From contig JAFMKX010000003.1 of assembly GCA_017852615.1 (NCBI GenBank), positions 1 through 49,942 of the forward strand: 49,942 nucleotides of DNA. Reading direction: 5' to 3'. Below the pieces are notes generated by a model. That model was not told the origin of the DNA, did no database searches, and worked only from the letters and a program-made list of their open reading frames with translations. Positions 1-49,942 of the stretch are shown here, piece by piece. Each line of letters opens with the position of its first letter. Within the stretch, counting starts at the first letter, position 1. A program made the translations under genes and the position numbers. The stretch comes from Pontimonas sp. Lineage in GTDB: Bacteria; Actinomycetota; Actinomycetes; Actinomycetales; Microbacteriaceae.

Positions 1-80
1 GGTCCAGGGCTTGAGGGCAGGGCAAGAACACCGGAAATTTCTAATCCGCTTTGCAGAGGAAGAGAAACATCGGTGGGCAT
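1..80 (-). CDS. N-terminal fragment of an unknown CDS truncated by window edge (MPTDVSLPLQSGLEISGVLALPSSPG...)
   Basis: Open minus-strand frame starting with ATG (complement of 78-80), 5 nt after the rnj stop; no motif identifiable. Confidence 0.35.
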   Translation of the reverse strand, partial: MPTDVSLPLQSGLEISGVLALPSSPG

Positions 81-85
81 AGTCG

Positions 86-1768
86 CTAGGCCTCGATCAC
101 AACCGGAACAATCATCGGCCGGCGTCGATGTTGGGTACTGACCCATCGGCCAATGGTCCTGCGCACGACCTGTTGGAAAGATGCCGTGTCGCGAGTTCCT
201 TTGGCCGCTGCGTCTTCCAGTGCCTTGACAATCTCGGGGCGCACATCATCAAATATGGAGTCATCGGGAGCAAAACCGCGAGCATGGATTTCCGGCCCCA
301 CAATGATTTTTCCGGATTGTGCATCCATCGCAATAAAGATCGAGATGAATCCTTCCTCGGCAAGAATGCGCCGGTCTTTGAGATCGGCTTCGGTAATTTC
401 CCCAACCGTAGAGCCATCGACATAGACAAATCCAATGTCTAGTTGTCCCGTCACGGTGGCGTTACCCCCGCGCACATCAACCACGGTTCCGTTTTCCCCG
501 ATCACCGTGTTGTCTCGTGGCACACCCGATTCAATCGCAATTTCAGCGTTTGCCCGCAAATGCCGTGCTTCGCCGTGAATAGGCATGACGTTGCGCGGTT
601 TGACGATGTTGTAGCAATACAACAATTCCCCTGCTGCGGCGTGGCCAGAGACATGGACTTTGGCATTTCCTTTGTGCACCACGTTGGCGCCGAGATCGAT
701 CAAGCCATTGATGACCCGATACACGGCGTTTTCGTTGCCGGGAATCAAACTCGAGGCGAGGATCACCGTGTCTCCGGGGCCAATCTCAATGGTGGCGTGT
801 TCTTTGTTTGCCATCCGCGCTAAGCCGGCCATCGGTTCACCTTGGGACCCGGTGGTCATATAGAGCACTCGGTCATCGGGCATTTCCAGGGCCTTCTTGG
901 GATCGACCAGGGTTCCTTCGGGAACGTGGAGATAGCCAAGCTCTTGGGCAATACCCATGTTGCGCACCATCGAACGCCCGACCAACGCAACTTTGCGGTT
1001 GCTGATCACGGCTGCATCCATCACCTGCTGGACCCGATGGACGTGAGAGGCAAAACTCGCCACAATAACCCGCCGGGGTGCCTTATGCACAATTTGTTCC
1101 AGGATGGGTCCGATATCGGCCTCTCTGGGGGTGAAACCAGGAACATCCGCGTTGGTGGAATCGACCATGAAAAGATCAACGCCTTCTTCACCCAGTCGCG
1201 CGAAGCTCCGCAGGTCGGTCAGGCGTCCATCCAGGGGAAGCTGGTCCATCTTGAAATCCCCGGTGTGGAGCACACTGCCGGCCTCACTGCGAATCATGAC
1301 TGCCAAAGCATCTGGAATCGAGTGGTTCACCGCCACAAATTCGAGGTCGAAAGGACCCAGTTTTTCTCTGCCCCCTTCTTCCACTGCATGCGTAAGCGGA
1401 GCAATGCGATGTTCTTTGAGCTTGGCTTCGATGAGAGCCAGAGTGAGAGTCGTTCCCAAGATGGGAATATCGTTGCGAAGCTTCAACAGGTAGGGAACGG
1501 CGCCAATGTGGTCTTCGTGACCGTGGGTGAGCATGATCGCCAGGACATCATCCAAACGGTGACGAATCGGCTCAAAATCAGGCAGGATGAGGTCCACGCC
1601 CGGCTGCGTTTCTTCCGGAAATAAGACGCCGCAGTCGACAATCAACAATTTTTTGTTCAGTTCGAACACGGTCATGTTTCGGCCGATTTCGCCTATGCCC
1701 CCGAGAGGGATGACGCGCAGAGTCCCCGCTTCTAAGGCTGGGGGGTCTAACAGGGGTTGGGGCATGAA
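86..1768 (-). CDS. rnj: Ribonuclease J (metallo-beta-lactamase/beta-CASP)
   Basis: HGHEDHIGAVPYLL metal-binding motif, GGIGEIGRN N-terminus, HVSGHA beta-CASP motif; the ATG at 1768 (MPQPLLDPP) is preferred to the longer ORF start at 1858, which overlaps dapA. Confidence 0.93.
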   Translation of the reverse strand, partial: FMPQPLLDPPALEAGTLRVIPLGGIGEIGRNMTVFELNKKLLIVDCGVLFPEETQPGVDLILPDFEPIRHRLDDVLAIMLTHGHEDHIGAVPYLLKLRNDIPILGTTLTLALIEAKLKEHRIAPLTHAVEEGGREKLGPFDLEFVAVNHSIPDALAVMIRSEAGSVLHTGDFKMDQLPLDGRLTDLRSFARLGEEGVDLFMVDSTNADVPGFTPREADIGPILEQIVHKAPRRVIVASFASHVHRVQQVMDAAVISNRKVALVGRSMVRNMGIAQELGYLHVPEGTLVDPKKALEMPDDRVLYMTTGSQGEPMAGLARMANKEHATIEIGPGDTVILASSLIPGNENAVYRVINGLIDLGANVVHKGNAKVHVSGHAAAGELLYCYNIVKPRNVMPIHGEARHLRANAEIAIESGVPRDNTVIGENGTVVDVRGGNATVTGQLDIGFVYVDGSTVGEITEADLKDRRILAEEGFISIFIAMDAQSGKIIVGPEIHARGFAPDDSIFDDVRPEIVKALEDAAAKGTRDTASFQQVVRRTIGRWVSTQHRRRPMIVPVVIEA

Positions 1769-1775
1769 GTCCTTA

Positions 1776-2750
1776 CTAGCGCGTGGTGCCGGCAACTTTG
1801 GGCAAAGCGCCTCCCGCTGCAGCGTTGCGGTCTGGCCTGAAGTTAGAGAAGTCAACACCGGGAACGCCGTGGACCAACGCGATGTCGTTTTCGATAATGG
1901 CTGCTTCAGATTCTTCGGGACCCACTAAGGGAAGTCGAACTCGCGCCGACCCAATCCGACCCAAGCCCTGCAGGATGTATTTCGTCGCCACGGTACCGGG
2001 CACGTGGGTCATGGTGGCCCGAACAAGGGGCTCTAAGAGTTTGTGTTGGGCAGTCGCGGTGTGTAAATCACCGGCATTGACCGCGTCGACCATCAAGCGA
2101 TACGGTTCTGGCGCAATGTTGGCGGTGACACCAATCAGCCCCGCTCCCCCAATCGCCAGGGTGGGCAAGGCGTTAGCGTCGTCTCCAGCGAAATAAATCA
2201 AATCCGTGTTGTTCATCACCCGGGACACTTCGCTGAGATCACCCTTGGCGTCTTTCACCGCGACAATGTTGGGGTGTTTGGCCGCGCGCAACAGAGTGTC
2301 GTAGGTGATTTCGATCCCGGAGCGTCCGGGAATGTCATACAAAATAACGGGCAAATCAGTGGCATCTGAAATCATCCGGAAATGGGTCAGCACCCCGGCT
2401 TGAGTGGGTTTGTTGTAATACGGGGTGACGATCATGACACCATCAGCACCGGCTTTTTCACTGGCTTTATAGAGCTCAATCGCGTGAGCAGTCTCGTTGG
2501 AACCGCCTCCGGTGATGATCTTCGCCCGTCCGGAGGAGACTGACTTTCCTGTGGTGACCAGCTGGATTTTTTCCGCGTCGGTCAACGTGGAGGTCTCTCC
2601 CGTTGTCCCGGTGACCACCAGTCCATCAGCACCGTGAGAAATCAGGGTGTCCATCAGGGACTCGACGCCCGGCCAATCGACTTCGCCCTCAAAGGTCATG
2701 GGTGTCACCATGGCTACCAGAACCTGGCCGAAGGGGTTGTTGACTATCAC
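1776..2750 (-). CDS. dapA: 4-hydroxy-tetrahydrodipicolinate synthase
   Basis: GTTGETSTL, YYNKPTQAG, YDIPGRSG and VKDAKGDL motifs typical of DapA. Confidence 0.95.
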   Translation of the reverse strand: MIVNNPFGQVLVAMVTPMTFEGEVDWPGVESLMDTLISHGADGLVVTGTTGETSTLTDAEKIQLVTTGKSVSSGRAKIITGGGSNETAHAIELYKASEKAGADGVMIVTPYYNKPTQAGVLTHFRMISDATDLPVILYDIPGRSGIEITYDTLLRAAKHPNIVAVKDAKGDLSEVSRVMNNTDLIYFAGDDANALPTLAIGGAGLIGVTANIAPEPYRLMVDAVNAGDLHTATAQHKLLEPLVRATMTHVPGTVATKYILQGLGRIGSARVRLPLVGPEESEAAIIENDIALVHGVPGVDFSNFRPDRNAAAGGALPKVAGTTR

Positions 2751-2793
2751 CCGCTAAGGCTAGCGTTACCTACCCCCCGCTCGCACCCCTTCG

Positions 2794-3525
2794 TTAGGGG
2801 GCGACCCGACCATTGTCACTGAAAGTTTTCGCGGTCATCGGCATGAGTGGAGCCCACAAGGCCTCCATCTTGTCAGCGACCATTTCTATTTCTCGCTGCG
2901 GGAACGAGGGGAAATGGGTGCCTTCACGCTTGGTGCGAAGGCTCAGGAAGTTCATCAAGCTTCGGGCGTTCATCGTCACATACATGCTCGAGTAGAGCGT
3001 CACGGGCAATACGGCTCGCGCCACTTCCCTCGCTACACCCGCCTCCAGCATGCGCTGGTAACTCTCGTAAGCAGCGCTACACACCGTGCGAATTTCGTCT
3101 TGCACCAACGCTGTTTGTTCAGCAGTACCGTCTTCGAAGTCGTAAGCACCGGGCTTTCCTACTTGAACGAGTTTGCGCTGCGGCCCTGGCATATAAAACA
3201 CGGGTCGCAATTCGCGATAACGGCCGCTCTCTTCGTTATAGGACGCGATTCGGTGGCGCATAAATTCACGGAACACAAAGATGGGCGCCTGGACATAGAA
3301 GGTCAAAGAATTGTGCTCAAAAGGGGAACCATGACGATCTCGCATCAGGTAATTGATCAGGCCCTGGTCGCGATCGGTAGCAGCGTCGTGTGCGGCCGCC
3401 GATTCCAGGGTCTGTTCTCCCTGTGTGGAAACTCGCGCGGCAAAGAGAACGTCGGCGTCGCTGGCGCTGTGCCGAATCAGTTCCACCGTCACGTCAGTCC
3501 GAAATTCGATGTCCTCGAGCGCCAT
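2794..3525 (-). CDS. thyX: FAD-dependent thymidylate synthase ThyX
   Basis: RHRIASYNEESGRY matches the ThyX signature RHRxxSxNExSxR; start chosen at MALEDIEF. Confidence 0.95.
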   Translation of the reverse strand: MALEDIEFRTDVTVELIRHSASDADVLFAARVSTQGEQTLESAAAHDAATDRDQGLINYLMRDRHGSPFEHNSLTFYVQAPIFVFREFMRHRIASYNEESGRYRELRPVFYMPGPQRKLVQVGKPGAYDFEDGTAEQTALVQDEIRTVCSAAYESYQRMLEAGVAREVARAVLPVTLYSSMYVTMNARSLMNFLSLRTKREGTHFPSFPQREIEMVADKMEALWAPLMPMTAKTFSDNGRVAP

Positions 3526-3634
3526 CGTGAGCCCTCTCTGCAAACCAAGCTGAGCTAAGCCTAGAGCGGTCCTTCGTAACGCTTTGTCATATCCAGGCGC
3601 GCCACCACAATTCCCGCCTACAGTGAGATGTCAT

Positions 3635-4093
3635 ATGGACCCCCTCTGGATAGCTTTGGTCGTCGTCGGGCTCGTGATTGCCTCGACGCTGCTCGGCTTT
3701 GCCTGGCAAAACCGCCAGGGCCTGGTGACCAGAACTCGCCAGGTTTCACTGCCACCGGATGTCCCCGTTGCGCTCGTGGAGGCGACCACCCGCCTGACCC
3801 TGCTGCAATTTTCTGGTCCGTTTTGTTCCTACTGTGCTGCGATGCGGCGCGTCCTATTCGAAGCAGCAGACAAGAACCCCCGCGAGGTCTCTTTCCGCGA
3901 AGTCGATATCACCGACTATCCGGAACTCACTCGCTCACTCCGGATTAGCCAAACACCAACCACACTTCTGGTGAGCCACACTGGCCACCTCATCTCCCGT
4001 ATCAACGGCGCCGCGAAACCACCCGTGGTGGCCCAGGAAATCCACGAAGCACTCGAAACGAGAAAGGCACAATCTGATGAATACCTCATCTAA
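3635..4093 (+). CDS. Membrane-anchored thioredoxin-family protein
   Basis: N-terminal TM helix (LWIALVVVGLVIASTLLGFAW) followed by thioredoxin fold with FCSYC (CxxC); ATG start preferred to TTG at 3584. Confidence 0.8.
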   Translation: MDPLWIALVVVGLVIASTLLGFAWQNRQGLVTRTRQVSLPPDVPVALVEATTRLTLLQFSGPFCSYCAAMRRVLFEAADKNPREVSFREVDITDYPELTRSLRISQTPTTLLVSHTGHLISRINGAAKPPVVAQEIHEALETRKAQSDEYLI

Positions 4094-4571
4094 ACCCAGT
4101 AAGGATATTGATCCGCGCGGTCCACGCTTTGGCGCGGGCATCACCGCCGTGTTGCTCCTGATCACGATTGTGCTGGGTCTGGTGGAGCTTCCTCTTCCGG
4201 GGGATATCCTGGCGCGAGCAGGTCAAGGGTCGTTCCTTCAACTAGCCGTCATCACCGCAATTTTTGCCTGGGGCACTTTTGCGGGGATTTCCCGGCACCC
4301 CTGGGGATTTCTGTTCAAAAAACTTGTGCGCCCCCGGTTATCGCCACCGGCTTTCATGGAAGCGCCCGAGCCTCCCACCTTTGCTCAGCTAGTGGGGTTG
4401 TTGGTCACCGGTGTCGGAATCGTGTTGCACCTTGCGGGAGTCCCCTATGGCCTGGTGGCGGCGGCAAGCGCTGCCTTTATTGCAGCGTTTCTCAATTCTG
4501 TCTTCGGGTTGTGCCTAGGGTGCGAGCTCTATGCACTGCTGGTGAGAGCACGACTTGTCCGATCAACCTGA
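4077..4571 (+). CDS. DUF4395-like integral membrane protein
   Basis: Multiple TM segments, C-terminal CLGCELY; overlaps the preceding thioredoxin gene. Confidence 0.7.
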   Translation: MNTSSKPSKDIDPRGPRFGAGITAVLLLITIVLGLVELPLPGDILARAGQGSFLQLAVITAIFAWGTFAGISRHPWGFLFKKLVRPRLSPPAFMEAPEPPTFAQLVGLLVTGVGIVLHLAGVPYGLVAAASAAFIAAFLNSVFGLCLGCELYALLVRARLVRST

Positions 4572-4618
4572 GTTCTCGGTGGGAAAGTGCCGGCAGGCCT
4601 CGCTAAGTGACTAAAAAA

Positions 4619-4637
4619 GTGGTTCTATTACAACCAC
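4619..4637. promoter_or_regulatory. Inverted repeat GTGGTT-ctattac-AACCAC upstream of the OsmC gene; candidate operator
   Basis: Perfect 6-bp arms with 7-nt spacer, ends 25 nt before the ATG at 4663. Confidence 0.4.
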
Positions 4638-4662
4638 ACACTTAACCCAGGGGGAGCACACC

Positions 4663-5088
4663 ATGGCCGTTACCAGCGAAGCGAAGACCCAATGGCAGGG
4701 AAGCCTTGTCGAAGGGTCCGGATCCACTGCTTTGATTTCCTCCGGAGCGGGAGAATTTCCCGTCACGTGGGCGGCTCGTAGCGAAGGACAAACCGGCCTA
4801 ACCAACCCGGAAGAGCTTCTGGGTGCAGCTCACTCCGCGTGCTACTCGATGGCCCTAAGCCACGCATTGACCGGTGCCGGGCTTCCTCCCACCTCGCTGG
4901 AGGTAACGGCAGCCGTTACTTTTGTTCCCGGCGAAGGTATTACCGGTTCTCACCTCTTAGTCCTAGCCACCATTCCTGGTATCGATGAAGAAACCTTTAA
5001 CACCCATGCCCAGGAGGCCAAGACCAACTGCCCCGTGTCGCAGGCTCTTACCGGGATTCCGATTACTCTCGAGGCAACCCTGCGCTAA
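4663..5088 (+). CDS. OsmC family peroxiredoxin
   Basis: NPEELLGAAHSACYSMALSHAL and TNCPVSQAL cysteine motifs; strong RBS (gggggag). Confidence 0.9.
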   Translation: MAVTSEAKTQWQGSLVEGSGSTALISSGAGEFPVTWAARSEGQTGLTNPEELLGAAHSACYSMALSHALTGAGLPPTSLEVTAAVTFVPGEGITGSHLLVLATIPGIDEETFNTHAQEAKTNCPVSQALTGIPITLEATLR

Positions 5089-5984
5089 TGGTGAGTGTCC
5101 TTATTGCCGGTGCCAGCGGAACAATCGGCACCGCGCTCCAAGCGGTGTTGCGCGAAAACGGACACAACGTCCACACGCTGGTGCGCAGAAAACCCCGCGG
5201 CCACACGGAACACCAATGGTCCCCGGAAAATCACCAGATTGACTCAGGAATTATCAACCACGTTGATGCTGTGGTGAACCTCTCCGGCGCTTCCATTTCA
5301 CGCATGCCCTGGAGCGCACGGCACAAGGAATTGATCCTCTCCTCTCGGGTCAACGCGACGAAGACGCTCGCGCAAGCAATCAAGAAATCACCAACTCCTC
5401 CTCAGGTGTTGCTCCAAGGCAGCGCCGTGGGTTTTTATGGAGATCGCGGCGAAGAATCGCTGGACGAAACATCGAAGCGTGGCAGCGGTTACCTATCCGA
5501 TGTCGTGGTGGCCTGGGAGAAAGCAGCCACCCCCACAGCCTTGAAGAAGACCAGAGTCATCTATGCGCGCACCGGCTTAGTTGTTGGCCACGCCGGAGCC
5601 ATGGCACCGCTTCGACTTCAAACCCTTGTGGGCCTAGGCGGCAAGGTCGGCCCTGGCACACAGTGGTGGCCGTGGATTAGCTTGCATGATGAAGTTCGAG
5701 CGTTAGTGCATCTGATCACTCATAACACTGCCGAAGGAGTGTTCAATCTGGTGGGACCCACACCCGCGACCGCCTCAAAGCTCACGCACGAACTAGCGCA
5801 GGCCATGAAGCGTCCCCACCTCATCGGATTGCCCAGTTTCGCTATTCGGGCACTGCTCGGAGAAGCAGGCGTTGCGCTACTGCTGACGTCCCAGCACATT
5901 GCGCCGAGCAGGCTTCACGAATCCGGATTTAGCTTCTCTGAGCCCACGGTGCACGACGCCATCGCGAGAATGCTTCGGGACTAA
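5088..5984 (+). CDS. TIGR01777-type NAD-dependent epimerase (SDR-like)
   Basis: GASGTIGTAL Rossmann motif, VNLSGASI, QGSAVGFYGDRG, PWISLHDEV. Confidence 0.88.
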   Translation: MVSVLIAGASGTIGTALQAVLRENGHNVHTLVRRKPRGHTEHQWSPENHQIDSGIINHVDAVVNLSGASISRMPWSARHKELILSSRVNATKTLAQAIKKSPTPPQVLLQGSAVGFYGDRGEESLDETSKRGSGYLSDVVVAWEKAATPTALKKTRVIYARTGLVVGHAGAMAPLRLQTLVGLGGKVGPGTQWWPWISLHDEVRALVHLITHNTAEGVFNLVGPTPATASKLTHELAQAMKRPHLIGLPSFAIRALLGEAGVALLLTSQHIAPSRLHESGFSFSEPTVHDAIARMLRD

Positions 5985-6430
5985 GCCGTAGGGCCCTTCG
6001 AGAGCCCTATCGCCCTCCGCACAGCCCAGCGAGCTCGGCGTCGATCTCCCGAGGCGTCATAGGCCAACCCAAGTCGCAACCATGCTTGCCACGATTCAGG
6101 GTTTTCTTGTGCCGCGGCGGCAAAATCCTCAAACACCTTCTGAGCTTGGGCACGATCAGCTCGCCCACTGGGAGTTATCGAAAACTCCTCGTGAGGCATT
6201 CCCCCTTCGGCCTCCAGGGCCTTCATGAGTCGACTGGAGACAACGGCAAAGCGCAGTTCGAAGGCGAGGGCCCACGCTCCCACTACGGGCAACACCACCA
6301 AGGCATAGCCCATCGCGACAACCAGCGCGGAGGAATCATTGATGAGAATCCAGGCGTAGTTGAGGGTAAAAGCCAGATACACCACAAGCAGCACCGCCAT
6401 AAAAAGGGCGCCGACTAGTGGACGGTTCAC
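5981..6430 (-). CDS. Conserved membrane protein with C-terminal TPR-like segment
   Basis: Two TM segments then NPESWQAWLRLGLAYDASGDRRRARWAVRRAI TPR-like helix pair. Confidence 0.65.
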   Translation of the reverse strand: MNRPLVGALFMAVLLVVYLAFTLNYAWILINDSSALVVAMGYALVVLPVVGAWALAFELRFAVVSSRLMKALEAEGGMPHEEFSITPSGRADRAQAQKVFEDFAAAAQENPESWQAWLRLGLAYDASGDRRRARWAVRRAIGLSKGPTA

Positions 6431-7170
6431 GACGAAGGCGCGTTCACAGCGTGCTCAAGGCCCACCGTCAGACCCGAGCTCTGGTGAAGAAAACGAAGCG
6501 CTAAGGCAATACCGGCAGAATAAGCGTCGCGCGCATGGGTCGTGTGCGACACCGTGAGGGTCTCCCCCGTGCCGCCAAACACAACATCTTGCTGAGCCAG
6601 AACTCCGTTGAGGCGCAAAGAATGCACCGGAATACCCTGAATCTGGTCGCCTCGGGCGCTCTGGTTACTGTGCGGAGCGATCACTCCCCCTCGCTCGCGG
6701 CGAACTTCCGCGATTTCTTCTGCCGTGCGCACAGCGGTGCCGGAGGGAGAATCTACTTTGCTGGCGTGATGCGTTTCCACAATTTCAATGGACTCAAAGT
6801 GTTCGGCAATAGTTTTGGCCACCATGGTCTGAAGAGTCGACCCCAGGGAAAAGTTAGGAACGACAAACGCTGCTAATCCGGGGCTCTTCTCCAGCGCTTT
6901 CTCTAGTTCTTTGAGGCGATCCGCTGACCAGCCACTGGTACCCACCAACACCTTGATGCCCTGGGAGAGCGCAAACTCCACCACCGTCTTGGACACACTG
7001 GGCAGTGTGACATCAACGGCAATATCTGCGCCCAACATTTCTTGTAAATCACTGCGGGAGTCGAGGCTTGCCACCAGGGTCATATCCGGCATGGCCGAGA
7101 CAACCTGGGCTACCTGGGACCCCAAACGACCCGTTGCACCAATAACCGCTACACGTGTAGGCATGGGCAA
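6427..7170 (-). CDS. dapB: 4-hydroxy-tetrahydrodipicolinate reductase
   Basis: GATGRLGSQV, ETHHASKVDSPSGTA DapB catalytic motif. Confidence 0.95.
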   Translation of the reverse strand: MPMPTRVAVIGATGRLGSQVAQVVSAMPDMTLVASLDSRSDLQEMLGADIAVDVTLPSVSKTVVEFALSQGIKVLVGTSGWSADRLKELEKALEKSPGLAAFVVPNFSLGSTLQTMVAKTIAEHFESIEIVETHHASKVDSPSGTAVRTAEEIAEVRRERGGVIAPHSNQSARGDQIQGIPVHSLRLNGVLAQQDVVFGGTGETLTVSHTTHARDAYSAGIALALRFLHQSSGLTVGLEHAVNAPSS

Positions 7171-7198
7171 ATCCTACAAGTCAGATGGCCGTGCCGGT

Positions 7199-7468
7199 TT
7201 AGGAAAGACTGAGGAAGAGCTTTTCTAGGTCCTCCACGCTCAAATCCCCGTCCTTGCCACCCTCCTCAGACATGCATTCCTTCATTGCGGTAGCGATAAT
7301 CGAAAAGCCTGCTTTATCCAGTGCGCCCGCCACAGCAGAAAGCTGGGTGACGACGGAACGGCAATCTTTTCCCTGTTCCACCATCGAAATCACCGCGCCT
7401 AATTGACCTTGGGCTCGGCGTAACCGATTCAATACCGGCTTCATATCTGTTGCTTCGTGTTCAGCCAT
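7199..7468 (-). CDS. CsoR/RcnR/CstR-family repressor (CstR-like)
   Basis: RLRRAQGQLGAVISMVEQGKDC...AMKEC; two cysteines retained, the His of the CsoR copper site replaced by Ala. Confidence 0.85.
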   Translation of the reverse strand: MAEHEATDMKPVLNRLRRAQGQLGAVISMVEQGKDCRSVVTQLSAVAGALDKAGFSIIATAMKECMSEEGGKDGDLSVEDLEKLFLSLS

Positions 7469-7489
7469 GTTATTTCTCCTTGGGGTGAC

Positions 7490-9157
7490 TTAGGTGGTGA
7501 CGAGTTCGGTCGGTGTGCGGGCGGCGGTACCCATCTGCCAGGTCAAATAACCCCCGTCAAGATTCGCCACCTCGATTCCCTCTTGGCGCAAAATGCTGGC
7601 GGCGGTGTGACCGCGTTGGCCGACCCGGCAGGTCACGATAATTTTCTGACCAGCGAGATCCTCGACGTGGTCACGAAGCTCATCGAGGGTAATAAGTTCG
7701 GACCCGGGAATAGCCCCTCGAGAATGCTCACCAGTGGTGCGCACATCGATCAGCCTCCAACCATCAGCCACAAGGTCATCGACTTCATGCCATTGCACAG
7801 AGCGCTCCCCTAAAGCCCGGTTTTCATTGACATAGCCCAACATATTGATCGGATCTTTTGCTGAGGCAAATTGTGGGGCATAGGACAGCTCTAGGTCCAT
7901 AAGCCCGGTGGCGGTAATCCCGGCAGCCATCGCCGTGGCAATAACATCGATGCGCTTATCCACGCCTTCGTCGCCGATGACCTGTGCTCCCAAGATCTGA
8001 TCGGTGTCGGGATCCACGATGAGTTTCATCGCCATTTGCGAAGCACCTGGGTAATACCCAGCATGGTTAATGGGGTGAGTGTGGATGATGCGCATGTCTC
8101 GACCCTTAGCCTTCAAGACACGCTCGGTATACCCCGTCGACGCTGCCGCCACCCCAAAGAATCCCACGATGGAGGTTCCATACGCCGTGACCGCCTGCGT
8201 GTGTGCTCCCATGATGGAATCCGCTGCCAAGCGGCCATGACGATTAGCAAGCCCGGCGAGGGGAACAAGACTGTGGCCATCGGGTCGGATTTTTTCTGCG
8301 ACATCACCGACTGCCCAAATGTGGGGATCGGACGTGCGTTGGTGTTCATCTACCGTGACCCCACCTGCTTCGCCCATCTCTAACCCTGCCCCCACCGCAA
8401 GCTCGGTATTGGGCCTGGCGCCCACGGCCACCACGGTGAAGTCGGCCTCGATGGTCGAACCATCGCCGAGAGTTACTCCTGAATCAGTGATCGCCGTCAC
8501 CTGAGCCGACAGGCGAACATCAAGGCCTTGGAAACGAGCTCGTTCCACCAGTGGCCACGCCATCTCAGAATCAAGGGTGGCCATCAGCTGAGGAAGCGCT
8601 TCCACCAGAGTCGTGGTGATCCCTCGGTGGATGAGGTTTTCCGCAAGCTCTAATCCGATAAAACCGCCTCCGACCACGACAGCTGAGGTGGACCGCGAGG
8701 CGGTGTCCATCACAGCGTCCATGTCATCGAGGTTCCACAACACGTGAGCGGTCTCAACACCGGCAATGGGTGGTCTAAACGGAGTGGAGCCGGGGCTTAG
8801 AACCAACGCGTCATAGGAAATCTCGCTCGAAGCGCCTGTCTCTAGATCTGTGACTGAAACGCTGCGGGCATCTCGATTAATCGCCGTTGCTTCAGTGCGA
8901 AGGAGAACGTCAATATTGAACCGCGCCTTGAGTTGTTCGGGGTTTTGAAGAACCAACGACGATCTATTTTCAATGACTCCCCCGACGTGGTAGGGCAATC
9001 CACAGTTAGCAAAGGAGACGGCTCCGCCTCGCTCGATGACGACTATTTCTGCCTTCTCATTGATGCGTCGAAGTCGGGTAGCTGCCGACATTCCACCCGC
9101 AACTCCGCCGATGATGACAATTTTTTGAGGGGATGCGCTCTGCTCGGTCATGGTCAC
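7490..9157 (-). CDS. CoA-disulfide reductase-like flavoprotein with C-terminal rhodanese domain
   Basis: FAD motif IIGGVAGGMSAATRLRR, SFANCGLPYHVGG redox Cys, GDVAE, rhodanese active loop CRVGQRG. Confidence 0.92.
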   Translation of the reverse strand: MTMTEQSASPQKIVIIGGVAGGMSAATRLRRINEKAEIVVIERGGAVSFANCGLPYHVGGVIENRSSLVLQNPEQLKARFNIDVLLRTEATAINRDARSVSVTDLETGASSEISYDALVLSPGSTPFRPPIAGVETAHVLWNLDDMDAVMDTASRSTSAVVVGGGFIGLELAENLIHRGITTTLVEALPQLMATLDSEMAWPLVERARFQGLDVRLSAQVTAITDSGVTLGDGSTIEADFTVVAVGARPNTELAVGAGLEMGEAGGVTVDEHQRTSDPHIWAVGDVAEKIRPDGHSLVPLAGLANRHGRLAADSIMGAHTQAVTAYGTSIVGFFGVAAASTGYTERVLKAKGRDMRIIHTHPINHAGYYPGASQMAMKLIVDPDTDQILGAQVIGDEGVDKRIDVIATAMAAGITATGLMDLELSYAPQFASAKDPINMLGYVNENRALGERSVQWHEVDDLVADGWRLIDVRTTGEHSRGAIPGSELITLDELRDHVEDLAGQKIIVTCRVGQRGHTAASILRQEGIEVANLDGGYLTWQMGTAARTPTELVTT

Positions 9158-9162
9158 AGTAT

Positions 9163-9178
9163 ATACCCCCTAGGGTAT
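9163..9178. promoter_or_regulatory. CsoR/CstR-type operator ATACCC-CCTA-GGGTAT
   Basis: Perfect 6-bp inverted repeat immediately upstream of the rhodanese-flavoprotein start; resembles the CsoR-family operator with AT-flanked G/C tracts. Confidence 0.7.
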
Positions 9179-9216
9179 TGGTCTGATTAACAGCGCCCGT
9201 CTGCCACGGTGGTCAG

Positions 9217-10152
9217 GTGAGAGAAAAGCGCACCGGGTCGCGACTGCGCGAGACCTATAGGTCACAGCTTCTCACGATGCTTTCGGGCGATCCCCATGGC
9301 GAACCCGATTGGGTTAAAGCCATGAGCGAGGGGGAAGACCAAGGCCTGTTTGGTCCCGACTCTGCGGTCTGGCATGTCAATGGAGGCATTCCGGTGATTG
9401 TTGCCGGGGTGAGAGCGCTTCTCATGCAGACACTCCATCCCGGAGCCATGGCCGGAGTGCATGATCACTCCCGATACGCCAGCGACCCGCTGGGACGTCT
9501 TTCAGGCACCGTGCGCTGGGTGGTCACGACCACCTTCGGCTCTACGACGGGAGTGGGCACAGAGTCCTCCCGAGTTCACCGACTGCACGACCGGGTTTCA
9601 GGGCAGTACACACCAGAAAATTCAACAGAAACCTCCCGCCCGTATTCCGCCCACGATGAAGACCTGTTGACCTGGGTGCACATAGTGTTCACCGATGCGT
9701 TCTTGGCCGCACATCGGCAGTGGGGCAATGGCATTCCCCCATCCTCGGCTGACGAAACCGGAGAGGATCGCTATGTTCGCGAATGGGCTCTGGCTGGCCG
9801 ACAAATGGGCATGACGTCTCCACCAACATCAATGGCGGAGCTTCGGGATGCTCTCCACTCAAGCAAGAAGGTGCTGCGTGCTGATAATCGAGTGCGAGAG
9901 GCAATCTCTTTCTTGACCAACCCGCCGCTTCCGGCCAGCACCAAAATCCCTTACAAGATTTTGGTGGCTGGCGCCGTGGTGACCATCGATCCCTACTACC
10001 GAAAGCTCTTGGGCCTTCGCCGACCCTGGTGGCCAGCGGTCACCGCGACCAGAGTTCTGTTATTTCTCATCGGCGTCGTGCTCGGGCGGGAATCCACCAG
10101 TCGCGCGCGAGCGTTGGAGCGCATTGAACGCATCAACGCAGCTCCCCGCTAG
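9217..10152 (+). CDS. Oxygenase MpaB family protein (DUF2236)
   Basis: MQTLHPGAMAGVHDHSRYASDPLGRLSGT pattern characteristic of the family. Confidence 0.85.
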   Translation: MREKRTGSRLRETYRSQLLTMLSGDPHGEPDWVKAMSEGEDQGLFGPDSAVWHVNGGIPVIVAGVRALLMQTLHPGAMAGVHDHSRYASDPLGRLSGTVRWVVTTTFGSTTGVGTESSRVHRLHDRVSGQYTPENSTETSRPYSAHDEDLLTWVHIVFTDAFLAAHRQWGNGIPPSSADETGEDRYVREWALAGRQMGMTSPPTSMAELRDALHSSKKVLRADNRVREAISFLTNPPLPASTKIPYKILVAGAVVTIDPYYRKLLGLRRPWWPAVTATRVLLFLIGVVLGRESTSRARALERIERINAAPR

Positions 10153-10160
10153 CGAGCGAC

Positions 10161-11195
10161 TTACTGAAGCCCCAAAATATCGACGACGAACATGATGGTG
10201 TCCGTCTCCCCGATCGAACCATCGGGAGTGCCGCCGGAAGGTCCATATCCCATCTCGGGCGGGATGATGATGAGCACTCTGGACCCCACAGTTTGGCCGA
10301 TCAAACCGTCTCTAAAACCAGGAATAACTCCTCCGGTGGGGAAGCTCGCTGGCTCTCCGCGTTCCCAGCTGGAATCAAACACCTCGCCCGTGTTCCAATT
10401 AACGCCGTGGTAGTGAACAATCACCACATCACCGCCACCGACTAGTGCCCCGTCACCCTCGATCACCGTGGCAACAGCAAAGTCGGTGGGCACATCGCCT
10501 TCGGGAATTTCTACTGTGGGAGCGCCGCTGTCGTCATAGGTCACACTGGGAAATCCTGCGGGAGGAAGCTCAGCTTCGCCTTCTAGGCGATCAAGAGCGG
10601 GCTCTGCTGGAGGCTTGATCTCGATGATGTCCACGATGAACAACAATGCCTCGCCCGCTTCTAAACCGAATTCTGGCGCCCCTTCAAGCCCAAAGGCTTG
10701 GATGGGAGGAATTAGGCCGGCAATGCGTGAGCCCACCGTGGAACAGGCCATCGACAAGGACAGGCCAACAAAGTTGGGGTTTGCGGTGTCGAGAGTGAGA
10801 ACGGTCGGGCTGACTTCGCTATAACCAGATTCTTCGATTACGGCGCCCGTGGCTGCGTTATACAGCGCGTAGTCGACCATGAGGTCATCACCGGTGGCAA
10901 CTTCTTGGCCTTCACCGGCAATCACCACGGCGCGTTGGGTGGTGCCCACTTCGAGGGGGAAATCAAAAGTAACTGTCGGGGACTCACCGAATGCTCCGTC
11001 GATTGCGATGGATTCGACTTCGGCGCCTCCCGGGGCACAGCCATCGGATGAAGCGCTCGTCTCAGGGGTGTCAGTCACTTCAGCATCGGCGGCACATCCA
11101 GCCAAGGCGAGAACAAGACTGGAAGCAATCGTGACAATGGCAAAGCGGTTCAACTGGTTGACCTTCCCGAAACAGCGCGCTCGGTGCGCACACAA
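10161..11195 (-). CDS. Lipoprotein with tandem FKBP-type peptidyl-prolyl isomerase domains
   Basis: Lipobox LALAGC, C-terminal FKBP motifs (VHYHGVNWNTGEVFDSSW, VIPGFRDGLIGQTVGSR, IPPEMGYG) plus an upstream degenerate repeat of the domain. Confidence 0.88.
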   Translation of the reverse strand: MCAHRARCFGKVNQLNRFAIVTIASSLVLALAGCAADAEVTDTPETSASSDGCAPGGAEVESIAIDGAFGESPTVTFDFPLEVGTTQRAVVIAGEGQEVATGDDLMVDYALYNAATGAVIEESGYSEVSPTVLTLDTANPNFVGLSLSMACSTVGSRIAGLIPPIQAFGLEGAPEFGLEAGEALLFIVDIIEIKPPAEPALDRLEGEAELPPAGFPSVTYDDSGAPTVEIPEGDVPTDFAVATVIEGDGALVGGGDVVIVHYHGVNWNTGEVFDSSWERGEPASFPTGGVIPGFRDGLIGQTVGSRVLIIIPPEMGYGPSGGTPDGSIGETDTIMFVVDILGLQ

Positions 11196-11232
11196 GGTCC
11201 CATCTTGACAGGTGGGCCTATGACAATCAAAG

Positions 11233-11706
11233 TCAGGCTTTCAGGCTTGTTTCTGGATGATGCGCAATGGGGAAATTAACCGAATTAGCAATGAAACACA
11301 ACGTGCTCGCTCGGTGATGTAGCTCGGGAACTTCCTCCAGCGACCCACTCGAAATTTCAACGCACGGAGCGAGGGTCACCTCCGTGATGCGCCCTGCTCC
11401 ATCGGGAGTGGTCTCGAGCACACCCGACGCATGGTCTACATAGGACTCCACCACTACGCCAGCAGACGATGCGACATGCAAGAAACTGAGCATGTGGCAT
11501 TGGGCAAGGGCCGCGATGAGTAATTCTTCGGGGTTCCATCTAGTGGCATCACCATGAAATGTCTTATCTGCAGAGCCCAGGATGTCCTCTTTACCCGGCG
11601 ATCGCAGCACAAGGTCGCGCGAGTACTCTCGATAACCACTGGTTCCACTGCCGAGATTGCCACTCCAGGTTGCACTGAGATTAAACGAATGGGTTCCCAT
11701 CGGCAC
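11233..11706 (-). CDS. OsmC family protein (second copy in window)
   Basis: WNPEELLIAALAQCHMLSFLHVA and CFIANSVNFPI motifs. Confidence 0.88.
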   Translation of the reverse strand: MPMGTHSFNLSATWSGNLGSGTSGYREYSRDLVLRSPGKEDILGSADKTFHGDATRWNPEELLIAALAQCHMLSFLHVASSAGVVVESYVDHASGVLETTPDGAGRITEVTLAPCVEISSGSLEEVPELHHRASTLCFIANSVNFPIAHHPETSLKA

Positions 11707-11767
11707 TCCCCCTCCTTAGCGGTGATTCCCTCTAATTTGTGAGGGTACAGGTCTACACTGGGGGCTT

Positions 11768-13114
11768 ATGACAGACACTCTTTCCGCGGTTTCACCATCC
11801 GCTGCGAGCACCTCGCGCAATGTCGTGACCGAGATTCCTGGCCCGCGTTCCCAGGAACTTCACGAACGTCGAATGAAGACGGTTTCTGCCGGTGTTTCGG
11901 CGACTTTCCCCATCTACGCTGATCATGCCCACGACGCCACCATCGTGGATGTCGATGGAAACCATTTCCTCGACCTCACCGGCGGTATTGGCGTCATGAC
12001 CGTGGGACACACGAACGACGCAGTAGTGGCCGCGGTGAGCGAGCAAGTGGCCAAGATTACCCACACGCTCTTTGCGGTCGCCGGTTACGAGCCCTACATC
12101 CGAGTGTGTGAACTCCTTGCCCAGCACACTCCGGGAGATTTCGCTAAAAAGTCAGTCTTGGTTAACTCCGGTGCTGAGGCGGTGGAAAATGCCGTGAAGA
12201 TTGCCCGCAAATTCACCGGGCGCAGCGAGGTAGCTGTCCTTCACCATGGTTATCACGGCCGCACCAACCTCACGTCTGCCATGAATTACAACATGCACCC
12301 CTATGGCACAGGTTTTGGTCCCTTGGCAGGGTCGGTGCACCATGCCGCTAATTCGTCCCCGTTTCACGATGGTTTGAGCGGTAAGGAAGCCGCCGAGCGC
12401 ACCATCACCTATTTGGAAAAGCGGGTGGGTGCTGGTCAAATCGCCTGTCTCGTGGTCGAACCGATTCAGGGCGAAGGTGGATTCATCGTTCCCGCCGAAG
12501 GGTATTTACCTGCTCTCGTGGAGTGGTGTCACGCTAATGGCATCGTCTATGTCTCTGATGAGGTGCAAAGCGGTATGACCAGAACAGGCGCTTATTTTGC
12601 CAGCGAGCACTTTGGCATCATTCCCGATTTGGTCATTAGCGCTAAGGGAATTGGTGGCGGAATGCCTATCGCAGCCGTGACGGGTCGAGCAGACATCATG
12701 GATGCCTCACACCCCGGCGGACTGGGGGGAACGTTCGGAGGAAACCCCGTCTCCTGCGCAGCCGTGATCTCGGTATTCGACGAAGTCGAAAAACGTGACC
12801 TTCTCGGTCATGCACGACGAGTCGAGTCGACCATGAAACCGGCTCTGGAAGCACTCCAAGCGAAGCACCCAGCCTTAGCCGATGTTCGCGGAATGGGCGC
12901 AATGTTGGCGATCGAATTTATGGATCCCCACACACAGAAGCCTGCCCCAGAGATCGCAAAGGCGGTCCAAACCCATGCCCTGCATGCGGGGGTCCTGATT
13001 TTGACAGCGGGAACCTTTGGCAATGTCCTTCGATTCCTCCCCCCGGTTATCATCACCGATGAAGAAATTCTCGATGCGGTCTCCGTCATCGATGACGCAT
13101 TGTCCGCGCTCTAG
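11768..13114 (+). CDS. gabT: 4-aminobutyrate aminotransferase
   Basis: Class III aminotransferase: VNSGAEAVENAVKIAR, YHGRTN, DEVQSGMTRTG, ISAKGIGGGMP (PLP Lys), GTFGGNPVSCAA. Confidence 0.92.
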   Translation: MTDTLSAVSPSAASTSRNVVTEIPGPRSQELHERRMKTVSAGVSATFPIYADHAHDATIVDVDGNHFLDLTGGIGVMTVGHTNDAVVAAVSEQVAKITHTLFAVAGYEPYIRVCELLAQHTPGDFAKKSVLVNSGAEAVENAVKIARKFTGRSEVAVLHHGYHGRTNLTSAMNYNMHPYGTGFGPLAGSVHHAANSSPFHDGLSGKEAAERTITYLEKRVGAGQIACLVVEPIQGEGGFIVPAEGYLPALVEWCHANGIVYVSDEVQSGMTRTGAYFASEHFGIIPDLVISAKGIGGGMPIAAVTGRADIMDASHPGGLGGTFGGNPVSCAAVISVFDEVEKRDLLGHARRVESTMKPALEALQAKHPALADVRGMGAMLAIEFMDPHTQKPAPEIAKAVQTHALHAGVLILTAGTFGNVLRFLPPVIITDEEILDAVSVIDDALSAL

Positions 13115-13117
13115 CTA

Positions 13118-14089
13118 GTGCCTGGTCATAGCCTGAGCGGCCCCGATGGCGTCATCGTGGCCGAACTTATCCGCGATGATGTCGTGGAGTCGCTGCATCA
13201 CGGCATCGTGGCGGTCGTCGATAACACGGGCAAGTCGCTGCTGGAGCGTGGTAACCCCTCTGCGGTGGTGTATCCACGCTCCACGCTCAAACCACTACAG
13301 GCACTCACGGTCATGGCTACCGGAGTGGACCTCTCGCCTGTAGAGATAGCACTCACCACAGCAAGTCACTGCGGTTCACTGCAACACCGCGATGCTGTAT
13401 CTGCGTTTCTGAGCCACTACGGGCTCGACGAATCAGCGTTGCAGTGTCCGGTGGATTGGCCACTGGGGCTTAGCCAGCGTGCGGAAATGGCCGCACGCTC
13501 CAATGGCGGAAATCGCTTAGCGATGAATTGTTCGGGAAAACACGCGGGGTTTTTAGCTGCCTGTGTTCACCAGGGCTGGGATCTTGATACCTACTTAGAG
13601 CCCACCCATCCCTTGCAACAGGCCATTCTGGCCACCATTAGCGAATACGCCGGCGAAACCCCAGCGTTTAGCTCCTATGACGGCTGCGGAGCCCCGCTGC
13701 ACGGCTTAAGTGTCTCCGGTTTGGCCACCGCCATCGCTCGAGTCGCCTCGGGGACGAAAGACATCGAGCGCCGCTATCTGGATGCTGTGTCAGAAAACGC
13801 CTGGGCGCTGGATGGTGAAGGGCGAGATAACACGCTCACCATCGAAAAAATCGGTGGAATTGCCAAGATTGGTGCCGAAGGACTCGTCGTCATCGGGACT
13901 CCCGATGGAGTTGCGGTAGCCGTGAAAATCCTCGATGGGTCGATGCGCGCGACATCACTGGTTGCGCTTGCCGCCCTTGCCTCTGTCGGCGCAATTTCTC
14001 AGCAGATAGCCCAGGATCTGAGTACCACCATGGCCACCCCTGTGATGGCCGGAAACCGCATTATCGGAGCACTCCGAGTGCGACTATAG
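13118..14089 (+). CDS. L-asparaginase II family protein
   Basis: YPRSTLKPLQAL, ASHCGS, NCSGKHAGFLAAC, DGCGAP motifs. Confidence 0.9.
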   Translation: MPGHSLSGPDGVIVAELIRDDVVESLHHGIVAVVDNTGKSLLERGNPSAVVYPRSTLKPLQALTVMATGVDLSPVEIALTTASHCGSLQHRDAVSAFLSHYGLDESALQCPVDWPLGLSQRAEMAARSNGGNRLAMNCSGKHAGFLAACVHQGWDLDTYLEPTHPLQQAILATISEYAGETPAFSSYDGCGAPLHGLSVSGLATAIARVASGTKDIERRYLDAVSENAWALDGEGRDNTLTIEKIGGIAKIGAEGLVVIGTPDGVAVAVKILDGSMRATSLVALAALASVGAISQQIAQDLSTTMATPVMAGNRIIGALRVRL

Positions 14090-14113
14090 TCTCAGAGGTG
14101 CTTCTCACCAGAG

Positions 14114-14127
14114 GCATTACGTAATGC
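14114..14127. promoter_or_regulatory. Perfect palindrome GCATTACGTAATGC upstream of ald; candidate Lrp/AldR-type operator
   Basis: 14-bp perfect palindrome 49 nt upstream of the ald ATG. Confidence 0.5.
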
Positions 14128-14176
14128 TCTTTCACAAGGGTGTGCAAGAGCCCCATCCCACACAATTGAGGTCACC

Positions 14177-15292
14177 ATGAAGATTTCTATTCCTAGAGAA
14201 ATCAAGAACAACGAATTTCGCGTAGCGATCACTCCAGCAGGTGTTCGCGAGCTCGTCGAAGCTGGCCATGAGGTCACCGTAGAGACTAGCGCTGGTGAAG
14301 GATCCGGCATTTCTGATGCTGACTACGTAACCCAGGGGGCCACGATTGCCGCCGATGCTGCCAGCACCTGGGCCTCAGCCGAGATGGTGGTCAAGGTTAA
14401 GGAACCCATCGAAGCCGAGTACGGATATTTCCGTAAAGACTTGGTGTTATTTACCTATCTGCACCTTGCTGCCGAGCCTGAACTGACTAAGGCCCTGCTC
14501 GCTGCGGGAACCACCGCCATTGCCTACGAGACAGTTCAAGGTGCCACGGGTGGCTTGCCACTGCTTGCCCCCATGAGCGAAGTTGCCGGAAGGCTCTCTG
14601 CCATTGTGGGAGCTGCCACCTTGCTCAAACCCGCAGGAGGAATGGGAGCGTTAGTTCCTGGAGTTCCCGGGACTAGGCCCTCCAATGTCGTGGTTCTCGG
14701 TGGCGGAGTTGCGGGAACAAACGCAATTTCCGTAGCGGTCGGCTTGGGTGCAGACGTGACGGTCTTGGACACTAACCTGCAGCGCCTCAAAGAGCTCGAT
14801 GCCCTCTATGCGGGACGCATCAAGACAGCCGCATCGAATTCTTTGGAAATTGAGCGGGCGTGTTTAGCAGCCGATATGGTCATTGGCTCCGTGCTGATTC
14901 CCGGGGCAAAAGCTCCCAAGTTGGTCTCACTGGACCTAGTCTCGCGAATGAAGCCGGGCAGTGTCTTGGTCGATATTGCGGTAGATCAGGGCGGGTGCTT
15001 TGAAGGCTCCAAGCCCACGACTCACGCAGACCCCACTTTTGCTGTGCATGGAAGCGTTTACTATTGCGTAGCCAACATGCCTGGCGCGGTGCCCCAGACC
15101 TCCACTATGGCCCTGACCAACGCCACGATGCGATACGTGAAGCTCCTCGCCTCCAAGGGATGGAAAGACGCGCTCGGTCGTGACGCAGGACTTGCTCATG
15201 GTCTCAATACCCACCAGGGATTGCTGACCAACGAAGCAGTGGGACTCGCCCATGGCATGGAATTTGTCACGGTAGAAAGCGCTCTGCACTAA
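14177..15292 (+). CDS. ald: Alanine dehydrogenase
   Basis: IPREIKNNEFRVAITPAGV, VKVKEP, NVVVLGGGVAGTNA, DIAVDQGGCFE. Confidence 0.96.
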   Translation: MKISIPREIKNNEFRVAITPAGVRELVEAGHEVTVETSAGEGSGISDADYVTQGATIAADAASTWASAEMVVKVKEPIEAEYGYFRKDLVLFTYLHLAAEPELTKALLAAGTTAIAYETVQGATGGLPLLAPMSEVAGRLSAIVGAATLLKPAGGMGALVPGVPGTRPSNVVVLGGGVAGTNAISVAVGLGADVTVLDTNLQRLKELDALYAGRIKTAASNSLEIERACLAADMVIGSVLIPGAKAPKLVSLDLVSRMKPGSVLVDIAVDQGGCFEGSKPTTHADPTFAVHGSVYYCVANMPGAVPQTSTMALTNATMRYVKLLASKGWKDALGRDAGLAHGLNTHQGLLTNEAVGLAHGMEFVTVESALH

Positions 15293-17705
15293 CCAGAGAT
15301 ACCGTTCCCTGATCCCACACGACCCACTGGTCTGGTGGGATTGGCAGTGGTGGAAGCACGATACGTCCGGCAGTGGCGTAGCGAATTTCGCCGGGGCTGA
15401 GCTCTGTGATGATGACCCGATGGCGGGCCAGCACAGAGGCAATCTCGAGTCCTTTCATGGCCCAGGTCTCTGGTGTACCCACAAACTTGGTTTCGCTGCC
15501 TTCCCACACTGACTCGTCCCGTGTGAGCACGAGAGGAGGTCCTGGTGCCGGTGTGCTCTCGGGGGGAGCCCAGCTCCGAGGCGCACTGGCGCCGGAGGCT
15601 ATCTGAATCTGACTATCACCCCAGCGAGCACGTCCAGGGGGAAGCACGCCGCCGCCATCCCACGCCACGGCCACATCCGGCTTTGCCAGGGACATCACCA
15701 CCAGGTGTTCGGCCAGACGCGAGAGTGCACGAGCGTGCCGTGTGGAGCCAGACGAGGTCATCACGAGCCGGCCGGGAAAGGTTTCCACACACTCCACCAA
15801 CAGCGCCGCTCCCTCGTGCCCTGAGGCGTTCAAGCAGGAATCGAAATCATCCAGCACCACCAAGGATTGGGCGTTGGCGCTGGTCAAGCACTGCCACACA
15901 CGAAACGGATCGCTGGGTGCGAGCAGGGCTGTGGAGAAACCACTGGCAATGGTGTGCGCAGCAGTGGTTTTCCCGCAGCGCGGATCTCCCAGAATCAGGA
16001 CTGATCCGTGCTGCAGTTGATCAAAACCGAGACTCCGGTGACGCTGTCGTTCCGGGTCATCAGCCAGGGCCCAGCATGCTGAATCTGCAGCAAAACGCTC
16101 GGGTAGCGCTTCGGCCCATACTCTCCAGGGTGAGCTGGGGATGGCTGAATAATCTCGAGGGGTTACCGCGTCCACTCGGTATTCTCGAACCGGCCGCGTT
16201 GCCCCGGAGATAAAAATGCTGCCCGGCTCCAAATGGCGAGACCGTTTTTGTTGCTCGGGAGAAAGCTCGGGCATCCAGGAGGCACATTCAGACGCGTCAC
16301 TCACCCGAGCACATATTCGCAGCGAAATATTGGCCATCATGGCGGGAGTGAGTACACCGGTAATTCGCTGCGTTGACATGATGACGTGGATTCCCAGCGA
16401 CCGACCCCGTGCCAAGACATCGGAAAGCGCCTGCCCGAAACTAGGAAATGTGGTGAGCAACCATGCTGCCTCATCAATCACAATCACCAAACGGGGACAC
16501 TCGCACTCTGGTGGCAGTTGGGCGCACTCCGTTACCCCGTGCGCGGCAAGAAGCTGCTCGCGCTTGAGCATTTCAGCGTGGATGCCCGCCAGTGCTCGAT
16601 CCACCCGCGATTGATCTAAGTCGGTGACTACCCCCACCGTGTGGGGAAGCCCTGCGAGAGTGGCTAACCCGGCGCCTCCTTTGAAATCAATCAACACCAC
16701 CACCAGGTCACGCGGGGAATAATGAGCAGCCATGGAGTGAATCAGCGCGCTCACCGTCACACTCTTTCCGCTCCCTGTTGCACCCCACACCACAGCGTGT
16801 GGACCTTCCACCACAAGATTTATGGGTGGCTCCTCAGACCGTGTTGCCCACCATAAGCAATCCCGTGCGGTGTAATCCACTTCCAGACCACGCTGCCGCT
16901 CTGGTGCTCGAGAGCCGATTCGATCGAGCATCCACCGCGCCTGGGCAAGGCTCACCCCTTCTGTGACAATTTCTTCGCGTAAGCCCTGCGAAGTGATGAC
17001 GGTGGCCCGGGTGTCACCTCGTGCCACCACCACTGTGGAAATGTCCGCTGCCACTTCAGTGATGTCACTGACCCAGAGCGCGAGAGATTTCCCCACAATC
17101 CGAGTCGGGAAGGGGCCATGTACGGGAAAGTCCGCACTGCCCACGCGGGGCTCTAGAACACCCGAGTTCGCAAGACACCAGCTCACCACGATGGCTCGCC
17201 ACACATCAGCTTCCTTCTCGCTTCCGACAAACGCCAAGGATGCTCCTGCCTCGACCCCAAAAGGCATGCCAGCAATTCCCCCGGTTCCCGCAAGGGGATG
17301 AGAACTAGGAGGTGTCCACCAGTGAGTTCCCACTCGAATCATGGATTGGCGAGGAGGCAACCCCAGCCCCAGCGGGTCAGCAAAGACGTGATCAAGACGG
17401 GGCATAACGTCTAGAGCCTGAGTCTTCGTTTCCTCTCGCATCAAATCAAGGCGCTCCCGGTATTCGCTCACAGACTGGTCATATTCCGCCTCAACAAGAT
17501 CTGCGGAGGATCGGTGGCGCTTAACTCCCTCCCACCAGGACCCCATCACCATGAGAGGCCCCAACACCCCCATCGCCAGGGCAAGTGGCGAGCGAAAAAC
17601 TAACGCCATTACTACCGAGAGAATCACAGGGAGCACGGCGGGCAACCAGGGAACACTCGGGGGCTCTGCCGGTATGGGGCGAGCAGGGGGTGGACCGATG
17701 TTCAC
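15267..17705 (-). CDS. FtsK/SpoIIIE-EccC-like secretion-type ATPase (two ATPase modules, N-terminal TM)
   Basis: Walker A GATGSGKSVT, LIDFKGGAGL, LPHTVGVVTDLD, Walker B VIVIDEA; second Walker A GDPRCGKTT with VVLDDFD; N-terminal hydrophobic pair. Confidence 0.85.
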   Translation of the reverse strand: MNIGPPPARPIPAEPPSVPWLPAVLPVILSVVMALVFRSPLALAMGVLGPLMVMGSWWEGVKRHRSSADLVEAEYDQSVSEYRERLDLMREETKTQALDVMPRLDHVFADPLGLGLPPRQSMIRVGTHWWTPPSSHPLAGTGGIAGMPFGVEAGASLAFVGSEKEADVWRAIVVSWCLANSGVLEPRVGSADFPVHGPFPTRIVGKSLALWVSDITEVAADISTVVVARGDTRATVITSQGLREEIVTEGVSLAQARWMLDRIGSRAPERQRGLEVDYTARDCLWWATRSEEPPINLVVEGPHAVVWGATGSGKSVTVSALIHSMAAHYSPRDLVVVLIDFKGGAGLATLAGLPHTVGVVTDLDQSRVDRALAGIHAEMLKREQLLAAHGVTECAQLPPECECPRLVIVIDEAAWLLTTFPSFGQALSDVLARGRSLGIHVIMSTQRITGVLTPAMMANISLRICARVSDASECASWMPELSPEQQKRSRHLEPGSIFISGATRPVREYRVDAVTPRDYSAIPSSPWRVWAEALPERFAADSACWALADDPERQRHRSLGFDQLQHGSVLILGDPRCGKTTAAHTIASGFSTALLAPSDPFRVWQCLTSANAQSLVVLDDFDSCLNASGHEGAALLVECVETFPGRLVMTSSGSTRHARALSRLAEHLVVMSLAKPDVAVAWDGGGVLPPGRARWGDSQIQIASGASAPRSWAPPESTPAPGPPLVLTRDESVWEGSETKFVGTPETWAMKGLEIASVLARHRVIITELSPGEIRYATAGRIVLPPLPIPPDQWVVWDQGTVSLVSAERFLP

Positions 17706-17803
17706 CGGCGTAGTGGAGCATGGCGCTGGAGTCAGTGAGGTGTTTCACCCTGAGTTAGGGAGAAGAGGTCCTCCTCTGTGCCTGTGGACCAGGGCGGCGT
17801 TGG

Positions 17804-18655
17804 CTAGTGCAGCGTGAACGACACCGCGCCGAGGGTAACCGTGGAGCCTCTCACCACCGAGTAGGTGTCAAAGGGGATGCACTGTAGTGCCGGTGACCCA
17901 GGTTCTTCCACCGTCGTGCCAGCATCCGTGTCTAGGTCCTTCACCCAGAAGACACCATCTTGCTGACCAAATTCCAGGTGCTCAGCGGCAACAGTCCCCG
18001 TGGTGTCTTCCAAGCAAATGCGCTGGCGGTGATCATCACTATCGTCGTCGTGTGTTCCGATAAATCCTGGCAACGCGCCCACCGTGACCGACACACCGTT
18101 ATCAAAATTCAGCAGAAAACGAAGTGCTGGTTCCGTGCGGCGGGTTTTACCCACGGCAACCTCTTCTGCCTGAGTGATATCAAATAGCGACATCGCCTGG
18201 GTTTGCTCCGCGCTGGAGTCCTCGGCATCTGAGACAGAATCCGCCGAAGATTCGTCGGGATCCGGGAGAAGAGGCTTTTTGCCCAGATTCAGACTGCGCC
18301 GGATCCATCCGGTGGCGCGCTGGAGGGTATCGGGCTCCGACGTCTCGGTGCTTTCTGCATCATTCTCGCCCAGTGTTATTTCTGGTTCTGCCGCAACCTC
18401 AGGAACCTCACGAGGACGCACCATCGATTGACCACAGTCGGGACAAAAAAGGCTCGTCACCGCCACCATGGTCCCGCACCGGGAACACGGGCGCGGCGGT
18501 GTTACTGCCGTGGCATCAAAAAGGCTCATCTCCACCAGGTTATCGCCACCGCCCGAGCCGACACTCGCAAAACACTCGCGGGGTTCTACAGCAATTTCAT
18601 GAGGTTTCTGCGCCATGATGATGAGTTGGCACACAGAAAGGTTTTTGTGAAGCAC
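17804..18655 (-). CDS. Zinc-ribbon protein with C-terminal FHA-like domain
   Basis: CSRCG...CPDCG zinc ribbon; C-terminal IGTHDDDS...EHLEFGQQDGVFWVKDLDTDAGTTVEEPG FHA-like pattern. True start uncertain (18655, 18613 or the MSLFDAT Met). Confidence 0.65.
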   Translation of the reverse strand: MLHKNLSVCQLIIMAQKPHEIAVEPRECFASVGSGGGDNLVEMSLFDATAVTPPRPCSRCGTMVAVTSLFCPDCGQSMVRPREVPEVAAEPEITLGENDAESTETSEPDTLQRATGWIRRSLNLGKKPLLPDPDESSADSVSDAEDSSAEQTQAMSLFDITQAEEVAVGKTRRTEPALRFLLNFDNGVSVTVGALPGFIGTHDDDSDDHRQRICLEDTTGTVAAEHLEFGQQDGVFWVKDLDTDAGTTVEEPGSPALQCIPFDTYSVVRGSTVTLGAVSFTLH

Positions 18656-19705
18656 CTATCACTGGCATCACGCATCGGGCGCACCGCACTGGTCCTAGCC
18701 GGCACCGCGGCACTCGCCGTGCAAGGAGCAGGGGTATGGGGTGCTACCTGGGTGGCAGAAAATCAGGTGTTACTCAAAGACCAACTCGTCGCGTATCAAT
18801 TTGAACCATCGCCAGCCCTCAACGACTATGTCGCCTATTCTGGGCTCTCGGACACTGGCGAGCTTTACCTCATGACATCTCTGCCACAAATCGTGCCCTC
18901 GTACGAATTTGATCGCTACTGTTCGCGCTCAGAACCCGGTATTGGTGTGCTCGGCTGTTACACGCTTCGCGACCAAAGAATCTATCTCTACGACGTAACC
19001 GATGCACGATTAGTCAGCATTGAGCCCGTCGTCGCCGCCCATGAAATGCTTCACGCTGCGTGGGCGCGCCTTTCGCTTGCGCAACGCGAAAAAATTGCAC
19101 TTTTGTTGGAAGAAGGCTTCGCCAGCCTTGGCTCAGACCACCCGTTAGTGGAACGCATAGCCACCTATGAATCAGAAGACCCCACGTCTCGGATTCCTGA
19201 GCTCTATGCCATCTTGGGGACAGAAGTTGGCCAACTCCCGCAGGAGCTGGAGGAGCACTACGCCACCTATTTCAGCGATCGCACCAAAGTAGTGTCCCTC
19301 TCCGCTGAGGTCTACGCCGTCTTCGATTCTCTGAGCGGCGAACTGCTGAATCTCAGTAACGATCTTGAATCTCGCAACGCAGAAATTGAAGGCCTGCGCT
19401 ACACCTACGAAGAAACGTCCCAGGCTCTGCGAGTCGATGTGCTTGCTTTCAATGACAAAGCTTCCACCCCCGGCGCCTTCCCCTCTAAATCTGAGTTTGA
19501 GGCAACGCGAGCTGCCCTCGTTGAGCGACAAAACCGCCTTGAAGGCATGCGGGTGGCACTGCAAACCAAAATCGGCGAATACAACGAATTGCTTGATGAA
19601 CTCAACACCCTCAACGATGAAGTTTCTGAACTCAACCAGGGCATCAACATCACGCTCGAAGCCAAGGATGAGCTCGTTGCGGAAGACCATTCCCTGGAGG
19701 AATAG
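18647..19705 (+). CDS. Membrane-anchored protein with HExxH (putative metallopeptidase) and C-terminal coiled coil
   Basis: GTG start at 18647 with SD-like agaaagg; TM segment TALVLAGTAALAVQGAGVWGATW; VVAAHEMLHAAW; long Glu/Leu-rich heptad region. The ORF track start at 18428 runs antisense through the neighbouring gene. Confidence 0.7.
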   Translation: MKHLSLASRIGRTALVLAGTAALAVQGAGVWGATWVAENQVLLKDQLVAYQFEPSPALNDYVAYSGLSDTGELYLMTSLPQIVPSYEFDRYCSRSEPGIGVLGCYTLRDQRIYLYDVTDARLVSIEPVVAAHEMLHAAWARLSLAQREKIALLLEEGFASLGSDHPLVERIATYESEDPTSRIPELYAILGTEVGQLPQELEEHYATYFSDRTKVVSLSAEVYAVFDSLSGELLNLSNDLESRNAEIEGLRYTYEETSQALRVDVLAFNDKASTPGAFPSKSEFEATRAALVERQNRLEGMRVALQTKIGEYNELLDELNTLNDEVSELNQGINITLEAKDELVAEDHSLEE

Positions 19706-19760
19706 GGTTATCCACAGAATTTGAGCCCCCCACTCGTGCGCTTGGGCTCGAGCGTAGGAT

Positions 19761-20231
19761 GTGGTGATGCAGTACTTCGCCACGATGAACAGCCCTCTGG
19801 GGCCAGTGAGCTTAAGTGCTCACGAGCACGCCATCACGGGCCTCACTATTGGCCAGCGGGCAAGTAGCACCACGCCCCATCCGGTGCTCACCCAGGCAAT
19901 GTCCCAATTAGAGGAATATTTCGCTGGCACCAGAACACAATTTGACGTCCCCACGGACGCCACTGGTACGCCCTTTCAGGAAGCTATTTGGAGAACGCTC
20001 TCGGAGATTCCTTTTGGTCAAGCCATGAGTTACCAAGAACTCGGCCTTGCTGCAGGGGTGGGCACAGCACCTCGAGCAGTGGGCGGTGCGGTCGGAAAAA
20101 ATCCCATCCCGATTATCATTCCCTGCCACAGGATCTTGGCCTCGAATCAGCGCATCACCGGCTACAGCGGCGGTGAGGGGATTCCCACCAAGGTCGCACT
20201 CCTGGAATTAGAAGGAATCAGTTACCGCTGA
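19761..20231 (+). CDS. ogt: Methylated-DNA--[protein]-cysteine S-methyltransferase
   Basis: IIPCHRIL active-site motif, GTPFQEAIWRTL, RAVGGAVGKNP. Confidence 0.95.
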   Translation: MVMQYFATMNSPLGPVSLSAHEHAITGLTIGQRASSTTPHPVLTQAMSQLEEYFAGTRTQFDVPTDATGTPFQEAIWRTLSEIPFGQAMSYQELGLAAGVGTAPRAVGGAVGKNPIPIIIPCHRILASNQRITGYSGGEGIPTKVALLELEGISYR

Positions 20232-20988
20232 TGACACAATCGATGCGGCCATCGCCATAGCTCTGCGAATCCACGTCATAACCCATTTCTGTACCCCACG
20301 CCACAAGGTCATCGAGGGACTCGAGTGTTGCGCCAGAGGTAATCAGATCGCGCACCAGAGTTCCTTTAGCCGCCTTGTTTCCGTGGCCCAACGCCTTACG
20401 AGCGCCTCGCTCCCCCGGCTGGACCAGTGCCAGGTAGACCCCGATGCCAGCGGGGACCGGGGCAAGACCTCGATACCCTTCACTGCGCAGATCCAGCACA
20501 AACCCGTTGGCCTCACTCCAGACGTTATCGGCCACAGAGCCCATCGCCTTCTTCCACTGAGCTTGAACGCTGCCCAGTGGTAAGCGGGAGTCATACGAGA
20601 GTCGGTAGGAAGGAATGAGATCGCTTGCTCGGATCAAACCCCAGAGGGCAGAAAACACCGCCACCGAAGCGTCACACCGGGTGTTCTGCTCAGGAGACAA
20701 ACTTTCCTTATCCAGAGCGTCGTAGAGAACCCCGGTATAGCGCGATAAAGCAGGCATCACCGGGGAGGAGAGAATGTCGCGGTTGCGAAGGATGTCACCA
20801 TCGCCGTGCGGGCCGAGTTTGAACGCCGTGCGAGCGGGTTCCAGTTCTTGAGACACCGACATCGTCTGCTCCACTAACGAACGACGAATATCTATCTGGC
20901 TGGAAAAACTCAACGACTCGAGATCGAGTACCCGTGAGGGGTCACCACCGATAACCTTCGTTTCCGAAGGCGGCAGGATGACCAGCAT
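20218..20988 (-). CDS. yaaA: YaaA family (DUF328) peroxide-stress protein
   Basis: LPPSETK N-terminus, YTGVLYDALD, SALWGLIRASDLIPSYRL. Confidence 0.88.
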   Translation of the reverse strand: MLVILPPSETKVIGGDPSRVLDLESLSFSSQIDIRRSLVEQTMSVSQELEPARTAFKLGPHGDGDILRNRDILSSPVMPALSRYTGVLYDALDKESLSPEQNTRCDASVAVFSALWGLIRASDLIPSYRLSYDSRLPLGSVQAQWKKAMGSVADNVWSEANGFVLDLRSEGYRGLAPVPAGIGVYLALVQPGERGARKALGHGNKAAKGTLVRDLITSGATLESLDDLVAWGTEMGYDVDSQSYGDGRIDCVISGN

Positions 20989-21254
20989 TAGGCCGAAATG
21001 ACCTCTGCCAGCCCGGCAACAATGGTCACTTGGTTGTTATCCACAGACAAGAAGCCATCTTCAGCCTTGGCCGTTACTTTCGCGCCGTCCAGGGTGGTAA
21101 TCCGCACTTCACCAGCAGCCAAGACACCCAGGGTGGGCTCGTGACCGGCCAAAATGCCGATTTCGCCCTCCGTGGTGCGAGCAACCACCATTGTCGCCTC
21201 GCCCGACCAAATTTCAGCCGTGGCGGAGACAACAGTGACCTGGAGGTTAGCCAT
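20988..21254 (-). CDS. atpC: ATP synthase epsilon subunit
   Basis: MANLQVTVVSATAEIWSGEA, EGEIGILAGHEPTLGVL; position in operon. Confidence 0.95.
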   Translation of the reverse strand: MANLQVTVVSATAEIWSGEATMVVARTTEGEIGILAGHEPTLGVLAAGEVRITTLDGAKVTAKAEDGFLSVDNNQVTIVAGLAEVISA

Positions 21255-21256
21255 GA

Positions 21257-23612
<2,356 letters not shown>

Positions 23613-23640
23613 TGCGTCTAGTCCTTATCCCTTGGTCGTC

Positions 23641-25278
23641 TTAGCGCTTGCGCTTGACGATCTTTTCCTGGTTGATGTCTTCTTGCTCCAAAGCGTCAAA
23701 CTCTTCGCTTCCCGGGTGGCCCAGACCTTCGGCGCCACTGGCTTGGAAGGCCACGAGGAACTTGTCCACCTCAGCCTCAAGTTGGGCCTTGGTGTCATCG
23801 TCCAGAACGTTCGTCTTGCGCAAGGTGTCAAGAATCTTGGTGTTGCGACGAAGGTGCTCGAGCAATTCAGCCTCAAACTTCAAGACATCAGCAACCTCGA
23901 CGGTGTCCAGTTTTCCGTTGGTGCCGGCCCAAATCGAGACCGTCTGCTCCTCCACGGGGTAGGGAGAATACTGAGGCTGCTTGAGCAGCTCGGTGAGTCT
24001 CGCCCCACGAGCCAACTGACGACGGCTTGTCGCGTCAAGGTCAGAAGCAAACATGGCGAAGGCTTCCAGGGATCGGTACTGAGCCAGCTCCAGCTTCAGA
24101 GTTCCCGATACCGACTTAATCGATTTCACCTGAGCGTCTCCACCCACACGCGACACCGAAATACCCACGTCCACAGCGGGACGCTGGTTTGCCAAGAACA
24201 GATCGGACTGCAGGAAGATCTGACCATCGGTGATCGAAATAACGTTGGTGGGAATGAAGGCAGAGACGTCGTTGGCCTTGGTCTCCACAATGGGCAGACC
24301 GGTCATCGAACCGCCGCCAAGGTCATCAGAGAGCTTGGCGCAACGCTCCAGCAAACGGGAGTGTAAGTAGAAGACGTCACCGGGGTAGGCTTCACGACCC
24401 GGTGGGCGGCGAAGAAGCAGGGACACAGCGCGATAGGCCTCAGCTTGCTTGGAGAGGTCATCAAAGATGATCAAGACATGCTTGGAGTCATACATCCAGT
24501 GCTGACCAATGGCAGAGCCCGTGTAGGGAGCAAGGTACTTGAATCCAGCGGGGTCAGAAGCGGGTGCAGCCACAATCGTGGTGTATTCCATGGCACCTGC
24601 TTTTTCCAAAGCGCCCTTCACACCGGCAATGGTGGAACCCTTTTGACCGATAGCAACATAAATACAGCGAACCTGCTTGTTCTCATCGCCAGAATCCCAG
24701 TTGGCCTTCTGGTTGATGATGGCGTCCACAGCAATGGCGGTTTTACCAGTCTGGCGGTCACCAATGATGAGCTGACGCTGTCCTCGTCCCACAGGAATCA
24801 TGGCGTCAATAGCCTTGATACCCGTCTGAAGTGGCTCGTGCACACTGCGACGATCCATCACGCCGGGAGCCTGGAGTTCCAAGGCGCGGCGGCCAGAAGT
24901 CTTGATCTCACCTAAGCCATCAATGGGGTTTCCCAGGGGGTCGACAACACGACCGAGGTAGCCCTCACCGACGGGAACGGACAGAACTTCACCGGTGCGG
25001 GTAACTTCCTGGCCTGCAGCAATTCCGCTGAATTCACCGAGAACCACCACACCGATTTCATTCTCATCAAGGTTCTGCGCGAGGCCTAGGGTGCCATCGG
25101 CGAACTTCACCAACTCGTTGGCCATCACGCCAGGCAGGCCCTCGACGTGGGCGATTCCATCGGCGGCGTCCACAACGTGACCAATTTCGGCGGTGCTAGC
25201 ACTGCCGGGGTCATAAGACTTGGCGAAGTCTTTCAGGGCATCGCGGATTTCATCCGGGTTGATGGTGATGTCTGCCAT
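23641..25278 (-). CDS. atpA: ATP synthase alpha subunit
   Basis: [44 protein letters not shown]. Confidence 0.97.
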
Positions 25279-25320
25279 GGTTCTTCCTTTGGTTGTTATT
25301 CGTGTGCCACTAGCTGGGGC

Positions 25321-26109
25321 TTAGCCAGCCAGTGTGTTTCTTAAGTCGCTGAGTCGAGTGGCGATACTGCCGTCAATCACGTTGTCGCCAACGCGAATTC
25401 GTGCACCACCCACAACAGAGTCATCGATGTCTTGAGCAAGGTAGTGCGGACGCCCATACCGGGCAGAGAGCATTGTCTGGATAGTGTCGTGCTGGCCTGA
25501 GGTGAGAGGCTGCGCCACACTCACAATTGCCAGGCCTTTGCCGTGCTGGTGAGCAACGGTTTCTGCCGCGAAGTGGAGCATGGCCCCAATGCGGCGGCCT
25601 CGTGGGTCGGACACCAGATGTCTCACAATCGCCTGCGTTTCCGCAGAAACTTTGCCCGCAATGACCGATCCGATGAGGTTCGCTCGGGCAGAGGCACTGG
25701 CGCGCTTGGAACCTAGCCCCAGCTCCAGCTCGGGATGAGCGTGAACAATGTCCGAGACTCCCAAGAGCTCGCCGACGAGGTCCGTGGATTCCCCTGCGCC
25801 GGTGGCGCAAGAACGAATGGCCAATTCCTCAAGCGCTGCCTGCACATCCAGAGCGCTCGACCACCGAAGCTCCACCAGCTGTGCAATCAGCTTCTTCGCT
25901 TCGCTTGTGAGCCCAGCAAATGCTGCATTCGCCAAGGCCGCTGTGGATTTCGTGTCCGCAGAGGAGTCGCTGAGCGCATGACGCAAAGCAGGAGACGTGG
26001 ACAAACCAAGACCCGCGGCGAACAGCTGCTGCGCTAAAGGCAGGCTGGCGCCTTGAGAAGCCAGGAATTCTCTGGCTAGCTCAAGGGAGTGGCTGGTTTG
26101 TGCGCCCAT
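25321..26109 (-). CDS. atpH: ATP synthase delta subunit
   Basis: C-terminal DDSVVGGARIRVGDNVIDGSIATRLSDLRNTL; operon position. Confidence 0.95.
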   Translation of the reverse strand: MGAQTSHSLELAREFLASQGASLPLAQQLFAAGLGLSTSPALRHALSDSSADTKSTAALANAAFAGLTSEAKKLIAQLVELRWSSALDVQAALEELAIRSCATGAGESTDLVGELLGVSDIVHAHPELELGLGSKRASASARANLIGSVIAGKVSAETQAIVRHLVSDPRGRRIGAMLHFAAETVAHQHGKGLAIVSVAQPLTSGQHDTIQTMLSARYGRPHYLAQDIDDSVVGGARIRVGDNVIDGSIATRLSDLRNTLAG

Positions 26110-26111
26110 AG

Positions 26112-26690
26112 TTACGCTTTCGCCTTCTTTGCTGCGGCCTTCTTGGCTGGAGCGGCATCTTTATCGAGGTCCGCCAAGAGACGATCCACGACCGAAGCAG
26201 CCTTAGCGTCTTCGCTCAAGCGCTCTTGAACCACAGCAGCGGCCAAGTCCAGAGCCAACGCGCCAACCTCTTTACGAAGCGAGAGCACCGCTTGCGCGCG
26301 CTGAGACTCAATCTGAGCCTGCGCGTTAGCTGCGATGCGATCCGCTTCGCTCTGGGCAGAGGTCTTCATCTCAGCCAGGATTTGAGATCCCTCGGCACGA
26401 GCCTGATCTCTGATCTCTGAGGCTTCTTGACGGGCTTCTTTGAGAAGCTTGTTGTACTTGTCCAGCGCCTTTTTGGCCTCGTCCTGTGCGGATTGAGCCT
26501 CAGCGATGCCGCCTTCGATAGCGAGTGAGCGCTCATCCAAAGTCTTCTGCAGTCGTGGCAGAACAATCCGCCAAAACAGGAACAAGACCAGCGCGAACGG
26601 AATGATCGACCAGACAATGTCGTAAATCGCAGGAATCAACGGGTTAGGTGATTCCCCTTCCGCAGCGAGAAAGAGTGCTTCCATGTGCAT
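26112..26690 (-). CDS. atpF: ATP synthase b subunit
   Basis: TM segment followed by long Ala/Glu-rich helix DERSLAIEGGIAEAQSAQDEA. Confidence 0.95.
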   Translation of the reverse strand: MHMEALFLAAEGESPNPLIPAIYDIVWSIIPFALVLFLFWRIVLPRLQKTLDERSLAIEGGIAEAQSAQDEAKKALDKYNKLLKEARQEASEIRDQARAEGSQILAEMKTSAQSEADRIAANAQAQIESQRAQAVLSLRKEVGALALDLAAAVVQERLSEDAKAASVVDRLLADLDKDAAPAKKAAAKKAKA

Positions 26691-26698
26691 CGTTATGC

Positions 26699-26983
<285 letters not shown>

Positions 26984-27700
26984 TTAGTGTTCTTCCGCCA
27001 GCGCTAACTGGAGGTAGACAGCGGTCAAAAGCGTGAATACGTAGGCCTGCAATACAGCGACCAACAATTCAAAAAAAGTGAAGACAATGCTAAAAGCTAT
27101 CGTCCCAATCCCGAAGAAACCCATAAAGGAATCGGAATAGAGGATAAAGAAGTGAGTGGAAGAGAAGAACAAGACGAGAAGGAAGTGGCCCACCACCATG
27201 TTCATCAGCAGTCGCAACGTCAGAGTCACGGGGCGAAGAATGAAGGTGGAAACAAGTTCAATCGGAGTCACGATCAGGTACAAAGGCCAGGGCACTCCAG
27301 GGGGCAGAAGAGAGTTCTTCAAGAAGGTGCCGGGGTGCTTGCGAAGACCCGCGTAAACGAAGGCCAAGTAAGAGGTGACGGCAAGCACCAGTGGCATTCC
27401 AATGACGCTTGTTCCTGCAATGTTCAAACCAGGTATGACACCGGTGAGGTTCATGAACAACACGAGGAAGAAAATGCTGGTGAGCAAGGGCAAGAAGCGC
27501 TTGCCATCTTTTTCACCGAGTAGGTCCTCAGCAATGTTGACGCGGACCAAACTCAATCCCATTTCCACGACGCCTTGGAAACGTCCAGGAACAACGGTCA
27601 TTTTGCGGGTTCCGAGCCAAAACACCAGGAACAGCGCCGCTACAGCGAGAAGCCGAACCAGGATAATTCGGTTCATCTCGAAGATGGTGCCTTCAAACAA
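26984..27700 (-). CDS. atpB: ATP synthase a subunit (start uncertain; conserved N-terminal sequence extends upstream of this TTG)
   Basis: LRLLMNMVVGHFLL, operon position; in-frame FSPPTIEEFFPPAI encoded upstream of the TTG. Confidence 0.92.
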   Translation of the reverse strand: MFEGTIFEMNRIILVRLLAVAALFLVFWLGTRKMTVVPGRFQGVVEMGLSLVRVNIAEDLLGEKDGKRFLPLLTSIFFLVLFMNLTGVIPGLNIAGTSVIGMPLVLAVTSYLAFVYAGLRKHPGTFLKNSLLPPGVPWPLYLIVTPIELVSTFILRPVTLTLRLLMNMVVGHFLLVLFFSSTHFFILYSDSFMGFFGIGTIAFSIVFTFFELLVAVLQAYVFTLLTAVYLQLALAEEH

Positions 27701-27903
27701 GATGGCAGGTGGGAAAAACTCTTCAATCGTCGGTGGAGAGAATCCTCCAGATTCGCTGGCGGCAAACTGGAACAGTGTCTCAGTGGCTTCTGTTAACAGC
27801 TCTGTCTCCAGTTTCGGGGCACCGTTAAAGGCGCGGCGAACGACGTGTTCGTGAACTCTATCAATCCTAGCTGATGGGCACCAATCAGCCTTCTATTGGT
27901 GGT

Positions 27904-28569
27904 TTAGGCAAACCGCTCTGCGGGCACCGCATGGAAGATATCTGTGAGCGGAATAAGGCCCTCGCGAACGACGCGAAGCTTCCCGCCGGGGTGACCCACA
28001 CCAGTTGCATCGATCACGGTGGAGAATTCTTTTCCCGGTTTTTCTTCACCAGCAGCCAAGAAAACAGACACCGCATCACCTAAGCGTTTGGCAATAGCGG
28101 AGGGAGACACCAGGGGCTTCTCCCCTTGGATAAAGGCGCCGGATTGGACCAAGGGTCCCGTCTCGCTCAATAACTCCAGGGCGATACGGTTGCCAGGCAT
28201 TCGAAGTGCCACCGTCCCTTTCGTCTCACCAAGATCCCACGCTAGGGATTCACCCGCGGGCACAATGAGGGTTAACCCACCGGGCCAAAATTCCTGGGCG
28301 AGGGTTTTTACGTCCTCGTCAACATGTTCGGCAAGTGCGGCAAGAGTGGGTATTCCGGGCAAGAAAACAGACAGGGGGGCGTTAGCCGGCATCCCCCGCG
28401 CCGATCTCAGTTTTGCGACTGCGGCCGGTTTGAACGCGTCTGCCACCAGCGCATACTGCGTATCTGTGGGGATTGCTACGACGTCACCGCGTCCAATACT
28501 CATCCGAGCGGTGCGCATACCTTCTAACAGCTCAGCGCTATTAGAGGTTTTGAAGATTCGGGCACTCAC
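27904..28569 (-). CDS. Divergent YrdC/Sua5-like protein (catalytic residues degraded)
   Basis: IPTDTQYALVADAF, FWPGGLTLIVPA, GTVALRMPGN align with Sua5; Lys of KxR and the SxN of SSANxSG are missing. Confidence 0.82.
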   Translation of the reverse strand: MSARIFKTSNSAELLEGMRTARMSIGRGDVVAIPTDTQYALVADAFKPAAVAKLRSARGMPANAPLSVFLPGIPTLAALAEHVDEDVKTLAQEFWPGGLTLIVPAGESLAWDLGETKGTVALRMPGNRIALELLSETGPLVQSGAFIQGEKPLVSPSAIAKRLGDAVSVFLAAGEEKPGKEFSTVIDATGVGHPGGKLRVVREGLIPLTDIFHAVPAERFA

Positions 28570-29918
28570 CCAAACAAGCTTTCCACGGCTTCTCGGAAGT
28601 GCGCCGTGTGAGCATCCACATCCTGAGAGGAAGTGGCGGGGCTCATCAGGGCCATATTGTGAAATGGCGTCATCAGAATTCCTCTATTGAGCGCGTGCAA
28701 GTGCAAATACTGCTGCAGTTCGAAATCGTCTGCGTGGGCGGCTTCGCCTCCATCGTGAGGAGCGTGAGGCAGGAAACTATATTCCGCCCTGGTCCCCAAT
28801 TGAGTCACCTGCCATGGCACATTCCAGTCCTCCAGAGCCTGGGAAACGCCCTGGGTCCACCTCGTGGCTTGGTCAATCATCGCGGGGTAAGACTCTGGAG
28901 TGAGAACCTCACCGAGAGTTGCTCTAATCCCGACCAGGGATAACGCGTTGCCGGCCAAAGTCCCTCCGACACCCCCGACGTCAATATCTTCCAGGTGCAA
29001 GGAGGACCGAACCTTGTCTCCCAGTTCTTGGGTCATCCCATAGGCACCAGCGGGGATTCCTCCTGCAATGGTTTTGCCGACCACCACGGCATCGGGTCTG
29101 AGCCCATCGCGTTGGGTCATTCCTCCTGGCCCGGCACATAGCGTGTGGGTTTCGTCAATAATCAACACGGCGCCATGGCGGGTAGCGAGTTCTCGCAGCG
29201 CGTCGTGCCATCCAGGCTCTGGAAGCACGATGCCAATATTCGTCATCGCGGGTTCCACCAACACACAGGCAATCTCGCCGGTGGCAAAGGCGGCTTCCAG
29301 TGCTGGCACATCGTTGAAGGGCACGACCACAGTAGTTTCTGAGGGTGGTACCGGAGCGCCAATATTGCCCCGGCGTTCCACCACAGCGCCATTGTCATCG
29401 AGTGTGGCAAAGGTTTCGTCCACACTGCCGTGATAGCAATAATCCATCACCAAAACTTTTTTCTTACCGGTGACGGCCCGGGAATATCGGATCATCGCCC
29501 GGTTGGCATCGGTGGCTGTGAGCGTGAACTGCCACATCGGCACACCAAAGCGTTCGGCCAGCATGCCCGCGGCAATCTCCGCATCCTCGGTGGGCAACAT
29601 GGTGGTGATTCCCTTGGCCAATTGGGCACTCAGCGCGTCCACCGTGGGCTTGGGCGAATGCCCCACCATGGCGCCGGTATCACCGAGGCACAAGTCGACG
29701 TGGTCAATCCCATCTACGCAGGTGAAATGGGCGCCTTGAGCGTGATCGACATACACCGGCCACGGGCCTGGCCACTTCGCCATCCACAGCATCGGAACCC
29801 CGTCGGGCATTCTGTGCGTAGCTTTGTCGAAAAGCTCACGGGAACGAGGTCGTTCTTGCTCGAAGCGGGCGATCTCAGCGCGCATGAGAGAAGACAGACG
29901 TTCACGGTCAACAGACAT
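28566..29918 (-). CDS. Class III aminotransferase (glutamate-1-semialdehyde aminomutase-like fold, substrate unknown)
   Basis: VYVDHAQGAHFTCVDGIDHVDLCLGDTGAMVGH, YHGSVDET, IIDETHT, VVGKTIAGGIPAGAYG PLP-lysine motif. Confidence 0.8.
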   Translation of the reverse strand: MSVDRERLSSLMRAEIARFEQERPRSRELFDKATHRMPDGVPMLWMAKWPGPWPVYVDHAQGAHFTCVDGIDHVDLCLGDTGAMVGHSPKPTVDALSAQLAKGITTMLPTEDAEIAAGMLAERFGVPMWQFTLTATDANRAMIRYSRAVTGKKKVLVMDYCYHGSVDETFATLDDNGAVVERRGNIGAPVPPSETTVVVPFNDVPALEAAFATGEIACVLVEPAMTNIGIVLPEPGWHDALRELATRHGAVLIIDETHTLCAGPGGMTQRDGLRPDAVVVGKTIAGGIPAGAYGMTQELGDKVRSSLHLEDIDVGGVGGTLAGNALSLVGIRATLGEVLTPESYPAMIDQATRWTQGVSQALEDWNVPWQVTQLGTRAEYSFLPHAPHDGGEAAHADDFELQQYLHLHALNRGILMTPFHNMALMSPATSSQDVDAHTAHFREAVESLFG

Positions 29919-29947
29919 AGTTGTGCTCCCTCTGGAGAAAAAAGAAC

Positions 29948-30745
29948 CTAACCCGCTTGCGCAAGCCGCTGGCGCTTGATCGCGCCACCAACCTGAGCAA
30001 TAAGGACAAGGAGGATGGCGCAGAAGAAGACCCCGGAGGCAATCACATTTGCTTCGGCGGGAATTCCCCGAGCAGCAGCGGTGTAGACAAAACGGGGGAA
30101 CGTCATCGCGGGTCCGGCGTTGAAGTTGGTGATGATGAAGTCATCAAAACTCAGCGCGAAAGATAAGAGTGCGGCAGCAACGATTCCTGGAATCAAGAGG
30201 GGAAAGGTCACACGCCAGAACACTTGGTTGGGCGAAGCATAAAGATCTCGACCGGCCTCTTCGAGAGCCCCATCGAGCACCGCCACCCGCGCCCGGACGG
30301 TCACGACAACAAAACTGATGCAAAACATGGTGTGCGCGATGATGATGGTGACGAGTCCTTTTTGAACTCCCAGTTGTAAAAATTGTGCGGCGAGGCCTGC
30401 TCCCAAGACAACCTCTGGTGTGGCCATGGGCAAGAAGAGCAAGAGAGTAGTGGCTTCGCGGAAACGGAACCGATAGCGCACCAACGCGAGGGCAATCGCG
30501 GTACCCATGGCGGTCGCCAACACGGTCGATACCCCGGCTACGAGCAGTGAATTACCAAACGAGCTACACACATCTTGGGCGTTGCAGACATCGAGCCAGT
30601 TATCGAAGGTGAAGCCGCGCCAGACGATGTTGGTGCGTCGTGCGTCGTTGAACGAAAACACAATCGTGTAGACGATCGGAATCATCAAGAAGACCAACGC
30701 CATGCCGGAGTACACCCACAGCAGGTACTTACCAAAGCCCCTCAT
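29948..30745 (-). CDS. potC: ABC transporter permease, spermidine/putrescine PotC-like
   Basis: EEAGRDLYASPNQVFWRVTFPLLIPGIVAAALLSFALSFDDFIITNF: binding-protein-dependent permease EAA loop with the PotC-typical SFDDFIIT. Confidence 0.88.
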   Translation of the reverse strand: MRGFGKYLLWVYSGMALVFLMIPIVYTIVFSFNDARRTNIVWRGFTFDNWLDVCNAQDVCSSFGNSLLVAGVSTVLATAMGTAIALALVRYRFRFREATTLLLFLPMATPEVVLGAGLAAQFLQLGVQKGLVTIIIAHTMFCISFVVVTVRARVAVLDGALEEAGRDLYASPNQVFWRVTFPLLIPGIVAAALLSFALSFDDFIITNFNAGPAMTFPRFVYTAAARGIPAEANVIASGVFFCAILLVLIAQVGGAIKRQRLAQAG

Positions 30746-31671
30746 AACAGGTCATCCGTTCCGCTGCGGCGAACATAGATGGACACCAGAATCAAGATCG
30801 ACATCATCAAAATCAGAGACAGCGCCGCTGCGGCCGGGAAATTCTGCAAAACCAGGAAGTTGGCCTCGATGACATTTCCCATCATGGCGGTGTCGGTAGA
30901 TCCCAAAAAGTCTCTTGAAGCATTGATGTAATCACCGGTAGCGGGGATAAAGGTCAATAGCGTCCCCGAGATAACTCCTGGAATCGAGAGCGGAAAGGTG
31001 ACCTTGCGAAATACGGTCACAGGGTTCGCATAAAGGTCCCCACCCGCTTCGACATAACGCAGATCAAGTTTTTCCAGGGTCGTGTAAATCGGCAGAGCCA
31101 TAAAAGGCAGGAACATATACGTCAGACCAAACACCACAGAGAACGGCGTGCCGGTCAAATAGGCGTCGGCGGGAATCAGTTGCATGGTTTTGAGCGCCCC
31201 CACCACAAAGCCTTCATCCGAGAAGATTTGCTTCCATGCGAGGGTGCGCAGCAGGAAGGAGATGAAAAATGGTGCGATGAGGAGGACCAATGCGAGAGCT
31301 TGCCAGAGAGGATAGGCGCGCAGTTTTACACCGATCACATACGCCAGGGGGTAACCCAGGAGTAAGGCAAACACCGTGGCCAAGCTCGCATAGACAAACG
31401 ATCTACCGATGTGGGTGAAATAGGTGCTCACCACCTCTACGTAATTTTCGAACCTAAAAGCAGTTTGATACTCACCAATAAAGCCACCGGGAACGGATTC
31501 TTGAAAACTGGTGAGGACTAGAGAAAAAAGAGGGGTCACAAAAAACAAAATCAGGTAGAGAATTCCCGGCAACAGCAGCCACAGCGCTACAGGGCTTTTG
31601 CGCTGCACTTGGGGGGCAGCGGCAGCTACTGACCCGCCGGGGGCAGAACTTTGAAACGCTCCGAAGGCCAC
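30742..31671 (-). CDS. potB: ABC transporter permease, spermidine/putrescine PotB-like
   Basis: YVEAGGDLYANPVTVFRKVTFPLSIPGVISGTLLTFIPATGDYINASRDFLGS. Confidence 0.88.
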   Translation of the reverse strand: MAFGAFQSSAPGGSVAAAAPQVQRKSPVALWLLLPGILYLILFFVTPLFSLVLTSFQESVPGGFIGEYQTAFRFENYVEVVSTYFTHIGRSFVYASLATVFALLLGYPLAYVIGVKLRAYPLWQALALVLLIAPFFISFLLRTLAWKQIFSDEGFVVGALKTMQLIPADAYLTGTPFSVVFGLTYMFLPFMALPIYTTLEKLDLRYVEAGGDLYANPVTVFRKVTFPLSIPGVISGTLLTFIPATGDYINASRDFLGSTDTAMMGNVIEANFLVLQNFPAAAALSLILMMSILILVSIYVRRSGTDDLL

Positions 31672-32882
31672 TAGGCCTCCTCGAATTCAGCTTCTAACTT
31701 CTCCCGCTCCTGCACTGCAACCGACACCGTGTCCGTGTCCGAGACGTACTTTCCCTCGGGTGCAGGCGCGTCAGCGAGACCAAAAGCGTGGTCGACTTGC
31801 CAAGACACGAATACCTCATCGCCCTCACTGGCGTGTTCGCCAAGTGACGTATTTTGAGCAAAGACAATAATCTGGCCCATCCCCGGCACCTCAACGAGGT
31901 ACTGGGTGCTGACACCAGAGAAAGAAGCATCCGTGACTCGCCCAGGGCCCAGGACCGTCACCGAAGAACTCTGAGCCGGTTTTTCTCGGTGCAAGACAAC
32001 TTTTTCGGGTCGAATACCCACCGTGACGTCACCCCTGTGGGAGACGGCTCGATCGGTGGGAACACGAAGTTCTTGGCCAGCAACGCTGACCGTGATGACC
32101 TGATTGGTAGACCCACTCACTTCACCGGTGAAGAGATTGGATTGGCCCAAGAATGTGGCAACAAAGGAAGTTTGGGGGGATTCGTAGAGCTCCTCGGGAG
32201 CACCCATCTGTTCAATACGTCCTTGATTCATCACCGCGACGGTGTCCGCCATCGTCATGGCTTCTTCCTGGTCATGAGTCACGTGCAAGAAGGTCAGACC
32301 GACTTCTTGTTGGATTTCTTTGAGCTCTAATTGCATTTGGCGGCGAAGCTTGAGGTCTAGAGCGCCGAGGGGTTCATCCAAGAGAAGCAGAGCAGGACGG
32401 TTCACCACGGCACGCGCCAACGCCACACGCTGTTGCTGTCCACCGGAGAGTTGGGCGGGCTTGCGATTGGCCACATGCCCCAGTTCCACGAGTGCCAAAG
32501 CATCTTTTGCTAATTGGTCGGCATCCGCGATTTTGCGACGTTTGAGTCCAAACATCACGTTATCGAGCACACTCATGTGGGGGAAGAGCGCATAGGACTG
32601 GAAGACCGTATTTACTGGCCTCTGGTAAGCCTTCGTGTCAGTGACATCCTTACCACCGACCAGGATTCGACCTTCCGTGGGCTCTTCCAGCCCTGCTACG
32701 AGCCTCAGTGTTGTGGTCTTGCCACACCCACTGGGCCCGAGCAGGGCGAAGAAGGAACCTGCTGGAATATCCAGCGAAAGGTCATCAATAGCGGTGAAGC
32801 CAGGAAACCGTTTGGTGACATTCACCAGGGACAGATCTGCACCTGCTTCAGCAAATTGTCGCGCCGAAGTTTCCTTATTCAC
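31671..32882 (-). CDS. potA: ABC transporter ATPase, spermidine/putrescine PotA-like
   Basis: [44 protein letters not shown]-like C-terminus; GTG start at 32882 preferred. Confidence 0.92.
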
Positions 32883-32901
32883 CGTGTCGTGACGCTTACT
32901 A

Positions 32902-34116
32902 CTAGGCGCCCAAGGCGATGGCCTGGAAGGCCGCCTGGAACTCGTTGTCCTCGTCGGAGCTGAGAGTTCTAAAGGCCTTCGCCTGAGCCAAAGTGGCGGC
33001 ATCAGGGAAGATCAATTTGTTCTCAGCCAGATCAGGATCGATATCCATGGCAGCTTCGTAGGCGCCCTTGACTGGCGTCACGTAGTTCACCCAGGCAGCA
33101 ACTTCCGCAGCAACCTCAGGCTCGTAGTAGTAGTTCATCAGCGCTTCAGCGTTGGCTTTGCGAGGAGAACCGATCGGCACAACCATGGTGTCGTTCCAAA
33201 TGGTGGCACCAGACTCGGGGAAGACGAACTTCCACTTCTCGCCATCGTCATAACCATTTTCGTAGTTAATCAAGGTGATATCCCCAGACCAACCAATGGC
33301 GACCAAGGCGTCCTCGTTGACCAGGTCTTCGGTGTAGGAGTTACCACGCACGTTACGAATCTGGCCAGCTTCCACCTGTTCACGCAGAACGTCGAGAGCC
33401 TTGTTGAATTCGTTTGCTCCCCAATCGCTGGAAATGTCGACGCCATTGGCCATCATCAAGATACCGACGGTGTCGCGCATTTCGGAGAGAACGACGACGC
33501 GACCCTTGAGCTCAGGAGCCCACAGATCCTCTACCGTGCGAATTTCTCCCACTTTGTCGACGTTGTAGGCCAGACCCGCGAATCCACCCTGCCAAGGCAG
33601 GCTCTTCTTGCGGCCTGGATCCCAGTCTGGGTTGGCTAGTGAGTCAACAACGTTGACCTTGTTAGGAACATTTGCTTCGTTGAGTTCCTGGACGAAACCC
33701 ATCTGGCCCCAACGAGCAGCCATCCATTCGGTGGGAACAACGATGTCAGCGCCAATGTCTTGACCCAACTGGAGCTGGTCGCGCACCTTGGCGTAGTAGG
33801 TGTTGTTGTCGTCGTAGTCGACCATGTAGTTGACCGCGATACCCGTCTGCTCCTGGAAACGATCCAGCGTGGGGTAGTTGCCGTCATCGTCTTCATCGAT
33901 GTAAAACGGCCAGTTAGACCAGTTCAAGGTCTTGTCGGTGGCGGAAATATCTTCTGCTGCCACGAGTTCTGAGTCCGAAGCACAGGCGGCGAGACCGAGA
34001 GCTACGGCGCTTCCACCAGCCCCAGCAAGAAAAGATCGCCTGGAGAGCTGCGACTTCTTAGCCATCTTGATCAGGCTGCGGACCATGGGGTCTTCAGGTA
34101 ATGGACGATTCGACAT
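32902..34116 (-). CDS. potD: Polyamine ABC transporter substrate-binding lipoprotein (PotD/PotF-like, Tat-type signal)
   Basis: SRRSFLAGAGGSAVALGLAAC signal with lipobox; LNWSNWPFYIDEDDDGNYPTLDRFQEQTGI typical of PotD/F. Confidence 0.9.
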   Translation of the reverse strand: MSNRPLPEDPMVRSLIKMAKKSQLSRRSFLAGAGGSAVALGLAACASDSELVAAEDISATDKTLNWSNWPFYIDEDDDGNYPTLDRFQEQTGIAVNYMVDYDDNNTYYAKVRDQLQLGQDIGADIVVPTEWMAARWGQMGFVQELNEANVPNKVNVVDSLANPDWDPGRKKSLPWQGGFAGLAYNVDKVGEIRTVEDLWAPELKGRVVVLSEMRDTVGILMMANGVDISSDWGANEFNKALDVLREQVEAGQIRNVRGNSYTEDLVNEDALVAIGWSGDITLINYENGYDDGEKWKFVFPESGATIWNDTMVVPIGSPRKANAEALMNYYYEPEVAAEVAAWVNYVTPVKGAYEAAMDIDPDLAENKLIFPDAATLAQAKAFRTLSSDEDNEFQAAFQAIALGA

Positions 34117-34232
34117 TGAAACTCCTCATTATGTATACGTAGTGCCAAGGCACCAGGTGATTAATTGATGATAGACCGATTGTCACGACGAGGTGTCACT
34201 TTTACGTCACGGTCTGGTTGCGTTACTTCCTC

Positions 34233-35669
34233 CTACTCTCCGATGTAGGACATCACGTGCTTTATGCGCGTGTAGTCCTCGAACCCATATTGGGACAAAT
34301 CTTTGCCATAGCCGGAGTGCTTAAAGCCTCCGTGAGGCATCTCTGCCACGAGGGGAATATGGCAGTTAATCCACACAGCCCCGAAGTCAAGACCCTTGGC
34401 GAATCGCATCGCCCGACCATGATCTTTCGTCCACACACTCGAGGACAAGCCATACAGCACGTCGTTGGCCATGCCAAGAGCTTCCTGCTCTTGCGTGAAG
34501 GTCTGGACCGTGATGACGGGACCAAAGATTTCGTTCTGAATGGCATCATCGCGCTGCTTCAAGCCCGTCACAATGGTGGGCTCCACGAAGTACCCTGTGC
34601 TGCCCTGCCTGGAACCACCGGTCTCGACCACAGCGTGATCGGGCAGTGCTCCCAAAACCCCCATGACTCGATCCATCTGGTTGTGGTTGTTCAGCGGGCC
34701 ATAGAAAATGTTGGGGTCGGAGGGCATTCCGGTGGTGACGTTACCCGCTACCCATTTCTTGAGCTCCGCGACGAAGTCATCGTGAATCGATTCGTGGACG
34801 AGCACACGCGTGGCCGCGGTGCAGTCCTGGCCAGCGTTGAAGAATCCGGCAGTAGCAATGCCTTCGACTGCGGAGGAAATATCCGCATCGGCAAAGACCA
34901 CCACAGGTGCTTTGCCACCGAGTTCTAAGTGAACTCTCTTGAGATCACTGGATGCTGCCTTGGCGACCTCCATACCGGCGCGAACCGAGCCGGTAATCGA
35001 AACCATTTGAGGGGTGCGGTGGTCGATCATGGCAGCCCCGGTGGTGCGGTCTCCCGTGATGACATTGACCACCCCAGGGGGCAGATGTTGCGCACAAATT
35101 TCGGCCAAGAGCAACGTGCTCTGGGGCGTGGTGTCGGAAGGCTTCAGCACAGTGGTGTTTCCCGCTGCGACCGCCGGAGCAAATTTCCATACCGCCATGT
35201 TCAGCGGATAGTTCCAGGGAGTTACTTGTCCAATGACACCAATCGGTTCGCGGCGAATCATCGAGGTGTGATCGGCCATGTATTCCCCGGCGCTGCGGCC
35301 CTCGAGGTTACGAGCAGCCCCCGCAAAGAAACGAATCTGATCTACGCTGAGCGAAATCTCGTCGTCGACCAAAGTCGCACGAGGTTTCCCTGCGTCTTGT
35401 GACTCCACATCCGCAAACTCTTCGGCCCTTTTTTCCATTTCATCGGCAATGCGAAACAGAGCCAGCTGGCGCTCCCCTGGTGTGGTGTTTCCCCAGGTCT
35501 CAAAAGCATCCGCCGCTGCCGCATAAGCAGCATCAACATCCGCGGCACTGGAGATGGGTGCCTGCGCATAGACAGCCTCGGTGGCGGGATCAATGAGGTC
35601 CATGGCGTCCTTGCCACTGGCCTCTACATAGTTACCGTTGACGAAATTCTTAAGCGTGGGAGTAGTCAT
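34233..35669 (-). CDS. Aldehyde dehydrogenase, likely gamma-aminobutyraldehyde dehydrogenase
   Basis: LELGGKAPVVVFADAD, FFNAGQDCTAATR catalytic Cys, PWNYPLNMAVWKFAPA; polyamine-gene context. Confidence 0.87.
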   Translation of the reverse strand: MTTPTLKNFVNGNYVEASGKDAMDLIDPATEAVYAQAPISSAADVDAAYAAAADAFETWGNTTPGERQLALFRIADEMEKRAEEFADVESQDAGKPRATLVDDEISLSVDQIRFFAGAARNLEGRSAGEYMADHTSMIRREPIGVIGQVTPWNYPLNMAVWKFAPAVAAGNTTVLKPSDTTPQSTLLLAEICAQHLPPGVVNVITGDRTTGAAMIDHRTPQMVSITGSVRAGMEVAKAASSDLKRVHLELGGKAPVVVFADADISSAVEGIATAGFFNAGQDCTAATRVLVHESIHDDFVAELKKWVAGNVTTGMPSDPNIFYGPLNNHNQMDRVMGVLGALPDHAVVETGGSRQGSTGYFVEPTIVTGLKQRDDAIQNEIFGPVITVQTFTQEQEALGMANDVLYGLSSSVWTKDHGRAMRFAKGLDFGAVWINCHIPLVAEMPHGGFKHSGYGKDLSQYGFEDYTRIKHVMSYIGE

Positions 35670-35749
35670 GGCGATACCCTAACCTAGTGGCATACCGTAG
35701 GTCCACCCGGGTATTGGGGAATCTTTTCGTTGCCATTTCTCTTATTTCA

Positions 35750-35781
35750 ACTAATTTCGTTTGCTTTTGGGGAAAATTAGT
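35750..35781. promoter_or_regulatory. Inverted repeat ACTAATTT-N16-AAATTAGT; candidate operator for the adjacent Lrp-type regulator
   Basis: Perfect 8-bp arms, centre-to-centre 24 bp, ending 14 nt before the Lrp start codon in a divergent intergenic region. Confidence 0.55.
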
Positions 35782-35795
35782 GCGAAAATCATCGG

Positions 35796-36269
35796 ATGGC
35801 AGACTCAAAGAAGGCCCGCCGCCACAGCTTGGATGATGTGTCCAAAAAAATTATCCGGCTCCTCCAGCGCGATGGTCGGATGTCCTATGCCGAAATCGGC
35901 AAAAGGGTGGGACTGAGCGAAGCCGCCGTGCGTCAACGAGTGGGAAAGCTCACTGATGCCGGAATTATGCAGATCGTGGCGGTCACGGATCCCAGCCAAC
36001 TGGGTTTCCATCGCCAGGCCATGATCGGCATCCGAGTGCAGGGAGACGCACGAGACATTGCCGCTGCTTTGAAAGAAATCGAACAGGTGGACTATCTCGT
36101 ATTGACCACCGGGCGCTTTGACATTCTCGCCGAGATTGTCTGTGCCGATGATGCCGAACTACGAGAAATCTTGCATGGCTCTATTCGAACCATACAGGGC
36201 GTCATAGACACGGAAACCTTTACCTACCTATCCATAGAAAAAGAACACTACGACTGGGGAACACGATGA
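35796..36269 (+). CDS. Lrp/AsnC family transcriptional regulator
   Basis: LDDVSKKIIRLLQRDGRMSYAEIGKRVGLSEAAVRQRVGKLTDAGI HTH; C-terminal RAM domain. Confidence 0.93.
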   Translation: MADSKKARRHSLDDVSKKIIRLLQRDGRMSYAEIGKRVGLSEAAVRQRVGKLTDAGIMQIVAVTDPSQLGFHRQAMIGIRVQGDARDIAAALKEIEQVDYLVLTTGRFDILAEIVCADDAELREILHGSIRTIQGVIDTETFTYLSIEKEHYDWGTR

Positions 36270-37717
36270 CCATTATTGAGAAACTACAGAAAACCCTCAC
36301 ACCCTCCAAGGCAACCAAGAAGGCCCCTCGCGCGAAAACCAAGCGCGCTGAAACCTTGCAGGACAAGGCTCGGGATCACTTGTGGATGCACTTCACTAGG
36401 CAGGGCCCCCTTTCTGATGGCGCCGATGTTCCGATCATCGTCAAGGGAAATGGCCACCACATCTGGGATGACCAGGGCAAGCGATACTTCGATGGTCTCT
36501 CTGGACTTTTTGTGGTCAACGCGGGCCATGGACGAAGCCGTCTCGCCGAAGTAGCGGCTCGCCAAGCTGAAGAGCTCGCGTTCTTCCCGCTGTGGTCCTA
36601 TGCCCACCCGGCAGCCATTGAGCTCGCTGACAAACTTGCCGATTACGCCCCCGGGGATCTCAACAAGGTGTTCTTCACCACCGGTGGTGGCGAAGCGGTA
36701 GAAAGCGCCTTCAAGCTGGCCAAACAGTACTGGAAGCTTCAGGGCAAGCCAATGAAACACAAAGTTATTTCCCGAAGCGTCGCCTACCACGGCACACCCC
36801 AGGGGGCCCTTGCCATCACGGGAATCCCCTCGATGAAGCAAATGTATGAACCCCTCACTCCTGGTGGGTTCCGGGTGCCCAACACCAACTACTACCGGGC
36901 CGAGGAAATGGGCTTCGTCGGCGAGACCGAGGAAGAGTTTGGTCTCTGGGCCGCCAATCGCATTGAAGAGATGATCGAGTTTGAAGGTGCAGACACCATT
37001 GCGGCTGTCTTCCTCGAACCTGTCCAGAATTCTGGTGGTTGCTTCCCTCCCCCTCCCGGCTACTTCCAGAGGGTTCGTGAAATCTGCGACAAGCACGACG
37101 TCTTGCTTGTGAGCGACGAAGTCATCTGCGCCTTTGGTCGGATTGGCGAAATGTTTGCCTGCACAGCTTTTGATTACATCCCCGACATCATCACCTGCGC
37201 CAAGGGAATGACGAGTGGATATTCCCCCATTGGCGCCATGATCGCCAGCGACAAACTCTTTGAACCCTTCAAGAATGGGGACACCACCTTCTACCACGGC
37301 TATACCTTTGGTGGTCATCCCGTATCGGCGGCAGTGGCTCTGGAGAACATCAAGATCTTCGAAGAAGAGGGAATCAACGAACACGTGCGCAAGAACTCTC
37401 CGAAATTCCGGGCCGCCCTCGAAAAGCTGCTGGATATTCCCATCGTCGGTGACGTGCGAGGTGCGGGGTACTTCTTTGGCATCGAGCTGGTCAAGAACAA
37501 GGAAACCAAGGAAACCTTTACCGAAGAAGAATCGGAAAAGCTCCTGCGTGGATTCCTCTCCAAGGCTCTCTTTGAAGCGGGACTCTACTGCCGCGCCGAT
37601 GACCGAGGTGACCCCGTCATCCAATTGGCACCGCCGTTGACGATTGGACCTGACGAGTTTGTCGAGATTGAAGCAATACTGCGTGATGTGTTGACGCGGG
37701 CTAGCAAACTTCTCTAA
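36266..37717 (+). CDS. Class III aminotransferase, putrescine/omega-amine:pyruvate type (SpuC-like)
   Basis: FTTGGGEAVESAFKLAKQYWKLQGKPMKHKVISRSVAYHGTPQGAL, DEVICAFGRIG, CAKGMTSGYSPIGA. Confidence 0.88.
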   Translation: MTIIEKLQKTLTPSKATKKAPRAKTKRAETLQDKARDHLWMHFTRQGPLSDGADVPIIVKGNGHHIWDDQGKRYFDGLSGLFVVNAGHGRSRLAEVAARQAEELAFFPLWSYAHPAAIELADKLADYAPGDLNKVFFTTGGGEAVESAFKLAKQYWKLQGKPMKHKVISRSVAYHGTPQGALAITGIPSMKQMYEPLTPGGFRVPNTNYYRAEEMGFVGETEEEFGLWAANRIEEMIEFEGADTIAAVFLEPVQNSGGCFPPPPGYFQRVREICDKHDVLLVSDEVICAFGRIGEMFACTAFDYIPDIITCAKGMTSGYSPIGAMIASDKLFEPFKNGDTTFYHGYTFGGHPVSAAVALENIKIFEEEGINEHVRKNSPKFRAALEKLLDIPIVGDVRGAGYFFGIELVKNKETKETFTEEESEKLLRGFLSKALFEAGLYCRADDRGDPVIQLAPPLTIGPDEFVEIEAILRDVLTRASKLL

Positions 37718-37721
37718 CTCC

Positions 37722-39092
37722 GTGGGATCGTCTTCGTCGCTCTCGCTATGGCAGGACACGCTGGGAGATGTCCCCGCGTCAAGGGCGCCATTGAGCCCCG
37801 CTGATCTTCGTGAACACTATGACGTTGTCATCATGGGAGCCGGATATACCGGCTTATGGACTGCTGTAGCGCTGACGAAGAAACATCCGGATTTGAAACT
37901 CCTCGTTCTTGACAAAGAGCGCGTGGGATTCGGTGCTTCCGGGCGAAATGGCGGGTGGGTCTCCTCACTATTTCCCACAAGCCCCTCAGGGTTGATCCAG
38001 CGCCACGGTCTCGACCAAGCCCGGGCGATGCGCGTGGCGATGGTTGAGGCGGTCGACTCCCTGGGCGCGTGGGCTAAGGATCTCGGAATCCAGTGTGATT
38101 TTGTCCAGGGAGGAACCACCACTCTGGCCAGAAATCAGATTCAACTCCACCGAGCCCAAGAAGACCTCGCCGAGGCACAAGTCTTGGGCGTGGACAAGCT
38201 CTCCTGGAGAGCACCCGAAGAGACCCTGGCAGCCTCTGAGGTGGTGGGGGCGGTGTTCAACCCCGCGTGCGCTCGCATTCATCCCGGCAAACTGGTGCAG
38301 GGCCTCGCAAAAGTTCTCGATGATGCTGGCGTACGAATAGCCGAGGCCACTGCGGTCATCAGCTATTCACCTGGTCGAGTGGTCACCCAGAGGGGCGAGG
38401 TTACCTGTGATGTGGCCATTGATGCGATGGAGGGATACCGATCCCAACTTCGCCAGAATCGCCGCGACACGTTGCCCTTGTATTCACTCATGATTGCCAC
38501 AAATCCGTTGCCTGATTCCGTATGTGATGACATCGGATTGCACCACGGGGAGACATTTGCTGATTACCGCTCTCTGGTGATTTATGGCCAACGCACGGCG
38601 GATAATCGAATTGCCTTTGGCGGGCGCGGGGCGCCGTATCACCTGGGCAGTCGCATCAAAAACTCTTACGACCTGGTTCCGCGGGTTTTTCGCGCGTTGG
38701 AACACACGCTCAAGGATCTTTTCCCCCAGCTTGCCGATGCCACAATTTCCCACCGGTGGGGCGGGGTATTAGGAGTTCCCCGGGATTGGCACGCCAGTGT
38801 CACCTTTGATAGCGCAACAGGACTCGCTCGAGCAGGAGGATACGTGGGTGATGGTGTTGGCCTATCTCACCTAGCAGGACTCACCCTTGCCGATTTAATC
38901 ACGGACACACCCTCGGCTCGCACAACCTTGCCCATGGTCAACCACGTGTCCCCTCGATGGGAGCCCGAACCCTTGCGCTATCTCGGCGCCACGGCAGCCA
39001 TTACCGGGGTTCGACTCGCGGATTATGTGGAGTCACGAACGGGAAAGCCCTCGATAATTTCACGCCTGATCGCTCCCCTGACAGGGCACTAA
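37722..39092 (+). CDS. FAD-dependent amine oxidoreductase (PuuB/DAO family)
   Basis: DVVIMGAGYTGLWTAVALTKKHP, GFGASGRNGGW motifs. Confidence 0.87.
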   Translation: MGSSSSLSLWQDTLGDVPASRAPLSPADLREHYDVVIMGAGYTGLWTAVALTKKHPDLKLLVLDKERVGFGASGRNGGWVSSLFPTSPSGLIQRHGLDQARAMRVAMVEAVDSLGAWAKDLGIQCDFVQGGTTTLARNQIQLHRAQEDLAEAQVLGVDKLSWRAPEETLAASEVVGAVFNPACARIHPGKLVQGLAKVLDDAGVRIAEATAVISYSPGRVVTQRGEVTCDVAIDAMEGYRSQLRQNRRDTLPLYSLMIATNPLPDSVCDDIGLHHGETFADYRSLVIYGQRTADNRIAFGGRGAPYHLGSRIKNSYDLVPRVFRALEHTLKDLFPQLADATISHRWGGVLGVPRDWHASVTFDSATGLARAGGYVGDGVGLSHLAGLTLADLITDTPSARTTLPMVNHVSPRWEPEPLRYLGATAAITGVRLADYVESRTGKPSIISRLIAPLTGH

Positions 39093-39103
39093 CACAGGGT
39101 GAG

Positions 39104-39541
39104 CTACTGAGGGTCTCCCGGTAGATCGATGTCGGAGACATAGGGCATCCGAGATTTGGCCACCACCACAAGATCGGTAATAAGTCCTGCTAATACCGAG
39201 GCCACAATCGTGACAAACAGAATGGTGGAATCCAGCCAGGTCTGATCCCCCAACCAAAATACGGCCGCCAGAAAGACCACAAACTTGACCAACCAGGTTC
39301 CCAGCACCGCCGAAAAGAATCCGGGCGAGAGAACATCACCCTTACCTAGCTTGAATCCCCACATGATGCTCACGGGAGTAAGCCCCAACAGGGCAAACCC
39401 CACCCCAGCTCCCACCAAGGCGCCCAGCATTCCTGCCAACTCCCCCAGAAGAGCACCAATAACGGCGGCCACCATGCCAATCAATGCCGTCACGATGGCT
39501 CCTGCTGAGAGCGCTCGACGAACAAGTTGGGATGCGTTCAT
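39104..39541 (-). CDS. AtpI-like four-TM membrane protein
   Basis: Four hydrophobic helices; overlaps the stop of the wecA-like gene, a position typical of actinobacterial ATP synthase upstream genes. Confidence 0.65.
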   Translation of the reverse strand: MNASQLVRRALSAGAIVTALIGMVAAVIGALLGELAGMLGALVGAGVGFALLGLTPVSIMWGFKLGKGDVLSPGFFSAVLGTWLVKFVVFLAAVFWLGDQTWLDSTILFVTIVASVLAGLITDLVVVAKSRMPYVSDIDLPGDPQ

Positions 39542-40659
39542 GGTGTTTCCTCCGATTCGAATGACAAGGGGTCATCAGCTACACGTTGGTCCGGCGACAG
39601 AGTAACGATGGTGGAACCTACTAACCCGATCGCAATAATTCCCAAGGCCCAATACCAGGCGACGAACAGGAACATGAGGGTGCCAATCGCCAACACCGCA
39701 GTCCAGGAATACAAAATCAGCACCGCTTGACGATGCGTGTGACCCATATCTAAGAGTCGATGGTGCAGGTGGGCACGATCGGCGTCAAAGGGTGACATAC
39801 CGCGTCGCAGACGGCGCACCACCGCGAGCCCAAAGTCCAAGAGCGGAACCACCAGCACCGCCAAAGGCAAAATAACCGGCAGGAAAGCAGGCAGGAGTTG
39901 GGTCGGGCTCACCGCACCCGGGTCAATTTGCCCGGTGACCGAAATGGCGCTCACCGACATAATCAACCCCACCAGAAGTGCGCCGGAATCTCCCATAAAC
40001 AATTTGGCGGGATTCCAATTCAAGGGGAGGAAGCCCACCAAAGAACCTGCCAGCAGGACCGTCAGAATGGTGGCCAAACTGAAGTAGGGAGTTCCTTGAT
40101 CGCTGTTAGTCAAGACGAAGGCATAGAGGAAAAACACGCCGTTGGAAATCAGAGCGACACCGGCGACGAGACCATCTAAGCCATCGATGAAATTGACCGC
40201 ATTCATCACCAACACGATGGCCAACACGGTGAGGATGAGGGACAACGTCGGGGAAAACAGAGTGAGACCACCAATCGGGAGCGACACAATCTGAACACCC
40301 TGCCACGCCACAACACCCGCAGCAATAATTTGACCAGAAAGCTTGGTGAGCCAATCCAGGTCAATGAGATCATCCACTACCCCGAGTGCCACCACAATAA
40401 AGGCAGCAATCAAGACCGCAGTGATGGGCCGTGGATTATCAAACACCGCAGCGAACTCTGGCAGCGTGCTAGCGATACCGGCACTGACGACCATCCCCAC
40501 GAACAGAGCAATTCCCCCTAAACGAGGGGTGGGCTCTTGATGCACGTCTCGCGGGCGAATTTCGCGATGCCATCCATAGCGAATACCTGCTCGCCACAAA
40601 CCAGCAGCGAGCAGAAAGCTCACCGAGGTGGCAATTAACGCAATCAACGCATACGCCAT
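39538..40659 (-). CDS. MraY/WecA-type undecaprenyl-phosphate glycosyl-1-phosphate transferase
   Basis: PTPRLGGIALF, VNFIDGLDGLVAG, FMGDSGALLVG, HLHHRLLDMGH motifs; start at MAYALIAL. Confidence 0.93.
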   Translation of the reverse strand: MAYALIALIATSVSFLLAAGLWRAGIRYGWHREIRPRDVHQEPTPRLGGIALFVGMVVSAGIASTLPEFAAVFDNPRPITAVLIAAFIVVALGVVDDLIDLDWLTKLSGQIIAAGVVAWQGVQIVSLPIGGLTLFSPTLSLILTVLAIVLVMNAVNFIDGLDGLVAGVALISNGVFFLYAFVLTNSDQGTPYFSLATILTVLLAGSLVGFLPLNWNPAKLFMGDSGALLVGLIMSVSAISVTGQIDPGAVSPTQLLPAFLPVILPLAVLVVPLLDFGLAVVRRLRRGMSPFDADRAHLHHRLLDMGHTHRQAVLILYSWTAVLAIGTLMFLFVAWYWALGIIAIGLVGSTIVTLSPDQRVADDPLSFESEETP

Positions 40660-41339
40660 TAGTTCTCCCACTCTCCCCGAGCGACCTGGCGCAGAGAATC
40701 CTCGGGAACGACTCCGTGGCGGATGACTCGCCACGGACCCCCAGAGTCCAGCGCACTCGCATCCACAATCGTAGATCCGGCGTTCCCTGGAGCATCCGGG
40801 TAGGAAGCTCCCACTGGGCCGCCATCAAAATACAGGGGCACCCGATCGCCAAAATGAGCCACCGCCTCGTCCACGTTCAGTGCCGGCAAAGCTCCCGTGA
40901 CATTGGCGCTAGAAACAGCCATGGGGCCGGTGCTCACCAACAGCTCACGAGCAACTGGATGATCCGGCATGCGCAGAGCCACCGTGCCCTGGGTGTCTCC
41001 TAGATCCCAGGTGAGCTCTGGCAAAGCACGAAAAACAATGGTTACCCCTCCGGGCCAAAACGCGTCCATCAGGGCTTGAGCTCCCGCGGGAATATTCGAA
41101 ACGAGACGCGGCACTTCTTCGGCGGACCCCACCAAAACCGGCGGTGGCATGTGTCGGCCTCGGCCTTTGAGCGCTAAAAGATCATTGACGGCCGTGGGAG
41201 AAAAAGCGTCGCATCCCACCCCGTAGACCGTATCGGTGGGAATCACAATGCTGTGACCCTCGGAGAGCAGCTCCCGAGCACGCTCAATACCCTCACGCAG
41301 GGATTCCGCGTTGCCAGTATCGACGATTTCGTAAGACAC
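40659..41339 (-). CDS. tsaC: L-threonylcarbamoyladenylate synthase (Sua5/YrdC/YwlC, intact)
   Basis: IPTDTVYGVGCDAFSPTAVNDLLALKGR, FWPGGVTIVF, VALRMPDHP, VSSANVTG. Confidence 0.93.
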   Translation of the reverse strand: MSYEIVDTGNAESLREGIERARELLSEGHSIVIPTDTVYGVGCDAFSPTAVNDLLALKGRGRHMPPPVLVGSAEEVPRLVSNIPAGAQALMDAFWPGGVTIVFRALPELTWDLGDTQGTVALRMPDHPVARELLVSTGPMAVSSANVTGALPALNVDEAVAHFGDRVPLYFDGGPVGASYPDAPGNAGSTIVDASALDSGGPWRVIRHGVVPEDSLRQVARGEWEN

Positions 41340-41395
41340 CCAATCAGTCTAGTTCGCAGATGTCGACGAGCCCTGGGGCCTAGTCTGGAGGCATC

Positions 41396-42013
41396 ATGCT
41401 TTTTATTTTTGATATGGACAACGTCTTATACGACTACCACTGGCGGGATCGGATGGCCTCACTCACGGAGGTAACCGGAATGGACTTCCACGAATTGCGC
41501 CGCAGATGGTGGCATGACGAAGGCGAGTGGCAAGCAGAAGCCGGAAACCCCGACACCGGAGATGAATACATCGCTCGGGTGAACGAAGCCTTTGGCTCTG
41601 CCATCACGAGGCAAGAGTGGGTCGAAATGCGAAAACAAGCCATGGTTTTTCGCCCCGAAGTCGCTGAAGCCGCTGCCTTTGCCAAGAAACACGGCGACCT
41701 CACGCTGCTGACCAACAACGGGATGCTCATTGGTGAACACCTTCAAGAAGTGGCCCCGCACCTCGTTCCGATCTTCGGAGACCACATGTTTGCCACTGCT
41801 CACTACGGGGCTCGGAAACCCGACCCGCTGGTGTTTGAAAGAGTCCTCGAGAGATACCAAGCCGATGGCGCCACTACCTTCTTCGTGGATGATCACCCCG
41901 ACAATCTTCGCGGTGCTCAAGAAGTGGGTATTACCACCCAGTGGTTCTCACCCCACGACACCGGTAAGACGGTTCGCTCGAGTATCGAAAGCTTCCTCGA
42001 ATCTCAGAAGTAG
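41396..42013 (+). CDS. HAD-superfamily hydrolase
   Basis: FDMDNVLYDY motif I, LLTNNG motif II, ARKPDPLVFERVL, FFVDDHPDNLRGA. Confidence 0.9.
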   Translation: MLFIFDMDNVLYDYHWRDRMASLTEVTGMDFHELRRRWWHDEGEWQAEAGNPDTGDEYIARVNEAFGSAITRQEWVEMRKQAMVFRPEVAEAAAFAKKHGDLTLLTNNGMLIGEHLQEVAPHLVPIFGDHMFATAHYGARKPDPLVFERVLERYQADGATTFFVDDHPDNLRGAQEVGITTQWFSPHDTGKTVRSSIESFLESQK

Positions 42014-42026
42014 GAACCGGCACGCT

Positions 42027-42890
42027 CTAAGGCAAAAATCCTTGGGTGAAGCGGTCTCGGCCCACGAGGTCTTGCTCGGTCGATATCGCCCGGAAACCAG
42101 CCTCGTGGAGCAACGCTTTCACTGATTCCCCCTGAAGGTTTGAGTGCTCGATCATGATGACCCCACCGGGTCGCAGAATGGATGGGGCAAAACCCAAGAT
42201 TTCTCGCACCACGTCTAAACCGTCTTCTCCTCCAAAAAGTGCCAGTGGAGGATCAAAATCTGCGACTTCAGGGTCATTGGGGACCAGGTCTTTGGGCACA
42301 TACGGTGGATTCGCCACCACCAGGTCAAAAGAATCGTCCAGGCTTTGCGCTCCGAAACTTCCTAAATCCTCCTTGACTAGGGTGTTCTCCGGAGCCAGGG
42401 CCTGGCTATTGATTTCGAGATAGCCAAACGCTTCAGGAGATACCTCCACAGCAGTGACCTGAGCATGGGGTACTTCTCGCGCAATCGCGATACCCAGAAC
42501 CCCCGAACCCGCACACAAATCCAGAACACGAAGACCGTGCTCTCCCACCGCCAGTGTTTGCGCCTGGTCGATAGCGCGCAAGGCCATGGACTCAGTTTCA
42601 GGTCGGGGAACAAATACCCCCGGTCCCACACTCACCTCAAAGCTCAGAAAAGGTGCGTTGCCTGTGAGGTGCTGGAGTGGCTCACGTTTCTCTCGTCTGA
42701 CAACCAGAGCTTCCAAAGCCTCCAGATGGTGAGCATCAAGCTCGCCACCACGATGCGCACGGGCCAGCACTTCACCTCGAGGAATGCCCAACACGTGCGA
42801 GGCTAAACGCTCGGCATCAACACTGGGTGAGGGAACACCGGCGGTGTTCAGGCGTTGAGAGATGTCACGTAAGACATCGAGCAATTCCAT
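42027..42890 (-). CDS. prmC: Peptide chain release factor N5-glutamine methyltransferase
   Basis: RPETE, VLDLCAGSGVLGIA, VVANPPYVP. Confidence 0.94.
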   Translation of the reverse strand: MELLDVLRDISQRLNTAGVPSPSVDAERLASHVLGIPRGEVLARAHRGGELDAHHLEALEALVVRREKREPLQHLTGNAPFLSFEVSVGPGVFVPRPETESMALRAIDQAQTLAVGEHGLRVLDLCAGSGVLGIAIAREVPHAQVTAVEVSPEAFGYLEINSQALAPENTLVKEDLGSFGAQSLDDSFDLVVANPPYVPKDLVPNDPEVADFDPPLALFGGEDGLDVVREILGFAPSILRPGGVIMIEHSNLQGESVKALLHEAGFRAISTEQDLVGRDRFTQGFLP

Positions 42891-43966
42891 TAGGACTCGC
42901 CAAGTGCTTGTAAGCGCTCCGCTTCATCAGCTTCAATGCAGGATCGGATGACGGGCTCTAGGGCTCCGTTCATGACCTGGTCAAGGTTGTAGGACTTATA
43001 TCCGGTGCGGTGATCCGCAATCCGGTTTTCGGGAAAGTTATACGTTCTGATCCGCTCGGAGCGATCCATCCCGCGGATTTGGCTTTTTCGCGCGTCAGAT
43101 TGCGCAGCGGCGATTTCTTCTTGCTGCTTGGCCAGAATCCGCGCACGAAGAACTCTCATTCCGGCCTCGCGGTTTTGAATCTGGCTTTTCTCGTTTTGCA
43201 TCGACACGACAATGCCGGTGGGAAGGTGGGTGATGCGCACCGCGGAGTCCGTGGTGTTCACCGATTGGCCCCCGGGACCGCTGGATCGAAAAACATCGAT
43301 CTTGAGGTCGTTGGGGCTGATGTCTACTTCCTCGGGCTCATCCACTTCAGGAAACACCAAAACCCCGGTGGTCGAGGTGTGGATGCGTCCCTGGGATTCC
43401 GTCACCGGAACGCGCTGGACCCGGTGGACGCCACCCTCATATTTCAAACTCGCCCAGACTCCTTCTGCAGGATCCGTGGCAGAAGACTTGATCGCGACTT
43501 GGACGTTTTTAAAGCCGCCCATGTCACTTTCGGTTTTATCCAAAACCTCCGTCTTCCACCCCCGCGATTCCGCGTAATGGAGATACATGCGCAGGAGATC
43601 GGCGGCAAACAAGGCGCTTTCTTCGCCGCCCTCGCCCCCTTTGATGTCCATGATGACATCCCGACCATCGTCAGGGTCACGAGGAATCAGCAGTGATCGC
43701 AAGCTTTCGGTTGCCTCGACAAGAGCCTGCTCTAATCCTGGAACCTCTGCTGCCATCGATTCGTCTTCGCTGGCGAACTCTTTGGCCGCTGCTACGTCTT
43801 CGGTGAGACCCACCATCCGCTCGTGAGCGGCAATGATTTTGGAGAGCTCCGCAAATCGACGATTGAGTTTTTTAGAGAGACCTGCATCAGCGTGGACCGC
43901 GGGGTCGCCAAGCCTGACTTGAAGCTCGGCGTGCTCCGCGATCAACGCATCAACAGAATCAAACAT
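42890..43966 (-). CDS. prfA: Peptide chain release factor 1
   Basis: [20 protein letters not shown] motif, [19 protein letters not shown]. Confidence 0.97.
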
Positions 43967-43974
43967 GATCAGTC

Positions 43975-45528
43975 TTAGTTGCTAGTACTGGCTTGTTTGC
44001 CCATAGCAACGAGGAACTCCACGTTAGACGAGGACTTCTTCATGGCCTCCAGTGCCACGTTGAGAGCCGCAGAGGTGTCCAAGGAGCCCATCGACTTCCG
44101 GATTCCAGCAATAGCGGCCGCTTCGTCCGAAGCCAACAGCAAATCATCCCGCTTAGTGCGAGTTGCCGCAATATCCACAGCAGGGAACATTCTCGAGCTG
44201 GCGCATCCGGCATCCAAGTGGAGCTCCCAGGTGGCGGTGCTCGAGATTTCGCTCGCGACAACGTCATCCACAGCCAAACCGGTTCCCGTTACCAGGGTTC
44301 CCAGAATAGTCAGCGATCCGCCGCCATCAACATTGCGAGCCGCACCGAAGAGCTTCTTGGTGGGGTGCACCCACGCGGTGTCACTGCCACCGCGACTCGT
44401 GCCACCAATGCTCTGCTGGTATGCCCGGGCCAGTCTGGTCAAGGAATCAAAGAGCACGACAACGTCGTGGCCAAGCTCCACCAAACGCTTGGCGCGCTCG
44501 ATAGCGAGCTCTGCGATGGTGGTGTGATCATCCGAGGACCGATCGAAGGTCGAGGCAATAACTTCGCCTTTGGCTTCCCGCGCGATTTCGGTAATGGCTT
44601 CAGGCTGCTCATCTACCAAGACCATCATGATGTGAGCATCAGGAGCATTCACCGCCACAGCGTGAGCCAGGGAATTCAGCAGCGTCGACTTACCGCTTCC
44701 CGCGGCACCAATGACGACACCTCGTTGTCCCTTACCCACCGGAGCAAAGACATCCACCATGCGACCCGACGTCTCATCGGAGGTGGTCTCCATCAGGTAA
44801 CGCTGCGTGGGATACACCGCGCTCAGCGCAGAAAACTCGACTCTGCTGGCAGCTTCGTCCACGGTTTGGCCATTGACACTGTCAATGCTGACCAGAGCGT
44901 TGTACTTCTGTCGCCCTTGGTGTTCTCCTTCACGCGGCTGACGAATCGCACCGATCACGGCGTCACCCTTGCGGAGGTTATATTTCTTGACCTGGCCTAG
45001 AGAGACATACACATCGGTAGGTCCTGGCAAGTAACCCTGAGTGCGAACAAACGCATAGTTATCCAGGACGTCCAAGATTCCTCCAATAGGAATCAAGACA
45101 TCGTCATCGGAAATTTCGGGTTCGCCATCTTCGCTGTATCCACCGCGTCCACGCCGGCGATCACGGCCGCGTCCACGACCTCGGTTGCGGTTATAGCCGC
45201 CACCTTCGCCATTGTCCTCAGAGTTATCATCTCCGTTATCGGATTCTGGGGAAGCGTCGTTCGCTTCTGACTTGGGCTCAGACTTATCGTCTTTAGTCGA
45301 GCCAGATGCTCGCCTGCGGCGAGGTCGCTCGGGCGCGCCTTCGGCAGGAGCATCGCTGCTCTTCGCGTCGGGTGCCGCGGCGGGGGTGCTTTCTTGGTTG
45401 GTAGCTTCTGAAGAGTCAGTGGCCTTGGTGGCCAGAGTCTCAGAATTTACTCTGCGTGGAGCTCGTTTGCGGGGAGCTGATTTTTCAGCTTCTGGCGCAC
45501 CATTCGAGTCCGTGTTATCTAAATCCAT
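43975..45528 (-). CDS. rho: Transcription termination factor Rho, highly divergent
   Basis: [47 protein letters not shown] (Rho RNA-BD), [37 protein letters not shown] aaggag before ATG at 45528. Confidence 0.9.
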
Positions 45529-45545
45529 GTTTCTCCTTATAAAGC

Positions 45546-45590
45546 GCCGCAGATGCGGCAACCGATGGTTGCCTCTCCACTGCGTAGTGA
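45546..45590 (-). promoter_or_regulatory. Cluster of overlapping hairpins in the rho 5' leader
   Basis: GGCAACC-gat-GGTTGCC (45557-45573), GCCGC-agat-GCGGC (45546-45559), CACT-gcgt-AGTG (45579-45590); first two share 3 nt. Confidence 0.55.
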
Positions 45591-45692
45591 GCCAGAGGGC
45601 CTGTGGGATTTACTCCCCTGTCACGAATGACCCTCGCGCCGTTTAACATGCGTGGCGTTGCAATGATGAGGCTTCTCCCAGCGCCAACTGGT

Positions 45693-46637
45693 TCAGTCGG
45701 CGAGCGTGGGAACTTCCTCCACTGTAGCACCTCGTTCGTCGACGGTGAGCATATGGCTAGCCCACGACCCACCGCCATGGCTCTCCACAATGCTGGCTAC
45801 TTCCGCGCGCTGAGAGGGATCCGAGCACAAAATCAACACCGAGGGACCAGCCCCCGAGACCACAGCAGCAAAACCCTGTTTGCGCAATTTTTGGAGCAAA
45901 TCATCGGTGTCTTGCATCGCACTCGCCCGATAGGTCTGGTGCAATTTATCTTCGGTCGCCTCAAAAAGTAGCTCAGGGCTTTGAATCAAGGCAGCAATGA
46001 GCAGAGCCGATCGAGACAGGTTGAAGATCGCGTCCTGGTGTGGCACGGTATCGGGCTGCAGACTTCTTGCCAATTGGGTGGACATGCTGGCCTCCTGGGG
46101 AACGGCCACAACTAACGAAACTCCGCGGTGGACGCTGAGCTTCTTATGTTTGGGGCCCTGATCTGTCATCCAGGCAATAGTGAGTCCCCCGAACAGTGAG
46201 GGCGCAATGTTATCCGGGTGCCCTTCCATCTCCGTGGCGATCGCGAGCAGCTCTGAGGCGTCGAAGCTTTCGAAACCCTCCAACAAACCTTTTGCCGCCA
46301 TCACACCCGCAACAATTGCTGCACCCGAGGAACCCAGTCCTCGACCGTGAGGGATGGTGTTGTGGGCAACAAGGTGCAGACCTGGTGCCGTTACTCCTTT
46401 GGCGGCAAACGCATGAAGAAGTGACTTGGCAATCAGGTTTGTTTCATCAGTGGGAACTTCACCTTCGCCAACGCCGTGCACCTCAACCGTGATGCCAGTG
46501 CCCTCCACCACGGTGGCACTGAGACGATCCCCCATGGTCAAGGCCATACCTAAGGTGTCAAAGCCTGGACCTAGATTGGCTGTCGTCGCCGGAACAGAAA
46601 CCTCGACGGAGCGCCCGAGTGGGATGGCGTGAGTCAT
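45693..46637 (-). CDS. thrB: Homoserine kinase
   Basis: [40 protein letters not shown] motif, GAGPSVL. Confidence 0.95.
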
Positions 46638-47773
46638 GAGCTACTCCCCAGTCCCAACACCTGAGCGATGTGGGCAGAATCAATCGGAACTTTGGTGGGT
46701 TGCGCATCGCTACCATCGGCGTTCTTGAGAGCCCAAGCGGGGTCTTTCAAGCCGTGACCAGTCACGGTGAGAACGACAGTCGCACCCTTATCCAACACGC
46801 CCGCCTCAGATCGCTCCAACAACCCCGCGACACTAATGGCAGAGGAGGGTTCCACAAAGACGCCGACGGTCTGGGAAAGGAGGCGATGCGCTGCGAGAAT
46901 CCCGGCGTCATCAATCTCACCGAAATAGCCGTTGCTATCCGCCTGAGCAGCCAGCGCAAGATCCCACGAAGCAGGATTACCGATACGAATAGCGGTCGCG
47001 ATGGTGTCGGGGTTTTTCACCCGTTCACCCCGAACAAAAGGCGCCGATCCCGAGGCCTGGAAGCCAAACATTCGAGGAATTCTGTTGGTGGCACCGCGAC
47101 GGGCTTCTTCGGAATATCCGCGGTGATATGCGGTGTAGTTTCCGGCATTTCCAACCGGAAGGAAGTGGTAGTCCGGTGCTTGTCCCAGGACTTCAACTAC
47201 TTCAAAAGCCGCCGTCTTCTGGCCTTCGATGCGGTCATTATTGACGGAGTTCACCAAATGAATGGGGTAGTTATCAGCCAAATCCCTGGCCAAATCGAGG
47301 CAATCATCAAAGTTGCCCTTCACCTGCAAAACGTGAGCGTTGTGGGCGATGGCCTGGGAAAGTTTGCCCATGGAAATTTTTCCATCAGGAACCAGCACTG
47401 CTGAGGTGAGCCCGCCATAAGCCGCATACGCAGCAGCCGAGGCGGAAGTATTTCCCGTCGAAGCGCAAATGACCACTTGGGCGCCGCGCTCTTTGGCCTT
47501 GGTCACCGCCATAGTCATACCGCGGTCTTTGAATGACCCAGTGGGGTTCATCCCCTCAAATTTCACGAACACGCGAAGCCCAGTCATCTCCGAGAGGCTG
47601 TGGGCCTCAATCAGGGGAGTGCCGCCCTCGCCCAAGGTGACCACCGGGGTGGCTTTACTCACATCAAGACGATCCGCGTATTCATGAAGAACACCGCGCC
47701 ACTGTCGTGAACCGCGTGCGTGCCGGGGGCCTACGGGCTTGGAGCCTCGAAAAAAACCGCGTTTGCTTGCCAT
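46634..47773 (-). CDS. thrC: Threonine synthase
   Basis: [18 protein letters not shown]-lysine motif, [15 protein letters not shown]. Confidence 0.96.
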
Positions 47774-47778
47774 GGTTA

Positions 47779-49098
47779 CTATCCCTCTACTCGCAACACA
47801 CCGGCAATACTCACGACCACGGGGTGTTTGCCTAACGCTTCAATCGTGGCCTGGCCCCTGGCTTCAGAGGCTAAGTGCGTTTGAATAACCAGCGTAGCGG
47901 TCTGCTCACTGCCTTCCGGGCCCATTGCGCCACTTTGGTGCAGCGTTTCGACCGAAACATCGTGATCGCTGAAGACACCCGCAATTGCTGCCAAAACACC
48001 GGGCTGGTCTTTCACGACGACACTGATTTGCAGGCGTGAATTGACATGGGCAAGAGGAATGCTCGGCAGGTCGGCGTGGGTACTCTCCCCCACACCGGGA
48101 CCGCCCACCACGTGACGCCTAGCAGCGGAGACAATATCTCCCAATACCGCTGAGGCTGTTTCTAATCCTCCAGCCCCTGCGCCATAGAACATGAGCGGGC
48201 CAGCCGCCTCGGCTTCCACATAGACCGCGTTGTTGGCGCCATGTGCTGCGGCCAACGGATGGGTCCTAGGAATCAAGGTGGGGTGAACCCTGGTGCTGAC
48301 ACCTTCGCGGTGAGTGACGGGATCGACCAGTCGTTCACAAATGGCCAACAACTTGATGACATGTCCCGAGCGTTTTGCCGCGTCCATTTCGGCACTGGTT
48401 ACCCCGGTGATTCCTTCCCGATGCACGTCCTCCAACGGAACGGCAGTGTGAAAGGCAAGCGAGGACAAGATGCAGGCTTTTTGAGCCGCGTCATAGCCTT
48501 CAATATCTGCCGTGGGGTCCGCTTCGGCATATCCCAGATCCGATGCGGCCGAAAGCGCTTGGTCAAAGCTCAGTCCCTTGGTGTCCATCTCATCCAAGAT
48601 GTAGTTAGTCGTGCCGTTGACGATTCCCATGATTTTTGTCACGTGATCGCCCGCGAGTGAATCACGCAGGGGACGAATGATCGGGATCGCGGCAGCAACC
48701 GCCGCTTCGTAATACAGTTGCGCCCCCACTTTGGCGGCAGCAGCGAACAGTTCTGGGCCATGCTCGGCTAAGAGCGCCTTATTCGCGGTGATCACATCCG
48801 CACCGGATTGCAATGCCTTCAGAATTAGGGTGCGTGCGGGTTCAATTCCCCCCATCAACTCCACCACGATGTCAGCTCCCACCAACAAGGCCTCAGCATC
48901 GGTGGTGAGCAAGTCTTTCGGAATGGGCGTACTTCGTGGGGCGGTGAGGTCTCGAACGGCAACTCCAATGAGTTGCAAACCAGCACCACTGCGTTGACCG
49001 AGTTCCTCTCCCGCTTCCAAGAGACGATGAGCGACCTGGGCACCCACCGTGCCCCCACCCAAAATGGCAACCCTGAGGTCGCGATAGTTTTCCCGCAT
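47779..49098 (-). CDS. hom: Homoserine dehydrogenase
   Basis: [57 protein letters not shown]-terminal ACT domain. Confidence 0.96.
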
Positions 49099-49942
49099 TA
49101 GTGTGCTCCTCGTTTGGTGGAACCCAGCCCACGGTCCCGTGCGATGAGATCAGCTACCGTTTCGCCTTCGACCATAAGTTCGTGGGTGCCTTGGTGGACC
49201 GCAACAACGCTGGGGCGCCCGACCGCGTTGTAGTTACTGGAGAGTGAGTAGCAATAGGCCCCCGTGGCCGCCACGGCCAGGATGTCACCGGGGGCAACAT
49301 CGCCGGGTAGGAAATCAACATCGACGACAATGTCGCCACTTTCACAATGTTTGCCCACCACTCGAACAAGCGCGGGCGGAGCATCCGAAACCCTAGAGAC
49401 GATGCGCGCGCTGTAGTGCGCTCCATACAACGCCGGCCTGGCATTGTCACTCATTCCACCATCGACACTCACATAGAGCCTGGTGGCCACAGACGAATCG
49501 GGAAGGGTAACCGCCACAGGCTTGACCACACCCACGCGATACAGGGTGATTCCCGCGGGCCCGGAAATGATTCGGCCTGGTTCAAACGCGAGGTGTGGCA
49601 TCGGTAGTCCGCGAGACGATGTTTCGTGGGCCACATGATCCACAATTTGAGGAATCAAATCAGCGATGTCCATCGGGTCATCCGCTTCGGTATAGGCGAT
49701 GCCAAAACCGCCCCCGAGATTCATAGTCGGCACCTCGCCTGTTTCGAGAAGTCGCGCGTAGAGATCCACGAGCCTTGTCGCGGATTCCACAAAGCCTTCC
49801 ACGGCAAAAATTTGGGAACCGATGTGAGAGTGCAGACCCACGAATTCGAGATTCGGAAGTTCACGCGCCCGCTGAGCTAGGTCGAAGGCTTCACTGGGCG
49901 AGAGGCCAAACTTTTGATCCTCGCGCGCAGTAGCCAAGTAAT
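49098..49942 (-). CDS. lysA: Diaminopimelate decarboxylase (C-terminal part; N-terminus beyond window)
   Basis: GLHSHIGSQI, NLGGGFGIAY, EPGRIISG, CESGDI, GAYCYSLSSNYN. Confidence 0.94.
   Translation of the reverse strand, partial: YLATAREDQKFGLSPSEAFDLAQRARELPNLEFVGLHSHIGSQIFAVEGFVESATRLVDLYARLLETGEVPTMNLGGGFGIAYTEADDPMDIADLIPQIVDHVAHETSSRGLPMPHLAFEPGRIISGPAGITLYRVGVVKPVAVTLPDSSVATRLYVSVDGGMSDNARPALYGAHYSARIVSRVSDAPPALVRVVGKHCESGDIVVDVDFLPGDVAPGDILAVAATGAYCYSLSSNYNAVGRPSVVAVHQGTHELMVEGETVADLIARDRGLGSTKRGAH

Follow-up and report, generated by a model that had tools for sequence, protein, structure and literature searches.

The rho locus of Pontimonas

The window analysed here, a stretch of 49,942 nucleotides from a Pontimonas genome, contains on its reverse strand an open Rho-family gene (43975-45528), identified among the open reading frames of the window and by profile search. 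Its product has 517 amino acids. The ATG start at 45528 is directly preceded by the ribosome site AAGGAG, and an alternative TTG start farther upstream would give a product of 528 amino acids. The gene order around it, hom-thrC-thrB-rho-prfA-prmC, is that of the standard actinobacterial rho locus. The homoserine kinase gene thrB (45693-46637, reverse strand) precedes rho; prfA, coding for release factor 1 (42890-43966, reverse strand), comes after it, supports orthology and was also used in the species tree. At the junction (43966-43975) prfA follows rho directly, with no rpmE between them; in mycobacteria rpmE occupies this place.

The same gene with the same neighbours was found in the closed chromosome of P. 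salivibrio (G005, 1,760,810 bp) and in other Pontimonas genomes. A canonical Rho elsewhere in the genome, which the earlier note had raised, was looked for with the TIGR00767 profile. No second Rho was found in the genome of the window (90.8% complete, in 99 contigs), where the remaining matches are weak ones to F1-ATPase subunits, or in the closed chromosome of P. salivibrio, and no second canonical Rho was found in the other genomes with an eroded Rho. The window gene is the orthologous and sole rho of a Pontimonas species. In one Pontimonas MAG (G001; locus L034, 3498-5040), rho is broken near position 129 of the profile into two frames that overlap, through either a frameshift or an assembly error.

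Elsewhere in the window, genes for class-III aminotransferases, an aldehyde dehydrogenase, an FAD-dependent oxidoreductase and ABC transport (28566-39092) form what looks like a cluster for uptake and breakdown of polyamines or amines. An FtsK/SpoIIIE-family ATPase of 812 amino acids is encoded at 15267-17705, and a protein with an MPAB/latex-clearing-type oxygenase domain at 9217-10152.

Domains and predicted structure

Both halves of Rho are recognizable in the product. The RNA-binding (OB) domain with the primary RNA site (44893-45069, reverse strand), assigned from PF07497 and from the comparison of residues, scores 88 bits against a cut-off of 27 (E=2.9e-25), and the RecA-type ATPase domain PF00006 scores 71 bits. 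A basic patch of 13 residues, conserved in the alignment, adjoins the RNA-binding domain (45139-45177, reverse strand); this patch and a further stretch of 47 residues read exactly as quoted earlier. With the Rho profile TIGR00767 the protein reaches 417 bits against a cut-off of 509, most Microbacteriaceae scoring about 600-650. It passes NF006886 (381.5, cut-off 315), and its score for NF041509, the short-form Rho2, is 382, under the cut-off of 628.

AlphaFold2 predicts a confident core, with most blocks at about 90 or more, and disorder over the N-terminal ~135 residues. The best match of the predicted fold among solved structures is Mycobacterium tuberculosis Rho (PDB 7oqh; TM 0.94 by target, 46% identity). 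Since the latter also has a disordered basic N-terminal extension (PMC8828861), this feature is not distinctive. The earlier note had pointed to the missing Rho-N domain, which is indeed absent from the protein; Rho_N is also missing in canonical Rhos of the small-genome genera g11 and g14, as well as in those of Aurantimicrobium and Klugiella, and as a clue it was therefore dropped.

Residues lost and kept

We aligned the window protein with E. coli Rho, 15 further Pontimonas Rhos and 23 canonical actinobacterial Rhos; numbering is that of E. coli. Of 156 positions invariant across E. coli and the 23 canonical proteins, 54 are changed in the window protein, which, together with the TIGR00767 score, bears out its description as a highly divergent Rho. 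All 54 lie in the linker and ATPase domains, and all 15 invariant positions of the RNA-binding domain are kept. The equivalents of primary-site residues F62 (Tyr), F64, R66, D78, Y80, E108 and Y110 are retained in 16/16 Pontimonas Rhos.

Within the ATPase domain, none of the 16 Pontimonas Rhos has R212, K326, K336, G339, N340, R347 or Q-loop position 285, and K184 (Walker A), E211 (the catalytic Glu), D265 (Walker B), R269 and R353 are present in all 16. The P-loop GAAGSGKS (44686-44709, reverse strand), earlier regarded as altered, is present as quoted but is a textbook Walker A motif, with the catalytic Lys (K184) and Ser/Thr kept; K181 is lost here, as in 7/16 Pontimonas Rhos, the P-loop being variable inside the genus. 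The change from DERPE to DEQPE (44599-44613, reverse strand) was read correctly: it retains E211 and replaces the arginine valve R212 by Gln, position 212 being Gln in ten, Asn in four and His in two of the 16 proteins.

The 28-residue segment with Walker B and the Q-loop (44371-44454, reverse strand) retains D265 and R269 and has lost P279. Its Q-loop is not only altered, as had been noticed, but also three residues shorter than the canonical one (two to three in the aligned Pontimonas Rhos). The R-loop of E. coli Rho comprises residues 322-326, DTGSK (PMC1950744). Its counterpart in the window protein is GTGLA, within GTGLAV (E. coli 322-327; 44269-44286, reverse strand), and K326 is replaced by Ala; the 16 Pontimonas Rhos have Ala (9), Ser (4), Gln (2) or Glu (1) here. 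The earlier note had taken FKGTGN for the R-loop. This element is indeed lost, but it represents residues 335-340, a neighbouring element of the channel: EFKGTGNM is replaced by EISSTATW (44227-44250, reverse strand), with the changes K336S, G339A and N340T. Finally, the segment RMFPAV...TRTKRDD (44143-44193, reverse strand) retains R353 and has Lys with an adjacent Arg at the arginine finger R366, a position occupied by Arg in 11/16, Ser in 3/16 and Ala in 1/16 Pontimonas Rhos.

Recurrence in Microbacteriaceae and other Actinomycetota

Among 400 Microbacteriaceae genomes, each at least 90% complete, a Rho-type gene was detected in 398, the two misses being highly fragmented assemblies. In 362 of the 400 it scored above the curated TIGR00767 cut-off of 509; altered loops are therefore not the norm of the family. 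Two low scorers (G082 of g63 and G099 of g80) were excluded as contig-edge pieces of canonical Rho. After exclusion of these and of the two genomes without a match, a motor-eroded Rho remained in 34/400 genomes, belonging to Pontimonas, g6, g15, g16, g19, g48, g70 and g84. Rhos at an earlier stage, which lack K336, the R-loop Lys or both, were seen in g42, g90, g17 and g85, which score above the cut-off, and in g13, which scores below it and comes from a separate sample of 60 genomes. In the rest of the order, 1/227 genomes fell below the cut-off (Fisher p=2e-6, with related genomes not independent of each other).

All full-length eroded Rhos retain, with small variation, the RNA-binding motif DNYAFVRT...GxxDVYV, and several eroded Microbacteriaceae lineages have lost the ATP site outright. 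Six genomes of other actinobacterial families display the same erosion to varying degree: at loci L276-L279, L275 and L273 (G678, G692, G730, G746, G630 and G496, respectively), the RNA-binding motif persists, but erosion has reached Walker A, the Q-loop or arginine residues. In one genome (G130, locus L178) an eroded rho is interrupted in frame by a TAG within the region matched by the profile and may be undergoing truncation. Family f35 gave no Rho match at E<=1e-25 in any of the four genomes sampled (G657, G712, G721 and G755), an apparent complete loss of Rho.

In a species tree built from prfA, thrB, thrC, hom and prmC, eroded lineages are scattered over the family, being placed as Pontimonas with g84, g6 with g15 and g70, g42 with g90, g16, g48, g19, g17 with g85, and g13; the tree is of a quick kind with some long branches, and support for joining Pontimonas to g84 is no more than 88%. 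The distribution of canonical and eroded forms on it takes six changes, four of which are forced by well-supported branches. Motor erosion has arisen independently in at least four lineages, and probably in about eight.

Comparison among extant lineages, as distinct from ancestral reconstruction, suggests that losses begin with K326, K336 and the Q-loop (g42/g90, g85, g17, g13) and proceed to either the arginine valve or the catalytic Glu (Pontimonas, g13), that Walker A is the next to disappear (most g15; g6, g84), and that the C-terminus with R353 and R366 is lost last (g84, g19). Genome reduction was rejected as the cause, as the small genomes of g11, g14 and g78 (1.4-1.6 Mb) have canonical Rho and the ~3-Mb genomes of g15 have eroded Rho.

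Selection on the two domains

Substitution rates were estimated by the NG86 method on a limited set of pairs, with synonymous sites near saturation in some. The median ratio of dN in the ATPase domain to dN of prfA was 0.32 for canonical pairs, 1.09 for Pontimonas (p=0.001) and 3.3 for the deeper cases (p=0.0003). Relative to the RNA-binding domain, the corresponding medians for the ATPase domain were 0.67, 2.3 and 4.3 (p=0.0003). The motor is usually the conserved half of Rho (PMC8828861); as the ATPase domain of eroded Rhos evolves faster than the RNA-binding domain, this rule is reversed in them. Their ATPase-domain dN/dS mostly amounts to 0.03-0.13, so that the gene is under selection and the protein in use. 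In Pontimonas the values (0.03-0.06) are as low as for prfA.

Discussion

The window protein is Rho by descent and, judged by its residues, lacks three tested features that define the motor: the arginine valve R212, the R-loop Lys/KGTGN and a full-length Q-loop. R212 polarises and positions the attacking catalytic water (PMC8828861). In E. coli Rho, K326A costs about 75% of the ATPase activity (PMC4499133), and N340S, G324D and P279S/L are termination-defective, P279S not being rescued (PMC1950744). In M. tuberculosis Rho, loss of the catalytic Glu abolishes ATPase (PMC4499133). Because many of these mutant-sensitive places are changed together in the window protein, we think that it binds RNA, and probably ATP, but does not pull RNA any more.

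On balance we lean towards Pontimonas Rho being an RNA- and nucleotide-binding factor uncoupled from RNA translocation. Its primary site most likely still binds RNA, and it probably binds ATP and perhaps hydrolyses it. Coupling of ATP turnover to RNA pulling would have been lost with the arginine valve, the R-loop, the 336-340 residues and the full-length Q-loop; we infer this loss of pulling from the sequence read against published mutants. The protein would probably act on nascent RNA and RNA polymerase as an RNA-bound factor that does not translocate, be it a clamp, a tether or an allosteric switch, a tether or allosteric role being possible because the N-terminal domain of Rho also carries polymerase contacts (PMC8828861); the function that replaces RNA pulling is a guess. 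The earlier note had suggested modified translocation or neofunctionalisation. That direction was right, and the evidence goes further, in that the RNA-coupling parts have disappeared together and the RNA-binding part has stayed, in one lineage after another. Insensitivity to bicyclomycin, also suggested there, is plausible given the loss of R212 throughout and of K181 in some of the Pontimonas proteins. Other lineages would have taken the same path farther, to outright loss of the ATP site. Whether Actinomycetota have repeatedly converted Rho from a motor into an RNA-binding factor that does not translocate, with Pontimonas as a stable intermediate that kept the ATP site and lost the RNA-channel coupling, seems to us evenly balanced.

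It is rather unlikely, but deserves serious consideration, that Pontimonas Rho still translocates RNA and terminates transcription, new residues having replaced the loop and valve contacts. The fully kept core of the ATP site, with K184, E211, D265, R269 and R353 invariant and R366 or a neighbouring Arg present, and purifying selection on the ATPase domain equal to that on prfA are what one expects of a working enzyme and speak against uncoupling. Moreover, M. tuberculosis Rho has Thr in place of K326 and is nevertheless a working motor (PMC4499133). NusG and NusA, whose loss was looked for, are both intact. Compensating intrinsic terminators were not found either: they were rarer in Pontimonas and g84 than in relatives whose Rho is canonical (7/117 versus 25/151, a comparison weakened by rough gene calls and differing GC), and such a lack of expansion would fit a Rho that still terminates. 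Against a rewired motor, K326 and K336 are never replaced by Lys or Arg (Ala, Ser, Gln, Thr or Glu stand there instead), the Q-loop is shortened, and R212 has become Gln, Asn or His. Furthermore, the ATP site was later lost in the sister lineage and in others that share these loop losses, which is hard to explain if there were still a need for translocation.

Slow decay, in which Rho is dispensable and drifting to loss, its RNA-binding domain being merely the last to remain, we regard as improbable. It would account for an ATPase domain whose rate of evolution, scaled to prfA, exceeds that of canonical lineages about 3-10 times, for the in-frame stop in G130 and for the absence of Rho from f35. 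However, virtually every eroded gene has an open reading frame, dN/dS stays far under 1, and Microbacteriaceae offer no clean loss, the two genomes without a match being fragmented assemblies. Persistence of the RNA-binding domain is not a default outcome, because canonical lineages generally conserve this domain less than the ATPase domain. That the gene reflects a misassembly or codes for a Rho2-like protein gained by horizontal transfer, the real Rho having been overlooked in an incomplete assembly of many contigs, is extremely improbable in view of its Rho2 score far under the cut-off and the lack of a second Rho in any relative within the genus, and is ruled out by the closed P. salivibrio genome, where this gene has the same neighbours.

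Whether RNA pulling or allosteric inactivation of the polymerase is the main way in which Rho acts is debated. Lineages with the RNA-anchoring domain under strong selection and the motor eroded are natural mutants that bear on this question. Recurrent, separate loss of the motor with retention of the RNA-binding part suggests that Rho can be useful without being a motor, and should uncoupled Rhos retain an action on RNA polymerase, nature would be supplying evidence that some of Rho's role needs no translocation. One organism with an eroded Rho, Pontimonas salivibrio, is a cultured type strain. Rho-dependent termination cannot be taken as given wherever a genome table has the entry 'rho present'. 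Key catalytic and RNA-channel residues of Rho are mostly kept bacteria-wide, in over 1200 species (PMC4499133). In the literature searched, whose coverage did not include the main 2013 survey (Microbiology 2013), we found no earlier report of recurrent loss of the Rho motor.

Comparison with known systems

F1-ATPase alpha and beta subunits, encoded in the window at 21257-25278, belong to the same RecA-type ATPase family as Rho; unlike Rho they have no Rho RNA-binding domain and represent the ATP synthase genes of the genome. The short-form Rho2 paralogue (NF041509) has homologous ATPase and RNA-binding domains. It is, however, a second copy beside canonical Rho, such as is seen in some large actinobacterial genomes, whereas the window protein is encoded by a single copy at the rho locus. 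With E. coli Rho the window protein shares domain order, the primary RNA site, the Walker A Lys, the catalytic Glu and the Walker B Asp, and it differs at or lacks R212, K181, K326, K336, N340, R347, P279, R366 and three Q-loop residues. M. tuberculosis Rho resembles it in fold, in the disordered basic N-terminal extension and in replacement of the R-loop Lys. In contrast to the window protein, it has kept the arginine valve, the catalytic residues, the Q-loop and KGTGN, and it is a bona fide motor (PMC4499133, PMC8828861).
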